Below are positions 1-64,000 of a stretch of 64,000 nt of DNA, one piece after another (position 1 is the stretch's first letter; each line of letters starts with the position of its first letter). The notes under the pieces are model-generated. The model saw only the letters and a program-made list of their open reading frames with translations. It was not told the DNA's origin and made no database searches. The DNA is from Povalibacter uvarum (GTDB taxonomy: Bacteria > Pseudomonadota > Gammaproteobacteria > Steroidobacterales > Steroidobacteraceae): the NCBI RefSeq assembly GCF_014202975.1, contig NZ_JACHHZ010000002.1, positions 124,001 to 188,000 of the forward strand, given 5' to 3'. A program made the position numbers and the translations under genes.

Positions 1-39
1 CGCGCCGAGAACGTAGCCTGCAATCTTCAGTACCCGCAT
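1..39 (-). CDS. N-terminal fragment of an unidentified protein (partial)
   Basis: Only the first 13 codons (MRVLKIAGYVLGA) lie in the window; the gene runs off the left edge. An ATG on the minus strand is preceded by GAGGA five to six bases upstream, a good ribosome binding site. The hydrophobic start resembles the N-terminal membrane anchor of AsmA-like proteins, but 13 residues cannot establish a family. It is divergent from the large hybrid kinase to its right, so the roughly 107 bp between them should carry both promoters. Confidence 0.5.
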   Translation of the reverse strand, partial: MRVLKIAGYVLGA

Positions 40-146
40 CGGTCTTCCTCATGTCAGCGGACCGCGTCGGCGCATCGCGTACGACCGCCCCGTGGAGCGG
101 TCGATTCTAGCAGGGGCCTTCGCCGTATCCGCCCCAGGGTCGCATT

Positions 147-3100
147 GTGACGACGCTGCTGTATGTCCTCGGCGGGGTGGCCGGAGGTTTCGCACTCGCG
201 AGACTTGCGCCCGCCTTTTTGCGCCTGGGCAAGAACCGCAGGGTTGAGGCTGCGACCCCTGCCGCCGGTCCGCAGGAACGGCGCGATCTGCTCGAGCGAC
301 TCCACCTCACGACCCGGACTGCGGGCCTGGCAACCTGGGGCCTGGACCTGACGACCCGCGAACTCTCGATCGACGAACATCTTTGGTCCCTGTTCCGCGC
401 TGCGCCCTCGACCGATGCGCGTGCGCTGCTCGAAATGGTCCTCGAAGAGGACCGGGCTTCCGTGCAGGCTGCTGTGGACGCAGCCGTGGCTGACGAAACG
501 GGCAGTGTTTCATCGGTCCGCTATCGCATCCGCCGCGGCGACGGCGAAGAACGCTACATGCAGACCCACGTGCGGGCGCTGCGCGAAGGCGGAAAGGCTC
601 CGCAACGCGTGCTCGGCGTCACCTGGGACGTCACTGACGATACCGTCCGTGCGTTGCAGATGGAGGAACACGCGGGCGACTTGCGCACGGTCGTCGAGCG
701 ATTCAACGCAGCGCTGCAGACCGCTGGCTTCTCGCCGTGGGAAATCGATGCGCGCACCGGCCGCTTCGTCTGGGCGGAGAATCGCATCTCGGCCTTCGGA
801 CTCGCCGATCTGCCGATCGCGGAGTATGGCGAAGCGCTCACGCGCATGATGCATCCCGATGATCGGGCGGACCTGATCGAAACGGGTCGTCGTGCGATCG
901 CGGAGAACCGGCCGAGCTATTCGTATCGTTATCGGCTGATGCGACCCGATGGTCTCGTGCGGCACATGCAATCGCACGTTCGCATCATCCGCGACGGCGA
1001 CGGACAGGCGATCCGCCTGCTCGGCTCGACGATCGACATCACGAACGAAGTGCAGACGAATGACCTGCTGCAGCGTCAGGCCGAGCAGGAACGCCTGCTG
1101 CTGGATCGCCTCAACATCGCGACCCAGGCCGCCGGCATCAGCTCGTGGGAAATCGATCTCGAGCAGCGTCGCTTCCTGTGGATCGAGAATCCGCTCGAAG
1201 GCGCGCTGATGCCGCAAGACGATTCGCTGGAATCGTTCGCGGAGCTGTTGCACGCGGAAGATCGCGGCCTGTTCATTCAAGCCGTGCAGCAGGCAGTGGC
1301 GCAGCGTCAGGAGCGCCTCTCCTACCGCTATCGTTCGAAGACGATCGACGGACGCTCACTGTACGCCCAGGTCAGCGCCCGCCTCGTCCTGAACGAAGCC
1401 GGCCGGGTCACCCGCCTGCTCGGCGTCACCTGGGATGTGACGCGCGAGGTCGAGGCCGCAAAGCAGCTCGAAGAGCAGGCTGCGCACGAGCGCATGCTGC
1501 TCGATCGTCTCAGCATCGCCACGCAGGTGGCCGACATCAGTTCGTGGCAGCTCGATCTGCGTACGCGCGAGTTCCTGTGGGTCGAGAACCCGATCCCGTC
1601 GCTGGTGTCCTCGGATGACCTGACGACGCTCAGTGTCGACCAGCTGTTCCGCGTCACGCATCCGGACGATCAGGACGTGGCGGCGAATGCGATCCGCAAG
1701 GCGATCGCGGCCCAGACCGACCGCATGTCCTATCGCTACCGCGCGATCGGCCCGTCCGGACAGACCGTGCACGTCCAGAACTACGCGAAGCTCATCTTCG
1801 ACGAGCAGGGCCAGCCCGTCAGCCTGCTCGGCGCTTCCTGGGACGTCACCCGCGAAGTCGAGGCTTCGGAAAAACTGCAGCAGCAGGCGCAGCAGCTTCA
1901 CGATGCCGAGCGCCGCCTGGAACGCGCCTCGCTGTCGAGCTCCGAGGGTCACTGGGAGTTCGACATTTCGTCGAGCATGCTCTGGATGTCCAAGAGCTAT
2001 CACGCATTGCTTGGCTATGAGGACGGCGCGCTGCCGCGCAACGTCATGGAAGTCGAGGAGCACTATCTGCATCCCGACGACATCGAGCTCAGCCGCACGA
2101 TCCTGAGAAATCACCTCGTCGCCGGCACCCCGTACGTGGTCGATCATCGCTTGCGGACTGCGTCCGGCGAGTATCGCTGGATCCGCACGCGCGGCAGCAC
2201 CGAACGCGATGCACGGGGCGAGCCGCGCCGCATGTCCGGATCGATCCAGGACATTCACGAGCAGAAGCTCGCCGAAGATGCGCTCCAGCAGGCGCAGCAG
2301 CGCTTCGAACGTGCAATCGCCGGTACGCAGGACGGATTGTGGGAAATGGCGAGCGACGGCACCTCGTGGTCTTCGCCGCGACTCGCTCAACTGCTCGGAT
2401 ACCACCCGGAAGAGTTCGCCAACAACACGAGCTTCCTCAACGAACATTTGCATCCGCTGGACCAGGACGTCGTGGCCCATGCGACGCAGGCTCACCTCGA
2501 GCGCAATGAACCCTACGACGTGGAAGTCCGGTTGCGCACGCGTGAGGGCTCCTATCGCTGGTACCGTGCACGCGCACGTGCAGAAAAGAGCGTGGATGGG
2601 CTTGCTCAGCGTTTGTCGGGCTCACTGCAGGACGTGACGGAAGCACGACAGGCCCGCGACGAACTCGTGCGCGCCACCGCAGCCGCCGAGTCCGCCAATC
2701 GCGCGAAGAGCGAGTTCCTGGCCAACGTCAGCCATGAGATCCGCACGCCGATGAACGGCATCATCGGCATGACGGGCCTGTTGCTCGAGACGCCGCTCGA
2801 CCGCACCCAGCGCGATTACGCAGAGACGATCCGCGGCAGTGCGGATTCGCTGCTCATCGTCATCAACGACATTCTCGACTTCTCCAAGATCGAAGCCGGC
2901 AAGCTCGACATCGAAGCGATCGAGCTCGACCTGCGCGCGAACGTGGAAGACGTCGGCGGCGCCATGGCGTTCCAGGCCGCCGCACGCAATCTCGAGCTGG
3001 TCGTGCATGTTCATCCGCAGGTGCCGCCGCGCGTCGTCGGCGATCCGCAGCGGCTGCGGCAGTGTCTGATCAATCTCGTCGGCAACGCGATCAAGTTCAC

Positions 3101-4673
3101 GCGGCAGGGCGAGATCGTCATCGAAGTGTGCATGGTCGGCCGCCGCGACGGCAAAGTGCTCGTCCAGTTCGAAGTCCGCGATACGGGCATCGGCATCGCG
3201 CCCGAAACGCTCAAGTCACTGTTCCAGCCATTCGTACAGGCGGACTCTTCCACGACGCGCCACTTCGGCGGCACGGGGCTGGGACTGTCGATCGTGCGCC
3301 GGCTCGTCGAGATGATGGGCGGTGAAGTCGGCGTCGAAAGCGAACTCGGCAAGGGCTCGGTCTTCTGGTTCGTGCTCCCGCTCGAACAGGCGGACGAGCC
3401 CACGATGACGGTGCCGATCGACCTGGCGCGGCTCGGCCGACGCGTGCTCGTGGTCGACGATCAGGAAACCAATCGACGCGTGCTCGCGGGCCAACTCATG
3501 CACGCCGGCTACGAAGTCAGCCTCGCTGGCGGCGGCGAGGAAGCGCTGCGCCTCATGCGCATGGCGTCGAACGACGATCATCCGTTCGAGGTCGTGCTCG
3601 TCGACAACCGCATGCAGGACATGGACGGCGCGACGCTCGGCGAACGCATCAACCAGGACGAGTCGTTGTCGCAGGCCCGCATCATCGTGCTCACCTCGCT
3701 CGACCGTCATGGCGACATGAAGCGCTTCGCGTCGCTCGGTTTCGCCGGCTATCTCACCAAGCCGATTCGCGCCCGCGAGCTGTTCGAATGCATGGATCGC
3801 GTGCTTTCGCGTGATGCGAAGGAATGGCACATGCGCAGCCAGCCGATCGTCACTCGCGGCACGCTCACGAGCAACGAGAAAACGAAGCGCTACCAGGGTC
3901 ACGTGCTCCTGGTCGAGGACAACGCGGTCAACCAGAAAGTCGCTGTGCGCTTCCTCGAACGGATGGGCTGCAAGGTCCGCGTCGCCGACAACGGCGCCGA
4001 AGGCGTCAAGGCCTGGCGCGACGGCCGCTTCGACATCGTGCTGATGGACCTGCAGATGCCGGTGATGGACGGCCTCACGGCGACGCGACGCATTCGCGAG
4101 GCCGAGAAGGAACTCAATCAGCGTGCAACGCCGATCGTGGCGCTCACCGCGAACGCCATGTCCGGTCAGCTCGAACGCTGCCTGGAAGCAGGCATGAACG
4201 GCTTCCTGTCGAAGCCGCTGGAGATCGCGCGCCTTCATGAAACGCTCGAACGATACGGCCTCGGCGTCGCGCCGGACGCCGCAGCCGCGGAGACCGCGCC
4301 GGTGAGTACCGAGAACGTTCCTGTGGAGCTTGCACGCCTGCACGAGCTCACCGCGGGCGATCCCGAGTTCGCCCAGGAGCTCGCATCGACCTTCATCTCG
4401 AGCGGCGAACAAGTGCTGCTCGAGATCCACGCCGCGCTGACGAGCCTCGATCGCGGCGCACTCACTCGCGCCGCGCACAAGTTGAAGGGCGCGAGTGCCA
4501 ACATCTATGCGGAGCCGCTGCGCGTGCTGGCGTTCGAGCTGGAAACCAATGCGGTCAGCCTCGATCAGCCGCGACTGAAGGATCTGGTGTTGAGTCTGGA
4601 TCTGGAGTTCCAGCGGGCTGCGCAGTTCCTGCATGCGCAGACGAGCGAAACGCGTGGGGCGCGCTCCGCTTAG
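147..4673 (+). CDS. Hybrid sensor histidine kinase with six PAS domains, two receivers and HPt
   Basis: This is a 1508-residue phosphorelay kinase. A GTG start leads into one hydrophobic N-terminal segment (about residues 3-25). Six PAS-type sensor domains follow, at about 52-165, 185-302, 320-432, 452-572, 590-705 and 718-832. Then come HisKA with the H-box HEIRTPMNG (His863), a HATPase domain with DTGIG and GGTGLGL, receiver 1 (acceptor Asp1153 in [10 protein letters not shown]), receiver 2 (Asp1301 in [10 protein letters not shown]) and a C-terminal HPt domain (His1444 in [10 protein letters not shown]). All phosphotransfer residues are present, so it should autophosphorylate and pass phosphate through an internal relay. 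PAS 2-4 are near-repeats of one another (each with a WEID/WQLD-type start and a WDVT/TIDIT end). No cognate regulator is adjacent except the convergent diguanylate cyclase. The ligand is unknown. Confidence 0.93.
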
Positions 4674-4678
4674 TAGCG

Positions 4679-5641
4679 CTAGTCCATCGCTTCCATCGTC
4701 ACGCGGTCGCGCCCAGCGGACTTGCTGGCATAGACGCCGGCATCGCAAGCAGCGATCAGCGCATCCAGCGTCGCGCCCTGCGGCGGTATCGCCTTCCAGC
4801 CCGAGACGCCGAAGCTCGCGGTTATCGGAAGTTGACCTACAGAGGCGGGACACGGCGTCGTGGCGATCTGTTCGCGCAGATGATTGGCTGCGGTCGTCGC
4901 ATTGATCACGTTGGTCTCGGGCAGCACGATCACGAATTCTTCGCCGCCATAACGCGCGATCCAGTCCGCGGAACGCACGCCGGTCTGAAGCTGCGTAACG
5001 AACCACTTGAGCACTTCGTCGCCTACGAGATGGCCGTGGGTGTCGTTGATGCGTTTGAAGTGATCCACGTCGCACATGATCACGGCCAATTCCCGACCGT
5101 AGCGCGCCGAGCGGTCGATCTCGCGCGGCAGCTGTTCCATGAGGTAGCGGCGGTTGTACGCGCCCGTCAGCGGATCGGTAATCGAGATCCGACGGTTCTC
5201 TTCCATCGCGGCACGCAACGAGCGTTCCAGCGTCACGATGCGCTTGCCGGTCGTGAGTCGCGCGATGAGCTCGGGCTCGATCACAGGCTTGGTGAGATAG
5301 TCGTCCGCGCCCGATTGCAGGCCGGCCACGACGTTCTCGATGGAATCGCGGGCCGTCAGGAGGATCGTGTAGATGTAGCCCTGGGTTTCCGATTTACGCA
5401 GGGCGCTGCACAGGGCGATGCCGTCCATCTCAGGCATTTCCCAGTCCGTGATCAGGAGCTGGAAATCCCCGGTCTCGAGCTTGGCCAGCGCTTCCACGCC
5501 GTTCCCGGCCGTATCGACCTCGTACCCCGCCCGTTTGAGCAGCCGGGCAACGATCAGGCGCTGTGTTGGCTCGTCATCGACGAGAAGGATGCGCCACTGG
5601 GTCGGGGTTTTGTGTTCGGCACTGTTGACGGGTGCGACCAT
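4679..5641 (-). CDS. Response regulator with GGDEF domain (diguanylate cyclase, PleD-like)
   Basis: This 320-residue protein has a receiver domain (about 17-135; acceptor Asp66 in ITDWEMPEMDG; KP at 118-119) joined to a GGDEF domain (about 145-318). The active-site signature is GGEEF at 232-236. An RxxD inhibitory site (RSAD, 223-226) lies five residues upstream, so both c-di-GMP synthesis and product feedback inhibition look intact. It is convergent with the six-PAS hybrid kinase, with only five bases between the stop codons. That makes the kinase a plausible phosphodonor, although adjacency is the only evidence. Confidence 0.93.
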   Translation of the reverse strand: MVAPVNSAEHKTPTQWRILLVDDEPTQRLIVARLLKRAGYEVDTAGNGVEALAKLETGDFQLLITDWEMPEMDGIALCSALRKSETQGYIYTILLTARDSIENVVAGLQSGADDYLTKPVIEPELIARLTTGKRIVTLERSLRAAMEENRRISITDPLTGAYNRRYLMEQLPREIDRSARYGRELAVIMCDVDHFKRINDTHGHLVGDEVLKWFVTQLQTGVRSADWIARYGGEEFVIVLPETNVINATTAANHLREQIATTPCPASVGQLPITASFGVSGWKAIPPQGATLDALIAACDAGVYASKSAGRDRVTMEAMD

Positions 5642-5688
5642 GCGGATCGCATCGTACTGTACTGCGCTGCAAAGGCCAACGTGGGATC

Positions 5689-5752
5689 TATCGTCACTCC
5701 CCGAGAACGCGGGAGTCCATCGGACGGATTCCCGCTTTCGCGGGGATGACGG
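5689..5752. repeat. REP/dRS3-like paired palindrome
   Basis: Two short palindromes in inverted orientation, separated by about 10 bases, occupy most of the 120-bp gap between the diguanylate cyclase start and the DUF4097 gene end. The right-hand unit contains TTCCCGCTTTCGCGGGGA followed by TGACGG; the left-hand unit has TCGTCACTCC and GCGGGAGTCCAT. The same arrangement recurs near 8035-8105 and 42651-42722. Confidence 0.85.
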
Positions 5753-5762
5753 ACGAGCCCCC

Positions 5763-6653
5763 TTATTTGCAGATCTCCACGCCCCCGTTCAGCGTTTTCA
5801 CGCGGACGCGGGCGCTGCCGTTGCCTTCCTTGAACCGCAGGGCATTGCCTGGCGCGAATTCGCGCGTGCGCACGGACTTCGGCCCGAAGCAATTATCGAT
5901 CTCGCCGTTGAAGGTCTCGACATCGAATTCGACATTGACCGGCTGCTTGAACATGAAGCTCAGGTCGCCGTTGATCGCCTCGGCTTCCAGGCGCGCATCG
6001 GCACTCAGCATCGCGTGCAGATTCAGATTGCCGTTGGTGGTCTGGATCCGGCCCCGGCTGAGCGTCGGCATGCGGATCTGCATGTCGCCGGTCACCGTCT
6101 CCACGTTCAGCTCACCGGAAACATCGGAAAGATTCACGTCGCCGCTCACCGTGTTCACGGCAGTCCGGCTGGTCGTCCCGTGACCCGCGACGATCACATC
6201 GCCGCTGATCGTACGAACGGTGATTTCCTCGCCCCAGACCCGGGTGCTGATCGATCCGCTCACGGCCTGCAGGCGTTGCACGCCGCGCACGTCGGAGATG
6301 GTCTGGTCCGCACTCACCGTCTTCACCAGCAGTGTGCTGTCGCGCGGTACCTCGACGATCAGGTCGCTCGATCCGCTGCTGCTGCGGCCACGGCGAATGA
6401 CGTTGATCGTCGTGCGCCCCTGGCTGCTCTGGACATCGAGCTTTTCGGTCTCGTCGTCCAGGTCGGCGTGGATCTGCACTTCGGCGCGATCCCAACCGCG
6501 CACCTGCACATCGCCGCTCGTGTTGATGATTTCGACTTCGCCGCGTGCGTCGGCCGGAACGGTCCGTTCGACGGTATCGGCGATCGCCGCATTGCCCGCA
6601 CAGAGCGCCGCAATGACGAGCGTGAGTCGGAGTGAGGAAGCCATCGATCTCAT
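5763..6653 (-). CDS. Secreted DUF4097-type beta-strand repeat protein
   Basis: This 296-residue protein has a clear signal peptide (hydrophobic stretch ending ...GNAAIADT, cleavage near residue 25). The rest is a series of short beta-strand repeats of the kind [I/V]-x-[T/V]-[V/I]-[S/N]-G-D-[V/L], for example EIINTSGDVQVRGW, RTISGDVIVAG and NTVSGDVNLSD. This is typical of DUF4097 / adhesin-like right-handed beta-helix proteins. It probably sits in the periplasm or on the envelope; no enzymatic residues are evident. Its start overlaps the end of the upstream putative anti-sigma gene by four bases (ATGA), indicating co-translation in an ECF sigma operon. Confidence 0.85.
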   Translation of the reverse strand: MRSMASSLRLTLVIAALCAGNAAIADTVERTVPADARGEVEIINTSGDVQVRGWDRAEVQIHADLDDETEKLDVQSSQGRTTINVIRRGRSSSGSSDLIVEVPRDSTLLVKTVSADQTISDVRGVQRLQAVSGSISTRVWGEEITVRTISGDVIVAGHGTTSRTAVNTVSGDVNLSDVSGELNVETVTGDMQIRMPTLSRGRIQTTNGNLNLHAMLSADARLEAEAINGDLSFMFKQPVNVEFDVETFNGEIDNCFGPKSVRTREFAPGNALRFKEGNGSARVRVKTLNGGVEICK

Positions 6654-7273
6654 AGACGGGTCTCGGGTTGATTCAAGGTCGGAACGCTCACGTGCGACAC
6701 GCTCGCGAGCAACGCCAATTCGTTCTGGTACGTCGACAGCAGCAGTTCCTGCAGCAACGGATGATTCGGGTACTCGGCGAGCGTCGCCGAGATCTCACTG
6801 GCCGTACGACGCAGATCCGCGAGATTGCGTTCGAGCTTCGCCCGCGCGACCGGCGGTAACGTCGCTACCTGGCGCTGGAACTCTGCATCGAGTGCTTCGC
6901 GTGCACGCATGTACTCCGCGCCGAGCAAGGCCTGCCCGCCGAAGCTGGCCTGCTTCACGTCCACCGTGGAAGTCGTCAGCAACTGTTTCTGCGCCGATTC
7001 CCGTGCCAGCTGAATCTTTTCTTCGGCGGACCGCTGAGTAACGACATACGTCGTCACGGACGAGGCGATGACGAGCAGGAAACCAGCAGCAAGCCGCATC
7101 CAGCGGTGCGAAGGCGCTGCGGCAGGAGCCGGCGCCACCGCAGGCGTCGTCGCCTCGATGTCGGCACGAATCCCCGCCCACAGATCCCGCGACGGCGCCA
7201 CATCCCGCGGCAGCGAGGCGAGCGCACGATCGAGGGGATCGTGACCAGGCCCGTTTGTGAAATTACCGCTCAT
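6650..7273 (-). CDS. Membrane-anchored putative anti-sigma factor
   Basis: This 207-residue protein has a short cytoplasmic N-terminus containing DPLDRALASLPRDVAPSRDLW, followed by a Pro/Ala-rich linker and one membrane span (about 60-80). The C-terminal domain is predicted periplasmic and helical, with a LEREL/heptad-like character (about 85-195). The position directly after an ECF sigma gene, the topology and the N-terminal DPLDRALASLP segment all fit an anti-sigma factor that tethers its sigma partner. There is no Cys/His zinc signature of the ZAS type. It is co-translated with the following DUF4097 gene. The assignment rests on context and topology rather than a recognised family motif. 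Confidence 0.65.
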   Translation of the reverse strand: MSGNFTNGPGHDPLDRALASLPRDVAPSRDLWAGIRADIEATTPAVAPAPAAAPSHRWMRLAAGFLLVIASSVTTYVVTQRSAEEKIQLARESAQKQLLTTSTVDVKQASFGGQALLGAEYMRAREALDAEFQRQVATLPPVARAKLERNLADLRRTASEISATLAEYPNHPLLQELLLSTYQNELALLASVSHVSVPTLNQPETRL

Positions 7274-7317
7274 GGCTGCTTCTCTGACTCTGAATCCGAT
7301 CTGCTCTCTGTTCTGAA

Positions 7318-7347
7318 CTAACCGCTAACCGCCAACCGCTAACCGCT
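7318..7347. repeat. 7-bp tandem repeat (CYAACCG)x4 at the sigma-factor stop codon
   Basis: Four consecutive 7-mers (CTAACCG, CTAACCG, CCAACCG, CTAACCG) run to CTT at 7346-7348. The array covers the last codons and the TAG stop of the ECF sigma gene on the minus strand. An almost identical array lies immediately upstream of pyrE (59450-59472). Confidence 0.85.
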
Positions 7348-7941
7348 TCCTTCCAATCCCATTCTTTCCCGCAGCAACTTCCGCCCTCTGTGCAACTGGG
7401 CCTTGCACGTGCCGACCGCGATTCCGAGCATGTCGGCGACTTCCTCGTGGCTGTAGCCATACACGGCTTGCAGCACCAGAACGTGTCGAGCGCCTTCGGG
7501 AAGGCCCGCTATCGCCCGCTCCACGTCCACCACTTCACCCGCATCGAACTCTCCGCCGCCGCCCAACCCGCTTTCCGCGGTCTCCTCGACATCCTCATCG
7601 CTCGTCTCGGTGCGCGTTCCGTGATTCCGGGCATACGTCAGCACCTCGTTCACCGCGATGCGATGCAGCCAAGTGCTGAACGCACTGCGTCCTTCGAACG
7701 CGCCCAGGTTCCGCCATGCCCGCACGAACGTCTGCTGGACGCAGTCTTCCGCGACATCCCGCCGACGACACATGCGCAGGCAGATGCCCATGATGCGGCT
7801 CGAGTGCAGCCGGTACAGCCGCTCGAACGAACGCATGTCTCCCCCACGGGCAGCCTCGACCAGCGCCGTGTCCGAGAGGGTGGGGCGATCAGCGTTCATC
7901 ATCACCGGATTGTCGGCCCTTTTGGCGGCGCCGGATAACAC
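7339..7941 (-). CDS. ECF-type RNA polymerase sigma factor
   Basis: This 200-residue sigma-70 family protein of the RpoE/ECF class has region 2 at about 28-95 (FERLYRLHSSRIMGICLRMC, DVAEDCVQQTFVRAWRN) and region 4 at about 140-195 (LPEGARHVLVLQAVYGYSHE, then MLGIAVGTCKAQLHRGR, the helix-turn-helix). A GTG start at 7941 has GAGG five bases upstream; ATG codons 14-15 codons in (7902/7899) are alternatives with weaker ribosome sites. It is the first gene of an operon with a putative membrane anti-sigma factor and a DUF4097 protein, a layout typical of envelope-stress ECF systems. The stop codon lies inside a 7-bp tandem repeat, so the C-terminal residues could vary with repeat number. Confidence 0.9.
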   Translation of the reverse strand: MLSGAAKRADNPVMMNADRPTLSDTALVEAARGGDMRSFERLYRLHSSRIMGICLRMCRRRDVAEDCVQQTFVRAWRNLGAFEGRSAFSTWLHRIAVNEVLTYARNHGTRTETSDEDVEETAESGLGGGGEFDAGEVVDVERAIAGLPEGARHVLVLQAVYGYSHEEVADMLGIAVGTCKAQLHRGRKLLRERMGLEGSG

Positions 7942-8034
7942 TGTTGCCTCACCACGTCTGGTTCCATGCCCGCATCTGATTTCATCGCAATTCGTTGATT
8001 GGATGCGGGGGGGAGGCGGAAGGTTGGAAGGGAT

Positions 8035-8105
8035 CCGTCATTCCCGCGAAAGCGGAATGCATCCTGCCCGAAAAGCATGGATTCCCGCTTTCGCGGGGAT
8101 TACGG
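8035..8105. repeat. REP/dRS3-like paired palindrome
   Basis: Two inverted units face each other: CGTCATTCCCGCGAAAGCGG on the left and GATTCCCGCTTTCGCGGGGA on the right, with about 23 bases between them. The element lies in the roughly 180-bp gap between the end of the first REC-EAL gene and the ECF sigma start. Nothing else is recognisable in that gap. Confidence 0.85.
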
Positions 8106-8121
8106 ATCTGGCCGGGTAGCT

Positions 8122-9324
8122 TCAGGCCGTCTTATATCGCGCGTTCCAAGCTCTTACGGCCTCTTCCAGGGCCTGTCCCGGCATCGGGCGGCCGATGAAG
8201 TAGCCCTGGGCGCGATCGCAGCCGACGGAGTCCAGGAAGTCGAGGACCTCCTGGGTCTCGACCCCCTCGGCGCAGGCAGTCAGGCGGAGCTTGTGGGCCA
8301 GCAGGATCATGGTTTCGACCATGGTCCGGGCGTCCTCGTGAGCGAAGACGTCGCGCACGAAGGAGGTATCGATCTTCAGCTCGCTGAACGGCATGAGATA
8401 CAGCTGCTTCAGCGAGGAATAGCCGGTGCCGAAGTCGTCGATCGACAGGCCGAAATTCTTGACGCGCATGCGGGTGAGCACATCCATGGTCGTGCCTGGA
8501 TCGAACATCGCCGCGCTTTCAGTCACTTCGAAAATGATCCGGCGCGCGTCGGCGCCGATCTGCGCGGCCATTCGCGCGACCTGGTCGGGGAGCGCGAGGT
8601 CGTTCAGCAGCTGCGGGGAAAGATTCACGGCCACGGACAGGTGCAGACCGGCGGCATCCCATTCGCGGCATTGCGCGAGCGACACTTCCAGCACCTGTTC
8701 GGTGAGCTTCTTGATCAGCCCGTTGCGTTCCGCGAGCGGAATGAACCTCACGGGTGAAATCATGCCGAGCGTGGGATGTTCCCAGCGCGCGAGCGCTTCG
8801 ACGCCTTCGACGATCCAGCTGCCGGGCGCGACTCGCGTTGCCTTCGGCTGGTAGTGAACGGAGATCTGGCGCTGATCGAGCGCGCTGGTCAGCGCAGCGA
8901 GCGTTACCGGTGTGTCGCTGCGCAGGCAGCGACGCAACGTCGCTTCGAGATCGCCAAGCATGATCGGCTTCTGCAACGCACCGAGCATGTTCAAGCCCTG
9001 CGCTTTGCCGAGTTGCTGCGCCGTCGCGAGAACGCGTTGATCCATGCCGCTGGCAACGAGCACGTGCGCCTTGCTGCCGCGCTCACCGAGATAGCGGAGC
9101 AACTCGATACCGTCGGCACCGGGCATCTGCAGGTCGAGCACCACGACGGTGGGCTGGAAATCCTGGACGGCACGCCGGAACGCATCCGGATCGGTGACGG
9201 CCAGCGCTTCGAATCCCATCGCCGCGGCGGCCTCGGAGATGAACTCGCACAGGTCTGGCTGATCGTCGATCACCAGCAGCTTGTTGGCCAGGTCAAGCAA
9301 CTCGGATCTCCCGGTCGAGCACAT
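8122..9324 (-). CDS. Response regulator with EAL domain (c-di-GMP phosphodiesterase), module A
   Basis: This 400-residue protein has an N-terminal receiver (about 15-130; acceptor Asp64 in VVLDLQMPGADG) and a C-terminal EAL domain (about 150-395). The catalytic set looks complete: EALARW, NLSPQ, FEVTES, IDDFGTGYSSL, ELKIDTSF, AEGVET and QGYFIGRPM. It should hydrolyse c-di-GMP. The ATG at 9324 overlaps the end of the upstream hybrid kinase by 32 bases. A TTG at 9300, giving an 8-base overlap, is the more usual coupling geometry. Either way the kinase and phosphodiesterase are translationally linked, so the kinase is the likely phosphodonor. The protein is a paralogue of the REC-EAL at 16777-17976. 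Confidence 0.93.
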   Translation of the reverse strand: MCSTGRSELLDLANKLLVIDDQPDLCEFISEAAAAMGFEALAVTDPDAFRRAVQDFQPTVVVLDLQMPGADGIELLRYLGERGSKAHVLVASGMDQRVLATAQQLGKAQGLNMLGALQKPIMLGDLEATLRRCLRSDTPVTLAALTSALDQRQISVHYQPKATRVAPGSWIVEGVEALARWEHPTLGMISPVRFIPLAERNGLIKKLTEQVLEVSLAQCREWDAAGLHLSVAVNLSPQLLNDLALPDQVARMAAQIGADARRIIFEVTESAAMFDPGTTMDVLTRMRVKNFGLSIDDFGTGYSSLKQLYLMPFSELKIDTSFVRDVFAHEDARTMVETMILLAHKLRLTACAEGVETQEVLDFLDSVGCDRAQGYFIGRPMPGQALEEAVRAWNARYKTA

Positions 9325-11701
9325 GTCGCACGCGCATGGCCAGTTCTTCGTTTCTGTAGGGCTTGTGGATCACGTCGGCCGCGGAGATGCCGCCGCTGAG
9401 GACGGCGCTGTCCGCGTAACCGGTCGTGAACAGCACTTCGATATTCGGGCGCATTTCGCGCGCGCGACGCGCAAGCTCGGGACCGAGCGTGCCGCCGGGC
9501 ATCATGACGTCGGTGAACAGCAGGTCGATGTGTTCCGAGCCGCTGAGGATGTTCAGTGCACGCTCGGCATTCGGCGCAGCGAGCGCGCGATAGCCGAACT
9601 GGGTCAATGCAGTCACGACCGTATCGCGCAGATCCGCATCGTCCTCGACCACCAGGATCGTTTCATGTCCCGTGGGCGCAATGCGCGTGATGATCGTGTC
9701 TTCGCGAACGACCTGTTCTTCGCGACAGCGCGGCAACAGGAGCTGCACGGTCGTGCCGCGACCTAGCTCGCTTGCGATCGTGGCGACGCCGCCCGCCTGC
9801 TCGGTGAAGCCGTGCACCATCGCAAGACCAAGGCCGCTGCCCTTGCCTGATTCCTTCGTCGTGAAGAACGGCTCGAACACGCGCGACAGCACTTCGGGCT
9901 CGATGCCCACGCCGTTGTCGCTGACGCTGACCGATACATATTCGCCCGGCTCGATCTGCGGATGCGTCAGCGTGAAGCTCGCGTCGAGGCGCACGTTCTG
10001 GGTCTTCACGGTGAGCCGGCCGCCGCGAGGCATCGCATCACGTGCATTGATCGCGAGGTTGAGGATCGCATTCTCGAACTGACCGGCATCGACACGGGTG
10101 TGCCACAGGTCGTGCGCCTGCACCATGCGTACTTCGATCGACTCGCCCAGGGTGCGCTGCATGAGGTCGGCGAGGCCCGTGAGCTGCCGATTCAGATCGA
10201 CGACATTGGGGTCGAGAATCTGACGACGCGCCAGCGCCAGCAGGCGTCTCGTGAGATCCGCACCGCGCATAGCTGCGCGCATAGCGGTGTGAACTTTGCG
10301 CGCAAGATTCGGGTTGTCATCCACGCCGCGCTCGAGGAGCTGCAGGTTACCGAGTACGACACCGAGCAGGTTGTTGAAGTCGTGTGCAATGCCGCCAGTC
10401 AGCTGGCCGATCGCCTCCATCTTCTGCGCCTGCAGCAGCCGCGCTTCGAGACGCTTGATCTCGGTCAGGTCGTAAGAGATCGCGAAGAAGCCCCGCGGAT
10501 CGCCCTTCGTTCCATCGGCGCGTTGCGCGAACTCGGGCACCAGGTGCATCTGCCAGTCGCGTGCGCGACCGTTGCGAGCAGTGCCGTGCTTGATCGTATC
10601 CGCTTCGCCTCGCAGCGCCGCGTCGACGTGTCCGGCAATCAATGCGTACTCTTCGGGCGTGTACAGCGTGTTCAACGGGCGGCCGATGCACTGCGCACGC
10701 GGCAGGTTCGCGAACTCTTCCACCGCCTGGTTGACGTACGTGATGACGCGCTGGCGATTGATGTACATGACCAGCGTCGGCATCGCGTTGAGCGTCAGCT
10801 CGTAGAAGTCACGCGTCTCGATGACCTGGCGTTCCGCGATGACGCGATCGGTGATGTCCTGGATCGTGCCGTGCAGGCGGATCGCCTCGCCGTTGCGGCG
10901 ATCCGCTTTGACGATGAGCCGGACCCAGATATTGCGGCCGCGCGCACTGGTGAGCGGCAGCTGCAGAGTGGTGATCTCGCCTGTGCTCCCGACGTGAGCC
11001 AGCACACGCTGCAACTCGGCACGATCGGCGGGCGCGAAGAACGACTGGCAGCGCTCGGTGTCGAGCGGCGCGCCCAGCGGCAGGTCGTGAATCGCGTAAA
11101 CGGAATCGGTCCAGAAGATGCGCTGGGTGGAAACGTCCATCTCCCAGCCGCCGACGAGTGCAGTCGCCTGCATGTCGCCGAGCAGACTGTCGAGGCGCAC
11201 GCGCTCGCTGACGTCACGGAACGTCAGCACCATCCCGCCGGGACCGCTTTCGGGCGTGATCGGGACGACGCGGTATTCGACGGGGCGACGCTTGCCGTCT
11301 TTGCGACGGAGCATCGCGCCGACGCCGGTCATGATGTCGGTGGTGCCGCTGCGGCGGCGCACGACACGGCTCGACCGCTCATCCGAATCGTTGATGAGCT
11401 GTCGGTAGTTCTTGCCGAGGATTTCGTCGGGACTCTGGTACCCGAGCAGTTTGACGGCCGCTGGATTCGCGTACCGGACCGCTTCCGTGTGGTCGACTTC
11501 GAGGACGCCTTCGCCCGAGGCTTCGACGATGGCGCTGTCGCGGCGGATGGTGATTCCCGCGCGGATGAGTTCCCTTCGCAGATCACGCACCCGCCGTCGT
11601 TGCCAGAGGATGGCGCAGACGGCGGGTACGACGATGAGCAGGACGGTCGCGATGATCCCTGCGATCACACTCGGCTCGAGCACTGGTTGCAGGAAGCTCA
11701 C
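9293..11701 (-). CDS. Membrane-anchored PAS hybrid histidine kinase, module A
   Basis: This 802-residue kinase has an N-terminal membrane segment (about 10-32), three PAS domains (about 45-160, 170-290, 295-425) and a HisKA dimerisation domain with GGIAHDFNNLLG (His440). These are followed by a HATPase domain (about 540-655; DNGVGIEP, FEPFFTTKESGKGSGLGL) and a C-terminal receiver (about 680-795; Asp731 in FTDVMMPGG). The HDFNN H-box and the FFTTK motif are typical of the NtrB-like PAS-kinase/receiver family. It overlaps the downstream REC-EAL gene. Its closest relative in the window is the kinase at 17963-20683, which has no membrane segment and four PAS domains. The signal sensed is unknown. 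Confidence 0.93.
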   Translation of the reverse strand: MSFLQPVLEPSVIAGIIATVLLIVVPAVCAILWQRRRVRDLRRELIRAGITIRRDSAIVEASGEGVLEVDHTEAVRYANPAAVKLLGYQSPDEILGKNYRQLINDSDERSSRVVRRRSGTTDIMTGVGAMLRRKDGKRRPVEYRVVPITPESGPGGMVLTFRDVSERVRLDSLLGDMQATALVGGWEMDVSTQRIFWTDSVYAIHDLPLGAPLDTERCQSFFAPADRAELQRVLAHVGSTGEITTLQLPLTSARGRNIWVRLIVKADRRNGEAIRLHGTIQDITDRVIAERQVIETRDFYELTLNAMPTLVMYINRQRVITYVNQAVEEFANLPRAQCIGRPLNTLYTPEEYALIAGHVDAALRGEADTIKHGTARNGRARDWQMHLVPEFAQRADGTKGDPRGFFAISYDLTEIKRLEARLLQAQKMEAIGQLTGGIAHDFNNLLGVVLGNLQLLERGVDDNPNLARKVHTAMRAAMRGADLTRRLLALARRQILDPNVVDLNRQLTGLADLMQRTLGESIEVRMVQAHDLWHTRVDAGQFENAILNLAINARDAMPRGGRLTVKTQNVRLDASFTLTHPQIEPGEYVSVSVSDNGVGIEPEVLSRVFEPFFTTKESGKGSGLGLAMVHGFTEQAGGVATIASELGRGTTVQLLLPRCREEQVVREDTIITRIAPTGHETILVVEDDADLRDTVVTALTQFGYRALAAPNAERALNILSGSEHIDLLFTDVMMPGGTLGPELARRAREMRPNIEVLFTTGYADSAVLSGGISAADVIHKPYRNEELAMRVRHVLDREIRVA

Positions 11702-11737
11702 CGCTACCCTTTAGTTACGTCCCTATCCTGCCCGGCA

Positions 11738-12463
11738 TCATGCCTTTGGGCCGGGCTCCCTGCCTGCGTACCAGTTCACGGCATATTGCATAAGCTGTGC
11801 CGAGGTCCGCAAAGAGAGCTTGCGCTTGATTCTCTGGCGGTGCGATTCGACCGTTTTCACGCTCAGGTTGAGCGCTTCTGCGGTCTGGCGCGTGGACAAA
11901 CCCTTACCGATCATGTGCAGAACCTGCAGTTCCCGGTTCGTCAGGCTGTCGATCGGGTTGGCGGAAATGTAGGCGCCGCCCGATGCGAACTTCTCGATCA
12001 TGCTGTTGCCGACGGCTTCGCTCACGTAGATGCCGCCTTCCAGCACGCGACGCAGTGCGATCAGGAACTGATCGGACGCGGCCTGCTTCATGATGTAGCC
12101 GTTCGCGCCGGCCGACAGCATGCGCTCGGCGTAGATCGCCTCGTCGTGCATCGACAGCACGAGCAGCGGCAGCGACGGATAGTGGGCGCGCGCGTCCTTG
12201 ACGAGTTCGAGTCCGTCGCCCTGCTTGAGCGACACATCGACGATCACGGCATCGGGTTCGAGTTCGCGGATCAGCGACTTCGCTTCGCGAGCCGTCTCGG
12301 TTTCGCCGCACACTTCGAGATCTGTTTCCGCCTCGATCAGGCGGCGCAGACCCTGGCGCACGATGGGATGGTCGTCCACGATCAGCACGCGACGCTTGCG
12401 GTCCTTCGGAACGCTCGTCGGCGGCTTGTGGACGGTCTTGAACAGTGTAGGCCCGAGGCTCAT
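11738..12463 (-). CDS. NarL/LuxR-family response regulator, module A
   Basis: This 241-residue regulator has a receiver domain (about 24-140; DD at 30-31, acceptor Asp76 in VIVDVSLKQGDG, Lys in YIMKQA) and a C-terminal LuxR helix-turn-helix (about 175-235; LTNRELQVLHMIGKGLSTRQ, SVKTVESHRQRIKRKL). The ATG at 12463 is chosen because GGAG lies seven bases upstream; the open frame extends 18 codons further without a better site. It lies between a HisKA_3 kinase (upstream, same strand) and the hybrid kinase/EAL pair (downstream, same strand). It is therefore the natural partner of the HisKA_3 kinase. It is paralogous to the regulator at 14401-15063. Confidence 0.93.
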   Translation of the reverse strand: MSLGPTLFKTVHKPPTSVPKDRKRRVLIVDDHPIVRQGLRRLIEAETDLEVCGETETAREAKSLIRELEPDAVIVDVSLKQGDGLELVKDARAHYPSLPLLVLSMHDEAIYAERMLSAGANGYIMKQAASDQFLIALRRVLEGGIYVSEAVGNSMIEKFASGGAYISANPIDSLTNRELQVLHMIGKGLSTRQTAEALNLSVKTVESHRQRIKRKLSLRTSAQLMQYAVNWYAGREPGPKA

Positions 12464-12574
12464 TGCATTACTCCATGAAAAGGCGTGGCAGCCTTCGCTG
12501 CAGCTACGCTTGGTCAATCACTCAACTCAAAATCGAACATCCTGATCGTGCTCTCACGATCCGTGATGAGGAAG

Positions 12575-14047
12575 CTAGAGAGGCGCGCGCGATTTGCGCA
12601 CCTTGCCGACACGTACGCCCGCTGCGGTTTCGAGCGGACATTCGCACACGACCTTCGTACCGCTCGGCTCCGCTTCCTCGAAACTCACGTCCCCGCCAAG
12701 CATGCGGGCGCGATAGCACATGATCTTCAAACCCATTCCCGACGCATCCAGTGCGTCCTCCGGCATGCCGACGCCGTCGTCGGTGATCGACAGCCGCACC
12801 TTAGCGCGCGCGGTCGTGAGGTGCAGTCGTATTGACCGCGCCTTTCCATGCCGAACCGCGTTGCGCACTGCTTCCTGCGCAATGCGATACAAGTGATTCG
12901 CGAGCTCCGCACCGAGCGCGCTCTGTCCGCCCAGACGATGCGTAAAGACGGTCGGCACGCCATAAAGTTCTGTCGCGTGCATCGAAAGTCCTTCAAGCGC
13001 GTCCTGCAGCCCACCGCGTTCGAGATTCACGGGCGAAAGCCCGCGCGCCAACGCGCGAGTGCTTTCGATCGCGTTGTTCACGAGACGCGTGATGCCCTCG
13101 ATTTCCGGCAATATCGGCGGATATTCCGTCGCCAATCGCCCGGCGAGTCCGCGCAGCATCAGCGCGACACCCGTCAGTTCCTGACCCAGCCCATCGTGCA
13201 GATCGTTGCCGATGCGGTACTGCTCTCGATTGACCGCCTGCAACACCGCACGTTCCAAATGCTTGCGCTCGCTCACGTCCTGGAGCACGAGCAAGCTCAG
13301 TGCGCGGCCTGCGATATCCAGTCCCGACAACACTCCCGCGGCAGCGAAGTGACCACCGTCGCGACGTCGTGCATCGAACTCCACGGTCATCGACCCGCTG
13401 CCTGCATGCGACAGCATCTGCCAACGCTCGCGCTGTCCGAACGGCCAGCCCGCGAGCGTGCTCATCTCTCGTCCGTTCAGCTCGCCGCGCACGTAGCCGA
13501 ACATCGCATCGAACGCGGGGTTCGTCAGATCGATCACACCTCGCTCGTCGATGAGCGCGACGCCTTCCAGCATCGAATCGATCATTCGCGACTGCGTCGC
13601 GATCACCCGCTCCGCGTGCACCTGCTGCGTCGTTTCCGACCCGTGCACGATGAGTCCGATCACATCCTGCGCGCGACGGATCGCACTGACCCGCACGTCG
13701 AAGTACCGCGTGTGGCCCGGTGGATCCTCGAGCTCGCCCGTGTACGCGTCGGGCTTGCCCGTCGCCAGCACACCTCGCATCGTCGTCAGCGCGCGTTCCC
13801 GCACATGCGTCGGGAGATACTCGCTGACATGCGCACCTTCGAGCTGTTCGACGGTGCGGCCCGCTGTGCCGCGATTCGCGAACAGCGTCTTCAGGTCCCG
13901 ATCGAGTACCACCACCAGCGCGGGCAGGGTCCCGATGAACTCCCGCAGTGCCTGCGTCGAACCCTGGAGGCGCGCCGCCAACTCAGCCTGATGATCATCG
14001 GCCGGTACGTCTGACACTTCGGAAGTCGCTAAGGTCGTCTTGCTCAC
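12575..14047 (-). CDS. PAS sensor histidine kinase of the HisKA_3 (NarX/DegS) type, module A
   Basis: This is a soluble kinase of about 490 residues with two PAS domains (about 30-145 and 150-265). The HisKA_3 dimerisation/phosphoacceptor domain contains NDLHDGLGQELTG (His284), followed by a HATPase domain (about 385-475; LYRIAQEAVRNAVRHG, DDGVGMP, GMGLKIMCYRARMLGG). No membrane segment is visible. I chose the GTG at 14047 (GCGAGA upstream) over the longer GTG at 14152, which has no ribosome binding site and adds a basic, repetitive extension. HisKA_3 kinases pair with NarL/LuxR regulators, and one lies directly downstream (11738-12463). An inverted repeat at 14194-14223 lies upstream. Confidence 0.88.
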   Translation of the reverse strand: MSKTTLATSEVSDVPADDHQAELAARLQGSTQALREFIGTLPALVVVLDRDLKTLFANRGTAGRTVEQLEGAHVSEYLPTHVRERALTTMRGVLATGKPDAYTGELEDPPGHTRYFDVRVSAIRRAQDVIGLIVHGSETTQQVHAERVIATQSRMIDSMLEGVALIDERGVIDLTNPAFDAMFGYVRGELNGREMSTLAGWPFGQRERWQMLSHAGSGSMTVEFDARRRDGGHFAAAGVLSGLDIAGRALSLLVLQDVSERKHLERAVLQAVNREQYRIGNDLHDGLGQELTGVALMLRGLAGRLATEYPPILPEIEGITRLVNNAIESTRALARGLSPVNLERGGLQDALEGLSMHATELYGVPTVFTHRLGGQSALGAELANHLYRIAQEAVRNAVRHGKARSIRLHLTTARAKVRLSITDDGVGMPEDALDASGMGLKIMCYRARMLGGDVSFEEAEPSGTKVVCECPLETAAGVRVGKVRKSRAPL

Positions 14048-14193
14048 GGGTCTCGCGGTCGTCGGTCTTGAAGCGAGCGCCCGGAAAGCCGGCCGACGCA
14101 GCGCCCTCAGCACACTGTCGCGGTTCTGCGAACTGCAAAGCGTTACAGCCACTTAGGCTGCATTTCACCGACAGGCATGTTGTTGTAGTCCGT

Positions 14194-14223
14194 CATTAGG
14201 GGGTATCAGCCAATCCCCTAATG
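14194..14223. promoter_or_regulatory. Inverted repeat CATTAGGGG-N12-CCCCTAATG
   Basis: This is a perfect 9-bp inverted repeat with a 12-base spacer that includes GTATCAGCCAAT. It lies 147 bp upstream of the chosen start of the module A HisKA_3 kinase, in the roughly 350-bp gap between that kinase and the next regulator gene. The GGGG/CAATCCCC arrangement resembles an imperfect repeat in front of the module B kinase (15163-15190). A second short motif, GGGGCAATACCCC, occurs at 14379-14391 in the same gap. A binding site for one of the NarL-type regulators is an inference; no T-tract supports a terminator. Confidence 0.55.
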
Positions 14224-14400
14224 TCTGGGGTGGCGCGACCGTGTTTGCCCGGATGGCGGTATTGCATCGCGTTTCAGGCGACGACTGGGAAGGGGCCCGT
14301 GGAAAGCGCCGGCCAATTCGTGCGGGCAAGCACGTACGTGTCGAATGGGTACTTACGTGGCAGCCCGGACCCCGAGCCGGGGCAATACCCCTCGCGGGCG

Positions 14401-15063
14401 CTATTCGCCGCCCTTACCCGATACCCATTGCGTGGCGTAACGGATCAGCTCGCTCGTGGACCGGAGGTTGAGCTTCTCGCGCATGTGGCGCCGGTGGGCG
14501 TCCACGGTCTTCATCGACAGGTCGAGCTGCTGGGAGATCTCACGGGTGCTGATACCGGCCCCAATGAGCTTGAAGACCTCCAGCTCGCGCTCCGTGAGCG
14601 CGGAGACGGGGTCTTCGTCCGAACCCGGGACGCGCCCCCGGGCGACCTGGCTCAGGAGCCTCTCGCCCATTGCGGCGCTGACGTGCTTCTGGCCGCGGGC
14701 AACCTTGCGCAACGCGCCGAGGAAATCCGTACCGGCCACGTTCTTCATGACATAACCACTGACTCCCAGTCGCAGGAGTCGCTCCGCGTAGAGCGCCTCT
14801 TCCTGCATGGAGAGCACCAGCACGCGGACGTCAGGGTGGTTTTCACGGATCCAGCGAACGAGTTCGACGCCGTCGTCGGCACCCAGTGCCAGATCGACCA
14901 CGGCCACGTCCGGCTCGCGCCCATCGATCGCCGATCGCGCGTCGCCGGCCGAAGAGGCTTCTGCGATCAGCTCGAAATCAGGCTGCCCGGCGAGCAGCTG
15001 CTTCAGCCCTTCGCGGACGAAGGGGTGATCGTCGACGATCGCAATGCGTGTCTGATCCGTCAT
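14401..15063 (-). CDS. NarL/LuxR-family response regulator, module B
   Basis: This 220-residue protein has a receiver (about 5-120; DD at 11-12, acceptor Asp57 in VAVVDLALGADDG, Lys in YVMKNVAG) and a LuxR-type helix-turn-helix (about 150-212; LTERELEVFKLIGAGISTRE, SMKTVDAHRRHMREKL). It is clearly paralogous to the regulator at 11738-12463. Both share the LSM(H/Q)(D/E)EA(I/L)YAER segment after the acceptor and the WV/WY-type C-terminus. It is divergently transcribed from the REC-PAS-HisKA_3 kinase at 15300, its likely partner, across a 236-bp control region. Confidence 0.93.
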   Translation of the reverse strand: MTDQTRIAIVDDHPFVREGLKQLLAGQPDFELIAEASSAGDARSAIDGREPDVAVVDLALGADDGVELVRWIRENHPDVRVLVLSMQEEALYAERLLRLGVSGYVMKNVAGTDFLGALRKVARGQKHVSAAMGERLLSQVARGRVPGSDEDPVSALTERELEVFKLIGAGISTREISQQLDLSMKTVDAHRRHMREKLNLRSTSELIRYATQWVSGKGGE

Positions 15064-15162
15064 GGTTGCTCCGCAACGCCCTCAGTTTGTCCGTTGTTCC
15101 CTCACTGCCTCGATTGCGCGGGGCACCCTCGCCAGCGCAACTGCAGCGTACGCCCCCAGTCT

Positions 15163-15190
15163 GGGGTTGCACCAGTCGCCGGCAATCCCC
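15163..15190. promoter_or_regulatory. Imperfect inverted repeat GGGGTTGC...GGCAATCCCC
   Basis: The arms are GGGGTTGC (15163-15170) and GGCAATCCCC (15181-15190), with about 10 bases between them. The repeat lies in the divergent control region between the module B LuxR regulator and the REC-PAS-HisKA_3 kinase, about 110 bp before the kinase start. It shares the GGGG/CAATCCCC layout with the repeat at 14194-14223. A role as regulator binding site is inferred from position and similarity only. Confidence 0.45.
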
Positions 15191-15299
15191 ATTTTCCACA
15201 GTCCCGGCACAGTGATAGCTTTGTGCGTCATCGCCTGGGGGTACGTGGTTGCCGACCGGCGGCGCCGGCCGGAAACCCGCGGAAGGTCATCGCGAACGC

Positions 15300-16760
15300 A
15301 TGAAAAAGGAATCCGCCGCCTTGCGCTTCGTTCTGCTCGAGGACGATCCGAACGATGCCGAGCTGATCCAGCTCGAGCTGGCACGCAATGGCGTGCAGGT
15401 CGAGTGGTCGCACGTTGCCTCCAAACCCACGTTCCTCGATGCGCTGCAGGCCGGCGACAAGCCCGACCTCGTACTCGCGGACTACACGCTGCCCGGGTTC
15501 GACGGCCTCGCGGCGTTGAAGCTCGTTCTCGAGCTCTGTCCCGACGTGCCCTTCATCTTCGTTTCCGGCTCGCTCGGTGAAGAACGCGCGATCGAAGCAC
15601 TGAAGAGCGGCGCCACCGACTACGTGCTCAAGGATCGGCTGCAACGCCTGCCCACCGTGGTCAATCGCGCGCTGACCGAAGCCCGCGAGCGACGCGAGCG
15701 ACGTCAGGCTGAGGCCGCGCTGGAAGAACAACGCCTGCTGCTTGGCACGCTCATCGACAGCCTTCCCGAGATTGTCTACGCGGTCGATACCGAAGGCCGG
15801 CTCACCGTAGTGAATCGCGCGCTCCTCGACACACTGCGCAAGAAGCGCGAGAACGTGATCGGCAAGCGGCTCTCCGAGGTATGGCAGGAAGAGACGATCG
15901 TCGAAATCGAGGCGCAGGCGGCGAACACCATTCGCACCGGCCGGTCGCTGACGGATCAGGAACGCGCGTGGATCACAGCCGACGGCTCCGTCCGCTGGTT
16001 CACATTCACGCACGTGCCTCTGAGAGATCACGGCACAGTCAACGGACTCGTGTGCACCGTGCGTGAGATCACCAACCAGAAAGCGCTCGAGCAGGAGATC
16101 CTCGAGATCTCGAATCGCGAGCAGCGCCGTCTCGGCAGCGACCTGCACGACGGTCTCGGCCAGGAACTGACCGGACTGTCATTGCTGCTGAAAGGCCTGG
16201 AAATGCAGCTGTCGCGCGAAGCGCAGCAATACACCGCGCAGATCACGAAGATCACGGATCTGCTCGCGCATGCGATCCAGAGCACGCGTTCCCTTGCACG
16301 CGGTCTCGCGCCCGTGAACCTCGAGCGCGGCGGTCTGCCGGAAGCACTGAAGCACCTGGCGGCGCGCTGCACGGACATGTACAGCCTTCAATGCAGCTTC
16401 TCTTACGGCGGACAGAAGCTGCCGGATCTCGAAGAAGGCGCGGCGACGCACTTGTATCGCATCGCGCAAGAGGCGACGACGAATGCAGCTCGTTATGCGC
16501 GCGCCAAAGCGATCGACATCGATCTGCGCGCGAGCGGCCGCAAACTGCAGCTCACGATTACGGACGACGGCATCGGCCTTTCAGCCGGCCTCGCCCAGGG
16601 CCGACCCGGCATGGGCCTCAAGATCATGGAGTACCGCTCGCGCATGCTGGGCGGCACGATCAACTTCGACGAACCGGGAAAAGGCACGCGAATCGTGCTC
16701 TCCGCGCCGCTGCATCTGTTGCGGCAGACGAAGCCGAAGAGGTTGGCGGTGGGGGGATGA
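15300..16760 (+). CDS. Receiver-PAS-HisKA_3 histidine kinase, module B
   Basis: This soluble protein of 486 residues starts with a receiver domain (about 9-130; DD at the start of LLEDDPNDAE, acceptor Asp61 in LADYTLPGFDG, KDR in YVLKDRLQRLP). One PAS domain follows (about 150-265), then HisKA_3 with SDLHDGLGQELTG (His283) and a HATPase domain (about 390-475; LYRIAQEATTNAARYA, DDGIGLS, GMGLKIMEYRSRMLGG). Having the receiver in front of the kinase means its own activity is probably set by an upstream kinase, perhaps the hybrid kinase at 17963. The ATG at 15300 is chosen because the longer TTG-started frame adds 17 unconserved residues. The kinase core is very similar to module A (12575-14047). 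Confidence 0.9.
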   Translation: MKKESAALRFVLLEDDPNDAELIQLELARNGVQVEWSHVASKPTFLDALQAGDKPDLVLADYTLPGFDGLAALKLVLELCPDVPFIFVSGSLGEERAIEALKSGATDYVLKDRLQRLPTVVNRALTEARERRERRQAEAALEEQRLLLGTLIDSLPEIVYAVDTEGRLTVVNRALLDTLRKKRENVIGKRLSEVWQEETIVEIEAQAANTIRTGRSLTDQERAWITADGSVRWFTFTHVPLRDHGTVNGLVCTVREITNQKALEQEILEISNREQRRLGSDLHDGLGQELTGLSLLLKGLEMQLSREAQQYTAQITKITDLLAHAIQSTRSLARGLAPVNLERGGLPEALKHLAARCTDMYSLQCSFSYGGQKLPDLEEGAATHLYRIAQEATTNAARYARAKAIDIDLRASGRKLQLTITDDGIGLSAGLAQGRPGMGLKIMEYRSRMLGGTINFDEPGKGTRIVLSAPLHLLRQTKPKRLAVGG

Positions 16761-16776
16761 GGAGAGGGCCCGAGCC

Positions 16777-17976
16777 CTATTTCTTCCTGACCACCGGCAC
16801 CAGCGTGTGATCCGCCCCATTCCACACATCGATGAACTGCTCCATCTCGCTGGCGGGCATCGCCGATGCGATGAAGTCGCCCTGGAGCGCGTCGCAGCCG
16901 GCCTGCTCGAGCATTTCGAACACGGGTGAGGTTTCGACGCCTTCCGCGCAGACGGTCAGCGAAAGGTTGTGGGCGAGGTCGATAATCGCGCGCACGACCG
17001 TTGCGGCGGCGCGGCCCGTGGGAATCTCGGAAATCAGCAGTCGATCGATCTTCACTTCACTGAACGGCATCTTGTAGAGCTGCGTCAGCGAAGACGTGCC
17101 TGTGCCGAAATCGTCGAGCGACAGGCCGACGCCGCGCACGCGCAGGCGCGTGAAGATGTCCATCACGAGATCCGGATCGTCGAGCGAGGCCGCTTCCGTC
17201 ACTTCGAGCGTGAGCTGCTCGGCGGTCGCATCGAATTCGCGCAGGATCAGGCCGAGGCGGTCCGGGAACTCCAGGTCCTGGACGAGGCGCGGCGACAGAT
17301 TCACGGCGACACCGAGATCGAGGTTGCGCTGGCGCCAGTGGCCGATCTGGCGAATCGCGTCGGTCAGCACGAAGTCCGTGACTCCGACGATCAGTCCTGA
17401 GCGCTCGGCCATCGGCAGGAACTCGCCCGGCGGCAGCAATCCCAGACGCGGGTGGCGCCAGCGGACGAGCGCTTCGGCCGTGCGCACCTGCCAGTCGTTG
17501 TTCGTACGAACGACCTTGGGCTGGTAGTGCACGACCAGCTCATGTTCGTCGATTGCCCGGGCCAGCTCATCGACAGTGAGGCGCTCACCGGGTTCGAGGT
17601 GGCGCGAGAGCAGCGATTCGATTTCCTCGAGCATCGCAGGCTTCTGCAGCGTGCCGAGCATCTTGAGCCCGAGCTGATCGCCGAGCTGGCGCGCGCTCAC
17701 GATCACGCGCTGGTCCATGCCGCTGGCGAGCAGGATTCCGGCCGTCGTGCCGATTCGTCCGAGGTATCGCAGGGCCTCGATGCCATCCATTCCGGGCATC
17801 TGCAGATCGAGCAGGATCAGCGCCGGCTGGCGCTGCGAAAGCTGTTCACGGAAGGCTTCCGCGCTGTCGGCAGTAATGACTTCGCAGCCGACGCCTTCGC
17901 CGACCTGGACGATCAAATCGAGGAAATCGACTTCATCGTCGACTGCCAGCAGCAGATTGCGCTCACGCCGGGACAC
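16777..17976 (-). CDS. Response regulator with EAL domain (c-di-GMP phosphodiesterase), module B
   Basis: This 399-residue REC-EAL protein has receiver acceptor Asp57 (LLDLQMPGMDG). Its EAL domain shows EALVRW, NLSPR, LEVTEA, LDDFGTGTSSL, EVKIDRLL, AEGVET and QGDFIA, so the metal- and substrate-binding residues of active phosphodiesterases appear to be kept. NLSPR in place of NLSPQ and GTGTSS in place of GTGYSS are small departures from the module A copy. The start overlaps the end of the upstream hybrid kinase by 14 bases, the same coupled arrangement as module A. The gene is convergent with the REC-PAS-HisKA_3 kinase, 16 bases away. Confidence 0.93.
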   Translation of the reverse strand: MSRRERNLLLAVDDEVDFLDLIVQVGEGVGCEVITADSAEAFREQLSQRQPALILLDLQMPGMDGIEALRYLGRIGTTAGILLASGMDQRVIVSARQLGDQLGLKMLGTLQKPAMLEEIESLLSRHLEPGERLTVDELARAIDEHELVVHYQPKVVRTNNDWQVRTAEALVRWRHPRLGLLPPGEFLPMAERSGLIVGVTDFVLTDAIRQIGHWRQRNLDLGVAVNLSPRLVQDLEFPDRLGLILREFDATAEQLTLEVTEAASLDDPDLVMDIFTRLRVRGVGLSLDDFGTGTSSLTQLYKMPFSEVKIDRLLISEIPTGRAAATVVRAIIDLAHNLSLTVCAEGVETSPVFEMLEQAGCDALQGDFIASAMPASEMEQFIDVWNGADHTLVPVVRKK

Positions 17977-20683
17977 TTCTCATCTCCTCATTCTCATCCA
18001 GGATCGTCCGCACCTGGCGCGCCAGATCTTCCACGCGATACGGCTTGGTGAGCAACTGCAGTGTGCCGTCCAGCATGCCCCGATGAAGGATCGAGCTTTC
18101 GCTGAAGGCTGACGTCATCAGGATCTTCAGTCCGGGACGTCGTTCACGCAATTTGTCCACCAGCATCGGGCCGGGCAACCCGCCCGGCAGCATCACATCC
18201 GAAAAGACCAGCGCGATATCAGTATGTTGCATGAATTGCTCCAAAGCCTGATACCCATTGGCCGCCTCCAGCACCCGATAGCCGAGGCTATTCAGGATAT
18301 CGACCGCAGTCGAGCGGACTTCAGCATTGTCTTCAACAACGAGAATTGTTTCCCAGCCTGACGGCATGTCGGAGGAGGGAGCGGCATCGCGCGGGAGGGC
18401 TTCAATGTCGCCCGGACAGCGGGGCAGAAACAATTGCACTGTAGTGCCCTTGCCCACCGTGCTGGTGATCCGGACGTGCCCGCCGGACTGGCGCACGAAG
18501 CCATAGACCATGGGCAGACCGAGGCCGCTGCCCTTGCCCACGTCCTTGGTCGTGAAGAACGGCTCGAACACGCGCTTCAGCGTGTCGGGCGGCATGCCGG
18601 TCCCGGTGTCGAGGACCTCCAGCACGGCGTATTCGCCGGGCTGCAATGAGCCTTCGCCGTTGAAACCCGAAGGTTCGACAGGCTGCGCACCCACGATCTC
18701 GTTGCGCGTACTCACGATGATCGCGCCGCCCTGAGGCATTGCATCGCGGGCATTGATGACCAGGTTCAGGATCGCGTTCTCGAGCTGGCCCGGATCGATC
18801 TTCACCGGCCACACCAGCGGCGCGCAGACCTGGCGGATTTCGATATCGCCGGTCAGGGACCGACGCAGCAGGTCGTACATGCCGCCGATCAGCGTGCCGA
18901 GGTCGACGACACGAGGCTCCAGCACCTGCTGGCGCGCGAATGCCAGCAGCCGGCGCGTGAGATCGGCGCCTCGCATGGCCGCCTTCATTGCCGTTTCAGC
19001 CTGATGCAGCAGACGCGGACTCTCCCGCAGCGACCGTGACAGCAGCTGCATGTTGCCGACGATGACAGCGAGGAGATTGTTGAAATCGTGCGCGATACCG
19101 CCGGTCAGCCGGCCGACCGCCTCCATCTTCTGGCTCTGTCGCAGCTCGGCTTCGAGCTGATGCTTCTCGGTGACGTCGCGAGCTGCGACGAAGCAGCCCT
19201 GCACTTCGCCGGCTTCATTGAAGTGCGGTACGAAGATGCCTTCGAGATCGACCAGCTGGCCGTCGGGACTGCGGAACTGCCCCTGCGATTCCACCATCCG
19301 CCCGTCGAGCGCCGCGCGAAAGCTTGGCCCGATGGCCGCGTAGCGACGCTCGCCGATCACATCGCCCACGGGCTGGCCGCGGGTAGACGCCAGCGGCAGC
19401 CGGAAGAACTGCTGGAACTGCCGGTTCGCGTACACGATGCGCTCGTCGCGATCGAGGTACGAAACGTACAGCGGCAGCGAGTCGAGAATCGTGCCGTAGA
19501 AATCCTGGCTGCGGCTCAATGCTTCTTCGGCCTCGATCTGCGCGGAGATGTCGCTGATCGATCCTGACAGTCGCAGGGGCCGGCCTGCAGCATCGCGATC
19601 CGCCTGACCCCGCATCCGGCACCACAGCACCGAGCCGCTGCGCGTAACCACGCGGCAGCGCAGATCGAGCTGCACCTGGTTCTCGAGATGACGGCGGATC
19701 TTGTGCAGCACAAGGGTGCGGTCATCGGCGTGCAGCACGTTCTGGAACGCGTTGAACGTGTCAGGAAAGTCCTCGTGCTCGTAGCCGATGATTTCCCGGA
19801 ACCGCGATGCGTACCAGACGTGGCCGGTGAGCAAGTTCCACTCGTACATGCCGTCGGACGTACCGCGGACTGCGCGTTCCCAACGATCCTGCACTTCCGC
19901 TGCAAGCTGCATGTCGCGCTTGCGCCGCGTGATGTCGCGCAGCACGCCAACCATGCGCAGCGCTTTGCCATGCCCATCGCGACGAACGACGTCAGCTCTC
20001 GCGGCGAACCATCTTGTCTCGCCCGACGCAGTCACCAGCGAGTACTCGCATTCGAAGTGCGGCGTAGCGCCGTGGAAATGCTGTTCGAACTGCTCGAGCA
20101 CCGACTGCTGATCTGACGGCAGCATCAAGCGGTCCGACAGACTCTCCCGCTTGAGCAGTTGCTGCGGATCGACGCCGAGCGACGTGCGCCAGTGGTCGTT
20201 GTAGTAGACCTCGTCGCGTTCGACGTTCCATTCCCACATCGACAGGGCACTGGCATCCATCGCGACTTGAAGGCGCGCTTCGCTCGTTCGCAACGACTCG
20301 CGTGTGCGGACCACGCGGGTGAGGTCTTCAAAGGTCAGGACGAGGTGGGGAGTTTCACCGGACCCTTCGAAAGGCTGCACGGCGACCCGGACCGGAATCG
20401 CACGACCATCGCGTGCGACGAGAACGATCTCGACAGTGCACGCTCTCGCGGAGCGCAAGGCCTGGTGGAACTGCTGCATCGAGTCCGCGTCGGTCGCGTC
20501 GCTGCAGAGAGAGAGCACGTGGCTGGCCAGGACCTCTTCGCGCTCATAGCCGGTCAGTTGGAGGAACGCCTTGTTGGCATGCGCAGGCCGATCGAAATCG
20601 CGCGCAGGCACGACCAGCACGCCCTGCGTCACCGCATCGAGCATGGCCAGACTGCCGGGAGGCGCTGACGAGACCGCCGTCAT
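17963..20683 (-). CDS. Soluble PAS hybrid histidine kinase with four PAS domains, module B
   Basis: This kinase of about 906 residues has four PAS domains (about 12-125, 130-250, 255-380, 388-510) and HisKA with GGIAHDFNNLLA (His532). A HATPase domain (about 632-760; DTGTGMPP, FEPFFTTKDVGKGSGLGL) and a receiver (about 785-900; Asp829 in FSDVMLPGG, KP in LLTKPYRVED) follow. No signal or membrane segment is present, unlike the module A kinase. The ATG at 20683 starts a natural PAS protein (MTAVSSAPPGSLAMLDAV). The open frame reaches 20821, but that extension is low-complexity leader. Translation is coupled to the downstream REC-EAL gene, so c-di-GMP hydrolysis is the likely output. Confidence 0.92.
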   Translation of the reverse strand: MTAVSSAPPGSLAMLDAVTQGVLVVPARDFDRPAHANKAFLQLTGYEREEVLASHVLSLCSDATDADSMQQFHQALRSARACTVEIVLVARDGRAIPVRVAVQPFEGSGETPHLVLTFEDLTRVVRTRESLRTSEARLQVAMDASALSMWEWNVERDEVYYNDHWRTSLGVDPQQLLKRESLSDRLMLPSDQQSVLEQFEQHFHGATPHFECEYSLVTASGETRWFAARADVVRRDGHGKALRMVGVLRDITRRKRDMQLAAEVQDRWERAVRGTSDGMYEWNLLTGHVWYASRFREIIGYEHEDFPDTFNAFQNVLHADDRTLVLHKIRRHLENQVQLDLRCRVVTRSGSVLWCRMRGQADRDAAGRPLRLSGSISDISAQIEAEEALSRSQDFYGTILDSLPLYVSYLDRDERIVYANRQFQQFFRLPLASTRGQPVGDVIGERRYAAIGPSFRAALDGRMVESQGQFRSPDGQLVDLEGIFVPHFNEAGEVQGCFVAARDVTEKHQLEAELRQSQKMEAVGRLTGGIAHDFNNLLAVIVGNMQLLSRSLRESPRLLHQAETAMKAAMRGADLTRRLLAFARQQVLEPRVVDLGTLIGGMYDLLRRSLTGDIEIRQVCAPLVWPVKIDPGQLENAILNLVINARDAMPQGGAIIVSTRNEIVGAQPVEPSGFNGEGSLQPGEYAVLEVLDTGTGMPPDTLKRVFEPFFTTKDVGKGSGLGLPMVYGFVRQSGGHVRITSTVGKGTTVQLFLPRCPGDIEALPRDAAPSSDMPSGWETILVVEDNAEVRSTAVDILNSLGYRVLEAANGYQALEQFMQHTDIALVFSDVMLPGGLPGPMLVDKLRERRPGLKILMTSAFSESSILHRGMLDGTLQLLTKPYRVEDLARQVRTILDENEEMRSVPA

Positions 20684-20938
20684 AGACCCCGCGTGGTTCC
20701 TCTGCGTGCAGGGGATACCCGCCCGCTCGTGGTGCTGAATGACATATCGCCTGTGAACTTGAATGGGATCGCCACCGCTCGCTCTCCGTTCTCCCAAAGA
20801 GACCGGGGGACATTCGCTCAAGGCGTGCGATCAGGGCGCGAGAGTGGCGGAAAACGCTGGCGGAAACTGTGTTCTGCAGCGCGTCGCGGAGGGAAGAAGG
20901 GAATGCCGGGTGGAGGGTCCCCCAGCGCGGAAGGGGCT

Positions 20939-21017
20939 GCTGGCGACTGGCTACTGGCCAGAAAGAGGAAGGGCCGGCCCTTTTGATTGGGCCAGCGGCC
21001 AGGGGCCAGTCGCCAGC
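20939..21017. repeat. Long imperfect inverted repeat with nested palindrome
   Basis: Two 21-base arms (20939-20959 and 20997-21017, containing CTGGCGACTGGC and its complement) match at 19 of 21 positions. They enclose a 37-base loop that itself holds the perfect palindrome AAGGGCCGGCCCTT (20969-20982) followed by TTTT on the plus strand. The structure lies in the 373-bp gap (20684-21056) between the module B kinase start and the kduD end. It could act as a terminator for the kdu/uxa operon or be a mobile palindromic element. No gene is recognisable in the gap. Confidence 0.7.
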
Positions 21018-21056
21018 GGTCCCGGGTCGATTATTGTCAAATCGACCCGTGACGCT

Positions 21057-21821
21057 TCATCGTGCCAGCCACCCGCCATCCACAGGGATGACCGTTCCGT
21101 GGACATAGTCGGAGGCGGCGGAGCTCAAGAACACCGCCGCCCCGCCCAGGTCGGACGGCCTTCCCCATCGCCCGGCTGGAATTCGGCCCAGGATGTCGCG
21201 GTTGCGCTGTTCGTCAGCGCGAAGCGCGGTGGTGTTGTTCGTCTCGAAGTAGCCGGGGGCGATCGCGTTCACGTTGATGCCGCGCGATGCCCATTCGTTG
21301 GCGAGCAGGCGCGTGATGCCGGCGAGGCCGCTCTTGCTGGCCGTGTACGAGGCCGTGCGGATGCCGCCCTGGAAAGACAGCATGGAAACGATGTTGATGA
21401 CCTTGCCGCCGCGGCCGGTCTTCACCATCGACTGGGCGACTGCCTGCGCGAGGAAGAACGGCGTCTTCAGGTTCACGTCGAGGGCCGCATCCCAGTCGGC
21501 TTCCGTGAACACGAGCGCGTCGTTGCGACGAATGATGCCCGCATTGTTCACGAGGATGTCGACCTGACCAGTTGCTTCGATGGCCTGCGCGACGACGCGC
21601 TCAGCCTCGTGGCTGCGCTCGAGATCGGCATAGATCGAGTGGAACTTGCGGCCAAGGGCTTTGACTTCGCGCTCGGTGTCGGTGGCGCTCGAGCGGCCGA
21701 CGGCAACGACGTCCGCGCCTGCCTGCGCCAATGCGATTGCGATGCCCTGCCCCAGGCCGGTATTGGCACCGGTTACCAGAGCGACTTTGCCTGCCAGCGA
21801 AAAGGGGTTGGAAGAACTCAT
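21057..21821 (-). CDS. kduD: 2-dehydro-3-deoxy-D-gluconate 5-dehydrogenase (SDR family)
   Basis: This 254-residue classical short-chain dehydrogenase has the nucleotide-binding motif TGANTGLGQGIA (about 17-28), NNAG (about 87-90), the catalytic Ser in NIVSMLSFQGG, and YTASKSG with the YxxxK pair. KduD reduces 2,5-diketo-3-deoxygluconate to 2-keto-3-deoxygluconate in pectin breakdown. It is the third gene of uxaC-kduI-kduD, 16 bases after kduI. The neighbours decide the name, since SDR sequences alone are ambiguous. The C-terminal PVDGGWLAR is typical of the family. Confidence 0.92.
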   Translation of the reverse strand: MSSSNPFSLAGKVALVTGANTGLGQGIAIALAQAGADVVAVGRSSATDTEREVKALGRKFHSIYADLERSHEAERVVAQAIEATGQVDILVNNAGIIRRNDALVFTEADWDAALDVNLKTPFFLAQAVAQSMVKTGRGGKVINIVSMLSFQGGIRTASYTASKSGLAGITRLLANEWASRGINVNAIAPGYFETNNTTALRADEQRNRDILGRIPAGRWGRPSDLGGAAVFLSSAASDYVHGTVIPVDGGWLAR

Positions 21822-21837
21822 TGGTTTCTCTGGGGAC

Positions 21838-22692
21838 TCACTTCAACTGGCAGATGTCGAGGACGTTCATGTCGGTGTAGTCGAGGTTTTCCCCGCCCAT
21901 CGCCCAGATGAAGCTGTAGTTCTTGGTGCCCGCGCCCATGTGGATCGACCACGGCGGCGACATCACCGCTTCTTCGTTGCGGATCACGATGCTGCGCGTG
22001 TCGTCCGGCTGACCCATGAAGTGCATGACGCACTGATCGCCCTGGCCTTCGAGATCGAAATAGAAGTAGACCTCGGATCGACGGTCGTGCAGGTGCGGGG
22101 GCATCGTGTTCCACACGCTGCCCGACTTGAGCACCGTGAGACCGAGCAGCAACTGCGAGGACTTGCAGGTCGCCGGAACGATGTACTGGTAGATCGTGCG
22201 CTCGTTCGACGTTTCGAGGCTGCCGCGCTCGAGCGGCACAGCCTTCGAAATCGAGATCTGCTGCGTTTCGAAGCGCGCGTGAGCGGGCGTCGAAACGATA
22301 TAGAACTTGGCGGCCTGCCCCGCCGCGGCCGACTCGAACACGACATCCTTCGTGCCCATCGGGATGTAGAGGCCGTCCTTCGATCCAAGCTCATACGCCT
22401 TGCCGTCGACAGTCACGCGGCCAGCGGTCTTGCCGATGTTGATCACACCGAGCTCGCGGCGCTCGAGGAACGGCTTGCCGGCAGCGGATGCCGGCGCCGT
22501 CTGATCCGGAAGACGGAGTGCCTTGGTTTCAGGCATCGCGGCGCCGATCACGAAGCGCTCGTAGTGCGTGTAGTTCAACGTCAGCGTGTCGCTGGCGAAC
22601 AGACCCTCGACCAGATAGCGATCGCGCAATTGCTGGTTGCTCGCCCCGTCCATCATGTCGGGGTGAGTCGCGTGATATGTCTTCTTGAACAC
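21838..22692 (-). CDS. kduI: 5-dehydro-4-deoxy-D-glucuronate isomerase
   Basis: This 284-residue cupin-fold isomerase is full length for KduI. It converts 4-deoxy-L-threo-5-hexosulose uronate to 2,5-diketo-3-deoxygluconate. The metal-binding region is visible as [17 protein letters not shown] and [20 protein letters not shown], and the C-terminus [10 protein letters not shown] is highly characteristic. It lies between uxaC (20 bases) and kduD (16 bases) on the same strand, so the three are one transcript reading from the operator at 24189-24198. It handles unsaturated uronates released by pectate lyases such as those at 30904 and 35409. Confidence 0.96.
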
Positions 22693-22712
22693 GTCGGGGT
22701 CCTTCGGGCTGA

Positions 22713-24125
22713 TCAGAGTTTGTAGGCCTGCTTCGGCAGGCGATAGGCGAGGTCGGCCGCCACTTCAGCCGCGTCCTCTTCGGAGATGCGATGCTCGGAG
22801 ACGAGCCGGGCGAGCCACACGCAGTCCATGCGGCGTGCGAGATCGTGTCGCGCGGGGATCGACAGGAAAGCGCGCGTGTCGTCGTTGAAACCAACGGTGT
22901 TGTAAAAACCCGCGGTTTCGGTCGTGTACTCGCGGAAGCGCAGCATTCCTTCCGGGCTGTCGTGGAACCACCAGGACGGGCCGAGCTTCAGAACCGGGTA
23001 GTGGCCGGCGAGCGGTGCAAGCTCCCGGCTATAGGTCGTTTCATCCAGCGTGAACAGGATGACGCTCAGACGCGGATCGTTGCCGTAGCGATCGAGCAGC
23101 GGCTTGAGAGCGCGCACGTACTCCGTGGGATGCGGCACATCGGCGCCCTTGTCGCGGCCGAAGTGATCGAACACCCAGCGATTGTGATTGCGGAATGCGC
23201 CGGGATGGATCTGCATCACGAGCCCGTCATCGAGACTCATGCGCGCCATCTCGACGAGCATCGCCGCACGAAAGAGTTCGGCATCGGCAGCGCTGAAGTT
23301 GCCGGTGGTCACACGCGAGAACAAGCGCTCTGCTTCCGCAGTGCTCAGATCCGCAGTCGCCGCAGTGATGTGCCCGTGATCCGTCGATGTCGCGCCTGCG
23401 GCAGCGAACTGCGCGCGGCGTTTGCGATGTGCCTTGAGATAACCGGACCACGAATACGTATCCTCGCCCGTGATCTCGCTGAACTGATCGAGCGCGGTGC
23501 GGAACGATTCGTGCTCTGGATCGATCACTGCGTCGGGGCGATACGCCGTGATCACACGACCACGCCAACCGCTACGGGCGATCTCGTGATGATGATCGAG
23601 CGTGTCGATCGGCGACTCGGTGGTCGCGATCACTTCGATATTGAATCGCTCGAAAAGCGCACGCGGGAGAAACTCGGGCGTCGCGAGCTTCGCGCCGATC
23701 TCATCGAAATATCGGTCTGCCGTTTGCGCATCGAGGCGCACATCGAAACCGAAGACTTTCGCGAACACATAGTCGAGCCAGAGTGCGGACGGTGTGCCGC
23801 GAAACAGATGCTGATTGGCAGCGAACAATCGCCACGCCGCACGCGGGTCAGCCTTCGACGGCCCCTCACGTGAAGGCACACCGAGATCCGCCAGTGCGAT
23901 GCCCTGGCTATAGAGCATTCGATAGAGATAGTGATCCGGCGCCAGCAGCAATTCCGTCGCGTTGCCGAACGGAGCATTCCGCGAAAACCATTGCGGGTCG
24001 GTGTGGCCGTGGGGACTCAGGATCGGCAAGTCGCGCACGAGCGCGTAGAGCCGTCGCGCGATTGCACGCGCGCCAGGGTCAGCCGGGAACAGCCGATCCT
24101 CGTGCAGTTGGAGTTTTCGTGTCAT
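22713..24125 (-). CDS. uxaC: Uronate isomerase
   Basis: This is a 470-residue member of the amidohydrolase-like uronate isomerase family, close to the usual length. It interconverts D-galacturonate/D-tagaturonate and D-glucuronate/D-fructuronate. Visible family signatures are [15 protein letters not shown] near the N-terminus, the central [11 protein letters not shown] region, HPGAFRNHN, and [19 protein letters not shown] near the C-terminus. The ATG at 24125 ([16 protein letters not shown]) matches the usual N-terminus; the open frame extends 34 codons upstream into the operator region and is rejected. It is the first gene of the uxaC-kduI-kduD operon, with a LacI-type operator 64 bp upstream. 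Confidence 0.95.
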
Positions 24126-24188
24126 CGGTATGATGCTGCAGTGCGGGCCCGTAGTGTACGTTTCCCCCTCGGGCCTGTCCGCATGGTA

Positions 24189-24198
24189 ACCGGTGTCA
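24189..24198 (-). promoter_or_regulatory. LacI-type operator upstream of uxaC
   Basis: The minus strand reads AATGACACCGGTTACC, with core TGACACCGGT. It lies 64 bp before the uxaC start in the 131-bp gap between the LacI-family gene and uxaC. It is one of five copies in the pectin island. The left half TGACACC is invariant and the central CCGG is the usual LacI-family palindrome core. Confidence 0.82.
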
Positions 24199-24256
24199 TT
24201 TGCCGTGGGAAGGGACCTGGATCTCACATGCCCCGATCACCCGGATTGAGCCGCCG

Positions 24257-25372
24257 TTATGTCTTTGGGCGGCCGGAAGATTCCCGGACCACGAGGTGCG
24301 GGAAGAAGGTCGTCGCGGTGAGCGGCGGGCCTTCGAGCCCTGCGATCTTCGCCATCACGCGCTCCGCGGCGAGCCGCCCCATGTCGCGGATCGGTTGCCG
24401 CATCGTCGTCAATGACGGACACAGCCGCGATGCCAGCGGGCTGTCGTCGAATCCGACCACGGTGAGGTCATCGGGAATCTTGAGTCCGCGCAAGTACGCC
24501 GTTCGATAGACGCCCGCAGCCGTTTCGTCGTTACCGGCGAAGATCGCCGTCGGCCGCGGATTGCGTGACAGCAACAGCTCGGCGCATGCAGCGCCCGACT
24601 CGAACGTGTAGAGACCTTCGACGACGAATTCGGGCGGCATCGTCAGGCCGCGTTCGGCGAGCGCGTCGGAAAATCCGGTGAGTCGCTCGATCGAGGAACG
24701 ATACGTCTGCGGTCCGATGATCATCGAAATACGCTTGTGGCCGAGCTTCCACAAATGCTCCGCCACTTCCGCCGCCGACTGGCGATCCATCGACAACACG
24801 AGGTTCTGCGGCTCATCGAGCGGCGCAGCGAGCACGCGGACGTACGGGCAATTCAGCTTCTGCAGCATCTCGGCAAGCGCCGAGTTCTCCGACACCGGCG
24901 GCAGCATGATGACGCCGTCGAGCTTCTGGCGGCTGATCAGCTCGCGGATCTCGGAAAGAAACTTCTCATTCGTGCGATCGCACGGATGCACGACGAGCTC
25001 GTATCCCTGGCGGCGCAGCGCACCCAGCGCGCCTTCCTGGATGTTGATGACGTACGGCGCATTCGGATTGTCGTAGATGAGCCCGATGAGGAACGAGCGC
25101 CGGAACGCAAGACCGCGCGCCTGCGGATCGGGTGTGTATCCGACGCGCTGCATGATCTCTGCGATTCGCGTGCGCGTGTCCTCGCGCACGAACGGCGATT
25201 CGTTGATGACCCGCGAAACGGTTTTCTTGGAAACGTTCGCGAGCCGCGCGATGTCGTTGATGGTGTGCTTGCGCGTCGGCTCTTCATGCCGCACCTGCGA
25301 TGCTGCAGCAGGTTGCGTCGACACCGGCACTTTCCGCGAGGCTTTCTTGGCGGCCTTTTTGACCATGTTCAA
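24257..25372 (-). CDS. LacI-family transcriptional regulator of the hexuronate/pectin island
   Basis: This 371-residue LacI/GalR regulator has a Lys/Ala-rich N-terminal extension (about 1-35). The helix-turn-helix follows (TINDIARLANVSKKTVSRVI, about 36-57) with the hinge helix region ending DPQARGLAFRR, then a periplasmic-binding-protein-like effector domain (about 95-365). The HTH residues VSKKTVSRVIN are those of regulators binding palindromes with a central CG. It sits between uxaC and uxaA, and five TGACACCGGT sites occur in the island, making it the prime candidate for their repressor. The likely inducer is 2-keto-3-deoxygluconate or a related uronate; that is inferred from KdgR-type biology, not from the sequence. 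Confidence 0.92.
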   Translation of the reverse strand: MNMVKKAAKKASRKVPVSTQPAAASQVRHEEPTRKHTINDIARLANVSKKTVSRVINESPFVREDTRTRIAEIMQRVGYTPDPQARGLAFRRSFLIGLIYDNPNAPYVINIQEGALGALRRQGYELVVHPCDRTNEKFLSEIRELISRQKLDGVIMLPPVSENSALAEMLQKLNCPYVRVLAAPLDEPQNLVLSMDRQSAAEVAEHLWKLGHKRISMIIGPQTYRSSIERLTGFSDALAERGLTMPPEFVVEGLYTFESGAACAELLLSRNPRPTAIFAGNDETAAGVYRTAYLRGLKIPDDLTVVGFDDSPLASRLCPSLTTMRQPIRDMGRLAAERVMAKIAGLEGPPLTATTFFPHLVVRESSGRPKT

Positions 25373-25552
25373 TTTGTTCTCATGACGCCCTCGCGTGCTG
25401 ACTTACGCCCCCTGCACGCTGCAAGTCGTCGTGACCAACGATCTCCCTGTGAGCACAGTTTCACACAAAGCGCGGGGAGTCTCCCGTCGACAACGGGATT
25501 CAAAGCGCGTATGTGAATTCCGCGCCGTGCCGATGCCTTGCGCCTCGCATCA

Positions 25553-25562
25553 TGACACCGGT
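25553..25562 (+). promoter_or_regulatory. LacI-type operator upstream of uxaA
   Basis: The plus strand reads ATGACACCGGTTTCC, with the core ending 56 bp before the uxaA start. It lies in the 246-bp divergent region between the LacI gene and uxaA, so the site could also affect expression of the regulator itself, about 180 bp away. It matches the sites near uxaC and the TRAP operon over GACACCGGTTNCC. Confidence 0.82.
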
Positions 25563-25618
25563 TTCCCCCGGCGCTAAGATGCCCTATCGAACGCCTGACT
25601 TCCAGTCGATTGGACCTC

Positions 25619-27118
25619 ATGAACAGCGCCCTGCCCGCCGCCTACCGCATCACGGCCCGCGATGATGTGGCCATTGCCCTGCGCGACCTGAATGTCGGCG
25701 AACAGATCACGATCGACGACCAGACCGTGACCCTGCGCGACCCTGTCGGACGCGGACATAAGTTCGCCGTGCGCGCGATCGCCGCATCGCAACCTGTCTG
25801 CAAATACGGCTGGCCGATCGGGCGGGCAAAGACCGACATTCCCGTAGGCGCACACGTGCACACGCACAACGTCAGCACGCGCCTCGCGGGACTCGATGAG
25901 TATCGGTATGAACCCGCAAGCGAATCCGCGCTGCAGGCTCAGTCCTCCTCGGCGACTTTCATGGGATATCGCAGGCCCGATGGTCGCGTTGGAACGCGCA
26001 ACGAGATCTGGATCCTCTGCACGGTCGGCTGTGTCGGCAGAACCGCGGAGCGCATAGCGCGCCTCGCATCGCAGCGATTCGCCGGGCGTGTGGACGGAAT
26101 TCACGCGTTCCCGCATCAATTCGGTTGCTCACAGCTCGGCGGCGACCTCGATCGCACGCGCAAGCTGACGGCGGCGCTCGCGTGCCATCCGAACGCCGGC
26201 GGCGTGCTCATCCTCGGACTGGGATGCGAATCGAACCAGCTCGACAAACTGCTCGCGGATATTCCCGCAAACCAGCGCGCGCATATCAAATCCTTCGCGG
26301 CGCAGTCGACCACCGACGAAACGCAAGCCGGATTGCAGGCGGTGGAAGAACTCGTGCAACTCGCTGAGCGCACGAAGCGCGAACCTTGCCCGCTGAGCAC
26401 ACTGTCGATCGGTCTCAAGTGCGGCGGATCCGACGGCTTCAGCGGCATCACCGCGAACCCGCTCGTCGGGCGCATTGCCGATCGCGTGACCGCTGCGGGC
26501 GGTGCAGCGATCCTCACGGAAATTCCTGAAGTCTTCGGCGCTGAGCGGCTGCTCATGCAGCGCGCTGCCAGCGAACAGGTGTTCGACGGCATCGTCAGCG
26601 TCGTGAACGACTTCAAGGACTACTTCATTCGCAATCACCAGCCCGTGCACGAGAATCCGTCGCCCGGCAACATCGCGGGCGGCATCACGACACTCGAAGA
26701 GAAGTCGCTGGGCGCGGTACAGAAGGGCGGCCATGCAACGGTGACGGAAGTCATCCGCTACGCCGAGCGCTCGAGCAAACCCGGCCTGACGTTGCTGGAG
26801 GCGCCAGGAAACGACGGCATCTCATCGACCGCATTGGTCGCCGCGGGCGCGACGATCGTCCTGTTCACCACGGGTCGCGGAACGCCGCTTGGATTTCCTG
26901 CCCCGACCCTCAAGATCAGCTCGAACTCCGCGCTGGCCCAGAACAAGCCTCACTGGATCGACTTCGACGCGGGCCGGCTGCTCGCGGGCGAGGATACCGA
27001 GCAAGTCACCGACGAGTTCCTGCAACTGATCATCGCAACTGCGTCGGGTCAGCCCGCCAGGAACGAGCTGAACGAAGAACGCGAGATCGCGATCTGGAAG
27101 GATGGAGTGACGCTCTAG
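25619..27118 (+). CDS. uxaA: Altronate dehydratase (full-length, UxaA family)
   Basis: This 499-residue enzyme converts D-altronate to 2-keto-3-deoxy-D-gluconate. An N-terminal SAF domain (about 1-95; VGRGHKFAVRAIA, PVGAHVHTHN) is followed by the large UxaA domain. Its visible signatures are GYRRPDGRVGTRNEIWIL, TVGCVGRTAERIA, HQFGCSQLGGD, GLGCESNQ, LKCGGSDGFSGITANPLVG and ETPEVFGAE-like EIPEVFGAE. The conserved Cys residues of the iron-dependent active site are in these segments. The ATG at 25619 is preferred over the TTG three codons earlier. It is divergent from the LacI gene with an operator 56 bp upstream. The oxidoreductase UxaB that would supply altronate is not in this window. Confidence 0.95.
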   Translation: MNSALPAAYRITARDDVAIALRDLNVGEQITIDDQTVTLRDPVGRGHKFAVRAIAASQPVCKYGWPIGRAKTDIPVGAHVHTHNVSTRLAGLDEYRYEPASESALQAQSSSATFMGYRRPDGRVGTRNEIWILCTVGCVGRTAERIARLASQRFAGRVDGIHAFPHQFGCSQLGGDLDRTRKLTAALACHPNAGGVLILGLGCESNQLDKLLADIPANQRAHIKSFAAQSTTDETQAGLQAVEELVQLAERTKREPCPLSTLSIGLKCGGSDGFSGITANPLVGRIADRVTAAGGAAILTEIPEVFGAERLLMQRAASEQVFDGIVSVVNDFKDYFIRNHQPVHENPSPGNIAGGITTLEEKSLGAVQKGGHATVTEVIRYAERSSKPGLTLLEAPGNDGISSTALVAAGATIVLFTTGRGTPLGFPAPTLKISSNSALAQNKPHWIDFDAGRLLAGEDTEQVTDEFLQLIIATASGQPARNELNEEREIAIWKDGVTL

Positions 27119-27161
27119 CGAAGCAACGAGCCGGCATCGCTGCACGGGCTCGCAGCTCAAG

Positions 27162-28442
27162 TCATTTCAGCGCCGCGGGCAGCCATAGCGACAGCGCCGG
27201 AATGTAGATCACCAGCAGCAGCACGACGAAGGCCGCGAGATAGAACGGCCAGATCGAGCGCAATGCCTGAGTCACGCTGATACCGCCGATTGCCGTGCCC
27301 ACGAACAGCACGGAGCCGACGGGCGGCGTGATGAGCCCGATGCCGGCGTTGAGGATCAGGATCACGCCGAAATGCACGGGATCGACGCCGAAGGCCTTTG
27401 CGACCGGCAGGAAGATCGGCGTACAGATGATGATCAGGGGCGCAAGATCCATGAACGTTCCGAGGATCAGCAGCGTGACCATGATCAGGAACAGGATCAC
27501 GTACTTGTTGTCGGAGACCGAGGTCAGCGCTTCCACCGCTGCTGTGGGCACTTGCAAGTAGGCAAGCAGCCATCCGAACGACGCAGCCGCACCTATGACG
27601 AACAGGATCAGACCGGTCGTACGAACCGCACCTGCGCAAGTGTCGACGAAGTGTTTCCACGTGAGGCGGCGATACAGAAATCCTGTTACCAGCAACGCGT
27701 ACGCCACAGCGATCGACGCGCTCTCGACGGCAGTGAAGATGCCGGCGCGAATACCGAAGAAGATCATCGCGACGAGCAGCAGGCCCGGAAGCGCGGAAAC
27801 GAATCGCAAGAGCACTTCGCGGAATCCGGGGAATGCCTCGGTAGCATAGCCACGTCGGCGCGCAATCGCCCAGCCCGTCAGCATGAGTACCGCCGTCATT
27901 AGAAGCGCCGGAATCACACCGGCCGCAAACAGATCGGCGATCGAAATCGAACCGCCAGCAGAAGCCGAAAAGAGAATCAGGTTGTGCGATGGCGGCACGA
28001 GCAGGGCGACCAACGCTGCCGTGACGGACACGTTGACCGCGAAGTCGCGATCGAAACCGCGCTTGACCATCTGCGGGATCATCGCCCCACCGATCGCGGA
28101 AACGTCTGCGATCGCCGACCCAGAAACCCCGCCGAAGAACAGCGAAGCGAGCACGTTCACCTGCCCCAGCCCCCCGCGCTGATGTCCGACCAGCGAACTC
28201 GCGAAGGAGATCAGCCGTTCGGAGATGCCGCCGCGCATCATGAGCTCGCCGGCGAAAATGAACAGCGGGATTGCGATCAACGAAATCGTGCCGGCACCGG
28301 CCGCCGTCTGCTGTACGACGACGATCGCAGGCAGATCGAGATACAGCACCGTCGCCAACGAGGCGGCGATCAGCGAGAAGCCGACAGGCACGCCCATGAT
28401 CAGCAGCACAGCGAAGACGAAGAACAGAATCGCAACAGCCAT
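27162..28442 (-). CDS. dctM: TRAP transporter large permease (DctM/SiaM family)
   Basis: This 426-residue integral membrane protein has about 12 hydrophobic segments and typical DctM motifs, such as IPLFIFAGELMMRGGISERL, GGLGQVNVLASLFFGGVSGS and NAGIGLITPPVGSVLFV. It is the channel subunit of a Na+-coupled TRAP system for organic acids. The ATG at 28442 (MAVAILFFVFAVLLIMGVP) is chosen; the open frame continues 78 codons upstream into the DctQ gene and is out of family. It is last in the operon hydratase-dctP-dctQ-dctM, 41 bases after dctQ. A uronate substrate is inferred from its neighbours. Confidence 0.94.
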   Translation of the reverse strand: MAVAILFFVFAVLLIMGVPVGFSLIAASLATVLYLDLPAIVVVQQTAAGAGTISLIAIPLFIFAGELMMRGGISERLISFASSLVGHQRGGLGQVNVLASLFFGGVSGSAIADVSAIGGAMIPQMVKRGFDRDFAVNVSVTAALVALLVPPSHNLILFSASAGGSISIADLFAAGVIPALLMTAVLMLTGWAIARRRGYATEAFPGFREVLLRFVSALPGLLLVAMIFFGIRAGIFTAVESASIAVAYALLVTGFLYRRLTWKHFVDTCAGAVRTTGLILFVIGAAASFGWLLAYLQVPTAAVEALTSVSDNKYVILFLIMVTLLILGTFMDLAPLIIICTPIFLPVAKAFGVDPVHFGVILILNAGIGLITPPVGSVLFVGTAIGGISVTQALRSIWPFYLAAFVVLLLVIYIPALSLWLPAALK

Positions 28443-28483
28443 GGTTGTTTTCCGATGATCGTTCTTGTGGAAGGGGACCCGAC

Positions 28484-28984
28484 CTATTCCGCCGCCGGCT
28501 GCTGTTCCGGCAGCGGTACCAATACGCGCTCGATGGCGAACAACGCGATGAGCGCTCCACCGACGCACAACGGCATGAAAGCGAACCCCTGCGGCAGCGG
28601 CGCACCCGCCATGCGATAGTCCCACGCGTCGATCATCATCTCGCCACCCCAGATCGCCAGCATGAGGCCCGTGCATGCCGCAATGAGGTTGGCGACGATC
28701 CGCAGCATGCGGCGCACAGGTGGGCGAGCCGATTCGACCAGGATGAAAAAGCCGAAGTGACGGCTCGAGCGAACACCGGCGGCCGCGCCGAACATCATCG
28801 TCGTCGCCATGAAGAACAGCGCCATCGGCTCAGTCCAGCTCGGCGCGGAGTTGAGCACGTAGCGGGCGAATACCTGCCACCCCTGAACCACCGCCATGCC
28901 GATGATCGATACCCCGGCAATCGCGACAGTCGCTGATGCAATGGGATTCAGCGCGGCGCTGAACTTCGATTTCGCTTCGGACAT
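28484..28984 (-). CDS. dctQ: TRAP transporter small permease (DctQ family)
   Basis: This 166-residue protein has four hydrophobic segments (about 15-37, 48-70, 90-112, 130-152), the expected size and topology of DctQ. The motif WQVFARYVLNSAPSWTEP and the following FFMATTMMFGAA are family-typical. It bridges DctP and DctM in the tripartite ATP-independent periplasmic importer. It lies 24 bases downstream of dctP and 41 upstream of dctM, in the same transcript. Confidence 0.92.
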   Translation of the reverse strand: MSEAKSKFSAALNPIASATVAIAGVSIIGMAVVQGWQVFARYVLNSAPSWTEPMALFFMATTMMFGAAAGVRSSRHFGFFILVESARPPVRRMLRIVANLIAACTGLMLAIWGGEMMIDAWDYRMAGAPLPQGFAFMPLCVGGALIALFAIERVLVPLPEQQPAAE

Positions 28985-29008
28985 CGGTCCCCCGTCGCAA
29001 CTGCGGCG

Positions 29009-29989
29009 TCAGGCCGCAGCACGCACCAGTTCGTAGAGTTGCTTCAGATCGCTGCGCGATGTGTATTTCTCGAGCACCGGTGCAGCGGCCCTATGGAAGG
29101 CGCCGCGGTCGATCTCATTGAAATTGACGCCGGCGGCCAGCACGGTCTCACGCGCCTCGGCTTCCATCTTGTCCCAGAGCTCACGCATGTGGGCGACGGA
29201 CTCGCGCGCAGTCGACAGCACCAGCTCCCGATCTTGCGGCGCAAGTGCATCGAACGTTCGTCGCGACATCAGCAGAGCTTCGGGTGAATACGAGTGCTCG
29301 GAGTGTGAAATGAAGCGCGCGACTTCGTAGTGCCGGCTCGACTGGAAACTGCGCCAGTTGTTTTCGGCACCATCGATGAGATGAGTCTGCAACGCCGAGT
29401 ACACCTCGCCAAAGGGCAGCGGCGTCGGCTCGGCACCCAGCGCCGTGACCATCTCGAGGAAGATGTCCGACGGCGGCACACGGACCTTCAGGCCATGCAG
29501 ATCCTTGGGTTCGCGAATGGCACGCCGTACGTTGTAGAACGACCGCGAACCAGCATCGTAGATCGCGAGCCCCATGACATCGCGCTGTTCAAAGCCTTTC
29601 AGCACGATCTTGCCCGCTTCGCCATCGACGACACGCCGCATGTGATCGACTGAATCGAACACGTAAGGCAAAGCGAACAGCCGCGTGAGCGGAAACGGAT
29701 TGTTCAGGGACGCGAAATTGACCCGCGTGATGTCGAGCGCGCCGAAGCGTGTGAGGTCGACTGTGTCACCTTCGCGGCCGAGCTGGCCCGCATAGTAGAC
29801 ACGGATCCGTAACCGTCCGCCTGTGAGCTCTTCGAGGCGCTTGCCGATCCAACGCACTGCTTCGACCGTCGGATAACCGCTCGGATGGACGTCAGCTGCC
29901 GTCATCAAGCCTTCTGTCGCAGCGCGTGCACCTGTTGCAAGCGCTACTCCCGCAGCGCTTGCACCGACGAGAAACCGGCGTCGATTCAT
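29009..29989 (-). CDS. dctP: TRAP transporter substrate-binding protein (DctP family)
   Basis: This 326-residue periplasmic binding protein begins MNRRRFLVGASAAGVALATG, a twin-arginine-like signal peptide ending near ARA-ATEG (residue 24). The DctP fold is visible in HPSGYPTVEAVRWIGKRLEE, GGRLRIRVYYAGQLGRE, the KDLHGLKVRVPPSDIFLEM segment carrying the conserved carboxylate-binding Arg, and GAEPTPLPFGEVYSALQT. Family members bind mono- and dicarboxylates, including uronates. Its start overlaps the end of the upstream hydratase-family gene by four bases (ATGA). That coupling ties transport to that enzyme. Confidence 0.94.
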   Translation of the reverse strand: MNRRRFLVGASAAGVALATGARAATEGLMTAADVHPSGYPTVEAVRWIGKRLEELTGGRLRIRVYYAGQLGREGDTVDLTRFGALDITRVNFASLNNPFPLTRLFALPYVFDSVDHMRRVVDGEAGKIVLKGFEQRDVMGLAIYDAGSRSFYNVRRAIREPKDLHGLKVRVPPSDIFLEMVTALGAEPTPLPFGEVYSALQTHLIDGAENNWRSFQSSRHYEVARFISHSEHSYSPEALLMSRRTFDALAPQDRELVLSTARESVAHMRELWDKMEAEARETVLAAGVNFNEIDRGAFHRAAAPVLEKYTSRSDLKQLYELVRAAA

Positions 29990-30795
29990 CGTGTGCTCCC
30001 CGAATAGCGCTCAGCGCGAACGGCGCGGCAGAGGATCTCGCCGTACTCGCCGAACGACAGGCGCGACTCCTGGCCAATCCGGATGTCGTGGACGCCGGTG
30101 ATCATGCCGGTCGAAATGTAGTCGCCCTTGCGCAGCGGACGCTTGCGCTGGGCGGCCTTGTTCAACGCGAAAGCCAGCGCTGCAAGCGGCGTTGCGGGAA
30201 TGGCGATCTTGCCGCGGCCTGCGGATTGGCCGTCGATGAAGGTCTCCACCGCGAGCTCCTCCGTGCGCGTGCGCCAGTCGCCGATTTCGGCGCCCGCGAT
30301 CACGCCCCAGTTGTTGCCGAAGTCGGAAATCACGGCACCGGGGCCGAGATCGTTCAACGTCGCGAGCGGACTGCTCGCAACTTCGACTCCGATGCAGACT
30401 TTGCCGACGAGCTGTGCCGCCTGCTCCGGCGTCCAGTCGATCTTGTCGACCGCCGCGTCGGCGCCGACGTAGACGCCGATCTCGGCTTCGACAGCGGCGA
30501 ACCCGCCCTCGAAGATCGGGCAGGTCGCAACGTCGCCCGTTCCGACGACGTGGACGTTGCGGGCGAAGACCGGACCGATCAGGCGCTCTTCGGCGTATTG
30601 CACCTGCCACTGTGGGCCGATGCGCGCGACTTTCCAGCCGCACGGCGCGTCGGGCCACGCATCGATGGCAACATCCTGGATTCGGTACGCGGTGAGGAGA
30701 TCCGGCGGAACGGTGCCCGGGTAGCTGGCCAGCGAACGTCCAGCCAGCCGCGCCTGCACGAACTGCCTGCTCGTGTTATCGATCGAATCGCTCAA
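29986..30795 (-). CDS. 2-keto-4-pentenoate hydratase / FAH-family enzyme co-operonic with TRAP transporter
   Basis: This is a protein of about 269 residues of the MhpD-like branch of the fumarylacetoacetate hydrolase fold. Visible features are the metal-binding-type segment AVEAEIGVYV, CIGVEVASSPLA, the conserved SDFGNNWGVIAG and RKGDYISTGMITG. Family members hydrate or cleave short 2-keto acids with a divalent metal. The longest frame starts with an ATG at 30855, but that ATG lies inside the LacI-type operator (30845-30854). A TTG at 30795 preceded by GGGGGG is more likely; a GTG at 30759 is also possible. It is the first gene of a four-gene TRAP operon. Its substrate in uronate catabolism is not known to me. 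Confidence 0.78.
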   Translation of the reverse strand: MSDSIDNTSRQFVQARLAGRSLASYPGTVPPDLLTAYRIQDVAIDAWPDAPCGWKVARIGPQWQVQYAEERLIGPVFARNVHVVGTGDVATCPIFEGGFAAVEAEIGVYVGADAAVDKIDWTPEQAAQLVGKVCIGVEVASSPLATLNDLGPGAVISDFGNNWGVIAGAEIGDWRTRTEELAVETFIDGQSAGRGKIAIPATPLAALAFALNKAAQRKRPLRKGDYISTGMITGVHDIRIGQESRLSFGEYGEILCRAVRAERYSGSTR

Positions 30796-30844
30796 ACGCC
30801 CCCCGGCATAAGCAGTTTTAATCTCGTGGGGCTGTATATAGGAA

Positions 30845-30854
30845 ACCGGTGTCA
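30845..30854 (-). promoter_or_regulatory. LacI-type operator between TRAP operon and pectate lyase
   Basis: The minus strand reads AATGACACCGGTTTCC. The site lies 50 bp before the hydratase start chosen here and 49 bp before the divergent pectate lyase start. It could therefore control both transcripts. It is nearly identical to the uxaA-upstream site. Confidence 0.82.
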
Positions 30855-30903
30855 TTTACAATTCAGGCGTCCGTCAAACCAAGGGTCGTCCGGGGGAATC
30901 TTC

Positions 30904-32265
30904 ATGAAAATCAATGACTACGTGACTGGTATCGCTCTCGCAGACCGATTCGGCCGGGCGAGGATGATTCTGCTCGGATTTCTCATGATTCTGACGGGTT
31001 TCTCTTCTGTGCAGGCTGTACCCTCGCAGGTCGCATTCCCGGGCGCGCAAGGCTGGGCAGCACACACCGCGGGCGGCCGCGGCGGGAAGATCATTCGCGT
31101 GACGACCCTCGCTGCCGAGGGACCCGGATCGTTCATCGAGGCGATCATGACGAAGGGTCCGCGCATCGTCGTGTTCGAAGTCGGCGGCGTGATCGATCTG
31201 CAGAAGCGCGAACTGAGAATCACCGAACCGTTTCTCACGATCGCCGGCCAGACCGCACCCTCACCCGGCATCACGCTGATCAAGACCGGCATCGATCTCG
31301 CGACCCACGACGTGATCATCCAGCACATCCGCATTCGCACAGGCAGTGCCGGCGCGACGGTCAAGGACAACTGGGCGCCCGATTCGATCTCGACGATCAA
31401 TGCGTACAACGTCATCGTCGATCATTGCTCGCTCACATGGGCGATCGACGAGAACCTGTCTGCCTCCGGACCGCGCTTCACGGGCAAAACGCCGGATGAA
31501 TGGCGCAAGAACGTTTCGAATCGCCTGACTTACAGCAACAACATCATCGCGGAAGGACTGGCGCATTCGACACATCCGAAGGGCGAACACTCGAAGGGCT
31601 CTCTGATCCACGACAACGTCAACGACATCCTGATCATCGGCAATCTGTACGCGCACAACTACGAGCGCAATCCGCTGTTCAAGGGCGGCGTGCGCGGCAT
31701 GGTGATCAACAACATCATCTACAATCCGGGGCCTCGCGCCGTGCACTACAACCTGATCCCGGAAGAGTGGTTCGGTCGCGACTATCAGAACGGCCAGATG
31801 ACGCTGATCGGCAACGTACTGCGGGCCGGCCCTTCGACGCCGAAGGACCTCGCGCTGTTCATGATCGGCGGCTCGGGCGACATCGAGCTCTACGAAGAAG
31901 ACAACATCGCCGTCGATCGCATCGGCAACTCGCTGCCGAAGTTCGGCCGCTACACGACGTCGAAAGCGCAGATTCTGCCGATGGCCAAACCCGCGTTGCC
32001 GTTCGCGGTCACACCGATTCGTGCGATCGACGTGGAAGAGTCAGTGATCCGCAACGCCGGCGCACGCCCCTGGGATCGCGATCCCATCGACGCCCGCATC
32101 GTCGCCGATACCGTCGAAGGTCGCGGCGAAATCATCAACAGCGAAGAACAAGTCGGCGGTTATCCCCAGTACAAGGAAACACGCCAGGCATTCAACGAAA
32201 AGGACTGGGATCTCGCGACGATGGTGCCGAAGGTGGCGCCGGTGAAAGGGAATATTCCGAGATAG
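30904..32265 (+). CDS. Secreted pectate lyase-like protein (polysaccharide lyase family 1 type)
   Basis: This 453-residue protein has a signal sequence with a hydrophobic core at about 21-37 and predicted cleavage after SSVQA (38). An ATG at codon 21 would give a more standard short signal. The mature protein begins FPGAQGWAAHTAGGRGG, the hallmark opening of PL1-type beta-helix lyases. It continues with parallel beta-helix strands (IVFEVGGVIDL, TIAGQTAPSPGITL, IIQHIRIRTG, YNVIVDHCSLTWAIDENLS). Family 1 enzymes cleave polygalacturonate by calcium-dependent beta-elimination. It resembles the large uncharacterised PL1-like branch more than classical PelB, so substrate preference is uncertain. 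GGGGGA precedes the ATG. It shares an operator region with the TRAP operon. Confidence 0.86.
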   Translation: MKINDYVTGIALADRFGRARMILLGFLMILTGFSSVQAVPSQVAFPGAQGWAAHTAGGRGGKIIRVTTLAAEGPGSFIEAIMTKGPRIVVFEVGGVIDLQKRELRITEPFLTIAGQTAPSPGITLIKTGIDLATHDVIIQHIRIRTGSAGATVKDNWAPDSISTINAYNVIVDHCSLTWAIDENLSASGPRFTGKTPDEWRKNVSNRLTYSNNIIAEGLAHSTHPKGEHSKGSLIHDNVNDILIIGNLYAHNYERNPLFKGGVRGMVINNIIYNPGPRAVHYNLIPEEWFGRDYQNGQMTLIGNVLRAGPSTPKDLALFMIGGSGDIELYEEDNIAVDRIGNSLPKFGRYTTSKAQILPMAKPALPFAVTPIRAIDVEESVIRNAGARPWDRDPIDARIVADTVEGRGEIINSEEQVGGYPQYKETRQAFNEKDWDLATMVPKVAPVKGNIPR

Positions 32266-32274
32266 CTTGCGCCG

Positions 32275-33861
32275 CTAGTACGTCCCGCGCTGGATATACG
32301 GCACCGACGCAAACAACTTGCGCTCGGCGCCGCGCGGGTCGTCGACGAGCTGCGACTGCGCGTCGAACACCATGGTTGAGCGGCGATCGAGTTCGTAAGG
32401 CCGCCACTGCGGCAGAGTTGAATGATTCGGACTGCCGGTTCGTGCGAATGCGATGAACGCATCACTCATCTGGTCCGCCGTGCGCTGTGCTTCCGCGGAC
32501 GCCCCGGTCTGCGAGCCTGCCTGTGCGATGTTGTCGAACACCAGCGGAATGTCCATCGTGTGCATGGCACCGTATCGGCCACCGTCGAGCGGCGAGCGAT
32601 AGTTGAGCTGATAGGCGAACACGGGCGAGCCCTGCGCGGCACGCAGTTCCGCTTCGATCACCGCTCCGCGCCACGAACGTCCTGCGGTCGTCGCCGCGAA
32701 GAAGACTTCCGTTGCGGTGTACTGGGGATAGAGTCGCCGATACTCGGCGACTACATATTCGGGACTGATGTCGACGTGAAGATGCGGCAGCAGTCGTTGC
32801 GGCAGTTCTTCCCACCTCAACTGCTGAATACCCGGCTCATTGCCGAGGAACGCGCGAGTCTCATCGCGGGTGTTGCCGATGATCATCGGGATCTGCGCGG
32901 ACTGTGGCGGCGCATCCGGATAGAACGGATGACGCGGCAACGAAACCTGATCGAGCACCGGACCGAAGTACAACGCGCGGCCGATCATCGTCGCATCCGG
33001 CGCCCGCGTCGCTGCAACCAGATCAGCAATTGCAATGGTGTCGATTCGAGCGAGATCCGCCGCGGGAATTTTCAGCGCGTCGAGATAGGCGCTCGCTCGC
33101 AGCGTCGAACTGCGAGGGCCTGCGGCAGTGATCTGCTGACCGCTCATTGTCGCCGCGCGATGGAAGAGCCCGCGAGCCGCCGGCATCGCCATCAGCGTTG
33201 CGATCTTCGCGCCGCCTCCCGACTGGCCGAACACCATCACGCAATCCGGGTTGCCTCCGAACTCGGCGGCGTGATCGCGAACCCAGGTCAGCGCCTGCAC
33301 GAGGTCGAGTAGACCGACATTGCCCGAAGCCTCGTACTCCGCGCCGCGAAGCCGACCCAGGTAGAGATGCCCGAACGCATTCAGTCGATGATTGACGGTG
33401 ACCACAACGACGTCGCCGCGATGACACAGGCGGGTGCCGTCATAGATCGCGCTCGAACCCGAGCCTGAACTGAACTCACCGCCGTGGAAGTAGACCATCA
33501 CCGCGCGCTTGGCACCGTCGCGCAACGCCGGTGTCCACACGTTGAGCACTAGACAGTCCTCGCTCATCGGCTCGGCCAGTCCTGGCTGCGGACAGGCGGG
33601 TCCATACTCGAGAGCGTCGCGCGCTCGCTTCCACGCAACCGGCGCCAACGCGGGGCGAAAGCGGCGCGATGAAGTGTCCGCGCCGTAGGGAATGCCCTTG
33701 AAGACATGCACTCCCTGCTCGACGGAGCCGTGAACTTTTCCAGAACGCGTGGTGGCCGTTGCATATCGGGTTGCAGCGAACGCGAACGAAGAGAAGGCGG
33801 CGAGCGCACCGGCGCTCACCCCGCGCAGCACATCACGGCGGGTAACGCGCGTCGAACTCAT
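32275..33861 (-). CDS. Carboxylesterase type B family protein with Tat-like signal
   Basis: This 528-residue alpha/beta hydrolase starts MSSTRVTRRDVLRGVSAG, a twin-arginine-like signal ending near FAFAAT. It has the type-B esterase landmarks: GKVHGSVEQGVHVFKGIPYG, EDCLVLNVWTP, VYFHGGEFSSGS (oxyanion hole) and the nucleophile elbow FGQSGGGAK. The catalytic Ser is thus present. In a pectin island it may remove acetyl, methyl or feruloyl esters from the polymer or oligomers. The ATG at 33861 overlaps the upstream esterase stop by four bases (ATGA), so the frame's nine extra N-terminal codons are rejected. It is the last gene of the pectate lyase/cupin/esterase operon. Confidence 0.9.
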   Translation of the reverse strand: MSSTRVTRRDVLRGVSAGALAAFSSFAFAATRYATATTRSGKVHGSVEQGVHVFKGIPYGADTSSRRFRPALAPVAWKRARDALEYGPACPQPGLAEPMSEDCLVLNVWTPALRDGAKRAVMVYFHGGEFSSGSGSSAIYDGTRLCHRGDVVVVTVNHRLNAFGHLYLGRLRGAEYEASGNVGLLDLVQALTWVRDHAAEFGGNPDCVMVFGQSGGGAKIATLMAMPAARGLFHRAATMSGQQITAAGPRSSTLRASAYLDALKIPAADLARIDTIAIADLVAATRAPDATMIGRALYFGPVLDQVSLPRHPFYPDAPPQSAQIPMIIGNTRDETRAFLGNEPGIQQLRWEELPQRLLPHLHVDISPEYVVAEYRRLYPQYTATEVFFAATTAGRSWRGAVIEAELRAAQGSPVFAYQLNYRSPLDGGRYGAMHTMDIPLVFDNIAQAGSQTGASAEAQRTADQMSDAFIAFARTGSPNHSTLPQWRPYELDRRSTMVFDAQSQLVDDPRGAERKLFASVPYIQRGTY

Positions 33862-34778
33862 TGCCGGAATCCCTGGCTCACGAGCCAATCGCGGCAGCGA
33901 TCGATCCAGCGATCCGGTGTCGTGGGATTATTCAATCCGAATCCGTGGCCGCCGGCTGGATAGACGATCAACTCCGTCGGCACCTTGTTCGCCTGGAGCG
34001 CTTCGAAGAACCGCAGGCTGTTGCCGACAGGCACACCGGCATCGTCGGCCGCGTGAACAATGAATGTGGGCGGCGTCCTGGCCGAGACATGAAGCTCGTT
34101 GGAGTACTTCGCGATGTCCGCATCCGAAGGCTCGTCTCCGAGCAGCATCTGCCTCGAGCCTGCGTGCACCAGCCCTTCCCGCATGGTGATTACAGGATAG
34201 ATCAGCATCAGGAAATCCGGGCGAAGAACCTCGACCGGCACTCCCAGTGCGATCGGCTGGTCGAAATGCGTTGCAACGGTCGAAGCCAGATGGCCCCCTG
34301 CGGAGAACCCCATCATCCCGACGCGCGAGGGATCGATATTCCACTCCGCCGCACGGCGATGGACGACAGCCAACGCTTGTTGCGCGTCCTGCAGCGGACC
34401 CGTGGTGCGATCGCGCATGTGACGCGGATCGGGAGTCCGATACTTCAGCACGAACGCCGCGACGCCCATTTCGTTGAAGGCGCGCGCGACTGCGTGTCCT
34501 TCTTTCTCGATCGACACACCGCGATAGCTCCCTCCTGGAAGGACGATCACTCCCGCCCGCTTGGCATCCGGTGTTCGTGGCAGATAGACGGTCAGCGTCG
34601 GTCGGGAGATGTTGAGGCGAAAGAGGTGCGGCTCTGAAGGATCGCGGATGCGCTCCTCGTCGGGAGCGACGATGGCATTCGGAATGGCGCCGTCGTAGAG
34701 CGGAAGTTCCTGCTGCGAGAAGGCAGGGCTCATCGCAAGCAGACCCAGGATGCCGAGAAGCCTCGTACAGCGTTGCAT
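33858..34778 (-). CDS. Secreted alpha/beta hydrolase (acetyl-esterase-like)
   Basis: This 306-residue protein has a signal peptide (MQRCTRLLGILGLLAMSPAFSQQ). The hydrolase core has an oxyanion segment VIVLPGGSYRGVS, the nucleophile elbow GFSAGGHLAS (Ser in GxSxGG), an acidic residue near VHAADDAGVPVGNS and the catalytic His in YPAGGHGFGLN. It belongs to the esterase group often encoded with plant-polysaccharide lyases and is a candidate acetylesterase. The open frame runs 53 codons further upstream, through the end of the cupin gene, but the ATG at 34778 opens directly onto the signal peptide. Its stop overlaps the next esterase's start. Confidence 0.88.
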   Translation of the reverse strand: MQRCTRLLGILGLLAMSPAFSQQELPLYDGAIPNAIVAPDEERIRDPSEPHLFRLNISRPTLTVYLPRTPDAKRAGVIVLPGGSYRGVSIEKEGHAVARAFNEMGVAAFVLKYRTPDPRHMRDRTTGPLQDAQQALAVVHRRAAEWNIDPSRVGMMGFSAGGHLASTVATHFDQPIALGVPVEVLRPDFLMLIYPVITMREGLVHAGSRQMLLGDEPSDADIAKYSNELHVSARTPPTFIVHAADDAGVPVGNSLRFFEALQANKVPTELIVYPAGGHGFGLNNPTTPDRWIDRCRDWLVSQGFRQ

Positions 34779-34794
34779 CCGCTGCACGCGTTGC

Positions 34795-35403
34795 TCACTT
34801 CGCGGCGCTGGGCTTCGTCGCGGGCGGGTAGGCGACGATGACGACGAGGTCTTCGTCGCCCACCTGCCGGATGCCGACATCGGCGCCTTCATGCATGAAC
34901 GTTGCACTGCCAGGACCCACCTCGATCGTCGTGTCATCTACTTGCAACTCGCCGCGCCCACCGACGACATAGTAGACCTCGTCGTGCGACAACACATGCA
35001 TGCCGATGGACGCGCCGCGATGAAGCGCCCGCTTGCGGAAGATGACTTTCGCGTCCGTCACATCGTCGAAGTACCGATAAGCCGTCGTCATGCCGGTGCC
35101 TTCGTGAGGCCCTGGCTCTTCCCGAGTCACCGCCGAATCTTCCCGATGGAAGAATCGATTGCGAACGTGGCGCGATGCCTCCGGCTGGCTGGACACAGAC
35201 TGCGCGGACACAGACGGCGGCGTCTCGGGCGCACAGGCGACGAGCATGCTCGCGACCGCCAGCATCAGACCGAGAATCAGGAAACCCTCCCCCGCCTTGC
35301 GAGAGAGGGTTTGCGTGCACCTGAGCAACCGACCCGTCTCGTCCCGATCAACGCCCTCGCGAGCCGCTCGGCCGAGGGAGAAGGGGTTGCGTCTGCTCTT
35401 CAT
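34795..35403 (-). CDS. Cupin-domain lipoprotein with in-frame repeat insertion
   Basis: This 202-residue protein has a C-terminal cupin barrel (about 110-195; GASIGMHVLSHDEVYYVVGG, GELQVDDTTIEVGPGSATF) with His/Glu residues suited to metal binding. A lipoprotein signal is present (LILGLMLAVASMLVAC, lipobox LVAC near residue 57). The n-region is abnormally long, because residues of about 6-40 are encoded by a palindromic repeat element (35281-35391). The ATG at 35403 has GGTGAG upstream; a GTG at 35412 overlaps the pectate lyase stop. A KdgF-like role in handling unsaturated uronates is possible by context, but an export signal would be unusual for that. Confidence 0.72.
   Translation of the reverse strand: MKSRRNPFSLGRAAREGVDRDETGRLLRCTQTLSRKAGEGFLILGLMLAVASMLVACAPETPPSVSAQSVSSQPEASRHVRNRFFHREDSAVTREEPGPHEGTGMTTAYRYFDDVTDAKVIFRKRALHRGASIGMHVLSHDEVYYVVGGRGELQVDDTTIEVGPGSATFMHEGADVGIRQVGDEDLVVIVAYPPATKPSAAK
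35281..35391. repeat. Double-hairpin dispersed-type element inside the cupin gene
   Basis: One hairpin has arms AAACCCTC (35282-35289) and GAGGGTTT (35305-35312). A second has CCCTCG (35354-35359) and CGAGGG (35373-35378) and ends in GAGAAGGGGTT. The style is that of CCCTCTCCC-type dispersed repeats in high-GC Proteobacteria. The length keeps the cupin lipoprotein reading frame open. No second copy is seen in this window, so the dispersed nature is inferred. Confidence 0.6.
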
Positions 35404-35408
35404 CGGAC

Positions 35409-36758
35409 TCACCAGTTGAAGGGACCTGCATCATTCTGCACCGATGCCGGCACATACTTCGTCAGCTCGTAACCGCTGATGAACACCGGCAGCCACTCCA
35501 CCGTCGGGACGAGATCGGGATCGTTCACCGCGTTCCAGGCGGCAACCGGATCGAACACGTTCTTCACCGGTGTGCCGTTGAGCTGGTTGCCCTCGGCGTA
35601 GATCTGCGTGCCGTTGAAGCGGCCGATGAACTGGTCCGGCGTCACCGTCTTGTCGGTCTTGAAGAAGTTGCTCTCCGCGACGATCGACGATTCGATGCCC
35701 ACGCCCCAGCTGTACTGATAGTTCGGCAGGCGTTCGATCTTGTAGTAGTTGTTGTAGATGTGAACCTGACCGTACCGGACGCGCGGCGCACGCTGGCCGA
35801 TGCCGTCGAACAGATTGTGATGCAGCGTCACGCGCAACTTGCCTCTGTCGGCCGTCGCGCTGTCGGAGGAGCCGATCAGCATCATCTTGTCGTGATTGCG
35901 GAAGCGATTCCACGACACCGTGACGAGATCGGACGCGTTGGTGATATCGAGCAGACCGTCGTGGACCTGATACAGCACGCCGAAGTGATGCGGTTGATCC
36001 TGATCCTGCGTCGCCTTGTCCTCGAACGTGTTGTGATCGATCCAGACGTTGTTGGTGTCGCGCAGCGAGATCGAGTCGTACTGCGCGTTCCAGCTGCCCT
36101 GCGAACCGTCCGTTGGGCTCCACGCCGGGAAGCAATCGTAGGTGTCCTGGAATGTGATGTTGCGGATGATGATGTTGCTGCGACTGTTGAATACGTTCGC
36201 CGTGCCGCGCAGATCGAACCAGGCGCCGCGGATGACCGCGTACTTGTCGATGCCGACGATCGTGGTATTCGAACCCACACGGATGCGTACACGAGCCTGC
36301 TGCGCCTGTTGAGAGGCTACGCGCGCAGTCTCGAGCAGACCAACCGGATTCACCCTACCCCACACCGCAGGATCGTACGTCGCAAGGAATGACTCCAGCG
36401 TGTAGCCGTTGCGGTAGTAGTCCACACACGTGAGCGGGTTGTTGGCGTCGTCGACGTTGAAGTCGATCGTTCCCTTCACATAGATGATCTTCGGCTCGTT
36501 GGACGGATTCGATGGCGATGTCGACGACGTTACGCCGTTGTTGAGCGCCGCGATGAGCTCCGCGCGCGTGGTCACGGTATAGACCTGGGAAGGGACGGCA
36601 GCGGAGCCGCCGGTGACGCCGGTTCCCGCAGCCGCCCAGCCATCGGTTGGATCGAGCGTCAGGCGACCGAGATCGCAGGAAGGATCGGAATGAACGGGCG
36701 CGGCCATCGCCGCGGCAAAGACACAAACTGTGCGCAGATAATTTTTTGTAGTAGGCAT
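35409..36758 (-). CDS. Secreted pectate lyase, polysaccharide lyase family 1
   Basis: This 449-residue protein has an N-terminal signal (MPTTKNYLRTVCVFAAAMAA). It has the classical PL1 signatures: a VTTRAELIAALNNG start, IRVGSNTTIVGIDKYAVIRG, NIIIRNITFQDTYD, VWIDHNTFEDK, VTVSWNRFRNHDKMMLIGSS and LHHNLFDGIGQRAPRVRYG. The last contains the catalytic-type Arg in RxPR, and Ca2+-binding acidic residues are evident in the DTYD and DKAT regions. It should cut de-esterified homogalacturonan by beta-elimination. GGGGGAG lies upstream of the chosen ATG; the open frame's extra 56 codons run into the receptor terminator. It leads the lyase-cupin-esterase-esterase operon downstream of the TonB receptor. 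Confidence 0.94.
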   Translation of the reverse strand: MPTTKNYLRTVCVFAAAMAAPVHSDPSCDLGRLTLDPTDGWAAAGTGVTGGSAAVPSQVYTVTTRAELIAALNNGVTSSTSPSNPSNEPKIIYVKGTIDFNVDDANNPLTCVDYYRNGYTLESFLATYDPAVWGRVNPVGLLETARVASQQAQQARVRIRVGSNTTIVGIDKYAVIRGAWFDLRGTANVFNSRSNIIIRNITFQDTYDCFPAWSPTDGSQGSWNAQYDSISLRDTNNVWIDHNTFEDKATQDQDQPHHFGVLYQVHDGLLDITNASDLVTVSWNRFRNHDKMMLIGSSDSATADRGKLRVTLHHNLFDGIGQRAPRVRYGQVHIYNNYYKIERLPNYQYSWGVGIESSIVAESNFFKTDKTVTPDQFIGRFNGTQIYAEGNQLNGTPVKNVFDPVAAWNAVNDPDLVPTVEWLPVFISGYELTKYVPASVQNDAGPFNW

Positions 36759-36845
36759 GACGACATGCTCCCCCAGACAGTGTGATTGTTTGCGTGAGAC
36801 GGTTTTGGATCGGCGGTGAGAGACCTCGAGAGGAATTACGGAGAC

Positions 36846-36879
36846 AAAAAAGGCGTCGAGCCCGTGAGGACCCGACGCC
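36846..36879 (-). terminator. Rho-independent terminator after the TonB receptor gene
   Basis: On the minus strand, a 7-bp stem (GGCGTCG / CGACGCC) with a 14-base loop is followed by TTTTTT. It ends transcription from the receptor gene before the pectate lyase, which is 149 bp downstream. Partial read-through is possible. Confidence 0.85.
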
Positions 36880-36906
36880 AGCAGAGACTGAGGATCAGGG
36901 GGAACC

Positions 36907-39759
36907 TCAGAACTTGTAACGTGCACCCAGGAAGTACTGACGGCCCGTGTGGTGGTAGTACACCGAACGATCGGCCGTCGAGCTGATCCACTGATCTTCG
37001 AACTCGTCGGTCAGGTTCAGCGCCTCGAGCGTCAGATCGAGATGGTCGTTGACGGCCCAGCTGGTCGAGAAGTCGATGTTGAGCGTCTCGGCAGTGCCTT
37101 CGACGTCGTTCTGTCCGACAGCTTGCGCACCGAGGCCCGGGCTCTGGTTGCGACCAGGAACTGTCGTCAGGTACTCGTCGCGATACGCAGCCGAAACACG
37201 CGCGCTGAAGACGCCGTTGTCGTAGTAGAGCGTGGCATTCGCCGCGTTCTGCGACAGACCCGCGAGGGTTTCTTCGGCCACCACGGCGCCAGCCGTGTTG
37301 AGGTACTGCACCTCGGAGTCGACATACGTGTAGTTCAGGATCACGCCGAAGTCGCTCATGAAGCCCGGCAGGAAGGTGAACGGCTGCTGGTAGCTGACTT
37401 CCGCGCCCTTCAGATCGCCGCCCGGCGTGTTCGTCGGGACGTTGAAGCCCCAGCCGCTCAAGCAGGTTGCGGGATCCGTGATACCGGCGGCGGCGCACTG
37501 TGCGAGCGCGGCGCTGTCCGGCAGACCGAACGGGTTGTCGGAGAACGAGCCGGTCTCGCGAATCGTCTGCACGAAGCTGCCGATGTCCTTGTAGAACACA
37601 GCGAGGCTGACCATCGACTCATCGGCGAAGTACCACTCGAAGGCCAGGTCGTAAGCATCCGCTTCGAACGGCTCGAGGAACGGGTTACCGGCAGTCACAG
37701 TCTTGTTGTTACCGGCGATGCTCAGTGCGAGACCGGGGTTCAACTGGCCGAGGCCGGGACGCGTCATCACCTTCGCCGCGCCGAGGCGGATCAGGAATTC
37801 GTCGGTGATTTCGGCGACGAGGTTCAGCGACGGCAGCGTGTTGTCGTAGTCGTTCTCGATCGTCAGCAGCTGCGTGCCGCCGGTGAAGCGGGCCCAGCCA
37901 GTCGCTTCCTGAGCGGTCTCGACGTAGCGCACACCGACGTTGCCGCGCAGCGGGATGCTGCCGAGGTCGGCGCTGAATTCGAACTGCACGTAGCCGCCAG
38001 TGTCGTCTTCCGTCACGCCGAAGTTGTTGCCCAGATCGTTCGCCGTGCTGACGCCGTAGGCTTCATAGCCCTCGGGCGAGAGGCCGAACACGTCCATTCC
38101 GGCCTTCACATTCGGCACAACCCAGCTGAACGTCGTGCCGGCCGGCACGTTGAGGCTGGCATCGCTGAGATTCAGCAGCTGCGCGTAGCTCGAACGTGCA
38201 ACGGCGCGCTGATCAGCAGAAGCGACTTCGCTCGCCTTGCGGGCGCTGGTGGTTTCGAACTCGTACGCCTTGTACTGAGCACCCACCTTCAGTGCCATCC
38301 GGTCGGACAGGTCCCACTTCAGATCGACACCGTAGTTGTCGAAAGTGTTGTCTGCCGTCTGGGGACGCTGACGGATTTCCTGCAGGCGCCAGGCTTCCGG
38401 ATTCGTCACGTCGGCGGTGCCGTAGCTGAGCACCGGCAGACGCGAGCTGCCGCGATAGTCGAACACCACGCCATCGGCATCGTCGATGTCCCACAGGAAC
38501 GTCGTCTGGATGGGGTTGTCGTGTTCCGACTTCGCCGTGCCCGCGAATGCAGTCAGGGTCAGCGTGTCGGTGAACTTGTGCTCGCCGCTCAGGGTGAACT
38601 GCGTGAACTTCGTTTCGAGTTCGTCGTAGCGCTGCTCCGAACGAACGTCGACGTCATTGAACACGCCGTAGACGATGCTGTTGCCATCGATCTGTGCATC
38701 GACGACGTCGACCGCATTCATGTTCGCGCTGAAGTTCGGCATTTCCAGGAACTGCTCGGTACGCGTCGACTGCAGGTCGGCGTACAGGGCATCGAACGTC
38801 AGCACCGTGGAATCAGCCGGGCTGAACTGCAACGAGGCCGTCACGCCCAGGCGCTCCTGGGTGTTCTCGTACATGTCATAGCGCGGGATACGCGGGCGGA
38901 ACGCAGAGTTGAGCTGCGCAGCTGTCACGCTTGCGCCGGGCAGCACGGACGCCTGAGCGAAGCAGGCCGTGTTGACCGTGGTGCCGGTCGAGAACGGACA
39001 GTTGCCGGCAGGGTCCTGCCAGCGAACCGTGCTGGCGCCCGTGTCCTTGAACTCGCGATCCGAGTAAGCCACTGACAACAGTGCACCGAACTTGCCGTCG
39101 GCCCAGGTGTTGCTGATGAGCGCCGTTGCGCGCGGATCCACGTCTTCCTGCAGATCGTTGTAGCCGAGCTGCGCACCGGTTACGAAGGTGAGGCCGTCGT
39201 AGTCGAACGGACGGGCCACCGTCAGATCGACAGTCGCACCGAGCGAACCTTCTTCCTGATCAGCCGACGCCGTCTTGGCGACCTTGATCGAGTTGAAGAG
39301 CTCTGACGCGAAGATGTTGAAGTCGAACGCACGGTTGCGGTTCGTGCCGCCCGTTGCGTCGGTGCCGCCGGTCGTCGTCAGTGCTTCCATGCCGTTGATG
39401 CGTACACGCGTGAACTGCGGACCGAGACCGCGAACGGTGATCTGGCGACCTTCGCCGCCCTGGCGGGCAATCGAAACGCCGGGGATGCGCTGAATGGATT
39501 CAGCGAGGTTCTGGTCCGGGAAATCGGCAATGTCTTCAGCGACGATCGAGTCGACCGCGCCGATGGAATCGCGCTTGAGCTCGAGCGCTGCGTTCAAGCT
39601 CTCGCGGAAGCCGGTCACGATCACTTCTTCCACAGCACCGTCGGGCTGAGCTGCTTCCTGTGCGAATGCAGACATTCCGACGACTGAAACCGATGCAAGA
39701 CCAAGGATCGCGCGAACGGATGCGCGAATGAGACCGCGATGACGATCGACTGCCAGCAT
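36907..39759 (-). CDS. TonB-dependent receptor (oligogalacturonide uptake candidate)
   Basis: This 950-residue outer-membrane receptor has a signal sequence (cleavage near SAFA-QEAA, residue 33), a TonB-box-like EEVIVTGFRES, and a plug domain. The plug shows DFPDQNLAESIQRIPGVSI, REGGEGR-like RQGGEGRQITVRGLGP, RVRINGMEALTTTGG and FNIFASELFNSIKVAKTASAD. A 22-strand-type barrel follows, ending YFLGARYKF with the terminal Phe needed for insertion. This plug type is common in Xanthomonas/Caulobacter carbohydrate receptors. The ATG at 39759 has GGGGGAG upstream. Two LacI-type operators lie 129-172 bp upstream. The pectin-oligomer substrate is inferred from the regulon and neighbours. Confidence 0.93.
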   Translation of the reverse strand: MLAVDRHRGLIRASVRAILGLASVSVVGMSAFAQEAAQPDGAVEEVIVTGFRESLNAALELKRDSIGAVDSIVAEDIADFPDQNLAESIQRIPGVSIARQGGEGRQITVRGLGPQFTRVRINGMEALTTTGGTDATGGTNRNRAFDFNIFASELFNSIKVAKTASADQEEGSLGATVDLTVARPFDYDGLTFVTGAQLGYNDLQEDVDPRATALISNTWADGKFGALLSVAYSDREFKDTGASTVRWQDPAGNCPFSTGTTVNTACFAQASVLPGASVTAAQLNSAFRPRIPRYDMYENTQERLGVTASLQFSPADSTVLTFDALYADLQSTRTEQFLEMPNFSANMNAVDVVDAQIDGNSIVYGVFNDVDVRSEQRYDELETKFTQFTLSGEHKFTDTLTLTAFAGTAKSEHDNPIQTTFLWDIDDADGVVFDYRGSSRLPVLSYGTADVTNPEAWRLQEIRQRPQTADNTFDNYGVDLKWDLSDRMALKVGAQYKAYEFETTSARKASEVASADQRAVARSSYAQLLNLSDASLNVPAGTTFSWVVPNVKAGMDVFGLSPEGYEAYGVSTANDLGNNFGVTEDDTGGYVQFEFSADLGSIPLRGNVGVRYVETAQEATGWARFTGGTQLLTIENDYDNTLPSLNLVAEITDEFLIRLGAAKVMTRPGLGQLNPGLALSIAGNNKTVTAGNPFLEPFEADAYDLAFEWYFADESMVSLAVFYKDIGSFVQTIRETGSFSDNPFGLPDSAALAQCAAAGITDPATCLSGWGFNVPTNTPGGDLKGAEVSYQQPFTFLPGFMSDFGVILNYTYVDSEVQYLNTAGAVVAEETLAGLSQNAANATLYYDNGVFSARVSAAYRDEYLTTVPGRNQSPGLGAQAVGQNDVEGTAETLNIDFSTSWAVNDHLDLTLEALNLTDEFEDQWISSTADRSVYYHHTGRQYFLGARYKF

Positions 39760-39887
39760 GTGAGTTACTCCCCCATCGTTGCCACAAACGGAGGCAAGCC
39801 TGGTTGCAGCCAGCAACTCAGCGCTCGTTCCCCCGCACCGCGCCGCTTGGACGGCGCACTCTCTCGAACCAGGAAATCTGTCTTTCT

Positions 39888-39897
39888 TGACACCGGT
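39888..39897 (+). promoter_or_regulatory. LacI-type operator 1 between TonB receptor and kdgK
   Basis: The plus strand reads TTGACACCGGTAGCAT. It lies in the 339-bp divergent region between the receptor (start 39759) and kdgK (start 40099). The region has a second copy 34 bp away, centre to centre, close to three helical turns. This spacing would allow cooperative binding. Confidence 0.78.
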
Positions 39898-39921
39898 AGC
39901 ATGAAGCCACGACGCTATGAA

Positions 39922-39935
39922 TGACACCGGTGACA
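39922..39935 (+). promoter_or_regulatory. LacI-type operator 2 between TonB receptor and kdgK
   Basis: The plus strand reads ATGACACCGGTGACAAT. This is the most symmetrical of the five copies, with 12 of 14 positions fitting a TGACACC/GGTGTCA palindrome. It lies about 164 bp before kdgK and 163 bp before the receptor start. Confidence 0.82.
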
Positions 39936-40098
39936 ATCACAGGCTAGCAGAGCACCATACGGCCGGCAAGACTGCATCTTTGGTGAATGTGCAACACGGT
40001 TTGCAATTCCCCGATGATGCGCCGCAAGAAATCGGCCGGATCTGTTGCATCGCCGCCAACATCACCGGCCTTCCGTGTTTCGGGGTAATTTCGTGCTC

Positions 40099-41115
40099 AT
40101 GACCAGATCCATCCTTTGTTTTGGTGAAGTGCTGCTGCGGCTCTCCGCGCCAGGAAAGCAACTCCTCCTGCAGACCGGAGGACTCGAGGCGCATGTGGGC
40201 GGTGCGGAAGCGAACGTCGCTGTTTCGCTGAGCCGCTTCGGCCACAAGGCCGCAGTGGTGACGAGCCTGCCGGACAACGCGCTCGGTCACGCGTGCGTAG
40301 GCGAATTGCGTCGTCATGGCGTCGATACCGATCCGGTACGGTTCCGCGATGCGCGGATGGGCCTGTACTTCCTGACGCATGGTGCGGGGCAACGTCCGGC
40401 GGAAGTGCTGTATGACCGCGCGCAATCAGCGTTCGCCACAGCGCCCGCTGACAGTTACGACTGGGAAACGCTGCTGAAGGACACTCAGTGGCTGCACGTG
40501 TCTGGCATCACGCCCGCAGTCAGCACGGAAGGTGCTGACTCCGCGCTTCGCGCGGTGAAAGCCGCGCGCGCAGCAAACGTCAAAATTTCATTCGACTGCA
40601 ATTTCCGCGCGCGACTGTGGGGGTCCCGTTCACCGCAAGCGCCCGGGATCCTGAGCGAGATCTGCCAGTACGCCGATCTCATCTTCGGCGACGATCGCGA
40701 CATCGCCTTCATGCTGGGCTTCAAGTCCGATGATGCGAACGCGACTGAACGGCGTCGCAGGGCCGCGGCCATGGCTTTCGAAACATTCAGATCGCTGAAG
40801 TGGATCGCCTACACCGAACGCACTCGCCACAGCGTCGATACGCAGCAGCTCGCCGGTACGCTGCACTCGGCGAAGGAAGTGTTCACCACGCGTCCCTATC
40901 CGCTGCAGGGCATCGTGGATCGCATCGGCGCGGGAGATGCGTTCGCCGCAGGCATCCTGCATGGCCTTCTCAAAGGGATGACGCCGCAAGGCACCGTCGA
41001 CTTCGCTACGGCCGCCGGATGCCTGAAACACACTGTGCCCGGGGACTTCAATCTGCTCGGCGTGAGTGACGTCGAACTGTTCCTTTCCGAAGTGCAGACC
41101 GACGTCCGTCGCTGA
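40099..41115 (+). CDS. kdgK: 2-dehydro-3-deoxygluconokinase (PfkB family sugar kinase)
   Basis: This 338-residue ribokinase-family protein phosphorylates 2-keto-3-deoxygluconate to KDPG, the common product of the UxaA and KduD branches. Visible features are an N-terminal GEVLLRLSAPG, the substrate-loop GGAEANVAVSLSRFG (PfkB signature 1) and the C-terminal DRIGAGDAFAAGILHGLL (signature 2) with the catalytic Asp in GAGD. The ATG at 40099 starts MTRSILCFGEVLLRL; the open frame begins 18 codons earlier without support. It is divergent from the TonB receptor across a control region with two LacI-type operators. KDPG aldolase (Eda) is not in the window. Confidence 0.92.
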   Translation: MTRSILCFGEVLLRLSAPGKQLLLQTGGLEAHVGGAEANVAVSLSRFGHKAAVVTSLPDNALGHACVGELRRHGVDTDPVRFRDARMGLYFLTHGAGQRPAEVLYDRAQSAFATAPADSYDWETLLKDTQWLHVSGITPAVSTEGADSALRAVKAARAANVKISFDCNFRARLWGSRSPQAPGILSEICQYADLIFGDDRDIAFMLGFKSDDANATERRRRAAAMAFETFRSLKWIAYTERTRHSVDTQQLAGTLHSAKEVFTTRPYPLQGIVDRIGAGDAFAAGILHGLLKGMTPQGTVDFATAAGCLKHTVPGDFNLLGVSDVELFLSEVQTDVRR

Positions 41116-41221
41116 CAAATTCGTCCTGACCGACGAGGCGCGGGACCCGTGCCTCTGACGTATCATCCGCCTCCCGTTTGCAGCAATTGCAGGCGCCTGT
41201 TCCACAGGCTCCGGAGGCCTC

Positions 41222-42649
41222 ATGTACGACTTCAGAAAGTTCTTCATCGACGGCGCATGGGTCGCGCCTGCCGGACGCCGCGAGCACGACGTCATCAATC
41301 CGGCCACCGAGGAATCGGTGGGCAAAATCCTGCTGGGAGCACCGGAAGACGTGGATGCCGCAGTGAAGGCCGCGCGCCGCGCGTTCGAGAGCTTTTCTCA
41401 AACGTCGCGTGAGGAAAAGATCGCACTCTTCGAGCGCATCATTAAAGTTTTCCAATCGAATATGCCCCGCCTCGCCAAGGCGATCTCGGACGAGATGGGC
41501 GCGCCGATGAAGCTCGCGCTGAACGCGCAGGCCGGCAGTGGCCTCGGCCACTTCGCGACGACCCTCGCTGTCCTCAAGGACTTCGAATTCGAAGAGCAGC
41601 TGGGCAACACACGCATCACGCGCGAGCCCATCGGCGTATGCGGTCTGATCACGCCGTGGAACTGGCCGATCAACCAGATCGGCTGCAAGGTCGCGCCGGC
41701 ACTCGCCGCGGGATGCACCGTTGTCCTGAAGCCGAGCGAAATCGCTCCGCTGAGCGCACACGTCTTCGCGGAAATCCTCGAGGAAGCCGGCGTGCCGAAG
41801 GGCGTGTTCAACATGGTCGATGGCGACGGCCCGGGTGTCGGCGAAGCGATCTCGCGCCATCCCGATATCGACATGGTCTCTTTCACCGGCTCGACGCGCG
41901 CGGGCGTGCTCGTTGCAAAAGCCGCTGCGGACACTGTGAAGCGCGTGTCGCAGGAACTCGGCGGCAAGTCCGCCAACATCATTCTCGAAGACGCCGACCT
42001 CAATGCGGCAATCAAGACTGGCGTCGTTTCGATGATGGCCAACACCGGCCAGTCCTGTAACGCACCGTCACGCATGCTCGTGCCGGCGAAGCTTTACGAC
42101 GAAGCAGTGAAGATCGCGAAGGCCGTCGCAGAGAAGCCTGTGGTCGGCGATCCGAAAGCGGACAGCACGACGATGGGACCGGTCGCGAACAAGACCCAGT
42201 TCGACAAGATCCAGCGCCTGCTGCAGAAGGGCGTCGAAGAAGGCGCGACCGTCGTGATCGGCGGTCCGGGCCGACCCGCGGGGCTCGACAAGGGTTATTT
42301 CATCAAGCCGACGATCTTCTCCAACGTGAACAACGAAATGACGATCGCACGCGAAGAGATCTTCGGACCTGTGCTCGTCATGATTCCGTACAAGAGCGAA
42401 GAAGAGGCCGTCGCGATCGCGAACGATACGGTCTATGGACTCTCAGGCTACGTCTATTCCGGAAACACGGACAACGCCCGGCGCATCGCCCGCAAGCTGC
42501 GTGCCGGCATGGTCCACATCAACGGCGCACCGACCGACATCAACGCTCCGTTCGGCGGTTACAAGCAGTCCGGCAACGGACGCGAATGGGGCCGCGAGGG
42601 ATTGAAGGAATTCCTCGAGACGAAGGCGATGCTGGGCTACGGGACCTGA
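41222..42649 (+). CDS. NAD(P)-dependent aldehyde dehydrogenase
   Basis: This 475-residue enzyme of the class-I ALDH superfamily has the cofactor segment ITPWNWPINQIGCKVAPALA, KPSE, FTGSTRAG, the general-base Glu in QELGGKSANI, and the catalytic Cys in NTGQSCNAPSRM. The C-terminal EEIFGPVLVMIPY and PFGGYKQSGNGREWG complete the fold. GGAGG lies directly upstream of the ATG. It follows kdgK by 106 bp on the same strand and may be co-transcribed. A role such as oxidation of a uronate-derived or lactaldehyde-type aldehyde is possible but not shown by the sequence. Confidence 0.9.
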   Translation: MYDFRKFFIDGAWVAPAGRREHDVINPATEESVGKILLGAPEDVDAAVKAARRAFESFSQTSREEKIALFERIIKVFQSNMPRLAKAISDEMGAPMKLALNAQAGSGLGHFATTLAVLKDFEFEEQLGNTRITREPIGVCGLITPWNWPINQIGCKVAPALAAGCTVVLKPSEIAPLSAHVFAEILEEAGVPKGVFNMVDGDGPGVGEAISRHPDIDMVSFTGSTRAGVLVAKAAADTVKRVSQELGGKSANIILEDADLNAAIKTGVVSMMANTGQSCNAPSRMLVPAKLYDEAVKIAKAVAEKPVVGDPKADSTTMGPVANKTQFDKIQRLLQKGVEEGATVVIGGPGRPAGLDKGYFIKPTIFSNVNNEMTIAREEIFGPVLVMIPYKSEEEAVAIANDTVYGLSGYVYSGNTDNARRIARKLRAGMVHINGAPTDINAPFGGYKQSGNGREWGREGLKEFLETKAMLGYGT

Positions 42650-42650
42650 A

Positions 42651-42722
42651 CTATCGTCACTCCCGCGCAGGCGGGAGTCCATGCCTTGATCCGGATGGAT
42701 TCCCGCTTTCGCGGGAATGACG
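42651..42722. repeat. REP/dRS3-like paired palindrome
   Basis: The left unit ATCGTCACTCCCGCGCAGGC... and right unit TTCCCGCTTTCGCGGGAA face each other. The element fills the 91-bp gap between the convergent aldehyde dehydrogenase and the secreted unknown gene. It is the cleanest copy of the family also seen at 5689 and 8035. Confidence 0.88.
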
Positions 42723-42740
42723 GCAGCAGCGGAGAGTGCG

Positions 42741-43463
42741 CTATCTGATCGGCCCGCTCTCCGGATCCGGCGCTGGCGGCGGCGCCGACATCCGATCGTA
42801 GATCCGGCGCACCTTGATGCCGGACAGGATCGTGTCGCCGCCCCACGCGAGCACCGATTCGATCTGATCTGTCTTCTTGAGCCAGCGATACTTTTCGGTC
42901 ACGCGCGGACCGCCACGCGCGCGACGCTCGATCACGAACCACTGGCCATCCCAGCCGACGTCCGAATCCGCGAGCGCTCCCTGCGGCATCGAGACCTGGC
43001 TCTGCGTTCCAGCATCGAACCGCCGCGCATCGACGGCGGACACGATGTCGATCTTCGTACCTGCCTGCGTGATGCTCATCGTGTCGCTGATGTTCAGCAT
43101 CCGACGCAACTCATCGACGAAACGATTGCGTGCACGCTGCATTTGCGGCTGTGGCGGAGGCGTGGGCTGCTGCTCTGCGTCCTCTGATGGCGGCGGCGGA
43201 AGTGGCATGCCGATCGGAGGAATACCGAGCGGATCGATTTCCCGCGCGCGTCGCAGCCATTTCTCACGCTGCTTGCGTTCGTCCGCGAGTCGCTCCTGCA
43301 GCAGCGCTTCCGCGTCGTCGCTCAACGCGGCGTTGATCTTCCAGTGCCCGGTCAGATCCACGCCAGCGGGAGCTGCACCCTTGTAGGCCGCCAAGGACGG
43401 CGTCGCCGGGAGGAAGAGAATGCTCGCGACGATCAGTACGACGCGGATGCATGACGGCTTCAT
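42741..43463 (-). CDS. Secreted hypothetical protein
   Basis: This 240-residue protein has a signal peptide (hydrophobic core about 7-20, cleavage near SLAA). A Lys/Arg/Glu-rich helical stretch follows (about 40-75), with a Pro/Gln-rich linker (PLPPPPSEDAEQQPTPPPQP) in the middle. The C-terminal domain begins ISDTMSITQAGTKIDIVSA and contains RRIYDR near the end. The second half resembles the small beta-domain found after proline-rich linkers in many secreted proteins of Xanthomonadales-like bacteria, but I do not recognise a named family. The ATG at 43463 is chosen because the signal peptide begins there. Confidence 0.78.
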   Translation of the reverse strand: MKPSCIRVVLIVASILFLPATPSLAAYKGAAPAGVDLTGHWKINAALSDDAEALLQERLADERKQREKWLRRAREIDPLGIPPIGMPLPPPPSEDAEQQPTPPPQPQMQRARNRFVDELRRMLNISDTMSITQAGTKIDIVSAVDARRFDAGTQSQVSMPQGALADSDVGWDGQWFVIERRARGGPRVTEKYRWLKKTDQIESVLAWGGDTILSGIKVRRIYDRMSAPPPAPDPESGPIR

Positions 43464-43572
43464 CGAGTACTGCGCTCCCGTCAGCGGCCGTGTCCGCATC
43501 CGGGCAACGCAAGCCGTGACTTCAGGTGCCTATCTGACCCGATGACCGCGGTACGCGCAACGTCGCCGATGT

Positions 43573-44055
43573 TTATGTCGCGTTTGGCGCCGTTGCAGCC
43601 GGCATGTCGAACTCGCCCTTGGTCGAAAAACGGGTGGCTCCGAATCCCGAGCCGCTCAGCTTGCCCTTCATTTCGTACTGGATTTTTCCGGGACCCGCGC
43701 CGCCCTGAAGCATGCCGATTGCCTGCCTGACCATACGGAAGGCGGAGATCGTCATCGGCACGGCAATCACTGACTCGCCGAAGCGCGGTACGCTGCCGCT
43801 CTCATCGCTGACGCCGCTCGCGAAGGTCTTGTCCTGGACCTCCATCTCGAGCGCCACGCCGTTGTAGTTCACAGGCGAATCGTTGGGATTCTGGACGCGC
43901 AGCTTGACGAGCAACCGCAGTTCCATGCCCTGCCCTTCCAGCGGTTCGATGCCCGCGACGGTGACCTGCAGCGGATCACGCCCCTGCAGGCTTGCGCAGC
44001 CCTGCAGCAACGCAACCACGAGAACGAACAGCACGACGGCATGGCGACGATGCAT
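43573..44055 (-). CDS. LEA type 2 / WHy-domain lipoprotein
   Basis: This 160-residue lipoprotein has signal MHRRHAVVLFVLVVALLQGC with the lipobox LQGC. The mature domain (about 30-155) contains VTVAGIEPLEGQGMELRLLV and LRVQNPNDSPVNYNGVALEM. The latter is the hallmark strand pair of LEA14/WHy domains, a beta-sandwich linked to desiccation and stress tolerance. GGAGGTG precedes the chosen ATG; ten extra codons in the open frame are rejected. It probably resides on the inner leaflet of the outer membrane. Confidence 0.85.
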   Translation of the reverse strand: MHRRHAVVLFVLVVALLQGCASLQGRDPLQVTVAGIEPLEGQGMELRLLVKLRVQNPNDSPVNYNGVALEMEVQDKTFASGVSDESGSVPRFGESVIAVPMTISAFRMVRQAIGMLQGGAGPGKIQYEMKGKLSGSGFGATRFSTKGEFDMPAATAPNAT

Positions 44056-44137
44056 GACGAACACCTCCGGGTCAGGCAGCGTCATTCTCCCTGAATCGGC
44101 GTGGCAATCGTCCGTATCGACACTTACGGATCAGAGC

Positions 44138-45241
44138 CTACCGCGACGTCCATCGCTGCAATACCGCCGATACATCTGGTTCGCGCCGCATGGGCCTGGG
44201 TGTTGCCGCGGGCGTCTCCGAGAATCGCGGTGCCGGACTGGTTTGCAAAACGCCGTCCGCGTTCGAATAGACACCGCGCTCGGCCATGTGCGGATGAACC
44301 GACGCTTCTTCCGGCGTCAGAACCGGTGCGAAGCAAGCATCGGTGCCTTCCAGCAATGCGCACCACTCGGCGCGCGTACGTTGCGCAAAGAGCTCCGAGA
44401 ACTTCGCGCGCAGCTCCGGCCACGTCCGACGCTGATAGCCGTTGGCGAATGAAGGATCCCCGGCAAGACCCAGCTTCGTCAGCAGCAGCTGATAGAACTT
44501 CGGCTCGAGACTGCCGACCGAAATGAAATGCCCGTCAGCGCAGCGATAGGTCGAATACCAGTGAGGACCATCGAGCAGGCTGGCCCCTCGCTCACTGACG
44601 AGTTGGCCGCTGGGCCGCAGGCCCAATATCAGATTCAGCATGTGCGCGCTGCCATCGACGATCGCGGCGTCGACGATCTGGCCACGCCCAGTGGCGCGCG
44701 CACTCATCACTGCCGAAAGCAGACCGATGGCGAGATAGAGCGCACCTCCGCCGATATCGCCGATGAGTGTCGGTGGCGCGAGCGGCGGGGTCCCAGGCTG
44801 ACCCGAATACCAAAGCGCACCTGACAGCGCGATGTAGTTGAGGTCGTGACCCGCGACCGGCGCCAGCGGGCCCGTCTGCCCCCAGCCCGTCATGCGTCCG
44901 TAGACGAGCCGCGGATTGCGCCCGATACAAACGTCCGGCCCCAGCCCCAGACGTTCCATCACACCGGGACGCATCCCTTCGATCAATGCATCGCACTGTG
45001 CCGCGAGCGAGAGCACAGCTTCGACCCCTTCGGGCTTCTTGAGATCGACGACCACCGATCGCTTGCCGCGATTGAAGATCGCCTGCGGTCCCCTGCCTTG
45101 CGCTTCCGCCTCGATCCGCTCGACGACAACGACATCCGCTCCCAGGTCGGCGAGCAGCATGCCGCAGAAGGGACCCGGACCGATGCCGGCTACTTCGAGC
45201 ACACGCAGACCCGCGAGCGGGCCTCGTTGATCAGCACTCAT
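44138..45241 (-). CDS. CaiB/BaiF CoA-transferase family protein, alpha-methylacyl-CoA racemase-like
   Basis: This 367-residue protein has the family opening GPLAGLRVLEVAGIGPGPFC, GMLLADLGADVVVVER and NRGKRSVVVDLK, followed by GMRPGVMERLGLGP. The segment AGHDLNYIALSGAL carries the His, and IGDIGGGALYLAIG the Asp, used by alpha-methylacyl-CoA racemases. The racemase assignment is therefore favoured over a true CoA transferase. Such enzymes epimerise 2-methyl-branched acyl-CoAs in bile acid, steroid side-chain or branched fatty acid breakdown. The ATG at 45241 (MSADQRGPLAGLR) is preferred over nine codons further upstream. Confidence 0.86.
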   Translation of the reverse strand: MSADQRGPLAGLRVLEVAGIGPGPFCGMLLADLGADVVVVERIEAEAQGRGPQAIFNRGKRSVVVDLKKPEGVEAVLSLAAQCDALIEGMRPGVMERLGLGPDVCIGRNPRLVYGRMTGWGQTGPLAPVAGHDLNYIALSGALWYSGQPGTPPLAPPTLIGDIGGGALYLAIGLLSAVMSARATGRGQIVDAAIVDGSAHMLNLILGLRPSGQLVSERGASLLDGPHWYSTYRCADGHFISVGSLEPKFYQLLLTKLGLAGDPSFANGYQRRTWPELRAKFSELFAQRTRAEWCALLEGTDACFAPVLTPEEASVHPHMAERGVYSNADGVLQTSPAPRFSETPAATPRPMRREPDVSAVLQRWTSR

Positions 45242-45342
45242 CGATGAGACCTCGGACAGCCATGACACGGCAGGATGCCAGTTTCCGCAGCGGAGTTCCC
45301 TCGTCCTATAAGAGGATATTTCCGACGGCGCGATGCCTGCCT

Positions 45343-46665
45343 TCAGGGCCTGGCAGTCAGCGGCGGCGGAAAATAAGTGCCCTGCACCACATCCTCGGCA
45401 GGCACATGGAACCGTAGATTGAGGTTGTAGCGCTTGCCCGCGGCCGTCGGCAGCCAGTTGGACTTCGCGATCCCATCCGGCAGCGTCGGCGCGAAAGCAA
45501 TCGTGAGCGAGCCATCCGGATTGGGTTGCAAACGCGCGCTGTCGCCCAGCGAGAATCGGTTCAGATCATTGCCGATCACCTGGCGCGTCTCGGCATCGAG
45601 CACCATGACCGACCATCCTTGACTCGCCTTGGCGGAGGGCGGCGAGTCGGCATCGAACGTCTGCACGTACGCCTGACTTCCATCGAGCTTCTGATTCCCG
45701 AAGAACGTGACCTCGGTGTTGACGTTCGCCCACAGCGCGGCGAAGTTCATCATCGTCCGCCTGCGATAGTCGCTGCCGTAGTTGCCCGCTACCGCGGGAT
45801 GCGACCAACCCTTCGACTTCGGACCTGGCGTCGCCAGCAATTCCTTCAACGTGGGCCAGCCTTCCTTCTCGATCCCCTCGCGAACGCGTTGCCGATGCAC
45901 CTCCGCCTTCGCGAGTTCGGCGACTTTCGCGACCTGCGCACGAATCGACTCCATGCCGGCATTGATGTCCGGTTCGTCCGTCAGAATCTGCTGCGCCTGA
46001 TCGAACAGCTCGACTCCCGGCAGCGCCTCGTCCGTGAAGAGCGGCACCTGGATGAACGACGGCGCCGCAATCTCCGCCGGGGCAGTGAGCTTGAACTGCT
46101 GCTGCAGACGCCGCGCGGTCGACGGATCAGAACCCAAACCGACGCGGGCAATAGCGCGAACCGATTTCACGGGCAGGTCGATGCGTCGCGCTCCATCGGG
46201 CGCTACAGCCGCGCTGTCTTTCAGGCACAGCGCGAACTTTCCGTGCGGCTGATCAGGAAACGTCCGCTCGTTGATGTTCACGAGCGTCTCGCCCCAGCCA
46301 TTCACCATGTGCCATGTGTAGTAACGCTTGGTGATGCTGGGTACTTCGAGCAGGACGCAATGACGTTCGTCGACGGCGATCCACGCTTCCGAGTACGCGA
46401 CGTCTAGCTCCGGCGATGACTGTGTCGTCTCTCCCGGTGTGCGGTGAACCAGCTGATTCCATTGGAACCCGCCCTGCTCGAAATCCAGGCGTTGCTGCCG
46501 CAGGACGAGGGCACGCCCTAGCAGATAGAGGTAGGCATCGCCGATTTCGTAAGGCGCCATCGCCGGGAGCGCCGCGACCGGGTCGGCGGGAGGCTGCTTT
46601 CCGCAGGCACTGAGAGACAGGATTGCAATGGCGACGGCCATCGCGCACGTGCGATCGAGTGGCAT
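45343..46665 (-). CDS. DUF1254/DUF1214 domain lipoprotein
   Basis: This 440-residue protein has a lipoprotein signal (MAVAIAILSLSAC, lipobox LSAC near residue 20). It combines a DUF1254-type region (TPGETTQSSPELDVAYSEAW, SITKRYYTWHMVNGWGETLV) with a C-terminal DUF1214-type region (GSQAYVQTFDADSPPSAKAS, GWSVMVLDAETRQVIGNDLN). The family is common and its biochemical role is unknown. The ATG at 46665 begins the signal; the open frame's 69 extra codons translate a REP-like palindrome and are rejected. Confidence 0.87.
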   Translation of the reverse strand: MPLDRTCAMAVAIAILSLSACGKQPPADPVAALPAMAPYEIGDAYLYLLGRALVLRQQRLDFEQGGFQWNQLVHRTPGETTQSSPELDVAYSEAWIAVDERHCVLLEVPSITKRYYTWHMVNGWGETLVNINERTFPDQPHGKFALCLKDSAAVAPDGARRIDLPVKSVRAIARVGLGSDPSTARRLQQQFKLTAPAEIAAPSFIQVPLFTDEALPGVELFDQAQQILTDEPDINAGMESIRAQVAKVAELAKAEVHRQRVREGIEKEGWPTLKELLATPGPKSKGWSHPAVAGNYGSDYRRRTMMNFAALWANVNTEVTFFGNQKLDGSQAYVQTFDADSPPSAKASQGWSVMVLDAETRQVIGNDLNRFSLGDSARLQPNPDGSLTIAFAPTLPDGIAKSNWLPTAAGKRYNLNLRFHVPAEDVVQGTYFPPPLTARP

Positions 46666-46760
46666 GTCTGTGTCCGGGATCCGCGTACGTCGTGCAGACG
46701 AATGGCCGCAGTCTACGCGCTCGCGGTCGCGGGCCGACAGGCGCGCACGGAATCGGCTTT

Positions 46761-46800
46761 GCGCGGGAATGACCGAGTGGTCACTCCCGCGCAGGGATGG
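46761..46800. repeat. Degenerate REP-like inverted repeat
   Basis: GCGGGAATGACC and GGTCACTCCCGC face each other across GAGT. They look like the two outer ends of the paired palindrome family, joined with the middle missing. The element lies in the gap between the malate synthase end and the DUF1254 gene start. Confidence 0.6.
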
Positions 46801-46804
46801 CGGA

Positions 46805-48937
46805 TTACTTCGCCTTGGCTTCGGCGCGGAAACGATGCAACAGCGGCTCCGTGTAGCCGTTCGGTTGCGCAACGCCTTCGACGATCAATGCACGTGCGGC
46901 GGCGAATGCCAGGTTGCCGGAAAGATTCGGCGCCATCGGACGATAGAGCGGATCACCTGCATTCTGGGTGTCGACCTTCGCAGCCATGCGCTGCAAGGCT
47001 GCGTCTACCTGTTCGATCGTGCACGCACCGTGCAGAAGCCAGTTGGCGATGTGTTGCGAGGAGATGCGCAGCGTCGCGCGATCTTCCATCAGTCCGATGT
47101 CGTGAATGTCAGGCACCTTCGAACAGCCGATCCCCTGGTCGATCCAGCGCACGACATAGCCGAGGATGCCCTGCGCATTGTTATCGAGCTCTTCGCGGAT
47201 TTCTTCGGCTGTGAACTTCTGCCCCGAGTGCACCGGCACCGTGAGCAGCAGGTCGAGAGACGGAGTCGGCCGGTTCGCCAGCTCCTTCTGACGCGCGAAC
47301 ACATCGATCGAGTGATAGTGCAGAGCGTGCAGCGTCGCTGCGGTCGGGCTTGGAACCCACGCTGTCGAAGCGCCAGCCTGCGGATGTGCGATCTTCTGTT
47401 CGAGCATGTCCGCCATCCGATCGGGCGCTGCCCACATGCCCTTGCCGATCTGGCCGACGCCCGCGAGCCCGCACGAGAGTCCAATGTTCACGTTGCGATC
47501 CTCGTAGGCCTTGATCCAGGTCGACGATTTCATCGAACCCTTGCGGATCATCGGGCCGGCCTGCATCGACGTGTGCATTTCATCGCCGGTGCGATCGAGG
47601 AAGCCCGTGTTGATGAACACGATGCGATCCTTCACTGCTTCGATACACGCCGCGAGATTTGCCGACGTGCGACGCTCTTCGTCCATCAAGCCCAGTTTCA
47701 GTGTGTGACGCGCAAGCCCGAGCACATCTTCGACGGCATCGAACAGGCGATTCGCGAAGGCGGCCTCCTTCGGGCCATGCATCTTCGGCTTTACGATGTA
47801 GATCGATCCCTGCCGGCTGTTGCGATGGCGGCCGAGGCTCTTCAGATCGTGCACACCGATGAGCGAAGTCACGAGCGCATCGACAATACCTTCCGGCGCC
47901 TGCGACCCGTCCGCGAGCAGCACCGCCGGCGTCGTCATGAGATGTCCCACGTTGCGCACGAACAGCAGCGAGCGACCGGGCAACGTGAACGCGGCGCCGT
48001 TCGGCGCGAGCCACTTGCGATCGTCATCGAGCTTGCGCGTCACCTGGCGGCTGCCCTTCATGAACGTCGCCTCGAGATCGCCGCGCATCAGGCCGAGCCA
48101 GTTCGAATACGCAGCGACTTTGTCGTCCGCGTCGACAGCCGCAACGGAGTCCTCCAGGTCCACGATCGTCGTCAGCGCCGCCTCGAGAATCACGTCCGCA
48201 ACGCCGGCGGGATCATCCTTGCCGATAGGATGCTGGCGATCGATGACGATTTCGATGCCGAGTCCGTGATGTCGCAGCAGCACGGCAGAGGGATTCGCGG
48301 GATCGCCGCGATAGCCAGCAAACAGGGAAGGATTCGCCAGCGCGGGTGAAAGGGCTCCGTTCACGACGGACCACTGCTTCACATCGGCATAGCTGCCGCT
48401 CGCGAGCGGCACCGATTGATCGAGGAATGCGCGAGCGCGTGCAATCACTTTCGCGCCGCGCTCGGCATCGTAGCCACCGGGCTTCGCCGTGCCCGGTAGA
48501 GCATCGGTGCCGTAGAACGCATCGTAGAGACTGCCCCATCGCGCATTCGCTGCGTTGAGCACGAAGCGATCGTTGAGTGACGGCACGACCAACTGCGCAC
48601 CCGCCATGCGCGCCACTTCATCGTCGACGTTCCGACTGCCGACACGGAAAGGCGCGGGCTCTGGAGTGAGATAGCCCAGGTCGCGCAGCAGGGCCTGATA
48701 CTTCGCTCCGTCGATGGGACCGCGATTCGCCTTGTGCCATTCATCGAGCCGCGCCTGAATGCGATCGCGTTCCGCGAGCAACGAGCGGTTCTCCGGTGCG
48801 AGGCGGTTCAATACGTCGGCGAAGCCTTTCCAGAAGTGATCGGCGGTGATACCGGTGCCTGGAAGCGCACGCTTTTCGATGAAGGTGGCGAGAGGTGCGG
48901 CGACGGAAATCCCTGCACGGGCGAGCATCTCGGTCAT
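46805..48937 (-). CDS. glcB: Malate synthase G
   Basis: This 710-residue enzyme condenses glyoxylate with acetyl-CoA to malate. It is full length for the G isoform (about 720 residues) and has its family landmarks: [15 protein letters not shown], a central [60 protein letters not shown] and [18 protein letters not shown]. No aceA (isocitrate lyase) is adjacent, which fits the G isoform's usual role with glyoxylate from glycolate or purines. The start [10 protein letters not shown] is followed by a standard N-terminus. The 173-bp upstream gap shows no site I can name. Confidence 0.96.
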
Positions 48938-49110
48938 ACGAATATCCCACTCCGGAACGCTGAAGGTATGCGGCGCGAAGCCAGTAAACTTAAGGCCCGG
49001 CGCAACGCGCGGGGCATTATGGGATGGTTCGTGCCCCTCGCCTATCCTCTCGCGGAGGCGTGATTCATATGAAATGAATATGGCAGGAGAGACCAGCTAG
49101 CCGGCTCCGC

Positions 49111-49935
49111 CTACTCATCGCCACCGATTTCGCTGGGATCCAGCGTGTGCCCCCAGGTCCGCTTCGCGTCGAGGTAGCGGCGGTTTGCTGCCGTGACCCC
49201 GGTGACGTGCTTCTCCGCGTGGATTTGATGCAGTCCGCCCTTCTGCAGGTCCGCAAGCTTGCGCGGGTTGTTGCTCATCAGCCGGACGGGACGGTCGCCT
49301 CGCAGATACAGAAGAATCGTGGCCGCGTCGGAGAAATCGCGGCTGTCGTCAGGCAGGCCGAGTGAGCGGTTGGCCTGATAGGTGTCCTGGCCGCAGTCCT
49401 GCAGCACGTACGTGACCGCCTTGGCCCACAGTCCGATGCCGCGCCCTTCGTGTCCGCTCATATATATGACGGCGCCCGTTCCTTCGGCATCGATTCGCTG
49501 AAACGCGCGCTCGAGTTGCGGTCCACATTCGCATCGCTTCGAACCGAACACATCGCCAGTCAGGCAGCACGAGTGCACGCGAACCAGCGGGCTCTCCGCA
49601 CCGCGGAAATCGCCGAGCACGAGGACACTGTTGACGGACATGCTGTTGGACAACACGGAGAACAGGTGCTGCTTGCCCTCGCCGCGGAGCGAGTCGGCAA
49701 TGCGATTTGCCTCCTGCAATTCCGTGTGGCGAACGAACGCGTACCATTGGAACGTGCGCTGCTCGCCGCCTATATCGATGGGCAGGGGAATCGGACCCAG
49801 CACGTTGAGGATGACGCCCTGCTTGAGGTCGGGCACCTCATTCGGATCGAGCGCGTTGCCCTGGGCGTCGATGCGGATCAGCTTCTGCTCAGCGACGAGA
49901 CGAGCACGAACGGTGGGATCGATGTATGCGAACAT
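49111..49935 (-). CDS. ribA: GTP cyclohydrolase II
   Basis: This stand-alone RibA of 274 residues, without a DHBP synthase domain, catalyses the first step of riboflavin synthesis. The zinc-binding cysteines are visible in HSCCLTGDVFGSKRCECG, and the catalytic region is YMSGHEGRGIGLWAKAVTYV, then QANRSLGLPDDSRDF. The late motif MSNNPRKLADLQKGG is canonical. Small departures from common RibA (SCCLTGD for SECLTGD, GHEGRG for RQEGRG) suggest a divergent paralogue. Its activity is likely but not certain to be the standard one. An N-terminal extension (about 70 residues) precedes the core. Confidence 0.85.
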   Translation of the reverse strand: MFAYIDPTVRARLVAEQKLIRIDAQGNALDPNEVPDLKQGVILNVLGPIPLPIDIGGEQRTFQWYAFVRHTELQEANRIADSLRGEGKQHLFSVLSNSMSVNSVLVLGDFRGAESPLVRVHSCCLTGDVFGSKRCECGPQLERAFQRIDAEGTGAVIYMSGHEGRGIGLWAKAVTYVLQDCGQDTYQANRSLGLPDDSRDFSDAATILLYLRGDRPVRLMSNNPRKLADLQKGGLHQIHAEKHVTGVTAANRRYLDAKRTWGHTLDPSEIGGDE

Positions 49936-49996
49936 CGCTGGATTCTAACCGGCGCACGCCGGCCGGCGACACCGGGCTTACGGCTACATTCCCGAA

Positions 49997-50344
49997 TCAG
50001 GAACTTGCGCCGACGCCCGCTCGCGGAACATTGGGAATCCATGCGACGAGCGGCGCAAGCACGCGCGGGCGCCAGGACAGCGTGAACGTCACGATCAGCG
50101 CAGCCAGCGCGAGCAACATCACCCAGACGAGCGATGCCATCGAACCGTGATCGACCTTGAGACACAGCGATAGCGAAACGCCCAGCGCAACGACGGCGAG
50201 TACCCGCAGCATGCGCTTCACGCCGATCGTCTGAATCGATGTCTCGCGCACTTGCTGCCAATGCACATCCATCGCCAGCGCGAGCCAGCTGAAACTCAGG
50301 ATGCAGCAGATCGCAGCGACGGCGAGCAGCGCCGGATCACGCAT
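49997..50344 (-). CDS. DUF3325-type small membrane protein
   Basis: This 115-residue protein has three hydrophobic segments (about 4-24, 43-60, 66-90) and a short polar tail. Size, topology and position after a PepSY-TM protein and a DUF3649 protein fit DUF3325, a companion in siderophore-uptake clusters. The ATG at 50344 overlaps the end of the PepSY gene by eight bases, so the longer frame (50 more codons) is rejected. Function is unknown; a role in iron-siderophore processing at the inner membrane is inferred from the cluster. Confidence 0.75.
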   Translation of the reverse strand: MRDPALLAVAAICCILSFSWLALAMDVHWQQVRETSIQTIGVKRMLRVLAVVALGVSLSLCLKVDHGSMASLVWVMLLALAALIVTFTLSWRPRVLAPLVAWIPNVPRAGVGASS

Positions 50345-52013
50345 GCGCCGCCTCCGCTCCGCCCGATGATGTCTCCCGCTGTTCGATCGCGCCGATCTCG
50401 CGCAGTCGCAGACGACGCGCAGCGAACACAGCCAGCGCAGCAGCCGCCAACAGCGCCAGATCGAAGCCGGCGACTGGCCAGTAGGCCTCGCCAAGCGTCT
50501 TCAACAAGTGATCGCCAGTCGTGATCCAGTTGAGGACCACAGCGCCGACCGCAAGCACTGCGATGGCCCAGCACTGCTCACGCCAGGCAGGAGAAATGCG
50601 CGCCTGCTGTACCGGTGCGCTGCGAATTGCGGCGTGAACGAAGGCCGCAAGCCACGACAACCAGAACACGCTTTCCTCCCAGAATCCGCGATCCGGAAGG
50701 TCTGTCGGCAGCAGTCGGTTGCCGACCAGCATGCCTGCCGCAGCGATCACGATGCCCGTGACCGTCGACACGGCGACCGCGTCGGCCCAGCGTGCACCGC
50801 TGCTGCCGGATTTCGCGTGAGCGCGCTTGCGCTTCTCGACGAAGAAGATGAAGCCGGTCGCGATGCAGACGCAGCCCGCGAGTCCGCCGAGCACGTAGAG
50901 CCAACGAAGCATCCAGTGCTTGAAGTGTTGCAGATGCAGGCCCGTCATGAAGTCCGTCACGCCTTCGACGGCACTTGGCGGCGGATCTTCGCGAATGATT
51001 TCGCCTGTCGATCCCTTGAAATGAATGCCCTGGCCGGTCAGCGTCACGCGATCGGTGCCGGCGCGGTAGATGCTCACGTAGCTGTTCGCGTCGCCGATGT
51101 GATTCACGGCGAGGAAGCCGACCTCGCCGGTCATGTCCCGTGCGGCCCAGCGACGCTTCGCTTCGACGACCATCGCGTCGACTGACGCCAGCGGTGCAGG
51201 TACGCCGGCAGGATCGAATGCGAGCCCCGTGGCGGCTGCCTCCTCCTGAGCCTGCTTGAGCGCGACGTCTTCGAACATCGTTTCGCCGACCGGCAGGTAG
51301 ATGCTGGCGAAGACGATCAATCCCGTCAGTGCGAAAAAGAAATGAAACGGCAGCGCGACGACGCCGGTGAGATTGTGCAGATCGAGCGCACTGCGCTGCG
51401 CCTGTTTGTTCGGCCTGAACGTAAAGAACTCGCGGAAGATCTTGCGATGCATGACCACGCCGCTCACCAGCGCCGCGAGCATCACGAGAGCTGCGAAGCC
51501 GACGATCCAGTAGCCGAGGTTCGCCCAATGCAGATGCAGGCTGTAGTGCAGCGGGTAGAAGAATTCGCTGCCGATCTTGAGCTGCTCATCGGACAGCTGC
51601 GCGCCCGAACGCGGATCGATCGTGATGTAGCCGTGTACGTGATCGCGCGGATCGTCCGGGTTATTCGTGATCGCGTACTCAGAGAACATCATGAGCACGG
51701 GATCGCGATGCGTCGTGTAGGCGCTGTAGCCCATCACCGGCTTCGATTCAGGCAACGGCCCGCCGACGCGATCCCGCGCCGCATCGAGCTCTTCTTCCAG
51801 CGGCTCCATCTTCTCGAAGATCGGCAGCAGCATCTTGTCGAAAGACGGCAGCACCTGCGGCTCGAAGCGCGTCTCGGGAATCGCCCAGCGGTCGATCTCC
51901 CGATCGAACACCGACAGCGCACCGAAGAAGAAGCACACCATCAGCACATAGCCGATGACCAGGCCGAACCAGGTATGCAGCCACGTCATCGACATTCGAA
52001 ACGACTGGAACAT
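50337..52013 (-). CDS. PepSY-associated membrane protein (iron-uptake associated)
   Basis: This 558-residue inner-membrane protein has an N-terminal span (MTWLHTWFGLVIGYVLMVCF), a large periplasmic loop, a further span near ALVMLAALVSGVVMHRKIF, and PepSY-type segments. Spans with conserved His follow in LHNLTGVVALPFHFFFALTG and LHLQHFKHWMLRWLYVLGG. A C-terminal membrane block ends the protein. The family (PepSY_TM) is found beside TonB siderophore receptors and is implicated in siderophore reduction or processing. It is the middle gene of DUF3649-PepSY-DUF3325, preceded by a Fur box. Confidence 0.88.
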   Translation of the reverse strand: MFQSFRMSMTWLHTWFGLVIGYVLMVCFFFGALSVFDREIDRWAIPETRFEPQVLPSFDKMLLPIFEKMEPLEEELDAARDRVGGPLPESKPVMGYSAYTTHRDPVLMMFSEYAITNNPDDPRDHVHGYITIDPRSGAQLSDEQLKIGSEFFYPLHYSLHLHWANLGYWIVGFAALVMLAALVSGVVMHRKIFREFFTFRPNKQAQRSALDLHNLTGVVALPFHFFFALTGLIVFASIYLPVGETMFEDVALKQAQEEAAATGLAFDPAGVPAPLASVDAMVVEAKRRWAARDMTGEVGFLAVNHIGDANSYVSIYRAGTDRVTLTGQGIHFKGSTGEIIREDPPPSAVEGVTDFMTGLHLQHFKHWMLRWLYVLGGLAGCVCIATGFIFFVEKRKRAHAKSGSSGARWADAVAVSTVTGIVIAAAGMLVGNRLLPTDLPDRGFWEESVFWLSWLAAFVHAAIRSAPVQQARISPAWREQCWAIAVLAVGAVVLNWITTGDHLLKTLGEAYWPVAGFDLALLAAAALAVFAARRLRLREIGAIEQRETSSGGAEAAHA

Positions 52014-52028
52014 CAGGCTCTCCGCGGT

Positions 52029-52331
52029 TCAGGCGATCGATCGCAGCAGCAGCCACGCGCCACCGGTCATCACTGCTCCGCCGCCCGCGAGGACGAGCCA
52101 GACGCGCGCGATGCTGGCCGTGACGAACGACCAGCAGAAAGCGACCAGGAAGACGACAAAGGCCAGGAGGTAAAGCAACGTCCGCGCCTCGTCGTACGGC
52201 ATCCCCGTCGCGATACCCAACGCAATCCCTAACGTCGTGAATCCCCAGACAAAAAGCCAGCCGCCGCCGACCGCGCCGATGATGCGCAGGGCGATATGAA
52301 GGGGGCTCAGGGAAGGCGCTGAGGCACTCAT
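52029..52331 (-). CDS. DUF3649-type small membrane protein
   Basis: This 100-residue protein has three hydrophobic segments (about 15-38, 46-68, 73-97). The sequence around RIIGAVGGGWLFVWGFTTLG and the position before a PepSY membrane protein fit DUF3649. It is first in the operon, 15 bases before the PepSY gene. The region before its ATG carries CCTCCT rather than AGGAGG, so there is no usable ribosome site; a downstream start is possible. A Fur box lies 31 bp upstream. Confidence 0.78.
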   Translation of the reverse strand: MSASAPSLSPLHIALRIIGAVGGGWLFVWGFTTLGIALGIATGMPYDEARTLLYLLAFVVFLVAFCWSFVTASIARVWLVLAGGGAVMTGGAWLLLRSIA

Positions 52332-52361
52332 GAGATCAGGAGGAGAACCGCGGGAGGCAAA

Positions 52362-52376
52362 TGATAACGATTCTCA
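52362..52376 (-). promoter_or_regulatory. Fur box
   Basis: TGATAACGATTCTCA fits the 7-1-7 Fur consensus TGATAATnATTATCA at 12 of 14 informative positions. It lies 31 bp upstream of the DUF3649 start, where it would block transcription of the DUF3649-PepSY-DUF3325 operon when iron is plentiful. Confidence 0.85.
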
Positions 52377-52465
52377 ACTATAAACGGTTGGCTGGGGAGG
52401 CCACAACCGCGCCATGCGGGTTCCGGCGTTTGCTGTGGGCCCGGCTTCAGCCGGACTCATGCGAA

Positions 52466-53000
52466 GCGATGCTGCAGACGCCGCACCACTTCTTCTCGCC
52501 CGATCCGTTCGAACGCAACCTCGGCACGTTCAAGCGAGTACCGAACGAGGGCAATCTTTTCTACGGACTGATCCAGGACGGCAACGACCTATGGAACTCC
52601 GCCCTCTTCTGCGGCTCGTGCGCAGTGCTGCGGCGAGGTCCGCTCGAGGAAGTCGGCGGCATCGCCGTCGAGACCGTGACCGAAGATGCTCATACCGCGC
52701 TCAAGATGCATCGGCGCGGTTACACGACCGCCTATCTACGCGAAGTGCTGGCGGGTGGACTTGCCACGGAAAGTCTGTCCAGTCACATCGGCCAGCGCAT
52801 TCGCTGGGCGCGCGGCATGGCTCAGATCTTCCGACTCGACAATCCGTTCCTGGGCAAGGGACTCAACTTCTTTCAGCGGCTCTGTTACTCGAACGCGATG
52901 CTGCACTTCTTCTCCGGCATTCCGCGGCTTGTGTTTCTGACGGCACCGCTGGCTTATCTGTTCTTCGAGTTCCACATCATCAACGCGTCCGCCGTCGGGC
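52466..53000 (+). pseudogene. bcsA: Internal remnant of cellulose synthase catalytic subunit
   Basis: About 178 residues read like the middle of Bcs[72 protein letters not shown] (the TED motif), then [20 protein letters not shown] (QxxRW) and the first membrane segments after it. The N-terminal membrane spans, the UDP-binding aspartates and the PilZ domain are absent. The frame is open to the left only for 36 unrelated codons, and homology stops at about 53000. There is no start codon with a ribosome site. It is a non-functional relic of a cellulose operon. Confidence 0.82.
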
Positions 53001-53154
53001 TCGAGGTCTGGGCAGCGGTGCCCTTCCGGACCTGTCCCGGTCGCAGCAACTCTGGGATAAAGCAAGCCTTCGTCACAGACACTTGCAGCACAGCGGACTG
53101 CACGCCCTGGACGGCGTGTGTCGACTCGATTTCAACGCAGACAGGAACAACCCC

Positions 53155-54081
53155 ATGCTCGCACTGCGCCTGACCCGAGACATCATGACCACGGATTGTT
53201 GTCGCGGAGTGCTCGAGGTTCTCGACAGCGATGGCGAAACCGCCTCTCGACAGTTCACCATCGAGAAGCCCTTCATTCCCTCCGCCTCCGGCGGGAAAGC
53301 CGGAGAGCCCTTCAGATCCTGCGTCAGCCCTGGCGTGTACTCTCTGAGCCCGTTCGTTCGACCGAACGGCGACAAGGTCTGGGTGCTCTCCAATCCCGAC
53401 CTCGATGTGTTCAAGCTGGATACGGACATTCCGGTCGCGCGCAAGGGCAAGGGGCGTTTCCTCATCCTCATCCATGCGGGCAATCGCGCGCGTGACGTCG
53501 TGGGCTGCATCGCACCGGGGTTGAGCCATCGCAAGGATTCAGACGGCACGCTCATGGTCACGAGTTCGCGCGAAGCGATGAAGGCGCTGCACAAAGCGCT
53601 GGATGGACGCCGCAATCTCGAGATAGAGATCATCAACCCTCCCGAAGCGCTCGAGTCACTCACAACCGCACGCGTGGCGATGCAGCCGACTGCCGCGGCC
53701 GCTCCCATGCTGGCGGGCGCAGCCACTGCCAACGTCCACAACTGGCTACGCGTCCCGCAGGGATCGAGACTCGTCATCCGCCTTGCAGGCACGACGACCA
53801 CCACTTTGGTGACAGGCAGCGGCACTATCCGCAGCGACAACGCGCCACCGAGAAATTTCAGCGATCCCGAAGTTCAACCGGGCCCCCTGATCGTGCGGCT
53901 GAATGGCCAGGATTCCTGCACCGTCGTGCTCAACCTGCAATTCGCAAAGCAGGCGACAGCCGACGTGAAGGCATTCGTCGAAATGCCAGGAGGCGCGCAC
54001 TTTCCCGACGACTACAACCAACAGTTCGCGCGTCCGCAGGGTGCCTCTGAAAGCATCCTGTTCAATGTCGTCACGGTCTGA
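53155..54081 (+). CDS. DUF5675-like protein with C-terminal domain of unknown function
   Basis: This 308-residue protein appears soluble, with no signal peptide. The N-terminal part (about 1-165) resembles DUF5675: [23 protein letters not shown]-type strands, then [20 protein letters not shown] and [12 protein letters not shown]. The C-terminal part (about 190-305) is beta-rich with polar low-complexity ([15 protein letters not shown]), resembling a small sandwich domain. I do not recognise a function. The ATG has AGGAAC upstream. The gene is 14 bases ahead of a secreted protein gene on the same strand, so they form a pair. It follows the bcsA relic, whose open frame continues into it by chance. 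Confidence 0.72.
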
Positions 54082-54095
54082 AGAGGAACTCACCC

Positions 54096-55568
54096 GTGCG
54101 CATCGTTCAAATCGCAACAGGCGTCGCGTTGCTCTTGTCGGGCTCCCTGGCGATGGCCCAGGCCACGTGTATGGACACCGAGTCCTTCGACACCTGCTGG
54201 CAACGCCTCTATGACGCTGCAAAGGGTTCGAGCGACCTGAGCGGTGTCCCCGCGAAGCTGGCCGCAACCGAAATGAACGCGGCAAGAGCCCGGGCTGCAA
54301 CGGCTCAGACGGGAGCGGACTCGGGAGGCACTGCAACGGCTTCCACGCTGACCGACCTGATTCCGTTGTTCGATGCGCTCGGTCTCATCGGCAACTCCGA
54401 TCAAAGCGAAGGCACGCTCGCGTTCAATCTGAACTTCCTGCTCCCCGTGCAGGAGGCCGACAAGAACATGCAGCTGCAGCTTGTCGTGAACACTTCGCCT
54501 GAACCGCTCACGCAGCTTGTGGAAGCCTTTCCCGAAACCGTCCGGGCGGCACGCAACAGCGAGTTGCAGAAGGACATCGGGCCCTTCGGCGACTCGCGTG
54601 CAGAGCTCACATATTCTCTGGTGAACAGCCGGTTCGGTCGTGACTTCACCGTCGCTCGCGCCCAACTCGCGCCGATCTACGAAGGCGCGTGGGCACGAGT
54701 CGGAATGCCAATGATCGATGGCGCAAAACTCGATGCTCAACGAGCCGCGCTCACGCGCCTCGCACGCGACCCGGCGCCTGCGGCTCGGTCGGTGGCGACA
54801 ACCACGCCTTTCGGTAGCTACCCCGCTGAACTGAACACTCTGCGGGACGAGCTGAAGCAGCACGCTGCCGCATCCGCCTCAGTGATCGGCGCGGCGACAC
54901 TCGCGACGCAGAACGAGCTTGCGAGCCTGTCTCGTCTCGCCGCTTTGGTAGAACAGCAGCCCCAACTCCTCTTCTCGCTGTCGCACGATATTCGCGACGA
55001 AGTCGTGGGCCCCGAGAAGACCAGTGCCAAACTCACGTTCGAGACGACGCGATACAACCTGGGGGCGTTTCTTCGCGGCCCCGGCGCGATCTGCAAGAGC
55101 GGAGCCGTACAGTCGGGCCAGCAGGAATACGCAAGATGCATCAGTGCCCTGAACAGCTATGTCGACAGCACTGATGAAGCGCTGAAGACGCAGCCTCGCT
55201 GGAAACTTGGCGCCGCTTATCACCGCGTGAAAGCGATCAACTACAGCTATCCGGACGACAACGTCGCGCTGAATCTGCCGGAAACCGATCGCCTCGAGGT
55301 GACCGCCGGCTGGGGCCGCCCGCTCCAGCCAGTGAAGGACGCCGACCGCATCGACATCGAAGTCGGCTACGACAGCAACATCGACGGCGATACGAGCAAC
55401 AAGGAGCGCTTGAAGGCAACCCTCACCTACACGCGCCGCGTGGGGGGCATGGACATGCCCTTCTCCATCGTCTACGCGAACAAGGATGAGTTCCTGGGCG
55501 AAGTCGACCACCAGATCAGCTTGAATCTGGGCATCAAGTTCCGGCCGCCGGTAAGCGCGCCGAAGTAG
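54096..55568 (+). CDS. Secreted protein of unknown function, possibly a beta-barrel
   Basis: This 490-residue protein has a clear signal peptide (MRIVQIATGVALLLSGSLAM, cleavage near AMAQ-A). The middle (about 60-260) is helical and Ala-rich. The C-terminal about 130 residues alternate strands (PRWKLGAAYHRVKAINYSYP, DRLEVTAGWGRPLQP, DRIDIEVGYDSNIDGD, LKATLTYTRRV, HQISLNLGIKFRP), like a partial outer-membrane barrel. A GTG start with AGAGGA upstream follows the DUF5675-like gene by 14 bases, so the two are co-transcribed. No named family is recognised. Confidence 0.72.
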   Translation: MRIVQIATGVALLLSGSLAMAQATCMDTESFDTCWQRLYDAAKGSSDLSGVPAKLAATEMNAARARAATAQTGADSGGTATASTLTDLIPLFDALGLIGNSDQSEGTLAFNLNFLLPVQEADKNMQLQLVVNTSPEPLTQLVEAFPETVRAARNSELQKDIGPFGDSRAELTYSLVNSRFGRDFTVARAQLAPIYEGAWARVGMPMIDGAKLDAQRAALTRLARDPAPAARSVATTTPFGSYPAELNTLRDELKQHAAASASVIGAATLATQNELASLSRLAALVEQQPQLLFSLSHDIRDEVVGPEKTSAKLTFETTRYNLGAFLRGPGAICKSGAVQSGQQEYARCISALNSYVDSTDEALKTQPRWKLGAAYHRVKAINYSYPDDNVALNLPETDRLEVTAGWGRPLQPVKDADRIDIEVGYDSNIDGDTSNKERLKATLTYTRRVGGMDMPFSIVYANKDEFLGEVDHQISLNLGIKFRPPVSAPK

Positions 55569-55661
55569 CGATTTCGCTCCGCACCACAGAAACCGGCTCC
55601 AATGGCCTGGCCGGCGGCGCGTCGCGACCGCCACGGGCAAGTCGACTCCATTCGCGGATAT

Positions 55662-55735
55662 TGGAGCGGGTGATGGGAATCGAACCCACGTTAGTAGCTT
55701 GGGAAGCTACAGTTCTACCATTGAACTACACCCGC
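55662..55735 (-). tRNA. tRNA-Gly (anticodon TCC)
   Basis: The minus strand starts GCGGGTGTAGTTC and folds into a complete cloverleaf. It has a 7-bp acceptor stem (GCGGGTG/CACCCGC), a D-arm GTTC...GAAC, an anticodon arm GTAGC-TTCCCAA-GCTAC with anticodon TCC, and a T-arm GTGGG-TTCGATT-CCCAT. Discriminator T is followed by an encoded CCA (55664-55662). Confidence 0.95.
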
Positions 55736-55810
55736 GCCGGAGACGGATTCTATGCACCGGCACGGGGAAGCGGCAAGAATGTCGGGTGAATCAGTCGAGG
55801 AGCCTTTCGG

Positions 55811-56698
55811 GTGAGATTCGATCTGCGGGATCTGGAGTTGTTCGTGGCCGTCGCCGAGGCGGGAAGCATTGCGCGGGCCGCTGAACGGTCGCACACGGTC
55901 GCGTCGGCCGTCAGCAAGCGCATTTCCGATCTGGAGGAAACGTTCGGGTCATCCCTGCTCGCGCGTGGCGCGAAGGGGGTCGAACTGACGGCTGCAGGGC
56001 ACGCATTGCTGGTGCGCGCACGAGCGATGCTGAACCAGGCCAGGCAACTCGACGACGAGATGCGCCGTCACGCCTCCGGCACGCGCGGCTACGTGCGGGT
56101 CTTTGCGAACATTTCGGCCATCGTCGAGTTCCTGCCGGCGGCGCTGGCCTCGTTCGCGACGAAGCATCCGGATGTTCACGTCCATCTCGAAGAGCATCTG
56201 AGCTCGGCGATCGCGGTTGCAGTCGCCGACAATTCCGCCGACTTCGGCATCGTCGGAGAGCTGCCGGTGATCGATGGCCTGGAAACGATCCCCTTCCGTC
56301 ACGACGAACTCGTACTCGTCACGCGACCGGATCATCCGCTGAGCACGCGCGATGTCGTGAGCTTCGCGGAGCTGACGGACCTGTCATTCATCGGCGTGCA
56401 TGCAGGCAGCTCGCTGTACAACCTGCTGACACGCGCTGCGGCAAACCTCGACGCGACGATCAACTGGCGCATCCAGGTCACGAGCTTCGATGCGGCGTGC
56501 GCAATGGTTGCGGCCGGTCTCGGCATCAGCATCGTGCCCCGCGGCGCTACGACAGCCTACGTTCGATCGCTGTCGCTTCATGCCGTTCCTCTGAGCGACG
56601 GTTGGGCGCAGCGACAGTTGTTCCTTTGCACGCGGGCGGGAATTCCCCTGCATTCCGCAGCGCGTTTGCTCTTCGAACACCTGCGCGGGCAGGTCTGA
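55811..56698 (+). CDS. LysR-family transcriptional regulator
   Basis: This 295-residue regulator has an N-terminal winged helix-turn-helix (LRDLELFVAVAEAGSIARAA, ERSHTVASAVSKRISDLEE, LLARGAKGVELTAAG; about 4-62). A type-2 periplasmic-binding-like effector domain follows (about 88-290). The GTG start has GAGGAG 13-8 bases upstream. No adjacent metabolic gene is divergent from it (a tRNA lies upstream), so the target and inducer cannot be guessed from context. Confidence 0.92.
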   Translation: MRFDLRDLELFVAVAEAGSIARAAERSHTVASAVSKRISDLEETFGSSLLARGAKGVELTAAGHALLVRARAMLNQARQLDDEMRRHASGTRGYVRVFANISAIVEFLPAALASFATKHPDVHVHLEEHLSSAIAVAVADNSADFGIVGELPVIDGLETIPFRHDELVLVTRPDHPLSTRDVVSFAELTDLSFIGVHAGSSLYNLLTRAAANLDATINWRIQVTSFDAACAMVAAGLGISIVPRGATTAYVRSLSLHAVPLSDGWAQRQLFLCTRAGIPLHSAARLLFEHLRGQV

Positions 56699-56742
56699 CG
56701 GACCGCTGCTATCATCGCGCGCCCTCGCGACGGCGCATCGAC

Positions 56743-57453
56743 ATGACTTCCGACGAATCCACGAATCCCCCTGGCGACGGCCCGAAGCGGCGCGCGGTCC
56801 GCAGCTTCGTCCTTCGCACCGGTCGTGCGACGGCGGGGCAGCAGCGTGCGCTCGTCGAACTGTGGCCTCAATACGGCATCGACTTCTCCAACGAACCGCT
56901 GGACGTGAACCGTGTCTTTCCGCGCGGCGCGCAGCGAATGATCGAGATCGGCTTCGGCAATGGCGAAGCGCTGCTCGAATATGCGCGTGACCATGCGGAC
57001 ATCGACTGTCTCGGCATCGAAGTCCACAGCCCCGGCGTGGGACACCTGTTGCTCCACTCGCAGACGGCATCGATCACGAACATTCGCGTGATGTGCCACG
57101 ACGCCGTCGAGGTGCTGCAGCGACTTCCCGACGCATCGATCGATTTCGTCCACATCTTCTTCCCCGATCCGTGGCACAAGAAGCGACATCACAAGCGTCG
57201 CATCGTTCAGCCGCCCTTTGTTTCCCTGGTCGCGCGCATCATCAAACCAGGCGGCTTGTTTCGTCTCGCAACCGACTGGGAACACTACGCACTCCACATG
57301 CGCGAAGTACTCGACGCATCTTCCGAGTTCACCAACGTCGCCGGCGACCGCGGCTATGTCGATCGACCGCAGCTGCGTCCGCTCACTCGCTTCGAGAAGC
57401 GTGGACATCGATTGGGGCATGGCGTCTGGGATATGGAATACCGAAGAACGTGA
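56743..57453 (+). CDS. trmB: tRNA (guanine-N7-)-methyltransferase
   Basis: This 236-residue SAM-dependent enzyme makes m7G46 in tRNA. The SAM motif is MIEIGFGNGEALLEYA. Family motifs are IDCLGIEVHSPGVGHLL, FFPDPWHKKRHHKRRIVQ (the catalytic/tRNA-binding PDPWxKxRHxKRR) and IIKPGGLFRLATDWEHYA. The ATG at 56743 is chosen because the frame upstream overlaps the LysR gene. Confidence 0.96.
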   Translation: MTSDESTNPPGDGPKRRAVRSFVLRTGRATAGQQRALVELWPQYGIDFSNEPLDVNRVFPRGAQRMIEIGFGNGEALLEYARDHADIDCLGIEVHSPGVGHLLLHSQTASITNIRVMCHDAVEVLQRLPDASIDFVHIFFPDPWHKKRHHKRRIVQPPFVSLVARIIKPGGLFRLATDWEHYALHMREVLDASSEFTNVAGDRGYVDRPQLRPLTRFEKRGHRLGHGVWDMEYRRT

Positions 57454-57608
57454 CGCAGTAACACGGAGGTCACGCTTCTTCGAGCCTCTGCCTTTGATGC
57501 TCTGCAGAAAAAATCCCACTTGAATCCCTGCGGGCACAGGCATACAACAGAGACGCCGACAGCTTCGCTGCCGACACATGCAGGCATGGATGTGTACGGA
57601 GGAATGTC

Positions 57609-57941
57609 ATGACGTCGCCGAGTCCGGTCGTGGGTGATTGGTATCGCCGGATGGACGGCGCGCTGTTCGAAGTCGTCGCCATCGATCGGGACGACGGCAC
57701 GGTCGAGGTGCAGCACTTCGACGGCACGGTCGAGGAGTTCGACCTCGAGTCGTGGGATGAGCAGCAGTTCGAAGAAGGGAAGGCGCCGGAGGACTGGAGC
57801 GGCTCCGTCGACATCGAACCCGAAGACTACGAAAACGAACGCGAGGTCACGGCCACGGGAATGTGGACCGACCCGCTCACCAGCCTGGATCGCGCCGAGA
57901 CTTCCGGTTATTCGGAGTGGCCGACGCCGCGCGATCTGTAG
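57609..57941 (+). CDS. DUF6763-type small acidic protein
   Basis: This 110-residue, very acidic soluble protein starts MTSPSPVVGDWYRRMDGALF and continues EVVAIDRDDGTVEVQHFDGT, with an SH3-like barrel look. The C-terminal ETSGYSEWPTPRDL is conserved in the DUF6763 group of gammaproteobacteria as I know it. GGAGGAATGTC directly precedes the ATG. It lies 155 bp after trmB and is convergent with the permease gene. Function is unknown. Confidence 0.82.
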   Translation: MTSPSPVVGDWYRRMDGALFEVVAIDRDDGTVEVQHFDGTVEEFDLESWDEQQFEEGKAPEDWSGSVDIEPEDYENEREVTATGMWTDPLTSLDRAETSGYSEWPTPRDL

Positions 57942-57987
57942 AAACCACCGACCGTCTGCATTCGTCGAAGCACAGTTGCGTTTGGAC

Positions 57988-59325
57988 TCAGTCCGTCCGC
58001 GGCTTTTCCGTGGCCGCCTTTCCGTTGGCTGTGGCTTCCACTTCGTCGACGAACCCGCCCCGGATCATGATCCAGAACAGCACGATGCCCGGCACAGCAA
58101 TCAGCGTCGTCAGTAAGTAGAAATTCACGTAGCCCACGCGCTCGATCAGCCCTCCCGCCGTCGTGCCGGTCAGCACGCGGCCCACGATGCTCGCGGCTGC
58201 GGAGATCAGTGCGTACTGGCTCGCCGTGTAACGAAGGTCGCAAAGCGCCGAAAAATACGCGACCACGGTGACGCCACCGATGCCGCTGGCGATGTTTTCG
58301 AATCCGATCGCGCCGGCCATCGCCCAGTTCGAATGTCCCGTCGCCGCAAGACCAGCAAAGCTGAGATTGGAAAGCATCATCAAGACCAGGCTGATCAGCA
58401 CCGAGCGCTTCATGCCAAGACGCGAGTACATCGCGCCGCCGATGAAGATACCGATGAGGTAGGCCCAGAAGCCGAACCCGACGTCGTAGATCGCGATCTC
58501 GTCGTTGGTGTAGTGGAGATCTTCGAAGAGCAGCCTGAAGGTCAGGTTCGCGAGCGTGTCGCCGATCTTGTGCAGCAGGATGAACAGCAGGACGAGCGCC
58601 GCACCGCGCCTGCGGAAGAACTCGAGAAGAGGCGCCAGCACCGAATCGGTCACCGCACTGATCCCGCGGCGAATGATCGGGTCGCGATGTCGTGCCGGCT
58701 CGCCGAGCACGAGGCCAACGGCCATCGCTGGCAACGCGAAGATTGCACAGGCGATATACGCAGCCTGCCAGCCGAGCCGAGCCGCAATGACCAGCGCCAG
58801 CGCACCGGCTGCAACCGAACCGATGCGCCATCCGTACTGCGACATCCCTGATCCGACGCCGAGCTGGCGCGGTTCGAGCGATTCGATCCGGTAAGCGTCG
58901 ATGACGATGTCGTAAGTCGCGCCTGCTGCTCCGACCAGAATCGCGGCGACCGCTGTCGCCATGAGGCTGGCCTTGGGATCGACGAGCGCCAGGTTCACGA
59001 TCGCCGCCATGGTGAGCACACCGATGAGCAGCAGCCACGAGACGCGCTGACCCAGCCTTCCGAGCAACGGCAGCCGCACGCCGTCAACGACCCAGGCCCA
59101 GAGCCACTTCAGGTTGTAGACCAGGAACGCCAGCGTGAAGGCCGTGACCGCACGCTTGTTGATGCCGTCCTGCGCAAGTCGCGTCGTGAGCGTGGAAGCG
59201 ATCAGCGCGTAAGGCGCGCCCGAGGAGATCCCGAGAAACAACGCAGCAATCGGTGCTGATTCGGTGTACGGACGAATGGCCGCAGGCAGACGGGAGCGCC
59301 ACCCCGTTGAGACTGTTGAGTTCAA
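57988..59325 (-). CDS. Major facilitator superfamily permease, AmpG-like
   Basis: This 445-residue protein has about 12 membrane segments. The opening APIAALFLGISSGAPYALIA, followed by LTTRLAQDGINKRAVTAFTL and YNLKWLWAWVVD, resembles AmpG muropeptide permeases, as does DIVIDAYRIESL in the middle. AmpG imports anhydromuropeptides for cell-wall recycling. The match is by overall pattern, and an AmpG paralogue with another substrate is possible. It is divergent from pyrE with a 152-bp gap. Confidence 0.82.
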   Translation of the reverse strand: MNSTVSTGWRSRLPAAIRPYTESAPIAALFLGISSGAPYALIASTLTTRLAQDGINKRAVTAFTLAFLVYNLKWLWAWVVDGVRLPLLGRLGQRVSWLLLIGVLTMAAIVNLALVDPKASLMATAVAAILVGAAGATYDIVIDAYRIESLEPRQLGVGSGMSQYGWRIGSVAAGALALVIAARLGWQAAYIACAIFALPAMAVGLVLGEPARHRDPIIRRGISAVTDSVLAPLLEFFRRRGAALVLLFILLHKIGDTLANLTFRLLFEDLHYTNDEIAIYDVGFGFWAYLIGIFIGGAMYSRLGMKRSVLISLVLMMLSNLSFAGLAATGHSNWAMAGAIGFENIASGIGGVTVVAYFSALCDLRYTASQYALISAAASIVGRVLTGTTAGGLIERVGYVNFYLLTTLIAVPGIVLFWIMIRGGFVDEVEATANGKAATEKPRTD

Positions 59326-59449
59326 ATGACGTTATCCCGCGGCGCGCTCGTTGAATGCATTACGCGATGATGCCCAACGACATCGCAGCGCGAAAGCAAA
59401 ACCCTCCGGCCCGACTTCAATGCCCGCCACAGCTTCTGTAGGCTATCCG

Positions 59450-59472
59450 CCAACCGCCAACCGCCAACCGCT
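59450..59472. repeat. 7-bp tandem repeat (CCAACCG)x3 in the pyrE leader
   Basis: Three perfect CCAACCG units, preceded by a degraded CTATCCG and followed by CTT, end about six bases before the pyrE ATG. The array replaces the usual ribosome-site region. It matches the array at the ECF sigma stop (7318-7347), including the CTT that follows the last unit. Confidence 0.85.
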
Positions 59473-59477
59473 TCTCC

Positions 59478-60113
59478 ATGTCGTCATCCTTCATCAATCT
59501 CTGCCTCGAGCTCGGCGTCCTTCGCTTCGGGGAATTCAAACTCAAGTCGGGTCGGACGAGCCCTTACTTCTTCAACGCAGGGCTGTTCAACTCGGGACGA
59601 GCGCTTGCAGAGCTCGGGCGGTCTTACGCAGCAGCGATCCAGGGTGCAAAGCTCGAGTTCGATGTGCTCTTCGGCCCGGCGTACAAGGGCATTCCTCTCG
59701 TGAGCACGGCGGCTGTCGCGCTCGCCGATCATCATCAGCGCAACGTGCCGTGGAGCTTCAATCGCAAGGAGGCCAAGGATCATGGCGAAGGCGGAAACAT
59801 CGTGGGGTCGCCGCTGCGAGGCCGCGTCCTGATCATCGACGATGTCATCACGGCCGGCACGGCGATCCGCGAATCCATCGACCTCATCCGCGCGGCGGGC
59901 GCAACGCCCGTCGGTGTCGTGCTGGCACTCGATCGTCAGGAGCGAGGCCAGACGGAGCGCTCGGCCGTCCAGGAAGTCGAGCAGGTATTGGGCCTGCCGG
60001 TGACCAGCATCCTGAAGCTCACCGACCTCATCTCGCACTTGAGCAGCCAGGGCGACGGGCAACAGCTGGCGGCCCTACAGCGTTATAGAAATGAGTACGG
60101 CGTCGCGCCCTGA
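59478..60113 (+). CDS. pyrE: Orotate phosphoribosyltransferase
   Basis: This 211-residue enzyme converts orotate and PRPP to OMP in pyrimidine synthesis. The N-terminal [51 protein letters not shown] (catalytic loop) and the PRPP motif [17 protein letters not shown] are all standard, as is the length. The only ribosome-site candidate is CTTCTCC, so translation initiation looks weak or unconventional, next to the 7-bp tandem repeat. Confidence 0.97.
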
Positions 60114-60220
60114 GGGGCAATCCGGCCCATTCGGTTGACCTGACAAGGTCTGCCGGCCCTATAGTACCGATCTGTCCGAACCATAGAATCAGCCACATAC
60201 CGCCCTTTCCGCACCTCCAG

Positions 60221-60868
60221 ATGTCCATCGTGCGCCTGCTGTGCCTGTCCGCTCTGATCGCCGCCACGCTGCCGGCGGGAGTCGTCATGGCCGCGAGTTC
60301 CACAACGCGCGAAGCGTTCTATCGATGCAAGGACGGCGCCGGCCAGGTCCATTACGGTGACTCGAAGCCGAAGGAATGCGAGGGGCTGGATACGGAAGTG
60401 CTCAACAACAACGGCATGGTCGTTCGTGTCATCGAGGGCACTCAGTCGAAGGTCGCTCGCGAGCAACGCGAAGTCGGCGAAAAACGCATTCGTGCGGAAC
60501 GCGACGCACGGTTGCAGCGCGACCGGATGCTGATGGAAACCTACCTTACGGTCGAGGATATCGAGCGGCTGCGCGATCAGCGCCTGGAACTACTCGATTC
60601 CCAGTACCGCGTGAACGAGCAGAACATCACGAACCTGCGCAACAGTCAGAGCCGCCTTGCGCAGCAGATCGCCCGCTTCAAGCCATACAGCGACAAGGCG
60701 AACGCTCCCCCGCTGCCCGATCACCTCGCCGAGGAGATGGTCAACACGGTGAACAACATGCGTGTCTATCAGGAAATGCTGGAGAAAACGCGCAAGGAAC
60801 AGTCGGAGATCAAAACGACGTTCACCGCCGACATCGCCCGCTTCAAGGAGCTCAAGGGAATCAAATGA
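60221..60868 (+). CDS. Secreted DUF4124-domain protein with coiled coil
   Basis: This 215-residue protein has a signal peptide (MSIVRLLCLSALIAATLPAG, cleavage near VMAA). A short DUF4124-type domain follows (FYRCKDGAGQVHYGDSKPKE), with an Arg/Glu-rich helix and coiled coil from about 80 to 210. Such proteins are widespread and uncharacterised, probably periplasmic. The stop codon lies within the stem of a strong hairpin (60867-60907). Confidence 0.85.
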   Translation: MSIVRLLCLSALIAATLPAGVVMAASSTTREAFYRCKDGAGQVHYGDSKPKECEGLDTEVLNNNGMVVRVIEGTQSKVAREQREVGEKRIRAERDARLQRDRMLMETYLTVEDIERLRDQRLELLDSQYRVNEQNITNLRNSQSRLAQQIARFKPYSDKANAPPLPDHLAEEMVNTVNNMRVYQEMLEKTRKEQSEIKTTFTADIARFKELKGIK

Positions 60869-60907
60869 CGAAGCTGTCCGGAGCGATTCGCTCCGGAGAG
60901 CTTCGTC
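60867..60907. terminator. Strong hairpin between convergent DUF4124 and dut genes
   Basis: A 19-bp stem with one G-G mismatch closes on the loop ATT: GACGAAGCT + TCCGGAGCG pair with CGCTCCGGA + AGCTTCGTC. It starts inside the stop codon of the DUF4124 gene and runs directly into the half REP element at 60905-60931. No T-run follows on either strand, so it may protect 3' ends or act as a bidirectional stop. Confidence 0.65.
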
Positions 60908-60931
60908 ATCCCCGCGAAAGCGGGGCTCCAT
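60905..60931. repeat. Single REP-like palindrome
   Basis: GTCATCCCCGCGAAAGCGGG followed by GCTCCATC is one unit of the paired palindromes seen at 5689, 8035 and 42651. It abuts the hairpin between the DUF4124 and dut genes. Confidence 0.75.
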
Positions 60932-60973
60932 CTTCCTCTTGCGGAGCGACTCCGAAAGCTCCGCTTCCCCGTC

Positions 60974-61468
60974 TCAGCCGCGTCCCGAACTTCCGAACCC
61001 GCCCGCACCGCGCTGCGACGCCTCGAATTCATTCACCACGTCGAACTCGACCTGGATCACGGGAACCACCACGAGCTGAGCAATCCGCTCACCCGGCTGG
61101 ATGGTGAATGTCGTCTGACCGCGATTCCAGCACGAGACGAAGATCTGGCCCTGGTAGTCCGAGTCGATGAGCCCGACCAGATTGCCGAGCACGATGCCGT
61201 GCTTGTGCCCCAGTCCGGAGCGAGGCAGCACGATCGCCGCATAGCCCGCGTCTTCGAGATGAATGGCGATCCCCGAGGGGATCAGTTGCGTATCGCCCGG
61301 CTTCAGATCGAGCGATGCATCGATGCATGCACGCAAGTCGACGCCCGCCGAGCCGCTCGTTGCGTACTGCGGCAACGGATAGTCGCGACCGATGCGGGGA
61401 TCGAGAATCTTGACCTGAAGTCGGCGGCGCGCGAAGGCTGGGGCAGTGACCCCGTCAGCGGGTGGCAT
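60974..61468 (-). CDS. dut: dUTP diphosphatase
   Basis: This 164-residue dUTPase hydrolyses dUTP to dUMP. The five family motifs are visible: [46 protein letters not shown] and the C-terminal [11 protein letters not shown]. The ATG at 61468 overlaps the coaBC stop by 14 bases and gives a near-standard length. A longer frame from 61534 adds 22 residues without family support. Coupling to coaBC is the usual gammaproteobacterial arrangement. Confidence 0.95.
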
Positions 61469-62702
61469 GGATGGCGGATCGGTTCTGAATCGGAGTGGCT
61501 GCTGATTTTCCACGACTCCGATAGCGCTCCGCAATCACTGAGACGAGTTGCCGCGCCAGCGCCGACTTGCTGTTGAGCGTGAGCTCCTGTTTGCCGCCGC
61601 GCCAGTAGAGCGTCAGCGCGTTGTCGTCCTTGTCGAATGCCAGGCCCTCGCCCACCTTGTTGGCGGCGATCATGTCGAGATTCTTGGAATTGAGTTTCGT
61701 CAGTGCGTTCGCTTCGACGTTCTCGGTCTCCGCCGCAAAACCCACCAGGAAAGGTGGCGATTCACTCCGTCCGATCGTCGCCAGCACGTCCGGCGCACGG
61801 GACAACGCAAGCGTCATGTTGTCACTGGTCTTCTTGATCTTCTGACAGGCGACTTCGCTGCACTTGTAGTCGGAGACTGCGGCCGCGGCGATGAAGATGT
61901 CCGCGTCGGCGACCTGCTTCTGCACCGCCGCCAGCATCTGGTCCGCGGTTTCGACCGGAACGCGCTCGATGCCGGCCGGCGTTGGAATCTGTACTGGACC
62001 TGTCACCAGCACCACCGTCGCGCCGGCTTCGCGAGCCGCTTCGGCTACGGCATAACCCATCTTTCCCGAGCTGCGATTGCTGATGAATCGCACCGGATCG
62101 ATTGCTTCGCGCGTCGGTCCAGCAGTGATCACGACCTTCAGCCCCGAGAGCACGCCCTCGACTGGGAGCGCTGCGTAGATCTCCTCAGCGATCTGCGTCG
62201 GCTCGAGCATTCGACCGACACCGACTTCGCCGCAGGCCTGTTCGCCACTCGCCGGGCCGAGGACTCGAACGCCGCGGTCCTTGAGCAGACGGACATTGGC
62301 CTGCGTGGCCGGATTCGCCCACATCTGGCGATTCATCGCGGGGGCGATGGTGATCTTCGCGGTCGTCGCGAGACACACCGTCGTCAAAAGATCTTCCGCA
62401 AAGCCATGCGCGAGTTTGGCGATGAAATCCGCAGTCGCGGGGGCAACGACGATCTCATCCGCCCATCGCGCGAGCTCGATGTGGCCCATGGCGGCTTCCG
62501 CGGCTTCGTCCCACAGATCCGTGCGCACGGGCCTGCCCGACACGGCTTGGAACGTCAGCGCCGTGACGAACTGCTGCGCGCCGCGCGACATTACGACCTG
62601 AACCTCGGCGCCGCGCTCAGCCAGACGCCGCACGAGATCCGGGCTCTTGTAAGCCGCGATGCCGCCAGTGACCCCGAGAAGGATTTTGCGAGCTGCACTC
62701 AT
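61455..62702 (-). CDS. coaBC: Phosphopantothenoylcysteine decarboxylase/synthetase
   Basis: This 415-residue bifunctional enzyme of coenzyme A synthesis acts at two steps. The N-terminal flavodoxin-like CoaC domain has [48 protein letters not shown] and [13 protein letters not shown]. The C-terminal CoaB domain has [46 protein letters not shown] and [19 protein letters not shown]. The ATG at 62702 begins the canonical [14 protein letters not shown]; the longer frame is rejected. It is divergent from radC. Confidence 0.96.
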
Positions 62703-62897
62703 GCTCAAGATTATGGGCGCGCACGCCGGACGGCGGCAAACGACCGGGGCGCATACCGGCATGCCGCCTGGGCATGGCTGGAGCAACGTTCCGGCGCGCA
62801 TTTCCGGCGAAAACGCCCCGATTCGCGAGCTTCGCGCCGGGATGCGGACGGCAGAATCCCTATCTCGACCCGGACCGGCGGAGGGACCTCAAGGGAA

Positions 62898-63572
62898 ATG
62901 GCGATTCGCGACTGGCCCACCGGAGAACGGCCCCGGGAAAAACTGCTCGACTGGGGACCTCAGGCGCTGACGGAGGCTGAACTGCTGGCCATCTTGATTC
63001 GAACGGGAACCAAGGGCGCCTCAGCCCTCGATATCTCCAGACGGCTGCTGACGCAATTCGGATCGCTGAGATGCCTGCTTACGGCGGAGCAGCACCGCGC
63101 CTGCTCCACCCGCGGGCTCGGGCCCGCGCGATACGCCGCCCTCCAGGCCGCGCTCGAGCTGGCCAGGCGGCACTATCAACAGCTCATGGTTGCCGGCTCC
63201 ACGCTCGCAAACCCCTGCGCCACCAAGGAATTTCTGCGGATGCGACTGCGTGACCTGCCACACGAGGTGTTCTGTTGCGTCTATCTGGACAATCGAAACC
63301 GGGTCATCGGCTTCGATGAGCTGTTTCGGGGCACCATCGACGGCGCGAGCGTGCATCCCCGGGAGGTCGTGAAGGAAGCCCTGTCCCGGAACGCGGCAGC
63401 GGTCATCCTGGCGCACAACCACCCGTCCGGGGTCGCGGAGCCCAGCCAGGCCGACGAGCTGATTACCCGCCGTCTCAAACAGGCTCTGGCGCTGGTCGAT
63501 ATCCGGGTCCTCGATCACCTGATCGTGGGTGACGGGGTCTGCGAATCATTCGCGGAACGAGGCCTGCTTTGA
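62898..63572 (+). CDS. radC: RadC family JAB/MPN-domain protein
   Basis: This 224-residue protein has an N-terminal UPF0758-type helix-hairpin-helix region ([36 protein letters not shown]) and a C-terminal JAB/MPN domain with the metal-binding motif [15 protein letters not shown]. Despite the name, a DNA-repair role is not established. The location before rpmB-rpmG is the conserved gammaproteobacterial order. The ATG at 62898 is the usual family start; the long upstream frame is chance. Confidence 0.95.
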
Positions 63573-63709
63573 CGGGGGCCCGGGACGGGGGAGCCGGGAG
63601 AAAGAGGGCTTTGGCTCCTTGCCGGTCCGCAGTTCGGCTGGTATAAAGCGCGACTCATTTTTCCGGCCGACCAGCCGTTCCCGGCGGGTGGGCCTCTTAA
63701 GGAATCGCC

Positions 63710-63946
63710 ATGTCCAGAGTCTGTCAGATCACCGGCAAGAAGCCGATGACCGGAAACCGCGTTTCGCACGCCAACAACAAGCGTCGTCGCCGCTTCCTGC
63801 CCAACCTGCACGTGCAGCGCTTCTGGCTCGAGAGTGAGCGTCGGTTCGTAAGCCTGCGCATCTCCAGCAATGGCCTGCGCACGATCGAGAAGAAGGGCAT
63901 CGACAAAGTCGTTGCCGAACTGCGCGCCCAGGGCGTCGCGGTCTGA
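63710..63946 (+). CDS. rpmB: 50S ribosomal protein L28
   Basis: This 78-residue protein is the standard length. It starts [20 protein letters not shown], continues [19 protein letters not shown] and ends [16 protein letters not shown]. It is 20 bases before rpmG, with which it is normally co-transcribed. Confidence 0.97.
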
Positions 63947-63966
63947 AGCGCCTGAGGAGCTAAGCC

Positions 63967-64000
63967 ATGCGCGAAAAAGTGAAACTGCTGTCGACGGCCG
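63967..64000 (+). CDS. rpmG: 50S ribosomal protein L33 (partial, 5' end)
   Basis: The first eleven codons (MREKVKLLSTA) run off the right edge. They match the L33 start, and GAGGAGC lies just upstream. The gene follows rpmB as expected. Confidence 0.88.
   Translation, partial: MREKVKLLSTA

Follow-up and report, generated by a model that had tools for sequence, protein, structure and literature searches.

The window (the whole 64,000-nt stretch of DNA that was analysed) carries two sets, A and B, of the same four classes of signalling gene, together with flanking genes and non-coding elements. The features are given below with coordinates, strand, and the basis of each assignment.

147..4673, plus strand: giant PAS-HisKA-HATPase-REC-REC-Hpt kinase (domain scan of neighbours)
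4679..5641, minus strand: REC-GGDEF diguanylate cyclase with a GGEEF motif, the enzyme opposite to the REC-EALs (domain scan, motif)
5763..6653, minus strand: DUF4097 protein, conserved neighbour (domain scan)
6650..7273, minus strand: presumed anti-sigma protein (assigned solely from its position; Pfam gives no match)
7339..7941, minus strand: ECF sigma factor, conserved neighbour (domain scan)
8122..9324, minus strand: EAL_A, REC-EAL response regulator, predicted c-di-GMP phosphodiesterase (Pfam, motifs, RocR alignment)
9293..11701, minus strand: HHK_A, hybrid kinase with PAS domains, HisKA-HATPase-REC, and one N-terminal TM-like segment (Pfam, tree)
11738..12517, minus strand: LUX_A, NarL-type REC-GerE regulator (Pfam, 24-row clade)
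12575..14152, minus strand: HK3_A, PAS-PAS-HisKA_3-HATPase kinase (Pfam)
14194..14223, no strand: non-coding element conserved upstream of the HK3_A-LUX_A operon, its arms CATTAGGGG and CCCCTAATG enclosing 12 nt
14401..15063, minus strand: LUX_B, NarL-type REC-GerE regulator (Pfam, 15-row clade)
15064..15299, no strand: region between the divergent LUX_B and HK3_B genes, holding a conserved CAATCCCCATTTTCCAC-like element (genus loci comparison)
15300..16760, plus strand: HK3_B, receiver-bearing REC-PAS-HisKA_3-HATPase kinase (ORF call, Pfam); alternative TTG start at 15249
16777..17976, minus strand: EAL_B, the other REC-EAL response regulator, with its catalytic motifs preserved (Pfam, motifs, 16-row B-type clade)
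17963..20821, minus strand: HHK_B, PAS-rich hybrid kinase without a TM-like segment (Pfam, tree)

An earlier note on this DNA had described eight genes in which four classes stand twice side by side, and this is borne out: the ORF call places all eight at the positions it gave, and Pfam assigns them to two REC-EAL proteins, two PAS-HisKA-HATPase-REC kinases, two REC-GerE regulators, and two HisKA_3-HATPase kinases. The A and B members align by BLASTP with 47% identity over 386 aa (REC-EAL), 41% over 670 aa (hybrid kinase), 44% over 212 aa (LuxR), and 48% over 221 aa (HisKA_3 kinase), and at 41-48% identity the members of each class are homologous. Catalytic and phosphoacceptor motifs are intact in both hybrid kinases and both REC-EALs, and Pfam found no Hpt domain in HHK_A or HHK_B. 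The note's observation that the hybrid kinase stop overlaps the REC-EAL start in both sets also holds, the ORF call giving 32 nt in A (HHK_A stop 9293, EAL_A ATG 9324) and 14 nt in B (HHK_B stop 17963, EAL_B GTG 17976), both from predicted starts. Such overlap is not peculiar to sets A and B; among the 43 adjacent pairs collected, 29 have a REC domain that starts no more than 25 nt from where the kinase ORF ends, and 19 of these belong to the 33 pairs from outside Steroidobacter.

According to Pfam, EAL_A and EAL_B each consist of an N-terminal receiver followed by an EAL domain only, which is the RocR/PvrR-type architecture, and both retain the EAL catalytic residues and the receiver Asp and Lys; EAL_A has the EAL, N, ExTE, DDFGTG, K, and EGVE motifs. 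Among known EAL proteins, EAL_A aligns to RocR (3sy8, E 3.6e-51) and MucR, and EAL_B to MucR. The pairing of two REC-EALs here is not chance, since they are the only proteins of the 6.32-Mb genome that match EAL_B at E<=1e-70. With EAL_A as query (E<=1e-40) there were five genome matches, and among the four listed only EAL_A and EAL_B span both REC and EAL. Of the eight HisKA_3 kinases in the genome, two lie at this locus. A scan of named genomes returned, among the matches listed, mostly distant EAL proteins.

The locus is conserved across Steroidobacter, as judged from comparison genomes (G handles) that represent one per species and are in many cases fragmented. Orthologues of both REC-EALs occur in all 13 other Steroidobacter genomes and HK3_A in 12 of them (including G007, which also has LUX_A), and LUX_A is the most conserved of the eight proteins (88-95% identical across 11 loci of the genus). 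Losses come one at a time: HK3_A is lost from G009, a single contig that keeps LUX_A, HHK_B is missing from its usual site in G006, and the ECF sigma operon, found at the locus in nine of 13 congeners, is missing in G004, G005, G009, and G013. HHK_A is reduced to a lone receiver in G029. The kinases diverge and drop out; LUX_A hardly changes. The span described in the earlier note ended before the conserved partner genes at 147-7941. The ECF sigma factor also adjoins the locus in G501, G528, G015, G026, G531, G045, and G058, and REC-GGDEF matches adjoin LUX_A loci in G501, G528, G015, G023, G032, G511, G027, and G029. Of the neighbours scanned, the giant kinase at 147-4673 alone carries an Hpt domain, and its kinase-REC-Hpt core is 44-75% identical, partly over partial length, in G008, G007, G029, G009, G005, G501, and G032.

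Trees were built for each class from rows kept by score (the best 59 of 85 for LUX, 78 of 118 for EAL, 43 of 77 for HK3, and 61 of 86 for HHK), a cut that drops nine of 14 Steroidobacter genomes for EAL, HHK, and HK3, eight of 14 for LUX, and also L105. EAL_A belongs to a clade of 13 rows (97/85) shared with families f3, f4, f6, and f7, and EAL_B to one of 16 rows (95/94) shared with f3, f6, and f7 that also holds G028, G029, and five other f1 genomes. In the LuxR tree the A clade (24 rows, 98/97) and the B clade (15 rows, 98/95) are separate, and the latter extends to nine sampled non-Steroidobacter genomes (G028, G029, G023, G025, G036, G027, G511, G501, and G528). HHK_B groups with G501, G528, and G036 (99/91) and with G038 (91/86), HHK_A with G028 (100/99) and with G039, G053, and G383 (95/78). 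When HHK and REC-EAL are concatenated, B plus G501 and G528 is recovered at 99/95, and the f4 pairs no longer join HHK_A, leaving an open fork. The HisKA_3 tree, drawn from the best 43 of 77 rows, has a backbone without resolution, and both possible groupings remain, because AU tests reject neither HK3_A with LUX_A-adjacent HK3s (p=0.274) nor HK3_B with REC-type HK3s (p=0.462).

For REC-EAL, LuxR, and HHK, the A and B clades are thus older than the genus and common to other genera or families. A and B fall in different external clades in the best trees of these three classes, the outcome that the earlier note had taken to speak against its proposal of an ancient module duplication followed by rearrangement of B. 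What stands of that proposal is that the pairs are homologous and that, for these three classes, their split predates the genus; the duplication of a four-gene module is not supported. At the Steroidobacter level A and B are not sisters at the same node in every gene, as a block duplication would demand. A single clade that unites A with B, from Steroidobacter together with G028 and G029, is rejected by AU tests for REC-EAL (p=0.0014), LuxR (p=1.4e-7), and concatenated HHK plus REC-EAL (p=0.0185), and is borderline for HHK alone (p=0.060), the G028/G029 groups having been picked after the trees were seen. With Steroidobacter copies only, the p-values are 7e-53 (EAL), 0.0017 (HHK), and 1.1e-4 (LUX), and the union is not rejected for the HisKA_3 kinase (p=0.0915). 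G003 and G009 each have a third, distant REC-EAL, which the EAL tests left out; row L002 was left out of the LUX tests. Trees and AU tests together reject a genus-level block duplication, HisKA_3 excepted.

Two further claims concerned domain change in B. The layout held, in that HK3_B is inverted relative to HK3_A, with a receiver and one PAS fewer; a recent gain of the receiver did not, because receiver-bearing HisKA_3 kinases of the same kind occur in other genera. Likewise, HHK_B does lack the TM-like segment of which HHK_A has one; the direction of the change cannot be polarised, since B-type kinases have none (G038) or one (G501), and four segments were counted in both of the A-type f4 kinases tested.

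Sets A and B look like one old, conserved Steroidobacter locus whose genes have separate histories. Taking history and mechanism jointly, we consider it probable that this is one composite signalling locus and not two copies of a module. In this history, which is supported for three classes, the ancestral operon would have started with a HisKA_3 kinase and LuxR_A, continued with a hybrid kinase and one or more REC-EALs, and ended with the ECF sigma operon and REC-GGDEF. It would have borne tandem B-type and A-type REC-EALs, with LuxR_B and a receiver-bearing HisKA_3 kinase as a separate old neighbour. The Steroidobacter lineage would have kept and interleaved both REC-EAL/hybrid-kinase lineages and both LuxR lineages, an interleaving that would look, misleadingly, like a pair of modules. 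What was called module B does not act as a unit of inheritance, because REC-EAL tandems occur in two other families and a B-type pair stands in the LUX_A operon of G501 and G528. The order in G501 (HK3-LUX_A-HHK-EAL-SIG-antiSIG-DUF4097-REC-GGDEF) is that of module A, but its HHK and EAL are B-type; G528 has the same order plus a 479-aa HisKA_3-like ORF between LUX_A and HK3. The tandems, B-type then A-type, are those of G038 (HHK-EAL-EAL-SIG) and G450, the latter on a 10.9-kb contig with no HHK.

A recent duplication of module A into module B within the genus, followed by inversion and domain change, would account for the recurrence of the same four classes and the same overlap, but is very improbable given the AU results for EAL, HHK, and LUX, with or without the G028/G029 copies. 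A much older duplication of four genes, in a family or order ancestor, with piecemeal loss of one or other copy except in Steroidobacter and its nearest relatives, is unlikely, although the A and B clades lie near each other for REC-EAL, HHK, and LuxR, and AU tests allow the whole LuxR A and B clades as sisters (p=0.37) as well as the HisKA_3 union. Against it, the loci read in the nine non-Steroidobacter LUX_B genomes (up to about 20 kb each) contain no second complete HHK/REC-EAL pair, the B-type pair of G501 and G528 sits in a LUX_A operon, and in G038 the REC-EAL was duplicated alone, in tandem behind one HHK. Horizontal transfer of hybrid-kinase/REC-EAL pairs, which would make the B pair a xenologue and not an old paralogue, fits the frequent adjacency of the two genes and the patchy occurrence of REC-EAL (43 of 196 genomes of the order at E<=1e-75), but two families share the B-then-A tandem order and the genes recur next to the sigma operon, observations that point to descent in place, and we regard transfer as improbable. 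Signalling genes that resemble one another and lie close together can thus pass for a duplicated module even though each gene or pair has its own history.

The composite locus is best read as resembling the Pseudomonas Roc/Pvr-Rcs circuits: a LuxR-type regulator, a REC-EAL regulator, and sensor kinases share one place. It would work like these systems and is not a member of them, because no Hpt-bearing sensor stands beside a LuxR regulator; Pfam finds no Hpt in the four kinases, the nearest being at 147-4673. Nor are there fimbrial (cup) genes among the nine neighbour proteins scanned. P. aeruginosa RcsCB/PvrSR (PAPI-1, cupD) is reported to have four two-component genes together, for two sensors, the LuxR/HTH regulator RcsB, and the REC-EAL PvrR (PMC3842833, PMC2696094). 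It shares with our locus the clustering of two-component genes and a joint transcriptional and c-di-GMP output. However, its sensors are the hybrid PvrS and the Hpt-bearing RcsC, whereas here there are HisKA_3 kinases and hybrid kinases without Hpt, plus two LuxRs, two REC-EALs, a REC-GGDEF, and an ECF sigma operon. RocS1-RocA1-RocR likewise sets a REC-EAL of RocR architecture beside a LuxR-type regulator and HK-REC sensors, and one sensor is reported to drive both regulators there (PMC3842833, PMC2696094). In G027 and G511 an Hpt-bearing kinase (HisKA-REC-Hpt) precedes LUX_B-LUX_A in place of the HisKA_3 kinase, so these loci are nearer to Roc in kinase type than the window; no REC-EAL pair lies in the locus stretch read in either. 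None of the 12 papers listed, out of 1,922 matches of a literature search, mentions Steroidobacter, which is weak evidence of absence. In kind this signalling locus is ordinary; in detail it is unusual.

The HK3_B receiver has its closest PDB structure in LvrB (E 6.6e-32). In Leptospira, the hybrid kinase LvrA is reported to phosphorylate and activate LvrB (PMC5863495, PMC13269768), a hybrid kinase next to a receiver-controlled kinase as at this locus. HK3_B has the LvrB-type arrangement of an N-terminal receiver joined to a kinase core, with D, K, and H motifs present; the receiver Lys motif occurs in HK3_B and all eight relatives, and the Asp in strict motif in HK3_B and five of the eight, the other three having the Asp at the equivalent position but outside that motif. 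The relative in G023 is a REC-HisKA_3 protein without PAS. HK3_B differs from LvrB in its PAS domain, its HisKA_3-type core, and its likely target, a NarL regulator and not the anti-sigma LvrC. HK3_B carries an LvrB-like receiver and may act as a hub.

The link between a c-di-GMP output and a transcriptional output that the earlier note proposed is plausible. The hybrid kinases would control the REC-EAL phosphodiesterases and probably also the HK3_B receiver, HK3_B and HK3_A would feed LUX_B and LUX_A, and the REC-GGDEF would oppose the REC-EALs, giving a single network that acts both on c-di-GMP and on transcription and in which sensors would often be lost or replaced around a fixed LUX_A. 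A direct step from hybrid kinase to REC-EAL is doubtful by analogy, since PvrR worked without phosphorylation and was not seen to contact PvrS or RcsC (PMC3842833).

Less probably than not, the two sets are insulated parallel pathways that merely share a place, with HK3_A serving LUX_A, HK3_B serving LUX_B, and each hybrid kinase its own REC-EAL. This agrees with HK3_A adjoining LUX_A and HK3_B being divergent from LUX_B in the genus, and with the like pairing of HHK and REC-EAL trees for Steroidobacter, G028, G501, G528, G036, G038, and f4. However, the two trees place G042 and f10 differently: by EAL, G042 is A-type and f10 lies outside, whereas by HHK G042 lies outside and f10 is nearer A (90/89). 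Moreover, the Hpt-bearing kinases of G027 and G511 precede both regulators, and G009 and G028 keep both LuxRs with HK3_B as their only HisKA_3 kinase. In G009 the LUX_A end branch is 0 in the LuxR tree despite the loss of HK3_A. This last argument, and with it the suggestion that LUX_A must be fed by HK3_B in G009, is weakened by the 11 GerE matches there (10 over the cut-off), so that kinases of other types than HisKA_3 may act on LuxR-type regulators in that genome. When the GerE loci of G009 and G028 are scored with the LUX profile, only LUX_A and LUX_B exceed 250 bits, the next full-length REC-GerE matches scoring 53 and 38 bits. That HK3_B is a receiver-gated hub, its receiver and the REC-EALs phosphorylated by the hybrid kinases and both NarL regulators driven by it, is rather unlikely; if true, a lone HisKA_3 kinase would drive both regulators in G009 and G028, which are without HK3_A, and nature would there have tested how a network can shed sensors and still preserve its output. 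The interleaved locus, in which single genes have been lost at identified positions in different members of the genus, offers a tractable set of regulators working after kinase loss or replacement.

The CAATCCCCATTTTCCAC-like element between LUX_B and HK3_B can be made out by eye in 12 of the 13 loci compared within the genus and is degenerate in G009. The element at 14194..14223, a candidate operator or promoter, is clear in 10 of 11 genus loci compared (including L064) and degenerate in L052. A LuxR regulon sought through it was rejected, the strict pattern WWWRGGGGATTGSC occurring once in the genome, as did its reversed control; with up to one mismatch the window has two matches against 0.47 expected, and 10 of 100 shuffles reach two, so no regulon is claimed. 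G009, which is without HK3_A, keeps this element upstream of LUX_A.

All eight open reading frames of the two gene sets, on contig C2 of the 6.32 Mb Povalibacter uvarum genome (G000), were present with the domains ascribed to them in the earlier note, modules A and B each containing a REC-EAL regulator (EAL_A, EAL_B), a hybrid kinase (HHK_A, HHK_B), a LuxR/NarL-type REC-GerE regulator (LUX_A, LUX_B), and a HisKA_3 kinase (HK3_A, HK3_B). Identity between A and B copies is 41-48% per pair in all four classes. Catalytic and phosphoacceptor motifs are present in both REC-EALs and both hybrid kinases, as are the D, K, and H motifs of HK3_B. The described overlap of hybrid kinase stop and REC-EAL start was confirmed by ORF call (32 nt in A, 14 nt in B). 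This geometry is general and extends beyond the two modules: the REC domain starts at most 25 nt from the kinase ORF end in 29 of the 43 adjacent HHK/REC-EAL pairs collected, and in 19 of 33 outside Steroidobacter.

The two modules had been read as an ancient duplication of a four-gene block, with B subsequently rearranged. The antiquity holds in part, as sequence comparison supports A/B splits that would predate the genus in three classes; separate A and B clades, approximately unbiased (AU) tests, and synteny do not support the duplication and later rearrangement of a four-gene module. In the REC-EAL tree (best 78 of 118 rows), EAL_A fell in a 13-row clade (support 97/85) with other families f3, f4, f6, and f7, and EAL_B in a 16-row clade (95/94) with f3, f6, f7, and the own-family genomes G018, G036, G025, G501, G528, G028, and G029. 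In the hybrid kinase tree (best 61 of 86 rows), HHK_B grouped with G501, G528, and G036 (99/91) and then G038 (91/86), and HHK_A with G028 (100/99) and the f4 genomes G039, G053, and G383 (95/78); the hybrid kinase and REC-EAL trees conflict for G042 and family f10. The LuxR tree (best 59 of 85 rows) contained an A clade of 24 rows (98/97), f3 and f6 included, and a B clade of 15 rows (98/95) belonging to the own family throughout. The backbone of the HisKA_3 core tree (best 43 of 77 rows) was not resolved. A third REC-EAL lineage occurs in some Steroidobacter genomes (loci L097 and L098, also L094-L096); its copies in G003 and G009 grouped with one from Chitinimonas prasina (100/99), which suggests a separate origin.

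When A and B were constrained to one clade using Steroidobacter copies only, AU p-values were 7e-53 (EAL), 0.0017 (HHK), 1.1e-4 (LUX), and 0.0915 (HK3). The fairer form of the test, with G028 and G029 copies added where present, gave 0.0014 (EAL), 1.4e-7 (LUX), 0.060 (HHK), and 0.0185 (concatenated HHK+EAL). The sister relation of A and B copies, for which a phylogeny had been proposed as a check, is thus rejected for EAL, LUX, and HHK+EAL, borderline in the fairer form for HHK alone, and not rejected for HK3. A tree uniting the entire LuxR A and B clades was not rejected (p=0.37), and the LuxR copies can therefore be ancient paralogues.

Gene order in other genomes speaks for a piecewise origin of the locus. 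Tandem REC-EAL genes, one per ancient type, were found in two genomes of other families:

G038 (f3), locus L070, 2551-5052: B-type then A-type REC-EAL
G450 (f6), locus L241, 3844-6285: B-type then A-type REC-EAL

In G038 the pair is preceded by a hybrid kinase and followed by a sigma factor gene; in the same genome, roughly 120 nt separate the HK3-LUX_A pair from a contig end and the hybrid kinase starts at another, an arrangement compatible with one broken operon. No hybrid kinase was found on the 10.9-kb contig of G450. G501 has the module A order (HK3-LUX_A-HHK-EAL-sigma-antisigma-DUF4097-REC-GGDEF), yet with an HHK and a REC-EAL of B type; the arrangement in G528 is alike, with an extra ORF between LUX_A and HK3 (L234 11141-12577, 479 aa, weakly HisKA_3-like). 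In the loci read, no second complete HHK/REC-EAL pair accompanies LUX_B in G023, G025, G036, G027, G511, G501, or G528. G028 is ordered EAL_B, HK3_B, LUX_B, LUX_A, HHK_A, EAL_A, with HK3_A and HHK_B absent from the stretch read, and in G029 the genes are split between two contigs, one with EAL_B and HK3_B, the other with LUX_B, LUX_A, an HHK_A receiver remnant, and EAL_A. Taken together, these orders argue that module B does not behave like a heritable unit. The G029 remnant consists of the receiver by itself, within a 167-aa frame (L067 12101-12601).

Within the genus the locus is well conserved. Gene by gene, LUX_B, HK3_B, EAL_A, and EAL_B each occur in 13/13 congeners, both REC-EAL types lying on one contig in nine. 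LUX_A was found in 12 (in G008 its site falls between two contig ends), HK3_A in 12 (absent from its site in the single-contig genome G009), and HHK_B in 11; in G006 it is missing from its place, the EAL_B-kduD gap being about 114 nt, and the G008 contig stops inside EAL_B. Compared with the window, median identities across the 11-13 loci passing the length filter were higher for LUX_A (93%), LUX_B (86%), EAL_A (84%), and EAL_B (81%) than for HK3_B (80%), HK3_A (65%), HHK_A (64%), and HHK_B (62%), indicating fixed outputs and drifting sensors.

The receiver of HK3_B, previously considered a gain of module B, is also present in relatives from G023 and G511 and is covered by the alignment in G028, G027, and G501; being common to relatives of other genera, it was not gained within Steroidobacter. 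The window's HHK_A carries a single TM-like segment, as do those of 4/4 congeners tested and of G028, and two f4 relatives have four each. No such segment is present in HHK_B of the window or of 5/6 congeners tested, and in G004 there is one, in an overlong frame; elsewhere, HHK_B-type kinases have none (G528, G038), one (G501), or two (G036).

G009 and G028 provide a natural experiment on regulators kept without HK3_A: each has a single HisKA_3 match (HK3_B), versus eight in G000, and both retain LUX_A and LUX_B. The LUX_A of G009 sits on a terminal branch of length 0 in the LuxR tree, and the TATTAGGGGATT element upstream of it is kept despite loss of HK3_A. In G027 and G511, a HisKA-HATPase-REC-Hpt kinase precedes LUX_B-LUX_A. 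Together these arrangements suggest that LUX_A can receive its input from other kinases, with HK3_B as the first candidate. Counting against this reading, the 11 GerE matches of G009 (10 above cut-off) may be served by non-HisKA_3 kinases, although in G009 and G028 LUX_A and LUX_B alone exceed 250 bits against the LUX profile.

NarL-type regulators are phosphorylated by HisKA_3 kinases, and c-di-GMP is hydrolysed by REC-EAL and made by REC-GGDEF proteins. By family membership, HK3_A and HK3_B would phosphorylate the LUX regulators, EAL_A and EAL_B would hydrolyse c-di-GMP, and the adjacent REC-GGDEF cyclase (GGEEF motif present) would synthesise it. Among solved structures, the HK3_B receiver is closest to that of LvrB (E 6.6e-32), which is reported to be phosphorylated by the hybrid kinase LvrA and activated via its own receiver (PMC5863495, PMC13269768). 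By analogy, a receiver-bearing HK3_B beside hybrid kinases may be gated by one of them. The locus represents a further variation on the composite LuxR/REC-EAL circuits already known. In P. aeruginosa, two sensors share a locus with RcsB and PvrR, a phosphodiesterase, which reportedly counteract each other; the Roc system is organised in a comparable way, and PvrR did not require phosphorylation (PMC3842833, PMC2696094), which cautions against assuming that the hybrid kinases here switch the REC-EALs.

Conserved partner genes extend beyond the boundaries initially drawn. Adjoining EAL_A are genes for an ECF sigma factor, a presumed anti-sigma protein, a DUF4097 protein, and the REC-GGDEF cyclase, and the sigma operon occurs in 9/13 congeners. 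Beyond them lies a gene that may supply the locus with an Hpt domain:

147-4673, convergent with the REC-GGDEF gene: giant PAS-HisKA-REC-REC-Hpt kinase (1508 aa, many PAS domains, two receivers)

This kinase adjoins the REC-GGDEF gene in several genera. On the B side are SDR (kduD-like), KduI, and UxaC genes, which we take to function in uronate use. The divergent LUX_B/HK3_B promoter region of G010 (L062 8837-9088), the one region to which the repeat finder was applied, contains a 45-bp tandem repeat (5.6 copies, 96% matches); by eye, such an array is confined to G010 among the 13 congener regions. A REP-like palindromic element, ATTCCCGCTTTCGCGGGRATKACG, occurs in five copies in the window (at most 3 mismatches) versus 0 expected:

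5728-5751: REP-like element
8036-8059: REP-like element
8081-8104: REP-like element
42699-42722: REP-like element
60904-60927: REP-like element

Upstream of the gene for the ECF sigma factor are two copies in opposite orientation.
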